A stretch of DNA of 24,328 bases, from IMG/VR virus record IMGVR_UViG_3300043395_000038, positions 1 through 24,328 of that record, one strand, 5' to 3'. Position numbers and translations under genes: made by a program. Position 1 is the first letter of the stretch; every line of letters starts with the position of its first letter. The notes below the pieces were generated by a model that was given only the letters and a program-made list of their open reading frames with translations, did not search any database and was not told the DNA's origin. Below, piece by piece: positions 1-24,328 of the stretch. This DNA comes from a virus.

Positions 1-678
1 GTTATGATAATGCTGACCGTAGTCGCAGAACGATAGGTTGCTGAATCGAAAGAACGCTTTGCCGTTATCATATTCGATGTTGGCTTTATCTGCTCCAAAC
101 ACAACAGCTGTTTCGCGTCCGTTACTGTTACCAATCAATCGTTTTAGATCATACCAGAAGAAATGATGAACGCTCTGAAACGCTCCGATATGTTTAGCCC
201 ACTCGTCACCAAACTGTTTGATAATAGAGAAGTTGTTTATGTTTCCGTCACGAAACCATTCTGTGTAATCTACAATCGAGATTTTTGTGTTGGGAAAACT
301 CAGACGATTGAGTGTAGGAAATGCGTTTAGATACAGATCGCCATTATGATTGATATCTGTGCCATTGAACGGATCTTGCGACAAAGCGCCAACAACAAGG
401 ATCTCGTCGATATGAATGTTGTTGTAGTAAAACGTTTCTAGCATCGCTGTAGAATCGTTACCGCCAGAATAGCAAAGAACAACGTATGGATAGTCATCGC
501 GAATCTGTTGAGCGCGGAACTTATACAGTTCATCCAAAGAAAAAGCTGGCTCTATTTTCCAATCGACGTTTCTAAAGACGTCGTCGTGATAATAGAACCA
601 GCACTTTCGATTAGATTTGACCGCGTCGACTAGAGTATGATATACGTTGAATTCGTCATCATAATAAAAACAGTTCAT
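1..678 (-). CDS. PP-loop (SGGxDS) ATPase-type enzyme, partial
   Basis: This reading frame starts at an ATG at 678 and stays open for 226 codons to the left edge, so the C-terminus is missing. Residues 66-79 read VVLCYSGGNDSTAM. This is a beta-strand followed by the SGGxDS pyrophosphate-binding loop of the N-type ATP-pyrophosphatase (PP-loop) superfamily, which adenylates a substrate at the expense of ATP. A second motif, VFGADK at about 193-198, is followed by a strand-rich segment (IEYDNGKAFFRFSN) and resembles the late G-x-D-K motif of PP-loop proteins in other phages (recalled, not searched). The start overlaps the stop of the gene upstream as TGATG, so translation is probably coupled. Superfamily membership is seen from the motif. 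The substrate is unknown: asparagine-synthase-like, PAPS-reductase-like and tRNA- or base-modifying enzymes all share this loop. It is the only apparent enzyme in an otherwise structural operon. Confidence 0.75.
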   Translation of the reverse strand, partial: MNCFYYDDEFNVYHTLVDAVKSNRKCWFYYHDDVFRNVDWKIEPAFSLDELYKFRAQQIRDDYPYVVLCYSGGNDSTAMLETFYYNNIHIDEILVVGALSQDPFNGTDINHNGDLYLNAFPTLNRLSFPNTKISIVDYTEWFRDGNINNFSIIKQFGDEWAKHIGAFQSVHHFFWYDLKRLIGNSNGRETAVVFGADKANIEYDNGKAFFRFSNLSFCDYGQHYHN

Positions 679-1085
679 CACTTCTGTTCTGTATTGAACT
701 TCTGAATCAGCTTCTGAATCTCGTCGTCGCTTAGGATTTCGGTATTGTTGCTTGCGTTTAGATCTACTTCCTTGACGAACGTTTGTCCAAGCAGACTTTG
801 GATGTTGGTCATCGAAGTGTCGATCTCAGGATTATGAACATCTTCCAACGTTTTTAGCCAAAACGAAGGAGCGTTGTGCATGATAAGATTTTCAAGATCT
901 TGTCCTGTTGGCGTAGGAATCGGAAGCGTAATAGAAACGTCTGAGCGACAACGCGCTGGAGTTCCGTCGTCTTTCGTTCCCTGATTTGAATCTAGATACT
1001 GCTCTGAGATAACGTCTGTCCAATATCTAGCTACAATCAAATGATCACTTGGCCATACTTCAACAATTTTATAATGAATGTTCAT
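678..1085 (-). CDS. Conserved phage hypothetical protein, 135 aa
   Basis: This is a small soluble protein with no signal peptide or membrane segment. It resembles, from memory, short hypothetical proteins near the tail-fibre genes of marine T4-like phages. They share an N-terminal 'YKIV.V...IVARYWTD' strand pair, a CRSDVSITLPIP segment (about residues 46-57) and an acidic C-terminal helix (LSDDEIQKLIQKF). The start ATG at 1085 has a good ribosome binding site on the minus strand (AAGGTGA, 5 bases before ATG). The stop overlaps the start of the PP-loop gene, so the two are probably translated together. No function is known to me. Its position suggests a small virion or fibre-associated protein, or a partner of the PP-loop enzyme, but this is inference only. 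Confidence 0.75.
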   Translation of the reverse strand: MNIHYKIVEVWPSDHLIVARYWTDVISEQYLDSNQGTKDDGTPARCRSDVSITLPIPTPTGQDLENLIMHNAPSFWLKTLEDVHNPEIDTSMTNIQSLLGQTFVKEVDLNASNNTEILSDDEIQKLIQKFNTEQK

Positions 1086-1093
1086 AGTTCACC

Positions 1094-1384
1094 TTACGTT
1101 GGTAGATACCACTGACATGTTGTTTCGTTCAAAACCCATCCATCTGCTGGCTTTGGAGGAATGAAAGCATCTCTGCTCTGATCATATGTATACCCAACAC
1201 CAGCATAGTTTTTTCTAATAGAACCGTTGTAGCTAGTTTGAATCCAACGACCGCCTAATAGATTGGCGCAGAAATCAATACCTTTTTGTTCACTTTCAAC
1301 ACCGTTATCTAGTAGTTCGTTGTTATGCACGACGATAACTTGAGTTACGATATTGTTATCATCTAGCTTCGCAAAATGTGCCAT
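1094..1384 (-). CDS. Conserved small phage protein with YDQSRDAFIPPKP motif, 96 aa
   Basis: I recognise this as a very common short protein of marine T4-like phages. It has an N-terminal MAHFAKLDDNNIVTQVIVV strand segment, a central GGRWIQTSYN and RKNYAGVGYTYD segment, and the hallmark RDAFIPPKPADGWVLNE followed by a TCQW motif near the C-terminus. In related phages it appears as a free-standing gene or fused to the end of fibre or other structural proteins, usually without a function assigned (recalled). Here it sits directly after two glycine-rich adhesin-like genes, 9 bases from the stop of the next one upstream. The ATG at 1384 is preceded by AGAGGATAAT, a clear ribosome binding site. It is probably a small fibre-tip or virion-associated protein. 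The family call is firm; the role is not. Confidence 0.8.
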   Translation of the reverse strand: MAHFAKLDDNNIVTQVIVVHNNELLDNGVESEQKGIDFCANLLGGRWIQTSYNGSIRKNYAGVGYTYDQSRDAFIPPKPADGWVLNETTCQWYLPT

Positions 1385-1393
1385 ATTATCCTC

Positions 1394-2314
1394 TTAGAAT
1401 GTGATTGAACCAGAACCAGTAAACTTATATATTCTGTATCCGCCGCTTACTGTAATTGTAGGTGAACCTGTGGTAGAAACGGCTGCCGCGTAAGTATCTA
1501 AGTGGCGTAGAATTACGATACCAGATCCACCATTACCTCCACCGCCACCTTTCGTTCCTCCACCACCACCGCCACCAGTGTTGACTGTTCCTGCTACGCC
1601 TGGACCATTACCAAATGCTGCGCTTTCACCACCTGCTCCTCCACCACCAGATCCACCAGAACCAGGAGATCCGCTTCCATCATAATAAGCTCCTCCACCA
1701 CCACCGCCAGCATATGTTACAGAAGAACCACTTATAGACGATGAAGTTCCTGCTCCTCCCTGAGCACCATTAAAGTTTGAAGCAGCGCCACCATTACCGC
1801 CTGCTCCACCGCCTCCACCTCCACCAGAAGGATCTGTTGTTGCTGGACCGCCATTATTGCCTTGACCAGATGTTCCTCCACCAGCAAAAGCATTACCGCC
1901 TCCAGCTCCTCCGCCAGAGCCACCACCATTACCGTTACGAAGCGAGGCACTACCTTGTCCAGCATAACCAGCACCACCGCCACCGCCGCCAGTAGAAGTA
2001 AATGTATCAAATACAGAACTGCTACCATTATTTCCGTGCTGTGCGCCAGAACCTGTAGCTGGACCAGTTCCACCAGCTCCAATTGTTACTGTGAGTGCGA
2101 CTCCAGCAGTCGCAACATAACTTCCTCCAGTTCTATATCCACCAGCTCCACCACCACCGCCGCCTTTTTCTGCATCGCTTTCTGACGTTCCGCCGCTACC
2201 ACCACCAGCAACAACAAGCCAGTCTATAAGTCTAACTAAAGATCCAGAACCAAGAGAACCTTGCGCACCATAAGCGCCAGCTGATCCAGTTGCTCCGTTT
2301 TGAATCGTTCCCAT
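1394..2314 (-). CDS. Glycine-rich tail fibre/adhesin-like protein A, 306 aa
   Basis: The protein starts MGTIQNGATGSAGAYG, a short collagen-like stretch. A DWLVVAGGGSGG strand follows (about residues 31-42), then a long domain dominated by poly-glycine runs (GGGGGGAGG and variants) with interspersed short hydrophobic strands (VALTVTIGAGG, SSSVFDTF). The last 45 residues are a different, compact segment: GIVILRH, then TITVSGGYRIYKFTGSGSITF at the extreme end. This layout is that of the glycine-rich domain found in many phage tail proteins. By analogy with the glycine-rich gp38 adhesins of T-even-like phages, it could form a polyglycine-II sandwich exposing variable loops to the receptor. The gene downstream of 2327-3088 is a paralogue with the same start and end. 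The ribosome binding site is AAAGGTAG. Receptor binding is inferred, not shown. Confidence 0.75.
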   Translation of the reverse strand: MGTIQNGATGSAGAYGAQGSLGSGSLVRLIDWLVVAGGGSGGTSESDAEKGGGGGGAGGYRTGGSYVATAGVALTVTIGAGGTGPATGSGAQHGNNGSSSVFDTFTSTGGGGGGAGYAGQGSASLRNGNGGGSGGGAGGGNAFAGGGTSGQGNNGGPATTDPSGGGGGGGAGGNGGAASNFNGAQGGAGTSSSISGSSVTYAGGGGGGAYYDGSGSPGSGGSGGGGAGGESAAFGNGPGVAGTVNTGGGGGGGTKGGGGGNGGSGIVILRHLDTYAAAVSTTGSPTITVSGGYRIYKFTGSGSITF

Positions 2315-2326
2315 AGTATTCTACCT

Positions 2327-3088
2327 TTAGAATGCAATAGATCCAGATCCAGTGAATTTATAAATTCGATATCCACCAGACACAGAATATGTTGGAGTTC
2401 CAGTCGTTGAGGATGCTGCGTCGTATGAGCTTGAATAACGAAGAATCACAACACCAGAACATCCATTCTGCCCTGTATTACCGCCGTTACCTGTGTTTGG
2501 TGCTTGAGATGTAGAAGAACCATCACCATGACCACCTACACCATATGTTACAGAAGCTCCACTAATAGAAGAAGTTATACCAGCGCCACCACCACCATGC
2601 GAACCAGAACCATTAACAGAAGAACCATTGTCACCAGCGCCAGCTGCTCCACCACCACCGCCGTATGCTTGGAATGGGAATCCTTCACCTGGATTATATC
2701 CAGAACCGTCTGGTCCAGATAGATTTTCTGACCACTGTCCGCTACCGCCAGAATATCCATTACCCGATGAACCGCCATTTGTGCCTCCACCAGGACTACC
2801 ACCAACGTTCGACACAACAGCACTAGAAATAGATGTTGTGCCACCAGTTTGACTTCCGCTCGTTCCACCAGCACCGATTGTTATGGTATATGTTGTTCCA
2901 GTTGATTGTGTAAAACTACCATTTGTAACTTTACCTGCACCACCGCCACCACCGCCACCATAACCTCCGCCAGCAACTGCTAAGAATTCTACTGTCGTTG
3001 GTTGATTTGCAGCACGTCCAGATCCAGGCAATCCTAAATTGCCTGTTGCACCAGTTGAACCAGTTGATCCGTTTCTAATTGTTCCCAT
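2327..3088 (-). CDS. Glycine-rich tail fibre/adhesin-like protein B, 253 aa
   Basis: This is a paralogue of the neighbouring 306-residue gene. Its start is nearly the same (MGTIRNGSTGSTGATG), with an EFLAVAGGGYGGGGGGG strand, a YTITIGAGGT segment and a closely matching C-terminus (VVILRYSSSYDAASSTTG, then VSGGYRIYKFTGSGSIAF). The central glycine-rich part differs in sequence and is about 50 residues shorter, so the ends are conserved and the middle is variable, as expected if the middle contacts a changing receptor. The ATG at 3088 lies only 6 bases after the stop of the upstream gene. No strong Shine-Dalgarno precedes it: the best match is UAAG within the upstream stop region, which suggests translation by reinitiation. 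It is probably an adhesin or fibre-tip subunit (inference). Confidence 0.75.
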   Translation of the reverse strand: MGTIRNGSTGSTGATGNLGLPGSGRAANQPTTVEFLAVAGGGYGGGGGGGAGKVTNGSFTQSTGTTYTITIGAGGTSGSQTGGTTSISSAVVSNVGGSPGGGTNGGSSGNGYSGGSGQWSENLSGPDGSGYNPGEGFPFQAYGGGGGAAGAGDNGSSVNGSGSHGGGGAGITSSISGASVTYGVGGHGDGSSTSQAPNTGNGGNTGQNGCSGVVILRYSSSYDAASSTTGTPTYSVSGGYRIYKFTGSGSIAF

Positions 3089-3094
3089 TTATAC

Positions 3095-4114
3095 TTACAC
3101 CCAACGCGTAACATAGTTATTGCCGCTTACAGCAACTCCACCTGATCCACCAGATCCAGGAGTTCCACCTGATCCACCTGTTCCACCAGGACCTTGGAAT
3201 CCAGTTGATCCTGTAGCACCAGCACCACCACCAGAACCACCAGAAGCTGTAGATGTTCCTCCTGCACTACCAGCAGATCCTAAGTTTCCTCCAGCACCAC
3301 CTGCGCCTGCAGCACCATTACCTGCACCGCCACCGCCGCCCGTCGTTGTGCCGCCGGCTGATCCAGCAGCTGCGCCCGCACCGCCCGCTGCTCCTCCACC
3401 ACCGCCAGTAGATCCAGCGCCGCCACCACCTCCGCCGCCAGGCAGGTTTCCGATTCCTTTACCAGCGGCGTTGTATCCTCCACCGCCGCCTCCGCCGCCA
3501 CCGCCAGTTCCACCACTTCCGCCTGGACCGCCGTCTCCACCAGTTCCACCAGTTCCGCCTGCGCCTCCAGTTCCTCCAGCACCACCAATAATAGAACCAG
3601 ATGTGTTGTCGATAACTGTAACTAGACCAGTGACGTTTTGAACAGTAAGAGCGGTTCCACCTGTGCCACCATTACCACCCGTGCCTCCAGTTCCACCAGT
3701 TCCGCCTGTGCCACCAGTTCCGCCTGTGCCACCTGCTGAACCACCAGAACCATTACCTCCTGCGCCGCCTGCTGAACCATTACCACCAGCACCACCAGCG
3801 CCTGATGTTCCAGTTGTTCCAGTTGAGCCTGTAGATCCAGTTGAACCTGTGGTTCCTGTAGTTCCTGTTATTCCCTGACGACCTGTGATTGTATTTGCAT
3901 TTTTGATGTAGATAAACGTTCCTGGAGCCCATCCAGATCCTACATCAAACGCAGTTGTGTTTGCTTTATCTGATGTAACAGAAGCATTGATAAACGTCAG
4001 AAGATTCAGTGGATATGATGGCTCACCTGAAGAATAACGCAAATTATAGCCAGTCGTAACTGCGCTTGTAATGCGAACAACTTTAGTTGGTCTTGGCAGA
4101 AATGCTAAAAACAT
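3095..4114 (-). CDS. Collagen-like, glycine-rich fibre protein, 339 aa
   Basis: The N-terminal 75 residues are ordinary sequence (MFLAFLPRPTKVVRITS, then strands ending GWAPGTFIYIKNANT), probably the attachment domain. After GRQGIT the protein becomes collagen-like Gly-X-Y (GTTGTTGSTGSTGSTG, about 81-105). It then passes into GGT/GGN repeats (TGG repeated six times at about 130-147), a short non-repetitive strand segment (ALTVQNVTGLVTVIDNTSG, about 155-173), and a poly-glycine region including ten consecutive glycines (204-213). The last residues, SGNNYVTRWV, may be a cap. Collagen-like triplets in phage proteins form trimeric fibres, so this is probably a tail-fibre shaft or adhesin. The ATG at 4114 follows a strong AAGGGATAAG site. 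The repeated codons produce long proline-rich shadow frames on the other strand, which I do not believe are genes. Confidence 0.75.
   Translation of the reverse strand: MFLAFLPRPTKVVRITSAVTTGYNLRYSSGEPSYPLNLLTFINASVTSDKANTTAFDVGSGWAPGTFIYIKNANTITGRQGITGTTGTTGSTGSTGSTGTTGTSGAGGAGGNGSAGGAGGNGSGGSAGGTGGTGGTGGTGGTGGTGGNGGTGGTALTVQNVTGLVTVIDNTSGSIIGGAGGTGGAGGTGGTGGDGGPGGSGGTGGGGGGGGGGYNAAGKGIGNLPGGGGGGGAGSTGGGGGAAGGAGAAAGSAGGTTTGGGGGAGNGAAGAGGAGGNLGSAGSAGGTSTASGGSGGGAGATGSTGFQGPGGTGGSGGTPGSGGSGGVAVSGNNYVTRWV
3693..3728 (-). repeat. 18-bp perfect tandem duplication in collagen-like gene
   Basis: The 18-base unit ccaccagttccgcctgtg (plus strand) occurs twice head to tail, followed by the start of a third copy. 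It lies inside a wider run of CCACCNGTN-type 9-base units that encode GGT-GGT-GGT. Because the unit is a multiple of three, gain or loss of copies would lengthen or shorten the glycine shaft without breaking the frame. Confidence 0.8.
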
Positions 4115-4122
4115 CTTATCCC

Positions 4123-5181
4123 TTATCTCATGTCTGGGAGATATGATCCATACAGAAGATTGCCGTCAGAGAAGAATGTAATAACATCCATGGCATTTAC
4201 AGATGTAGTAAGAACTGGAGCAGTTTGTGCAGTCCACTTGAACGCAGAGTTCCATGTGATCGTGCGTGAACCACTTCCATCCTGATAAACGCGAAGGATA
4301 TATGTGCCAACCTTCAAGTTAGTTGGTTTAGCCATCGTGCGATTGCCGCCGAGAGTTACCGTAGCCACGCGACCGAGAGCAACGTCCCAGTTGATTGTAG
4401 CACCATCTGTGAGCGTCTGTGATAGTGCATTTGACTTATCTACAGTTGTTCCGTTGAGCGTAGTGTTACCACCGACGAACAGGTTTGTTGAAACAGTAGC
4501 ACGTCCGTTAACGCCCAACCAACCAGTTGCGTTAGTAGTTTTACCTGCGCCACCAAGAACTGTGTTACCAGAAACAGTCAGAAGATTCGTAACTGTAGCT
4601 TTTGACGTTGAAGTGTTACCACCAACGAAAAGATTTGTCGAAATCGACTGACGACCATTAACACCAAACCAACCTGTTACGTTAGCTACCTTTCCGGCTC
4701 CACCGATAGTAGTGTTACCAGACACAGTAAGAGATGAAGTGATCGAAACCTTATTGAAGGTTGCGTTCGCTGACGATCCAGTGATAGAAGAAGTTACTAC
4801 AAATTTGTTTGATGTAGTATTACCACCAACTGTAAGATTAGTTCCGATAGATGCACGACCAGTGATAGTCAGAAGGTCTGTGGTGGCGTCACCAAGATTG
4901 ATACCACCGTTGACGTTTAGAATACCGCTGATCGTAGTATTACCAGCAACGTTCAGATTACCGTTCGCACTGAGTAATCCGTTGATGATTGTTCTATTAG
5001 AACCAGAAGATCCGAGTTTAGTTGAGCCAAGAGATACGAAACGAACGTTAGCGGTCAGCGTATTTGCATATAGAGCAGACTCGTTAATCGTAAACTGATT
5101 GACACGAGTCAATAGCGCGTTCGTGCGAAGACGCCACGTATCGAACGTATTTGTTAGAGCGACATTAGCGAGAACTGCCAT
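4123..5181 (-). CDS. Tail fibre protein with 50-residue tandem repeats, 352 aa
   Basis: The N-terminal motif TNTFDTWRLRTNALLTRVN (about 10-28) is the anchoring segment seen at the start of many marine T4-like fibre proteins (recalled). The shaft (about 55-250) is built of beta-strand and turn units such as LTVSGNTTIGGAGK and STNLFVGGNTT. It includes two consecutive 50-residue repeats (151-200 and 201-250) that match at about 33 of 50 positions. The C-terminal 100 residues form a compact domain (VATVTLGGNRTMAKP, VGTYILRVYQDGSGSRTITW, VITFFSDGNLLYGSYLPDMR) that is widespread at the tips of phage fibres. The ribosome binding site is TAGGATAAG before the ATG at 5181. It probably forms a trimeric side or tail fibre attached to the baseplate. 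The class is confident; the receptor is unknown. Confidence 0.85.
   Translation of the reverse strand: MAVLANVALTNTFDTWRLRTNALLTRVNQFTINESALYANTLTANVRFVSLGSTKLGSSGSNRTIINGLLSANGNLNVAGNTTISGILNVNGGINLGDATTDLLTITGRASIGTNLTVGGNTTSNKFVVTSSITGSSANATFNKVSITSSLTVSGNTTIGGAGKVANVTGWFGVNGRQSISTNLFVGGNTSTSKATVTNLLTVSGNTVLGGAGKTTNATGWLGVNGRATVSTNLFVGGNTTLNGTTVDKSNALSQTLTDGATINWDVALGRVATVTLGGNRTMAKPTNLKVGTYILRVYQDGSGSRTITWNSAFKWTAQTAPVLTTSVNAMDVITFFSDGNLLYGSYLPDMR
4432..4731 (-). repeat. Two in-frame 150-bp tandem repeats in the tail fibre gene
   Basis: Residues 151-200 and 201-250 of the fibre align without gaps over exactly 50 positions. Both begin LTVSGNT, continue GGAGK...N.TGW.GVNGR, and reach STNLFVGGNT at the same offset. 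A more diverged partial copy (ITGRASIGTNLTVGGNTTSNK, about 106-126) lies before them. The repeat is a structural unit of the fibre shaft and probably arose by duplication. Confidence 0.8.
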
Positions 5182-5184
5182 TGC

Positions 5185-5397
5185 TTATCCTATCTTATCT
5201 AAGATGCGCTGCATGAGCGTCTTTAGTTCGTTGATATCTTGCTTCATAGTATTTATTTCATTCTTTGTCTTGTTATCCTTGTTTTTACGGGCTTTATAGG
5301 CTTGAAGCGCCACATTATCCGTATTGAGAATAGCCTTACTGTAAGAGTTTCGGACTAAACTAGGATTATCTTTGACCTTTTCTAAACGTTCTTCCAT
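5185..5397 (-). CDS. Small coiled-coil protein, 70 aa
   Basis: This short, highly charged protein has two parts. The N-terminal half reads NPSLVRNSYSKAILNTDNVALQAYKARK, a pattern I recall from small conserved hypothetical proteins of T4-like marine phages. The C-terminal half (about 42-69) is a predicted coiled coil with heptad-spaced I/L/M residues (INTMKQDINELKTLMQRIL). The gene lies one base after the 625-residue structural gene and three bases before the tail fibre gene, with a strong site AGAGGTAAT ahead of ATG 5397. This suggests a small structural connector or a fibre assembly chaperone. No function can be assigned from sequence. Confidence 0.75.
   Translation of the reverse strand: MEERLEKVKDNPSLVRNSYSKAILNTDNVALQAYKARKNKDNKTKNEINTMKQDINELKTLMQRILDKIG
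5245..5257 (-). promoter_or_regulatory. Possible T4-type late promoter inside the 70-aa gene
   Basis: The minus strand reads AATAAATACTATG, which matches 11 of 13 positions of the T4 late consensus TATAAATACTATT. The first T and the last T differ. If used, transcription would begin roughly 60 bases before the tail fibre start at 5181. The site lies inside a coding sequence, so the match could be due to codon choice. Confidence 0.35.
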
Positions 5398-5398
5398 A

Positions 5399-7276
5399 TT
5401 ACCTCTGGAGCGCGATAGCTCTCAAATCCTTCACGCGAGGAGGATTGCTCGAGTTCTGATTGACCAGAACGATCTTCACTGCGAAATACTTGAATCCTAC
5501 AAATCTAGCTCTAGCTGTATTACGATACTCAAGGATGTTATCATTGGATGTATTCGCGCCAGAACGATAACCATTGCTATACTGAGGAACGTCATATACA
5601 AGCTCTAAAAAATCGTTTCTGTTCGAAGAACTAGAATATACAGCGTTTGCAGTGAATCCTTCTGAAGTCACACGCTGCATTGGAATCCAGCGAGACTGAT
5701 CAAACGTATCGCTATCTTCGCCATTCAAAACTTTATAGTAAACGTGAACGTCACTTCCAGAAGGCTTATATGCCGTCAGGTAAACGCGAAGATCTTCAGC
5801 TTCCTGACCGTCAGCTAAAACAACTTTCTTCGAGATATAACGAGCCTTAGCACGACCACCAGAAATCACGAAGTCTTCCGAGCTACCGATATCTGTGTTT
5901 GAATTGATAAGATTCAATACAGTAGTCGCTGACATCTGACGAAGGTCAAATGCAGGTGAACCGAACTTATTATTGCTAGTGATGATGTAACGAACTTCTG
6001 CTGAACGATTTGTAGCAGCAGTCGCTGACGATGCGCTTGTGTTTGATTCAATTGAACGGCTTAGAACATAACGAGGAGCGCCGAACTCAGTATCATCGTT
6101 GATGTTGATCTTTAAGAACGAAGAGTCTCTTGTAGACGTAGACGTAGCAAACTTACCTTCAGCTCTAATAGATGTATTAGAAGGAAGAATGAACTTCGAC
6201 TGGAAGTTGGCTAAGTCATACTGAAGATTGTTGATCGAAACGATACGAGTTGTATATCCGTTTGTCTGACCCTTCACATATGTGTCTGGTGTAAACATAC
6301 GATTCGATGTGCATGCTGCGCCACTGTTTGTGTAAGAGCAGTTAGCCAAATGCAGATATACGTTTGCACTGTTCACTTCATCGTAATAGATAACAGTTCC
6401 AGTAGGAGTTGTTGCTGAAGTAATTGCGCCAGTAGAGTTACCGACGATTGTTCCAGTTCCTAAACTGATACCGCCTGTTCCTACGTTAGTTCTGATACGA
6501 ACACGTTCGCCACCTTTGAACTTTGCATTTGTAGAAACGTTCTTTACAACCAGATACGAACCGTTGAACGTAGTCAACGTTCCTGTTGCGTTAGAAACGA
6601 AACCTTGAACATAAAGAGAACCGTTGGCTACAGCAGACATAGATGCTGTGTTGGCGAACGTTCCAACCAAGCGAGTTGGTCCATGAACTGTTTCGCCTAC
6701 TCTATTCAGTTTACCACCAGCAGAATTTGCAATCGTAAAAAAGTCACGAGGTTCATTCTTAGTTACGATCAGACCTGATGTAGATGTATCAAATTGTGCA
6801 ATGTATAAACGATACTTGAGATCTTCTTCAGGAACTGGAACACCAGAAGCGTAGAGCATTCCGACGCTTGGTTGTTCTGTAACTCTGTTGTTTGTAACTC
6901 TATCTTCTTCACCAAGTCTGCTGGTCCATACACGATAGTTTGGGCTACCGCCGCCTGGAGTTACAACGATAGCATACTCTCTATCGTCTAGCAGATAGAT
7001 TGGGCTTTCGAAAATAAACGGAGTAGGCTTTGATCCGTCTGTGCTTACGTTGATATTGTTCGCTTGCTGATAAACGCGGCTAAAAGGAACATACTTGTTT
7101 GTAAGCAAATTGCTTGTCGGGTCTACTTCACGAATTTCAACTGCAACTGGAAGGTTATTATCCTTCTGAGAGAAATAAAGATCTACACCAGTGGCAAAGT
7201 AACCACTAGTGCTGATCTTGAACGCATCTTTCATATTGATAGAGAAAGACTGTGCGATATACTGGATCTTTGACAT
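5399..7276 (-). CDS. Large virion structural protein (baseplate/fibre companion of the DUF4815-type protein), 625 aa
   Basis: I choose the start MSKIQYIAQSF at ATG 7276, which overlaps the stop of the upstream gene as TAATG, rather than a five-codon-longer start at 7291 that would extend back into the upstream gene. The N-terminal 190 residues are beta-rich (GYFATGVDLYFSQKDNNLPV, DREYAIVVTPGGGSPNYRVW, DLKYRLYIAQFD). They resemble domains that cap the long DUF4815-type structural proteins of marine T4-like phages, sometimes in the same chain (recalled). A central segment contains an F.GGERV-type turn and GTGTIVGNSTGAIT, and the C-terminal 180 residues include DVHVYYKVLNGEDSD, W.PMQRV and KYFAVKIVLVNQNSSNPPRVKDLRAIAL. 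No enzymatic motif is seen. It is probably part of the outer baseplate or proximal fibre. Confidence 0.75.
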   Translation of the reverse strand: MSKIQYIAQSFSINMKDAFKISTSGYFATGVDLYFSQKDNNLPVAVEIREVDPTSNLLTNKYVPFSRVYQQANNINVSTDGSKPTPFIFESPIYLLDDREYAIVVTPGGGSPNYRVWTSRLGEEDRVTNNRVTEQPSVGMLYASGVPVPEEDLKYRLYIAQFDTSTSGLIVTKNEPRDFFTIANSAGGKLNRVGETVHGPTRLVGTFANTASMSAVANGSLYVQGFVSNATGTLTTFNGSYLVVKNVSTNAKFKGGERVRIRTNVGTGGISLGTGTIVGNSTGAITSATTPTGTVIYYDEVNSANVYLHLANCSYTNSGAACTSNRMFTPDTYVKGQTNGYTTRIVSINNLQYDLANFQSKFILPSNTSIRAEGKFATSTSTRDSSFLKININDDTEFGAPRYVLSRSIESNTSASSATAATNRSAEVRYIITSNNKFGSPAFDLRQMSATTVLNLINSNTDIGSSEDFVISGGRAKARYISKKVVLADGQEAEDLRVYLTAYKPSGSDVHVYYKVLNGEDSDTFDQSRWIPMQRVTSEGFTANAVYSSSSNRNDFLELVYDVPQYSNGYRSGANTSNDNILEYRNTARARFVGFKYFAVKIVLVNQNSSNPPRVKDLRAIALQR

Positions 7277-10200
7277 TATGACAAGCCCCAAACCTTATCT
7301 GTTTTCTTAGAAGATGTTTTAGTGAACATCTTGCTTCCAACATATAGAAGCGCAAATGTAGCTACCATAGAATACTTAGCAAAAATGCTAGGTTCTTTTT
7401 TACCGAATGAAGTGTTAGCAAACATTCTAGAAACTGACTTACCGATTCCCATGATAAACTTGCCATACTTATTATCAGTATCTCGAGCACCCATCATGTA
7501 TGACATGTGTTCTGCCCATGGACGAGCTACAGCTTCTGCCATTCTGATAGCAGTTTCAGTTTCTACCTGACGGCGAGTTTCAGCATCACGGATCCAGAAC
7601 ATGATGTTTGGATTGTTACCAGACATCCACTCTACAACGTGTTTAGCCCAGTTGATGTATCCGTAATAGACGTCAGGATCGTTAGCACGAAGCTGCTGTC
7701 CAAACTTTTCGTCCGCCAGATATGTAGTTTCGTCAAGCAGACCAAGCTGATAGAGCTTAGTGCAGATAATCGACGATCCGCAACTATCGCGAGCTGTAGA
7801 CACAGGAACTGCACCAAGATCTTGAGTTACGATATCGGTTTCTGTATATGTCTGATTATATGTTTGAGTTTCAGATACAGACTGCTGTGTGACTACTGGG
7901 CTTCGAATCGTTTGAACTGATTCTTGTGTCGTAGTAGCTTGACCACCAGCACTATATTGAGACTCAGCTGACGTTGTAACCAAACCAATCTGAGATGAGT
8001 TGGTTGGACTATCAGTCAGACGAATGATTTTGTTTCCTACAGTGAACTTTAGATTGTCGTCTGCTGGAATACGGAACAGCGCATGAACACGTCCTGCAGA
8101 ATCAACGTAGAGCGGATCACCTTCATCGCCAGTTGTTTCAAAAGCGATGTCAGTTGGTGTCATATATGCAGAAACGTCTACGCCGTCGAAGAATGTATAG
8201 AGTCTTGCGCCTGGCTTCATACCACGAGCTTCTACTTCGATCACGCGCGAGCGCATGTATGGAATCAAATTCGTATTTGTTACGAATGTTCCAAGGCTTT
8301 GAGTCGTTACGTTTTCTGTAATAACTGTTTGTGTGCCAGATCGCGTTCCAGTATAGTTTTGGCTATACGTTTCTGTTACGACATCATCTCTCCAGTAGTG
8401 ACCATTTTCTGTATATTGTTCACCATTCGTAGTTACAGTATCTGTAAGAGTTGGTGTGCCGTAAACATAATTGCCCCATGAACCCCACTCGGTCTGCCAT
8501 GAGTTAGACAGATAAACCCAGTTGTCATAGTTCTGATCAATATTGCTATTGATTTCAGGACCTTTTGTAGTATCAACCCAGTAGTCAACACTTGGATCGA
8601 TCTTCATAGTTCCGATCCAGTTGAACGCAATACCAGAGATGTTGCGGTTTGTAGTCGCGTATGGTTGACGAGAAGCAACTGTATGAGAATAAGGTAGAGT
8701 CGTAAGAGCAGCCATACGGTTTCCTGCGAAACCTGTGCTTCCTGTAACACTGTAAACGCCCAGTGCATCATATACAGTCGTTGAACCTGCAGCTGATGTA
8801 ATCGAAGCACCTACAGAGAAGTTAGCTGTGGCGTCTGTTACATAAACTCTATCGTTTACCTTATACAGAACTTTAGCTGTTCCAGAACCAACTGTGATCG
8901 TTTCGTTGTTAGCAAAAGCAATCTGTGAGTTAGCGATAGCTAGGCGTTGATCTTTGGATACGCCAGCAGTTGTTACGTTATTACGAACAATGTGTGACGA
9001 GTTTGCGCCATGATAAAATAACTCGAAGTTGTCCATCTTGAATGGTGCACGAAGTTCCTGTTTGATAGGATCAACTGCGATTGAGTAATCCGCGTCAAAA
9101 ACGTTACCGATGTTATGACCAGTAAATGAGTCAACAAGGAAACCGTTTTTGAAACGATCTAACCCATTTTCATCTTTCACTAGGAGAGATGAAGTATCTT
9201 TCTCAAGCATGTTGAGTGAAGTATAATACTCAAGACGGCTAATACGATCTGCAATGTTACCGATCGCGCGCATCGTATAGCGATTGTTCTTATATGGTTT
9301 CACCACAACTGCTTGATCACCGCGACCGTTTTCTCTCGCGACTTGTTCAGGAAGCGAAGGATATGGCGTTAGACGAATTGATGCCAGTGGCATAAAGTCG
9401 TCTGGAATATTTGGTGTGCGTGGGTTGTTTGATGGCGCACCACGGAGAGCAACAAGATCACCTTCCTTAGTCAAACCAACAGAGTCGATACGCATCATGT
9501 AGTTTGACAGGTCAGTTGTAAAGTCCTGACCAGGAGGTGAAAAGTGTAATCCACCAGATACAGTTGTGAATGTATTCGACGCTTTCGGATTCGTAGCGAT
9601 ATTAGTTACAGTTGTAACTGAGTTGGCGCTATCCGACTTGCGTGGGCGAATATCAATGCAGTTTCTCAGATCAAATGATTCACCTGTAGTTTTAGAGATG
9701 AATCTTGGAATCTGATATGTGTAGATCTTTGTGCGATCTGTTCCAGCTGTAGTATCGTTTACTGGATATGAGTCTACAGAGAAGAAACCTTTACCAGAAG
9801 TTGTCGAATGAGTAAAGTAGTCAAACTTTACGAGCAGACGGTCGCCAGAAGAAATCGTAAGATCACTTGATGATTTCTTTACGAGCTTCGCATGATCGTA
9901 ATAGTTATCGGTCATGCCTGTATCGAACGTGAAGTGCGACGTTACATCTGTGCCAGTATTATTAGCAACGAAGTCGCTGCCGCTCTGTTTACGAACAGAA
10001 ACTAGACGGAAACCATCTGACAGACCAAGACCCCATGGACCAGTCGCATTGGCGCTATAACCAGAACCACCACGATTGCTGCCAACGTGAATCTGAACTA
10101 AACGATCACGATTGATTGTCTTTGATGCTTCCTGACCGTCAATCTTATTGAGTGTAGCAATAACAGTCGCGCTGAAAGCTGCACCGAGCGTTCCTTCGTT

Positions 10201-12273
10201 CAAAGCAAGAGTTGCTGTAGTAGAAGGCGTGCCAGAAATAGTGATTGAACGATTACCTGACCTACCAGTTCCAGCTAGGTCGATGATCTGACCAGCTTTG
10301 AATCGTTTGAAATATGAAACACCAGTTTTACTTGCAGAAGCAGTTTTATAGAGCTTCAGTGATGTATTGTTTGTTACTTCACTTACAACATAATCCGCGT
10401 TGTTTGAAACGTGAATGATGTCACCCTTATTGATCTGCGTAGTGAATGATGTGCCTGAACCAGTTACAGTGTTTGAACCGCTCGTTACAGAAATCGTTCC
10501 TGTCAGCGTGGCTGTGTTTGATGAACCACGCGAAACAACGTAGAAATCTGTGCGAGTAGCTGCATCAGAAAGCAGACCTGAACCGTCAAATGTTTCGCTA
10601 GTGTCGCCAGTGTTGATCGTAGCTTGACCAGCTGCGTCAAATGTAACGTCGAATGACTTATAGAATGAGAAGTCAAGATCAATCGCATTCGTTGAGTCGC
10701 GTAGGCGACGAACTGCACGAGCAGGAAGTCTAAACAGTGCACGGTTGAACGAAGGATCTAGTGTGTTGGCGTTCTTGCCATTTGAACCAAGGATGTCAGC
10801 TTTACCATAAGACGTTCCGACGCCACCGTTGTAACCAACAGACTGAACGTTAGCGAATGAGTATCCAGCCTTCATTGTGATGTCAGACAGATACATCTTA
10901 TACTGAGCGTCTGGTGCGCCTGGTGTTCCAGTGTAGTATTCTAGACCGCGCACGCGAGCTGTTCCGAGCTCACCTGTTGGGAAGATCGTAGAAGAGAAAT
11001 TACCAGTTGATACTGAGTTAGCCTGCTGACTACGCAGAGAAACTACAGCTTGCTGATTTAGATCCCAGTTACCAACTACGTTATCGACGATAACATAATT
11101 GCCGTAATCAATAAGCGTCTTTGTGCCTTCTAGCTCTTCTACGTCCGTCGCTTTGTCGATCGTGATCTGTGTAGAAACTAGCTTCTCGATATCATAACCC
11201 TGAACGTATGCTACGCCAGGAGTTGCTTCAACAATCAACAGACTCGTGTTACCACCTTCACCTGAAGTGTAAACGCCATCGTTGTTGGCTGTCTTTAGAT
11301 GGGAACGAACCTTTGGTTGGAATCCGCGAACAACATAGTGACCAGACTCATCGAACGTGCGACGAGCGATATAGTCACGGATAGCAGCGTATTCAGGACG
11401 CCCACCTGTTTTCTGGAGAACGCCATTCTTCACTTGATTGAGTTCAATGAAGTTCGTTGTGTTCAGAGAAGATGTATAGTTTTGTTTTGCGAATACTGGA
11501 TCAAGTTTCAGACGAGCCGCACCAGGAGCAGCATAGTTATATGAACCCGAAGCAGGATCGAGAAGCGTTCCGTCAGTCGTTTCAGTAACGATAGTTTCAA
11601 GAACGTTTAGACCTACACGATATGAAGGAGTTGATGAGTAACGATCAAGAACAACTGTTTGCTGAGGAACACGAATGAAGTGATCTTTAGCGAAAATAAT
11701 ACCAGATCCAACAGTTGCTGCACTACCAACGCCTGTAGCAGAACCGAGTGCAGGCTTAATAGTATTCGCTGTTAGACTAGAACCAACTGGGCTGATAACT
11801 GTAAGAATTTCGTTATTGGCGAAACGTGTGTAACCAGTTGTTGTGTTTGATGAAAGATATTTTACGAACAGAGTCTTGAAGAATGGCGTATTAGACTGTG
11901 CGCCTTCACCGTAGTTTACAACAAGAGCTGTAATCTGTGAAGTAGTGCCTCTTACGATTGTGTTTACAAATGATGAAGGATCAACAGAAACTGTTCCTGT
12001 TGATGTGTTATCCATCAGCTTGACGTAGTTGTAATTATTATCTACACCAACAGAACAACCATTTACGATAGAACCTTCTTTGAAAACGTGCTCGCCAAAA
12101 CGGTCAATCTGATTCTGTAGAATCGACTGCATCTGCGTAAGTTCGCGAGCCTGCACAGCCAATCCTGGACGGAAAAGGATTCTATGATAGTTTTTTGTTT
12201 CATCGAAATCGTCGTAGTATGGTGCTACGTTCAAATTCGTAGAAAGCGTGACCGAGTTAGCCTGTGCAGCCAT
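7276..12273 (-). CDS. Giant DUF4815-type baseplate/tail structural protein, 1665 aa
   Basis: The start is MAAQANSVTL at ATG 12273, with GGAAGG four bases upstream. A TTG four codons earlier is also in frame but lies within the ribosome binding site. The N-terminal region (about 10-600) carries the signature of DUF4815 proteins of marine T4-like phages (PYYDDFDETKNYHRILFRPG, AVQARELTQMQSILQNQIDR). A beta module shared with two neighbouring genes sits at 592-659. A conserved fibre-like segment (NLIPYMRSRV.EVEARGMKP, YTFFDGVDVSAYMTP) is at about 1334-1372. It is flanked by two Thr/Gln/Glu-rich stretches that both end in TQ(S/D)LG. The C-terminal 170 residues form another domain beginning CGSSIICTKLYQLGLLDE, with RANDPDVYYGYINWAKHVVEWM. 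A hydrophobic helix near the end (VATFALLYVG, about 1635-1645) is followed by a lysine-rich tail. It probably replaces the T4 gp9-gp12 peripheral baseplate functions (inference). Confidence 0.8.
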   Translation of the reverse strand: MAAQANSVTLSTNLNVAPYYDDFDETKNYHRILFRPGLAVQARELTQMQSILQNQIDRFGEHVFKEGSIVNGCSVGVDNNYNYVKLMDNTSTGTVSVDPSSFVNTIVRGTTSQITALVVNYGEGAQSNTPFFKTLFVKYLSSNTTTGYTRFANNEILTVISPVGSSLTANTIKPALGSATGVGSAATVGSGIIFAKDHFIRVPQQTVVLDRYSSTPSYRVGLNVLETIVTETTDGTLLDPASGSYNYAAPGAARLKLDPVFAKQNYTSSLNTTNFIELNQVKNGVLQKTGGRPEYAAIRDYIARRTFDESGHYVVRGFQPKVRSHLKTANNDGVYTSGEGGNTSLLIVEATPGVAYVQGYDIEKLVSTQITIDKATDVEELEGTKTLIDYGNYVIVDNVVGNWDLNQQAVVSLRSQQANSVSTGNFSSTIFPTGELGTARVRGLEYYTGTPGAPDAQYKMYLSDITMKAGYSFANVQSVGYNGGVGTSYGKADILGSNGKNANTLDPSFNRALFRLPARAVRRLRDSTNAIDLDFSFYKSFDVTFDAAGQATINTGDTSETFDGSGLLSDAATRTDFYVVSRGSSNTATLTGTISVTSGSNTVTGSGTSFTTQINKGDIIHVSNNADYVVSEVTNNTSLKLYKTASASKTGVSYFKRFKAGQIIDLAGTGRSGNRSITISGTPSTTATLALNEGTLGAAFSATVIATLNKIDGQEASKTINRDRLVQIHVGSNRGGSGYSANATGPWGLGLSDGFRLVSVRKQSGSDFVANNTGTDVTSHFTFDTGMTDNYYDHAKLVKKSSSDLTISSGDRLLVKFDYFTHSTTSGKGFFSVDSYPVNDTTAGTDRTKIYTYQIPRFISKTTGESFDLRNCIDIRPRKSDSANSVTTVTNIATNPKASNTFTTVSGGLHFSPPGQDFTTDLSNYMMRIDSVGLTKEGDLVALRGAPSNNPRTPNIPDDFMPLASIRLTPYPSLPEQVARENGRGDQAVVVKPYKNNRYTMRAIGNIADRISRLEYYTSLNMLEKDTSSLLVKDENGLDRFKNGFLVDSFTGHNIGNVFDADYSIAVDPIKQELRAPFKMDNFELFYHGANSSHIVRNNVTTAGVSKDQRLAIANSQIAFANNETITVGSGTAKVLYKVNDRVYVTDATANFSVGASITSAAGSTTVYDALGVYSVTGSTGFAGNRMAALTTLPYSHTVASRQPYATTNRNISGIAFNWIGTMKIDPSVDYWVDTTKGPEINSNIDQNYDNWVYLSNSWQTEWGSWGNYVYGTPTLTDTVTTNGEQYTENGHYWRDDVVTETYSQNYTGTRSGTQTVITENVTTQSLGTFVTNTNLIPYMRSRVIEVEARGMKPGARLYTFFDGVDVSAYMTPTDIAFETTGDEGDPLYVDSAGRVHALFRIPADDNLKFTVGNKIIRLTDSPTNSSQIGLVTTSAESQYSAGGQATTTQESVQTIRSPVVTQQSVSETQTYNQTYTETDIVTQDLGAVPVSTARDSCGSSIICTKLYQLGLLDETTYLADEKFGQQLRANDPDVYYGYINWAKHVVEWMSGNNPNIMFWIRDAETRRQVETETAIRMAEAVARPWAEHMSYMMGARDTDNKYGKFIMGIGKSVSRMFANTSFGKKEPSIFAKYSMVATFALLYVGSKMFTKTSSKKTDKVWGLS
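10297..10500 (-). repeat. Shared beta module, copy in the DUF4815-type protein (residues 592-659)
   Basis: The segment begins GTISVTSGSNTVTGSGTSF, continues TTQINKGDIIHVSNNADYVV and SEVTNNTSLKL, and ends in YFKRFK. It aligns with modules in the 896-residue protein and in gp8: GT(V/I)-x5-SNT(V/I)-x-G-x-GT-x-F-x(2)-(Q/E)(L/I)-x(2)-GD. This copy is the most diverged of the three because it lacks the RVHSI and GANAYI signatures. Confidence 0.7.
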
Positions 12274-12285
12274 GATACCTTCCAA

Positions 12286-14109
12286 TTAGTATTTAATTGC
12301 TATCTTGTAATCTTCTGTCTGAGCTGGATCACGAAGAACAGCTTCTCTGTTTTCAACGTAGATAATCAACCCTGTGTGTGGTTGAGTAGCAGGTTCCGTC
12401 AATGAAACAACGTTTGCTGTTACTGAAGAAGTTGTTCCTGTAAGACGTTCGCCTGGAGTGAAACTTCCACCGATACCGTTCGTTGTGACTCTAATAACCT
12501 TAACCACACCTTGAGTTCTAGCAGCGTTTGTATTGGCAAAGTAAACTAATCTCGCCTTAGCTTTGCTGATAGAACCTGTTACAATTTCGTCTTCGATAAA
12601 GTCGCCGTTGACTAATGACACGTTGATTCTAGTCGTTTGATCAATAACCGAAGCGTTCGCATAAGAACCATTCGCAAGAATAGGATCTCTCATGATACCA
12701 ATCAAACGGAAATCGTTGTTTGTTGGGAACGTGTTAGACTCAGCTCCAGATGTTCTGATATTTAGGAACACAGTCGTGCCACCTAATTCGTCAACTGGAT
12801 CAGATCCATGTCCGCCTAAAGGCGAAAGGATTGGTCTTGCAGTAGCACCAAAACCATGTGATGAGTTAGCAGTGATCGTAGCGTTTGCATGACCATACGA
12901 ACGACCCTGACTGATAACAGTGATCTTACGAACCTGACCACCAAATGTATTCGACACATACGCAGTCGCGCGTGAAGTAGTCGTTCCACCAGAGTCGCCA
13001 CGGATCGTAACAAGCGGCGAAATGACATAACGACTTGATGTGTTTGGCGTAACAGTGAACGCTGAGTTAACGATCAGAGTATTGTTTGATCCCCAATACT
13101 TTACGATCTTACGAATTTGACCAGCAGCAGCACCTTCGCTGATAAACAGTCCAGAACCAACATATGTTCCGTCAATACCAGATGCAACCGACTTTAGCTT
13201 CATCCAAGTTGTGTTTGTAACAGTTTGGAATGTATTCGTTGTATGCAGATAACCAGCGCCGTTAGCGATAATCTTAATGTGATGAATTGCGCCATTGCCA
13301 GATGATCTTGCAGTCTGCTGAACAGTCCACTGCGCAGAACCGTCGTTGGCTGTAAGCGTTTTGACTGGCATATAATCAACCGTCAAGAACTTCAGGCGCT
13401 CACCAGCTGAAATCGTATACATATACTTCCAGCGATAACCATCAGCTGTAGAAACGATTGATGTGCCAGTTCCAGTTGGTTTTACTGTTGAGTTTGCACC
13501 ACGATTATTGTCGATACACTTATAGACGTTGTAGTCATCTGTGATCATAAAATAACGAAGTGAACCAGGAAGAGCTGTTAGTGAAACAACTGCTTTATCA
13601 TCCCACTCATTAAAGAATGTATTGTTAGCCCAATCAACGCGAGGAACTGCATGTGTTGCGTCCGACGATTGAATTTTCTTCATCGACATGATATCATCAC
13701 CGATATCGTAGTTGATGTTGAAATAGCTAGGTGTTACTGCTGGCGGTTGCTGTTCTGAAAACACTCTACGAATATAAGCATTCGCACCAGTATTGTTTGA
13801 ACCTGACGGGCGAGGTGTAACAACAATCGTTTGAGCAGTAGGAATAGAATGAACGCGAACTACAGTTGATTGACCAGTAATACCGATACGATCACCGACT
13901 GCAAGTTCAGACGTAAAATATGTTCCTTGACCAACGATAGTATTAGAACTCGTCGTTGTTTTCACGGTTCCTATGATAGGAATAGCATTGACAAACGGTT
14001 GTGGTTTGCCAATAAAGAAATAATAACGAGTAGGTGCAGACTCGCTCAGTCCTTCAAGGAACTGGTTAGCCTGCAATACTCTAAAACGACGAGGAACTAA
14101 TCCAGGCAT
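12286..14109 (-). CDS. 8: Baseplate wedge subunit gp8-like, 607 aa
   Basis: T4 gp8 is a wedge component that dimerises and links gp7, gp10 and gp6. Here the gp8 signature runs in order: YYFFIGKPQPF (29-39), VPRVDW (155-160), YNVYKCIDNN (193-202), DGYRWKYMYTI (223-233), YMPVKTL (246-252), and the terminal IYVENREAVLRD...EDYKIAIKY. The end corresponds to the T4 gp8 terminus, 'MIYMENRPPI...EEINILFTF'. The protein is nearly twice the T4 length (334 aa, recalled). One insertion (47-115) is a module also found in the two flanking large proteins. A second long insertion (about 275-545) is beta-rich and contains another F.PGERLTG-type repeat. The ATG overlaps the upstream stop as TAATG. It acts in the baseplate wedge. 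Confidence 0.88.
   Translation of the reverse strand: MPGLVPRRFRVLQANQFLEGLSESAPTRYYFFIGKPQPFVNAIPIIGTVKTTTSSNTIVGQGTYFTSELAVGDRIGITGQSTVVRVHSIPTAQTIVVTPRPSGSNNTGANAYIRRVFSEQQPPAVTPSYFNINYDIGDDIMSMKKIQSSDATHAVPRVDWANNTFFNEWDDKAVVSLTALPGSLRYFMITDDYNVYKCIDNNRGANSTVKPTGTGTSIVSTADGYRWKYMYTISAGERLKFLTVDYMPVKTLTANDGSAQWTVQQTARSSGNGAIHHIKIIANGAGYLHTTNTFQTVTNTTWMKLKSVASGIDGTYVGSGLFISEGAAAGQIRKIVKYWGSNNTLIVNSAFTVTPNTSSRYVISPLVTIRGDSGGTTTSRATAYVSNTFGGQVRKITVISQGRSYGHANATITANSSHGFGATARPILSPLGGHGSDPVDELGGTTVFLNIRTSGAESNTFPTNNDFRLIGIMRDPILANGSYANASVIDQTTRINVSLVNGDFIEDEIVTGSISKAKARLVYFANTNAARTQGVVKVIRVTTNGIGGSFTPGERLTGTTSSVTANVVSLTEPATQPHTGLIIYVENREAVLRDPAQTEDYKIAIKY
13765..13971 (-). repeat. Shared beta module, copy in gp8 (residues 47-115)
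   Basis: The segment begins GTVKTTTSSNTIVGQGTYF, continues TSELAVGDRIGI and RVHSIPTAQTI, and ends in GANAYIRR. It closely parallels the 896-residue protein's GTVAVSSVSNTVTGTGTNF, TQLKVGDVVRI, RVHSITNATSF and GANAYIK. T4 gp8 has no such segment between its first strand and the VPR-DW motif (from recalled sequence), so it is an insertion here. Confidence 0.75.
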
Positions 14110-14663
14110 TAGGCAGAGGCAGTATATGTTACGTTAACAACGTCACCGTTTGCGATTGTCTTATCGCCACCAGTGAATAGACCAGCTGAGTAAAGAATAC
14201 CTGAGAATCCACCCTTTGTAGAGTTTGAAATCAGGAATGTTCCCTTAACAGTGTTTGCTGATGTAATCGAGAACACAGCAGCCGACGCAGTTGCCTTTGA
14301 ACCAGATGATGCAGCAGCGAATGAAGGCGCTACACGAGTCGACTGAGAATAACCAGAAAACTCGTTCCAGCCTGTGTGCGTATTTGCTGTATCGCCAGCG
14401 GCTACAGCTGAGTAACCTGTTGAGCTGATAAGCCCAAGATACCACGCAGCATTGTAGGAAGATCCAGCGAGATACTTATCAAGCAGATCATTCTTACCTT
14501 GAGTCGTAACGAGATTGCTGAATTCTTCTTCCCACTTCAGGTTTCCGTGCACGTCAAAGCACTGTGCAACATACTTACCTGTTACATTAACCTCTTCCAT
14601 ATTACTTGCTCCTCTAACGACTGTAGCGTCGGCGTGAGTTGTTGATTTGATAACTTCTGTCAT
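14109..14663 (-). CDS. Virion-associated structural protein with WYLGLI/AGDT..HxGW motifs, 184 aa
   Basis: This is a small beta-rich protein. The pattern [20 protein letters not shown] (31-50), then [22 protein letters not shown] (73-79) and [17 protein letters not shown] (89-105), belongs to a family of minor structural proteins found in many tailed phages, usually annotated only as tail, fibre or virion protein (recalled). The C-terminal half is Ala/Ser/Thr-rich and ends with strands [13 protein letters not shown] and [12 protein letters not shown]. The gene is preceded by the only perfect TATAAATA late promoter in the window and by a TAGGAAAC ribosome binding site, which suggests it is made in larger amounts than its neighbours. 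It sits between the gp7-position gene and gp8, so it is probably a baseplate or fibre-network accessory. The exact role is unknown. Confidence 0.78.
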
Positions 14664-14678
14664 AATGTTTCCTATCCG

Positions 14679-14686
14679 TATTTATA
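14679..14686 (-). promoter_or_regulatory. T4-type late promoter (TATAAATA)
   Basis: The minus strand reads TATAAATACGGATAGGAAACATTATG. This is an exact TATAAATA late-promoter box (the T4 gp55-type -10 element), followed by the ribosome binding site and the start of the 184-residue gene at 14663. It lies in one of only two gaps over 20 bases between genes in this window. The predicted transcript start, about 6-8 bases after the box, leaves a leader of around ten bases. Confidence 0.7.
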
Positions 14687-14690
14687 CTGT

Positions 14691-17381
14691 TTATGGACCT
14701 GTGCTGTAGTAAATTTCGACATTCGCCTGAGTCGGGATATAGTTTTGACGAATCGTAAATGCGGTATTCGAGAAGATCGTATTGACGTTGAATATCGTTG
14801 TATTTGATCCGCCAACTGGAACGATGTATAGGTTTGAACCGATGCCACCGACGTTGATTGATCCAGTATTCGCGAACATGGCTCCATTCGCGAAAGCATA
14901 TGGACCAGCAGTTCCGATAACCAGTCTTGGCGTATCGTCGAACGCACCAACTGTAATAGCTGCGTATGGTTGAATGTTTGCTGTAGCCCATGCTTGGATC
15001 TGCGAGTTTGCATACAGAACTTTTCCATATACACCCGACATATAAGCGAAACGCTGACCCTGATGAGAAACAGCAGCGGTAATCGACTCTGTGATATTCG
15101 TATTAGCGATGAACGTTGCGTTCTGAGTTTCGAGAGCAGCGATGAGCTCAGTTCTTCTCGTATTTGCGGTGTATACTGCATCTTCAGCCGAGATCGTTGT
15201 AACAGATTCTGCTCTAGCTGTATTGGCTAAGAAAGTTGCATTACGTGTTTCTGTCGCAGTGACAGTTTCAACCATAAACGTGTTCGCGATGAACGTTGCA
15301 GATGGCGTATCAACAGATGTGATAGCTTCTGTGATACTTGTATTAGCAAGGAACGTTGCTGTATGCGAAACAGCAGCTGTGATTGCTTCTGTAACGTTGA
15401 TGCCGTTATTATATACAGACGGACCATCGTGTGTCGCTGTAGCAGTAATCGTTTCACGAACCGAACGACGAACAACGTTTGGTGCTTCGTCGATCAGCGT
15501 CAGGTTGACGTTTGCTGTAGCAGTTACCAGATAGTCGCCAAATAGCTTCGTTCCTGAAGGATGCACGAGAGCTTTGATGACGTCTCTATACTTGCTGAGA
15601 ATTTTATCAGCTCTGATAACATACGAGAACTCTTGATAGTAGTTGTTATCTTGAAGTTTGTTGTTCCAACTCAAGAAACCTTTCGTATCAATGTAACGTC
15701 CTGGGAACGAGATAAAGCCAGATGTTTTAGCTTGACCAGTCGCGCCGTATGTTTTCTTTCTGTTAAGATAACGATTGCTAGACGAACCGTTCGCATATCC
15801 GCTGCTCAGTGTATCAATGATAGCAGCGTTAGACTGTGTTCTATTGAAGATAATAGAATCGTCGTATTTGTTGAAGTTAGATCCTGGCGTCAATACACGG
15901 ATCTTAGAAATAGTTCCTGGCGCGTTGTTTGCAATAACAACTGCATTGTTTCCGTAGATGTTACCGAAACCGTCAGAGATTTCCAAGTTATCCATGAAGT
16001 CGTCGACGATTCGAATCGTAGGAAGCGAAGACGAATATCCATATCCTGGATTGATCAATGTGATCGCATTGATTGAATAGAACTCTGCATTACTGAATGT
16101 AAGAGCAGTCGTCAGCGTTGTGTAAACGTTTGCGCCAGCGAGCTTGATATAAGCATTCGCACCAGAGAGCGTCTGGAATGGAGTGAACGCAGAGATAAAT
16201 GAAGTCGCATTCGTAATCGAATGAACACGAGCAGTATTAGCTACACCATAGATACGAACGACATCGCCAACTTTAAGCTGTGTAACGAAGTTTGTTCCCG
16301 TTCCTGTAACGGTATTAGATACTGAAGATACAGCTACTGTTCCAGATAGTTTTCTTGTTACAGTTGCGCTGTTTGCGCCTTTTCTTAGGAAGAATGAAGG
16401 TGTATCTAGTCTTACGTTCTTTACAGCGCCAATGATATCTGTGTTGATAGTCAGACCAGATGCGATTGGTTGCTGGCTAAATGATTCAATTTTAGCTTCG
16501 AAGTTCTTTCCATTGCCGCCAGATACGATAAGACGTGTGTTTTCTTTCGTGTATCCAGAACCTGCTTTTACAATTTTTAGTGTAACTGCGCTTTTGTTCG
16601 TAACCTCAGCAACAGCAGCAGTAGCAATTTCTGTAGAACCAGCTCCGCTGATTTCTACTGTATCACCTAGATTATGATATGCACCGCCATCTTTGATATT
16701 AACATCAACGATCGAACCAACTTGCGAGTTAACAGTAACATATTGGCTTGTGTTGTCGATGTTGACTACACGTTCACCGTCAATAAATGTTCCTGAAACG
16801 TTACGAACGTTCATATCATAGACTAGAAGACCTAGAGCTTCTGTGGCGATGATATCTTCAACGAATGCAGTTGCGCCAGATGTAACGCCACGAATACGAT
16901 ATCCTTCGAATGAGCGCGGACTTACGCTAGAAGGTGAACCAACGCGGAGTCTAGTTTCCTGTGACCAACGACCATCAGACGCACGAAGGATATCGTCACC
17001 TGGATAATAGAAGTCAATTTCTGAGCCAAACAGCGCACGGAATAAAAAACGATAAGATTCTTGTGAACCGCGTGTGCGATAGAAGTCACGGATATGCTTG
17101 ACAAGTGTTCTTTTATCAGCAAGAACATCTTTTGGAATGTTAAGCATAAACTCTTTGCGAAAGTATTCAACAAAAGAGTCGATAGTTCTGTCGATATCTT
17201 GATTGTCTTTGATTGAGCGGATGGCATTGACTGCGTTTCCACTCTGCTCCATATACTCAAAATAGGCTTTGAGAAACGCAACAAACTGCGGACCTTCGTC
17301 ACGAACGAACCCAGGAAACTGCGATTCGATCTGAGAAGATATCTTCTTGAAAATATCGTCTGCGCCTACAATGTTAGCCAT
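14691..17381 (-). CDS. Large baseplate structural protein in the gp7 position, 896 aa
   Basis: The N-terminal 170 residues form a domain I recall from many marine T4-like phages: FVAFLKAYFEYMEQSGNA, LVKHIRDFYRTRGSQESYRF, LFRALFGSEIDFYYPGDDIL, RASDGRW. It is followed by beta-rich repeats of the F.(D/P)GE.V type (GTFIDGERVV), a module shared with gp8 and the DUF4815-type protein (347-413), and a conserved segment around residues 560-615 (FPGRYIDTKGFLSWNNKLQD, YYQEFSYVIR, VIKALVHPSGTKLFGDY). A run of six 20-residue tandem repeats (662-781) precedes the C-terminal beta domain. The gene lies between gp6 and the 184-aa gene plus gp8, where T4 has gene 7, so it may be the functional counterpart of gp7. 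Sequence similarity to T4 gp7 is not evident. TAATG overlap with the gp6 stop couples translation. Confidence 0.75.
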   Translation of the reverse strand: MANIVGADDIFKKISSQIESQFPGFVRDEGPQFVAFLKAYFEYMEQSGNAVNAIRSIKDNQDIDRTIDSFVEYFRKEFMLNIPKDVLADKRTLVKHIRDFYRTRGSQESYRFLFRALFGSEIDFYYPGDDILRASDGRWSQETRLRVGSPSSVSPRSFEGYRIRGVTSGATAFVEDIIATEALGLLVYDMNVRNVSGTFIDGERVVNIDNTSQYVTVNSQVGSIVDVNIKDGGAYHNLGDTVEISGAGSTEIATAAVAEVTNKSAVTLKIVKAGSGYTKENTRLIVSGGNGKNFEAKIESFSQQPIASGLTINTDIIGAVKNVRLDTPSFFLRKGANSATVTRKLSGTVAVSSVSNTVTGTGTNFVTQLKVGDVVRIYGVANTARVHSITNATSFISAFTPFQTLSGANAYIKLAGANVYTTLTTALTFSNAEFYSINAITLINPGYGYSSSLPTIRIVDDFMDNLEISDGFGNIYGNNAVVIANNAPGTISKIRVLTPGSNFNKYDDSIIFNRTQSNAAIIDTLSSGYANGSSSNRYLNRKKTYGATGQAKTSGFISFPGRYIDTKGFLSWNNKLQDNNYYQEFSYVIRADKILSKYRDVIKALVHPSGTKLFGDYLVTATANVNLTLIDEAPNVVRRSVRETITATATHDGPSVYNNGINVTEAITAAVSHTATFLANTSITEAITSVDTPSATFIANTFMVETVTATETRNATFLANTARAESVTTISAEDAVYTANTRRTELIAALETQNATFIANTNITESITAAVSHQGQRFAYMSGVYGKVLYANSQIQAWATANIQPYAAITVGAFDDTPRLVIGTAGPYAFANGAMFANTGSINVGGIGSNLYIVPVGGSNTTIFNVNTIFSNTAFTIRQNYIPTQANVEIYYSTGP
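15039..15398 (-). repeat. Six 60-bp in-frame tandem repeats (20-residue units)
   Basis: Residues 662-781 of the 896-residue protein divide without gaps into six 20-residue units: NVTEAITAAVSHTATFLANT, SITEAITSVDTPSATFIANT, FMVETVTATETRNATFLANT, ARAESVTTISAEDAVYTANT, RRTELIAALETQNATFIANT and NITESITAAVSHQGQRFAYM. The consensus is xxTExITAxxxxxATFxANT. A further degenerate unit (VRETITATATHDGP..., 641-661) precedes them. The copies have diverged at the DNA level, so the array is old and under protein-level selection. Confidence 0.85.
16143..16343 (-). repeat. Shared beta module, copy in the 896-aa protein (residues 347-413)
   Basis: The segment begins GTVAVSSVSNTVTGTGTNF, continues VTQLKVGDVVRI and RVHSITNATSF, and ends in GANAYIK. 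It is the closest relative of the module inserted in gp8, and a more diverged copy lies in the DUF4815-type protein. Confidence 0.75.
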
Positions 17382-19273
17382 TAGAAGTTATACAGCCTAA
17401 TTGATGGAGTTTGGATCGTAGCAGTTTGACCAATCGTATCAATGTTTGAAGCAGTTGCTACAGTTTGATTTGTTTTATCATTTACGATATCAATTCGAGT
17501 CTGTGAGATCAACAGAATCTGATTACGAACAGGCGTAATGTTTGGCGAATAAGGTGACACGAATACAGAAACACCTGTTCCGCTATATGCAGAAGCAGAG
17601 AATGAATTGATATTGACGATACCGTTTTCGTAGTCAATCGTTCCTGCGTTGTAATTAGTATAGATTCGACCTAGTCGTCCAGCAAGTGAACGATAGTAAA
17701 CTCTTAGAGTGCCAAATCCGTTGTCGTCAAAGAACGACTCGTTCGTTCCGTATGTAAACGATGAAGAGGTAACAGCGCCATATCCTGGATGGCGAGTTAC
17801 TCCACTGATCAATTCAGCAGGTCCAAGTTTCTGTAGAGCTGTATTGAAATTGATTGTATGATTGCTTGCTACTGTAGTAGACGGAACAAACATCTTTCTC
17901 AAACGAATGTTAGCATTCGTTGTTCTGATTGAATCATCAGTTCCATCGAGCCAATCAAGGAAACGTGAGTATCTAAAGCTCTTGTTGAAGTTAGATAGAT
18001 TGTTAGTCTCAAACGAAATTACTCGTGCAGCGACTGCGCTTGCTAGTTCGCCAGGAGTTAAATTCGTAGCAGACGCATCGTAACGAACTGTAACTTCAGG
18101 AACGATGTAAAGATAAGAAGGATCAACCATCTCAACATCAATCGACTGAACGTTATATTTCTTGATGTTAGCAATGATCTCAGCTTTTCTATTCAGCGAG
18201 AACACTGTGCTGTTTCTTGGTTTGGCTGCTACGAATACTTTGCCGTAGATTGGTGGATCGTTTTCTTCACCACCCCAAACGCTGATAGCTTGAATATCAG
18301 GATTCTGTTTAAGAGCAATTCGTTCGTAGTCTTGCGACGTCACTGTGCGATTTTGTGTTTCGTATGCGCGAGGAGCATTGAATCGTAGTGATTCGATAGA
18401 TTCAATTTCTGCGCCACCAGAAGCACGACCAACAGGAACGATTGTGATATCGCTCTGTCCATCAATAGTCGTGTTAGAAAGCGAGAACGAATTAGCACCA
18501 TTAGGCGCGATTCCGTTACATACACGATAGTTCACTGTTACGATAGATGCAGTTGCTGGCAGTTTACCTAGAACACCGTCGCCAAACGAAATCTTATACT
18601 TTTTTTGTCTATCAGCTTCAATAAAGAATATCTGTGATGAAGAGTTGCTCGTCATCAGATCATCAGCTGGAACGTATGTTTGAACGTTGCCGCTAGTTGT
18701 AACAGAAACTGTGATGCTTGTAGTATCTACGTTCTCGTTTGGTAGAACGAATGATGTGTTTGATGTTCTATTGAACACATAACGATGTGATAAAGGAGTG
18801 CCTTCTTTGATATTGATATGATGAGCAAATCCACCAGATGAGTTTGCTGTGATCGTATATGTCTGAGGCGTAACGAATGTGTATGATGTGCCATTCACAG
18901 TTGTCGTAAACTGTGTGTTTTTAGGAACACGAATAGAACGGAAAGTTGTGTTGGCGATGCTTGACGTAAAAATCAGCTGAACGTTAGCAGTCGCACCACG
19001 AGCAGACGTTGGAGAATATCCGAGCGTTTTTGCGTGTGAAACAACGCTATCATACTGCTGAGCTGTATCAAGGAATCCTTCATTCGTAGCCATATTAGCA
19101 TAGAATGCGTTCATGTATGTGTTATACGCAAGAAGATCTAGCAGCGTTCCGAGCGCAGAGTCATTGAAATCATAATCCGTGAACTCAGGTTTCGACGCAA
19201 TATAAGTGCGCAAGTTGGCACGGATAGTATCGAAGTCCAATCCTGTAACGACGAGATCAGTATTTGTAGCCAT
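17381..19273 (-). CDS. 6: Baseplate wedge subunit gp6, 630 aa
   Basis: T4 gp6 forms the inner ring that ties the six wedges together around the hub. The match is visible throughout. FTDYDFNDSALGTLLDLLAYNT (31-52) and NEGFLDTAQQYDSVVSHAKTLGYSP (64-88) form the N-terminal helical part. The baseplate J-like core shows SFGDGVLGKLP (229-239), SLRFNAPRAYETQNR (295-309), VTSQDYE (311-317), SVWGGEENDPP (331-341) and YGKVFVAAKP (343-352). The length is close to T4 gp6 (660 aa, recalled). ATG 19273 overlaps the gp25 stop as TAATG and the gene ends in another TAATG with the next one. The 25-6 adjacency is common in contractile tail and T6SS clusters. There is no sign of truncation. Confidence 0.93.
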   Translation of the reverse strand: MATNTDLVVTGLDFDTIRANLRTYIASKPEFTDYDFNDSALGTLLDLLAYNTYMNAFYANMATNEGFLDTAQQYDSVVSHAKTLGYSPTSARGATANVQLIFTSSIANTTFRSIRVPKNTQFTTTVNGTSYTFVTPQTYTITANSSGGFAHHINIKEGTPLSHRYVFNRTSNTSFVLPNENVDTTSITVSVTTSGNVQTYVPADDLMTSNSSSQIFFIEADRQKKYKISFGDGVLGKLPATASIVTVNYRVCNGIAPNGANSFSLSNTTIDGQSDITIVPVGRASGGAEIESIESLRFNAPRAYETQNRTVTSQDYERIALKQNPDIQAISVWGGEENDPPIYGKVFVAAKPRNSTVFSLNRKAEIIANIKKYNVQSIDVEMVDPSYLYIVPEVTVRYDASATNLTPGELASAVAARVISFETNNLSNFNKSFRYSRFLDWLDGTDDSIRTTNANIRLRKMFVPSTTVASNHTINFNTALQKLGPAELISGVTRHPGYGAVTSSSFTYGTNESFFDDNGFGTLRVYYRSLAGRLGRIYTNYNAGTIDYENGIVNINSFSASAYSGTGVSVFVSPYSPNITPVRNQILLISQTRIDIVNDKTNQTVATASNIDTIGQTATIQTPSIRLYNF

Positions 19274-19692
19274 TAGCGAACCCTATTGAGACTGATATCT
19301 AACTGGATATCATTGAGTGTAGTTGCGTTACGGAATCGAATCGTAATGAACATTTCATTACTATCGGTGCTTTCTCTGACGTTGACAGAGTATGTATCCA
19401 AAAGAGCTCTAGGCTCATAGTTTTCTATAGCATTCACGATCAGGTTTTCGAACTCAGACTTCGTGAATGAAGTATATAGATCGAACAAACGTGAACGAAT
19501 GTTACCGCCAAACTCTGGGCGAAACGGGCGCTCAAACTGATCTGTTAGGATCAGGTTCTTGATAGACTGCTTTAGCGCATCGTCGTCCTTTTTAACCAAG
19601 AGCTTGCCACTAGTCGGATGACGTCTGAACTGCAGATCGAAGTCACGATAGGTGATCTTGTTTAGGACTGGCGGTAACGGTCTTTTTTTCAT
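19273..19692 (-). CDS. 25: Baseplate wedge subunit gp25, 139 aa
   Basis: This is the gpW/gp25 family protein that nucleates sheath assembly on the baseplate, the counterpart of T6SS TssE. The hallmark EPR motif is present at 93-95 within ENYEPRALLDTYSV. Upstream lies the conserved helix-turn region LKQSIKNLILTDQFERPFRPEFGGNIRSRLFD (40-71), which matches the family's 'T..geR...P.fGs.l...lF' pattern. The length is normal for the family (T4 gp25 is 132 aa, recalled). The ATG at 19692 follows AAAGGGAAAGAG, a good ribosome binding site. It is the first gene after the largest gap in the window and probably the first gene of the wedge transcription segment. Confidence 0.95.
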   Translation of the reverse strand: MKKRPLPPVLNKITYRDFDLQFRRHPTSGKLLVKKDDDALKQSIKNLILTDQFERPFRPEFGGNIRSRLFDLYTSFTKSEFENLIVNAIENYEPRALLDTYSVNVRESTDSNEMFITIRFRNATTLNDIQLDISLNRVR

Positions 19693-19708
19693 CTCTTTCC
19701 CTTTTTCT

Positions 19709-19716
19709 TATTTATT
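19709..19716 (-). promoter_or_regulatory. Possible late promoter upstream of gp25 (AATAAATA)
   Basis: The minus strand reads CGAATAAATAAG, one mismatch from the T4 late box TATAAATA, about 17 bases before the gp25 start. It lies in the 76-base intergenic gap just after a T-run, a sensible place for a promoter. The short leader and A/T-rich surroundings make the match only suggestive. Confidence 0.4.
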
Positions 19717-19718
19717 CG

Positions 19719-19749
19719 AAAAAAAGACTTGACAATCGTTAGAATCGTC
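19719..19749 (-). terminator. Weak intrinsic-terminator-like hairpin after the 471-aa gene
   Basis: On the minus strand GACGATT-CTAAC-GATTGTC can form a seven-pair stem with two G-U pairs (19731-19749). Five bases later comes a run of seven T (19719-19725). The stem is short and A/T-rich, and the spacing to the T-run is longer than usual, so any termination is probably partial. Confidence 0.3.
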
Positions 19750-19757
19750 ATTATAAT
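19729..19757 (+). promoter_or_regulatory. Perfect consensus sigma70-type promoter, antisense to the operon
   Basis: TTGACA at 19729-19734 and TATAAT at 19752-19757 are both exact consensus hexamers separated by the optimal 17 bases, on the plus strand. This lies in the only sizeable intergenic gap. Transcription would start near 19764 and run into the 3' end of the 471-aa gene as antisense RNA. No convincing plus-strand gene follows. The sequence match is exact; function is unproven. Confidence 0.65.
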
Positions 19758-19768
19758 AGAAATTGTAT

Positions 19769-21184
19769 TCAAACGGTCATAGTGGCTGTATTTGCCTTGG
19801 CTGCTGCGGCTGCGTCATCCTCTTCAATGATAATCAGAGCCTCAATGACGCTCGTTGTTGGCTTGATTCGTGGATACTTCTTAATGAGATCAGGATAGCT
19901 GTATTTCGTCAGCTTACTATAATCAACTATTCCCAGCAGTTCTTTAGTTTCGTTCTCGATTTTAGAACTGATTTCAAGTCTGCGCTTTTCCCTTAGCTGT
20001 TTAGTTGTATCACGACCATATCCACCAGAACCCCAGTTGACCGTGTTTGCGTTTCCGTTGAGTTTCTGATTGTATGACGTCTTAGCTGGAGACTCTGCAC
20101 TCAGATTAGTTTGAGGAGCAATCGTTGATTTGATACCCATGAACTGTGACATAGGTTGATTCAACGTAGCCATAGCAGAACCAGCAGCTGACTCAGCAAA
20201 CAAGTTCTTCATCTGAACAGGTGGTTTCGGTTTAGGAGGATTCGCAGTCTTAATCGCTTTCATTGCATCCATAACTGGTGTGACGCCAGGAATAGGAAGC
20301 ATCTTGATAGCACCAGCTGCAAGATTCATATTAGGAACCATGCTCTTGATATTGAAACCTGCTCCTCCGAGCGCACCACCGATAGCACCTGCAATCATAT
20401 TCGATGCTAGTTTGTTCACGTTTATCATCGGGAACTGACGTGAAATCAAAGCTGCTTGAGCTGCAAATGCTACAGGATTGCTAGCAAGTTTAGCCATGTT
20501 AGCAACTTGACTCTGTAGATTTACAGTCTGAGCGATAGCTCCTAGTCCAGGAATATCTGATAAGAAGTTTCCTTTCACAGCAGCAAAGATTAACGAACCA
20601 GGACCTTTGACTGCTACGTTCATCAACGTCTTAACAGTTGCGATCTGATTAACGATATCAGCTGCACCTGCTGCTTTGAATGGTAGCTGTTTAACGACAC
20701 CACCGATAACACCCTTAACTGCTTGAACAGGAGCATCTAAACCAGCAGGGAGAAAGTTACCAGCGACTCCCGCGAGTGCGCCTGCTGCTCCTGTAACGAG
20801 CGCACTCTTGATAGCATTGTCGATTTGAGCTTTAGAGGTGTATTGTGGACCACAGAAAGGATCGTTAACAGATGCCAAAGCTCCGTAAAGCGCGCCTCCT
20901 AATGCGCCGCCAAGAACACCATCAAGATTTCCTGTAAGGGCTGCAGAGATACTAGGATCTAGCTGAAACGTCGGAGGAATGAATCCTAGCGGATCGCTCA
21001 TCATCATAGAAACGTTTCTAGTATCAACTAGATCAGGGAATGCGCGTGACAGATCGTCTAACTGATCGTTGATAACATCAAGACCAGTATAGGTGTATTG
21101 CTTACCACAAAAGACATATTTGTCTCCTGGCATAGCATTTGGATATCGCATTCTTAGTCTAGTATCAATTTGTAACTGATCCAT
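19769..21184 (-). CDS. Unrecognised Gly/Ala-rich protein with glycine-zipper segments, 471 aa
   Basis: I do not recognise a family. The N-terminal 75 residues are soluble-looking (MDQLQIDTRLRMRYPNAMPG, YVFCGKQYTYTGLDVIND). The middle is hydrophobic and rich in small residues, with repeated GxxxG/GxxxA packing: GVLGGALGGALYGALASV (89-106), GAAGALAGVAGNFL (132-145), GVIGGVVKQL (158-167), AGAIGGALGGAGF (265-277). A proline/lysine linker (PPKPKPPVQ, 316-324) leads to a polar region, then a charged helical C-terminus (TTKQLREKRRLEISSKIE...) ending in an EEDDAAAAAK tail. Cysteines are at 26 and 111. ATG 21184 follows the PAAR stop by one base, with TAGGATAA as ribosome binding site. The position between spike tip and gp25 suggests a hub-associated or injected protein that may interact with membrane; this is inference. 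Confidence 0.75.
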   Translation of the reverse strand: MDQLQIDTRLRMRYPNAMPGDKYVFCGKQYTYTGLDVINDQLDDLSRAFPDLVDTRNVSMMMSDPLGFIPPTFQLDPSISAALTGNLDGVLGGALGGALYGALASVNDPFCGPQYTSKAQIDNAIKSALVTGAAGALAGVAGNFLPAGLDAPVQAVKGVIGGVVKQLPFKAAGAADIVNQIATVKTLMNVAVKGPGSLIFAAVKGNFLSDIPGLGAIAQTVNLQSQVANMAKLASNPVAFAAQAALISRQFPMINVNKLASNMIAGAIGGALGGAGFNIKSMVPNMNLAAGAIKMLPIPGVTPVMDAMKAIKTANPPKPKPPVQMKNLFAESAAGSAMATLNQPMSQFMGIKSTIAPQTNLSAESPAKTSYNQKLNGNANTVNWGSGGYGRDTTKQLREKRRLEISSKIENETKELLGIVDYSKLTKYSYPDLIKKYPRIKPTTSVIEALIIIEEDDAAAAAKANTATMTV

Positions 21185-21185
21185 C

Positions 21186-21473
21186 TTATCCTACCGTTAC
21201 TGAACCTAAGCCACTCGATGCGTTTGGCGCACAGTGCGGACCGCCTGGAATTGGGCATAAACTATCTGGAGCCGCGCTATCACCAACAACAATAATTCCC
21301 TTACCATTAATCGTAATGGAAGCATGAGAAGTGGATAATGCTCCACCTCCGTCGGTATTTCCATCACCGTCGACAGAGATCAACTTACCTCCAGCGAATA
21401 CTGTGGACTGACCTGATACAATTGTCGTGGCTCCGCATGTGCGTGAGTCGTCTTGTCTATGAATTGCTGCCAT
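21186..21473 (-). CDS. 5.4: PAAR-domain spike tip protein (gp5.4-like), 95 aa
   Basis: PAAR proteins cap the beta-helical spike of contractile injection systems with a sharp, metal-stabilised cone. The protein is the usual size and shows the family's layout: an N-terminal hydrophilic start (MAAIHRQDDSRTCG), a glycine/serine-rich centre with FAGGKLISVDGDGNTDGGG, a STSHASITINGKGIIVVGD strand pair, and a PDSLCPIPGGPHCAPNAS loop. Candidate metal ligands are His5, Cys13, His50, Cys73, His80 and Cys81. The start overlaps the beta-helix stop as TAATG, in the order expected for a spike followed by its tip. Having Cys at several positions where many PAAR proteins use His is a small oddity. The family assignment is confident; the exact ligand set is inferred. 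Confidence 0.85.
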   Translation of the reverse strand: MAAIHRQDDSRTCGATTIVSGQSTVFAGGKLISVDGDGNTDGGGALSTSHASITINGKGIIVVGDSAAPDSLCPIPGGPHCAPNASSGLGSVTVG

Positions 21474-22192
21474 TATGGATTCATCTGAATTGTGCTGCCC
21501 TTGATAGTATTCGTTGAAGAAGCCTCAAGAGTCATTGTTCCACCGTTTGCTTTAACAGTCGTATTCGTTCCTGAAGCAATACCTAGATCACCACCAGACC
21601 CTAGTCCCATCCCTCCAGCAGACACGACTTGATATTCACCACCAATAAGAACTGCATTATCATTAGATATGATCTGAGTATTTTCACCACCAATCGTTTG
21701 ATTATTATCAAGCCCAATTGACTCTGTGTTATTCCCACCAGTAATGGTCTCACGATCAAGAGATGTTCTATGGGATGTTTTGCCGTTGACCTGCACTCGC
21801 TGATCACCACCGAACTCCATCACGTTCTTACCAGAAGCTTTTACGCGGAAGTCACCATGCGTTACGATCTCATAGTCGCCCTTAACTTCCTGCTTCATAT
21901 TACCAGTGATGTGCATAATGACATCGCCGTTTACTGATAGATTGAAGTTCCCTGTAATTTTTTCGTCTTTACCTTGATTAAGGAACTCTTGCGTTTTTCC
22001 CTGAACCTTAGAAATACGCGCACCATCGTCCATGATTTCAATGAACGTTCCTGATGCATGATAAACGTGAATGCGTCTATCGCCAGGAGTATTATCAATC
22101 TCGATCATGTGACCAGCTTCGGTCTTGATCGTATGATTTCCTAGATACTGTGACTTCTTGCCGCCTGGTTCTGTTTCATTTACCTTAGCCAT
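21473..22192 (-). CDS. Baseplate spike beta-helix protein (gp5 C-terminal domain-like), 239 aa
   Basis: Residues 76-195 fall into fifteen consecutive 8-residue units in register, for example DEKITGNF, NLSVNGDV, IMHITGNM, KQEVKGDY, EIVTHGDF, RVQVNGKT, NQTIGGEN and AVLIGGEY. This is the octad repeat (around VxGxxxxx) of the T4 gp5C trimeric beta-helix needle. The preceding segment (GNHTIKTEAGHMIEIDNTPG, RRIHVYHASGTFIEIMDDGA) is the conserved lead-in seen in gp5 and VgrG proteins where the OB-fold passes into the helix. The C-terminus, GGTMTLEASSTNTIKGSTIQMNP, continues the helix toward the PAAR tip. In T4 this is the C-terminal part of a single gp5 chain; here it is its own gene with its own start (AAGGTAAATC before ATG 22192). 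It forms the membrane-piercing needle. Confidence 0.88.
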   Translation of the reverse strand: MAKVNETEPGGKKSQYLGNHTIKTEAGHMIEIDNTPGDRRIHVYHASGTFIEIMDDGARISKVQGKTQEFLNQGKDEKITGNFNLSVNGDVIMHITGNMKQEVKGDYEIVTHGDFRVKASGKNVMEFGGDQRVQVNGKTSHRTSLDRETITGGNNTESIGLDNNQTIGGENTQIISNDNAVLIGGEYQVVSAGGMGLGSGGDLGIASGTNTTVKANGGTMTLEASSTNTIKGSTIQMNP

Positions 22193-22200
22193 GATTTACC

Positions 22201-22965
22201 TTATCCGAATGGTGATGAAGGAGTGACGTTTGTATCTCCTGGATTATTTTTAATCAGCTCTGCAGCTTCGTCTGGTGCGTTCTGAAGACTATTAGTTGCA
22301 CCTACGTCATCACGAGCTTGATCCAGCGATGCCAGTTCCCAGTCCATTCCATTTGGACCCTGACCTTTATTAGGATCAACCGCATCAAATCTTACGACCT
22401 TAGGCGGCAACGGTGCGCTATCTACTGTTTTCTTGCGACTCTTTACTGCTGTTTCTTCTTCACGTTCTTCATTACCAGAAGCAACTAGAGAAGTAGACGA
22501 CTGATCATCTAGAACTGGATGAACAGAAGGAACAGGTGAAATGCCATTCTGTCCGCCAAATAATAGATTCAGCGAGTTCATGAGCAAATTAAGTCTTGCA
22601 TATCGCTGACGCATGTTGTATGCTTGCTGTGCAGCTCGCGGTCTAGCTGGTGCAATAATAGTTAGCTCTTGAGTTGAGTCGTCAGATGCTATAATTCGAT
22701 TTGTGCTGATATCATAGACGATAGCTTCAACTTCGTATGTGCCAGGATAAAGCGGCGAATCAAAATGCAGCTTCCATTGCTTAGGATTTTTTGTTTCGTC
22801 GATACCAAGATTGCCTTCGAAGAGTCGATACGGAACATAATTCACATACACTTCAATAGACTCTTTAGGATTTCCCTTAGAATCAAAACGCTCAAAGTCA
22901 ACCGTTCCCGTCAGGATCGGAGTCGTATTAGACGTCGCTAGTTTGTTTACAGTGATCTTTGCCAT
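22201..22965 (-). CDS. Ig-like domain plus disordered linker protein in the gp5 cluster, 254 aa
   Basis: The N-terminal 107 residues look like a bacterial Ig-type beta-sandwich: VNKLATSNTTPILTGTVDF, SIEVYVNYVPYRLFEGNLGI, KQWKLHFDSPLYPGTYEVEA and IVYDISTNRIIASDDSTQEL. They match the pattern 'PvltGtv...l.V.Vng..y........W.l......GtYeVea.v.D.agN'. A basic helix follows (AAQQAYNMRQRYARLNLLMN). The second half is low-complexity and highly charged (GNEEREEETAVKSRKKT), probably disordered, ending in a Pro/Asn-rich tail. No lysozyme motif is seen, although in T4 gp5 the lysozyme domain lies between OB-fold and beta-helix, which is exactly where this gene lies. The start overlaps the OB-fold gene's stop as TAATG. 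It is probably a hub structural or host-contact protein. The Ig call is from pattern only. Confidence 0.72.
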   Translation of the reverse strand: MAKITVNKLATSNTTPILTGTVDFERFDSKGNPKESIEVYVNYVPYRLFEGNLGIDETKNPKQWKLHFDSPLYPGTYEVEAIVYDISTNRIIASDDSTQELTIIAPARPRAAQQAYNMRQRYARLNLLMNSLNLLFGGQNGISPVPSVHPVLDDQSSTSLVASGNEEREEETAVKSRKKTVDSAPLPPKVVRFDAVDPNKGQGPNGMDWELASLDQARDDVGATNSLQNAPDEAAELIKNNPGDTNVTPSSPFG

Positions 22966-23351
22966 TATGCCTTACCAGATCCTGGCGCACTAGGTTGTGC
23001 ATCATTTTTCTGCTGAATGTGTGGTAGCACACCAAACACGATAGGATATTGACCTGCGTCACCGTCTAGGAAAAATCCAAGCACCTTTGAATTCTCTACG
23101 ATACCAGTAGGGCTATGACCTATTCCGCTGATAGTCGCAGATGTTGTTGGCATCAACACATAACACCACGGAAGCTCTTTAGTTGGTAGCTTTCCCTTAT
23201 CTTCTGTGTGATGACCTTTGATACGAACCTTGATACGACCAAGTTTCAGTTCATCTTTTTGTCCAGAAAACTGTCCAGTGCCTCGGTCCTCTACGATACC
23301 GATCCACCACTTCATACCTTCCTGACCCATCACTGTGCCGAAATCAGCCAT
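22965..23351 (-). CDS. 5: Baseplate hub OB-fold protein (gp5 N-terminal domain-like), 128 aa
   Basis: This corresponds to the OB-fold at the start of T4 gp5, which sits on the gp27 hub trimer and carries the spike. Visible signatures are KWWIGIVEDRGTG (14-26), KLGRIKVRIKGHHTEDKGKLP, LPWCYVLMPTTSATISGIGHSPTG, and VLGFFLDGDAGQYPIVFGVLPH. These follow the family pattern 'W.G.Ved..DP...GRvkVri.G.H......lP...LPWa.vm.p......G.G..P.gl..G..V.G.F.DG....PvI.G'. The chain stops about 15 residues after that, with a Pro/Ser/Gly tail, so the lysozyme and beta-helix parts of gp5 are absent from this chain. Both ends overlap neighbours as TAATG. It acts at the centre of the baseplate. Confidence 0.9.
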   Translation of the reverse strand: MADFGTVMGQEGMKWWIGIVEDRGTGQFSGQKDELKLGRIKVRIKGHHTEDKGKLPTKELPWCYVLMPTTSATISGIGHSPTGIVENSKVLGFFLDGDAGQYPIVFGVLPHIQQKNDAQPSAPGSGKA

Positions 23352-24328
23352 TATCCTACTCCAGAATTTCCACTAGATGCTTTCTTTGAGTCACTCTTAC
23401 ACTGCAAAATGCACTCATATTTCATATCTTTATCGTCACGATATGTAATATGGCGAACCGCAGTAATCAAATAATCGCCTGAACGTTTGTCGATTTGATT
23501 CGATTCTTGGTTTGCAGGAATACGAAGATTGACCTTGACGCCTGGTTTATATTTTACAAATCCAGGAACACGAACGTTCATTACTAGATTATCTAGTTGA
23601 TTTGCAGCCGAGCTCTTAGCGCCGTGCTCAGGTAATGTTCTTTTACGCTGCTTGATCGTAGGATCGCGTGAGTCTCTAAACTTACTCTGCGAAAAACCAG
23701 GAGCAACTACGAAATTGAATCGTTGACCACGAGCAGACTGCTCTTCGCCTGTTGTAGGGCTGCGACCTGTATGAGTCGTATCACCAGCTCCATCGCGCTT
23801 AGATCCACCACCAATCACACCAGTCGTAGGATCATAGAAATACCAGTGATCAGAGTTAGAACCATTGAACGTTGAGTCTAGCTGATTCGTATCGGTCTGC
23901 TGATCAAATGCAATAATCTTAGTTGCAGGATCACCACCTGCTTTACCGATATTCTGAGTTGCGTATGATAGAGTCGCTATTGAACTGCTCTGTAGCATCT
24001 TATCAATCGTCTTGAAATGATATCCATCACGATCCTGATAATAAACATAGTTTGATGCTTTGGCTTCTGCTGATTTACCTTCTTTACAAGCCCAACGAAG
24101 AACAGCGATAGGACTACGACCCGTTCCTGTATATGCCGACTGACCTTCTGTCGATTCAGTTGTTACTAAGCTGGTCTTGAGTGAAGTCGCCGACTTGATA
24201 TATTCGTCATGAACTTCTTTTACGATCTCGTCTATCTTTTTACCCTGATATGACTTCACGATCTCTTTTGCATTATTATCAATGAATTCGCTAGGGACGC
24301 AGTTGATCTTATATGTATCCTGATTTTC
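23351..24328 (-). CDS. 27: Baseplate hub protein, gp27-like, partial (C-terminal 325 aa)
   Basis: The frame is open to the right edge, so the N-terminus is missing. A GTG at 24259 is only an internal valine codon, because 23 sense codons precede it without a stop. Recognisable hub features are VPSEFIDNNAKEIVKSYQGK and IDEIVKEVHDEYI at the start, and APIAVLRW-type and YVYYQDRDGYHFKTIDKML segments (the 'single-residue-rich aromatic YxD..GYxF.siD' motif of gp27-like hubs), then a C-terminal barrel (NLVMNVRVPGFVKYKPGVKV, GDYLITAVRHI). T4 gp27 is about 391 aa (recalled), so roughly a sixth may be missing. It forms the trimeric hub ring on which the downstream OB-fold/spike proteins sit. The stop overlaps the OB-fold start as TAATG. 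Confidence 0.8.
   Translation of the reverse strand, partial: ENQDTYKINCVPSEFIDNNAKEIVKSYQGKKIDEIVKEVHDEYIKSATSLKTSLVTTESTEGQSAYTGTGRSPIAVLRWACKEGKSAEAKASNYVYYQDRDGYHFKTIDKMLQSSSIATLSYATQNIGKAGGDPATKIIAFDQQTDTNQLDSTFNGSNSDHWYFYDPTTGVIGGGSKRDGAGDTTHTGRSPTTGEEQSARGQRFNFVVAPGFSQSKFRDSRDPTIKQRKRTLPEHGAKSSAANQLDNLVMNVRVPGFVKYKPGVKVNLRIPANQESNQIDKRSGDYLITAVRHITYRDDKDMKYECILQCKSDSKKASSGNSGVG

Follow-up and report, generated by a model that had tools for sequence, protein, structure and literature searches.

Organization of the spike locus

The window, i.e., the whole analyzed stretch of 24,328 nucleotides (IMG/VR record IMGVR_UViG_3300043395_000038), is a 24.3-kb fragment from a T4-like phage with Kyanoviridae relationships. 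From its right end, the minus strand encodes, in this order, a truncated baseplate hub protein, an OB-fold protein, a 254-aa protein, a beta-helix protein, a PAAR protein, a 471-aa protein (p471), gp25 and gp6, which are followed by further wedge and fibre-like genes. The features considered here are:

23351..24328, minus strand: baseplate hub protein in the gp27 position, cut by the contig end at the N-terminus (PHROG_350 tail protein, 3.5e-40; hhalign to Kyanoviridae hubs, 99.9%)
22965..23351, minus strand: gp5-type OB-fold protein, 128 aa, stand-alone (Pfam Gp5_OB, 6.6e-17; PDB match to T4 gp5 residues 4-100, 4e-16)
22201..22965, minus strand: predicted Ig-fold protein, 254 aa (AlphaFold2 model and fold search; no sequence family)
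21473..22192, minus strand: gp5C-type triple-stranded beta-helix needle, 239 aa (family profile against T4 gp5 residues 384-578, 1e-15; PHROG_430 positions 330-538, 2.1e-35)
21186..21473, minus strand: PAAR tip protein, the gp5.4 equivalent, 95 aa (Pfam PAAR, 3.3e-6)
19769..21184, minus strand: p471, a conserved 471-aa protein of unassigned fold (kept in 28 aligned relatives; no PDB match)
19273..19692, minus strand: gp25 baseplate wedge, shown for context (Pfam GPW_gp25, 1.7e-11)
17381..19273, minus strand: gp6 baseplate wedge, shown for context and used for the tree (PHROG_219, 2.2e-154)

At three junctions, namely hub/OB, OB/Ig and helix/PAAR, the genes overlap by 1 nt within the sequence TAATG. 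The hub, which is 402-420 aa long in relatives, had been labeled gp27-like in an initial, sequence-only reading of this DNA. Its place in the Kyanoviridae hub family is clear, but the label is weaker than originally stated, given that the hhalign probability against T4 gp27 is 4%; synteny and the annotation of phage OC support the gp27 position. The Pfam domain Phage_GPD was not found.

The p471 gene holds a constant place between the spike genes and gp25. Its AlphaFold2 model (mean pLDDT 50) is uninformative, and derivation of p471 from a displaced middle part of cyanophage gp5 was rejected, the hhalign probability being 0.4-1.3%.

The spike genes are separate throughout a clade

Searches of IMG/VR yielded 43 distinct contigs with a close relative of the OB protein (59-99% identical, truncated copies included; 72-99% in 40 or so contigs). 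The complete OB-Ig-helix order is present in 36 of these contigs, in 32 of which the hub gene also precedes OB, and an ORF fusing any two spike parts was found in none of the 43. The earlier proposal that the spike parts are encoded separately is thus upheld. Programmed frameshifting, which would yield an OB-Ig fusion from genes that are not truly separate, might be suspected because most relatives have the gene after OB in the -1 frame with respect to it; this frame, however, results from start-stop overlaps (TAATG or ATGA), the last 120 nt of the OB and hub genes in the window contain no slippery heptamer, and in one locus, L037, the OB and Ig genes lie apart and in a different frame, which makes such a mechanism highly improbable. 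Division of a single gene by a sequencing or assembly error is next to impossible, being already refuted by the identical gene boundaries in the 36 distinct contigs at 40-99% identity.

In the gp6 tree, all 18 sampled members fall into one clade of uncultured T4-like phages (support 100/100, stem of ~1 change per site). The OB-Ig-helix association of the clade reflects one ancestral event and hence does not provide independent evidence.

The arrangement of the genes had also been equated with the domain order of VgrG. The linear order is indeed present, but it is the inherited order of T4-like baseplate genes (gp53-hub-gp5-...-gp5.4-gp25-gp6, as in Aeh1, avDM12 and Vibrio 6E35.1a) and, accordingly, is not evidence of kinship with VgrG. 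In VgrG, the hub, OB and needle are on one chain, whereas in the clade they are separate ORFs in 36 contigs.

The OB and needle proteins represent the two ends of T4 gp5

The stand-alone OB protein is recognized by the Pfam Gp5_OB model and the PAAR protein by the Pfam PAAR repeat model, the latter above the cut-off; the helix protein scores under the Pfam cut-off for Gp5_trimer_C (1.4e-4). Given that the OB family profile retrieves residues 4-100 of T4 gp5 and the helix family profile residues 384-578, these two proteins represent the two ends of gp5. The lysozyme-bearing part of T4 gp5 (residues 174-339; PMC4576200) has no counterpart in either of them, and no lysozyme was detected in the OB, Ig or helix proteins with Pfam or PHROG. 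A motif search of the same three proteins across the clade did not find the post-OB linker motif GF-DP-x-G-x-YP, which is conserved in other gp5 proteins and sets T4 apart from the clade.

In T4, assembly is followed by cleavage of gp5 at residue 351, with gp5* remaining on gp27 and gp5C on gp5.4 (PMC7600766). The lysozyme domain is packed against the upper part of the needle (PMC4576200). Because mature T4 gp5 already consists of two chains, gp5* and gp5C, a spike of several chains with a non-covalently held needle is not new, and the suggestion that the separate chains demand a novel mode of needle attachment was overstated. The clade achieves by gene fission what T4 achieves by proteolysis. 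The gp27-gp5*-gp5C-gp5.4 spike of T4 and that of the clade are alike in the homology of the OB and needle, the PAAR tip, the baseplate gene neighborhood and the separate needle chain; they differ in that T4 cuts one gene product by proteolysis and has a lysozyme between the two ends, whereas the clade has separate genes, an Ig protein in between and hydrolases elsewhere.

Two mutually exclusive needle tips

Needles of at least 260 aa are encoded in 20 of the 36 complete cassettes, and blast detected a PAAR gene in none of these 20. Short needles are accompanied by a PAAR gene in 10 cassettes according to blast and by a divergent PAAR recognized by Pfam in 3 others; L037, a further short-needle locus, encodes a candidate tip protein of the same size, and the last two loci are truncated. 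Among ten records searched specifically for tips, eight, from long-needle members (85-kb and 139-kb records included), lack PAAR, and the two with PAAR belong to short-needle members. Thus, the tips are mutually exclusive in the clade: either a short needle with PAAR or a long needle without it. The nearest relative of the window has a long tip and lacks PAAR, yet is 95-99% identical to the window in the OB and Ig proteins, which indicates a recent exchange of tips.

A putative wall-degrading virion protein next to gp26

The window contig stops short of the gp26 locus, and the evidence on hydrolases accordingly comes from relatives. In their longer contigs, gp26 lies upstream of the hub gene, past gp48 and gp53, and on the other strand. 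Every relative whose contig reaches this locus encodes, next to gp26, a protein of 698-1010 aa with VanY/M15 peptidase domains (Pfam Peptidase_M15_4, 2.7e-18, i.e., about 1e-18, and VanY); a search for VanY was positive in 10 of 13 records, and the remaining three stop before or at the gp26 place. In the nearest relative (hub 91%, OB 99% and Ig 95% identical to the window), this gene is 4.5 kb from the hub. A variable domain lies between or before the M15 and VanY domains (Phage_lysozyme2, 1e-28; Glucosaminidase, 1e-8; VgrG3-like_C, 3e-42; or a region unrecognized by Pfam); most of these proteins carry a swappable muramidase or glucosaminidase domain. In alignments, the first M15 domain retains the H-x6-D pair and the later WGG-W-D-H motif, as in L-alanyl-D-glutamate peptidases. 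The T4-type Phage_lysozyme domain (PF00959) was not found in the records of five relatives. Homology of the protein to the tape measure protein of Cr30 was considered and rejected, no match being obtained.

The conjecture that the wall enzyme is carried elsewhere is therefore borne out for all relatives that reach gp26, but not within the window's own contig; the window genome would carry the protein just past the contig end. From the neighboring genes and the helical N-terminal part, we infer that this is a virion protein, which would be delivered from the hub or the tube lumen at infection. Given that the best PHROG matches of the M15 domain are endolysin families and that its weak PDB match, 2vo9, is a Listeria phage L-alanyl-D-glutamate peptidase, the protein could instead be an endolysin that serves lysis, with entry proceeding without a peptidoglycan hydrolase. 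This reading appears quite unlikely in view of the length (900-1000 aa), the helical N-terminal region with a weak match to a tape-measure PHROG (0.0016), the position of the gene between gp26 and another structural-looking gene, and the occurrence of the same domain families within the gp5 proteins of Ochrobactrum phage OC, Cr30 and Melnitz. Because OC and Cr30 carry such domains within gp5, the clade seems to have unhitched its hydrolases from the needle. The gp26-side proteins correct the idea that the phages of this clade lack an entry hydrolase.

Comparison with other split or lysozyme-less spikes

There are precedents for split spikes, for lysozyme-less spikes and for hydrolases carried by other proteins of the tail, and strong divergence of gp5 has been reported in marine T4-like phages (PMC7029224). 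It is common for gp5 to have lost the lysozyme: such gp5 proteins occur in cyanophages, pelagiphages and part of the Straboviridae, and no lysozyme is recognized in gp5 of HTVC008M, Mosig, S-CREM1, S-H38, Pseudomonas phage Astolliot and Vibrio phage 6E35.1a. The pelagiphages HTVC008M and Mosig, relatives in the gp6 tree, combine the OB and needle without lysozyme, but on a single chain of 350-361 aa and without an Ig protein. The cyanophages S-CREM1 and S-H38 resemble the clade in having M15/lysozyme proteins between gp26 and the hub (in S-CREM1, the same spot is annotated as an M15 family metallopeptidase) and differ in that gp5 is one chain of 815-828 aa with a hydrophobic middle. In the methylophage Melnitz, the OB and needle are annotated as two genes, but both pieces carry peptidase-like domains and the Ig protein is lacking; judging from its position outside the clade in the gp6 tree, this is probably a separate event. 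The Anabaena myophage A-1(L) combines a lysozyme-less spike with wall hydrolases borne by a different baseplate protein (PMC10966104), differing in that the hydrolases are fused to the hub and the spike is one chain. In the Francisella T6SS, the needle, cap and tip (VgrG/PdpA/IglG) are separate proteins (PMC5924787); this, however, is a secretion system, its needle lacks an OB domain and no Ig protein is known. In the literature searched, we found no description of a conserved, clade-fixed Ig protein in the slot of a split, lysozyme-less spike.

The Ig-fold protein and a tentative architecture of the spike

The 254-aa protein consists of a predicted Ig domain (residues 1-108), a short helix (118-136), a conserved unstructured stretch (135-182) and a variable tail. 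In the AlphaFold2 model, built with 32 homologues, residues 1-108 form a beta-sandwich (pLDDT about 85-93), whereas the remainder is mostly below 60 and the tail is probably disordered. A fold search with the ordered part of the model retrieved immunoglobulin V-type folds (Z about 10, with VIA at Z 10.3, and 2.3 A over 97 residues), so that, as modeled, its topology is that of an Ig-like beta-sandwich. The protein belongs to no Pfam or PHROG family, and neither a lysozyme nor a peptidase was detected in it, whether with Pfam and PHROG or in searches by PDB sequence and by fold; both the Ig-like nature and the lack of lysozyme in this slot had been anticipated and are now supported. A search of viral folds (BFVD) gave nothing significant, the phage Ig protein Hoc being listed without significance, and comparison with the middle of cyanophage gp5 gave no match. 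Conservation is as high in the 135-182 stretch (0.69) as in the Ig domain (0.68), compared to 0.40 in the variable tail, which suggests that this stretch, for which AlphaFold2 predicts no structure, is a partner-binding segment. Its origin as a displaced gp5 linker was rejected because the linker HMM scores the real sequences no higher than shuffled ones.

Taken as a whole, the reading that we favor, with middling confidence, is that gene 5 of a Kyanoviridae-like T4 phage was broken into separate genes, that the Ig protein took the place of the lysozyme as a clasp, and that the hydrolase is carried in the virion. The mature spike would then comprise the hub, OB, needle and PAAR proteins as separate chains, close to those found in T4 after gp5 cleavage. 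Now that the lysozyme is missing, the best candidate for its packing role is the product of the gene in its slot: the Ig protein would structurally replace the T4 lysozyme domain, bridging the OB/hub and the upper needle. This placement, derived from gene position, is tentative, with chances at best approaching even, and it provides a named candidate for holding the needle after loss of the lysozyme clasp.

Alternatively, the Ig protein might be an assembly chaperone, not retained in the virion, that assists folding of the beta-helix trimer or its docking on the OB ring. It is small, partly disordered and encoded directly before the needle, and fibre-folding chaperones adjoin the genes of their clients (PMC4576200). 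Those chaperones, however, are encoded downstream of the fibre gene whereas the Ig gene is upstream of the needle, and the combination of an Ig fold and a conserved extended segment is seen more typically in structural components, so we regard this role as unlikely. A similarly low probability is assigned to a baseplate adhesin or carbohydrate binder that is displayed close to the spike, with no part in holding the needle. Ig-like domains of phage particles commonly serve to bind the host surface, and the listing of Hoc, albeit insignificant, points in the same direction; the gene, however, belongs to the spike operon rather than to the fibres, and the protein is 41-58% identical among most relatives, without the hypervariability usual for adhesins.

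Under the clasp model, the needle and tip might act as exchangeable cartridges, the two tip types being the result of cartridge swaps, a possibility that we consider somewhat doubtful. More generally, the domains of the spike can be uncoupled in evolution, with the needle, the OB protein as its seat, the tip and the wall enzymes inherited as separate parts, and such separate inheritance allows tips to be exchanged independently of enzymes.

Needle tips of the clade

Among the uncultured T4-like phages that encode the OB-fold, Ig-fold and helix proteins as separate genes, two tip types are found, and these never occur together. In 20 loci, the needle is long (271-300 aa) and PAAR is absent, whereas the remaining complete loci combine a short needle with PAAR. 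The tip type is exactly what differs between the window and its nearest relative (helix gene of loci L001/L017 versus window 21186-22192).

Central spike and wall hydrolases in other phages

In the methylophage Melnitz (MZ577097, L006:9980-13023), each of the two gp5 pieces shows a weak match to VanY/M15-like peptidase domains, with values of 1.1e-4 and 0.04 that do not reach the Pfam cut-offs, in contrast to the paper on this phage, which reports that other lysin-like genes are absent (PMC9004378). By visual inspection, the 304-aa gp5 of Agrobacterium phage OLIVR5 (L112:7971-8885) apparently consists of an OB-fold and a CHAP/NlpC-like domain, without a beta-helix. The gp5 of Vibrio phage 6E35.1a (Straboviridae; L129:1904-3169), annotated as tail lysozyme, is, at 421 aa, too short to combine OB-fold, lysozyme and needle.

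The middle catalytic domain of the large wall hydrolase encoded beside gp26 is swapped between relatives of the window phage, being Phage_lysozyme2, Glucosaminidase, a VgrG3-like C-terminal domain or unrecognised (loci compared: L081, L085, L087, L088, L090, L098, L100, L101, L104, L106).

Other proteins of the window

Additional proteins of the window
19769-21184, minus strand: conserved Gly/Ala-rich 471-aa protein, spike operon member
14691-17381: baseplate protein
12286-14109: baseplate protein
7276-12285: baseplate protein
1-681: cut protein closing the tail gene cluster, contains a PP-loop-like CYSGGNDS motif

For the 471-aa protein, neither a known relative nor a confidently predicted fold was found; its gene lies between helix and PAAR in two loci (L005 and L013). 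The cut protein has no Pfam match. The three different baseplate proteins each contain a module, similar in all of them and roughly 70-140 aa long, with the pattern GT-V-SNTV-G-GT-F-GD.
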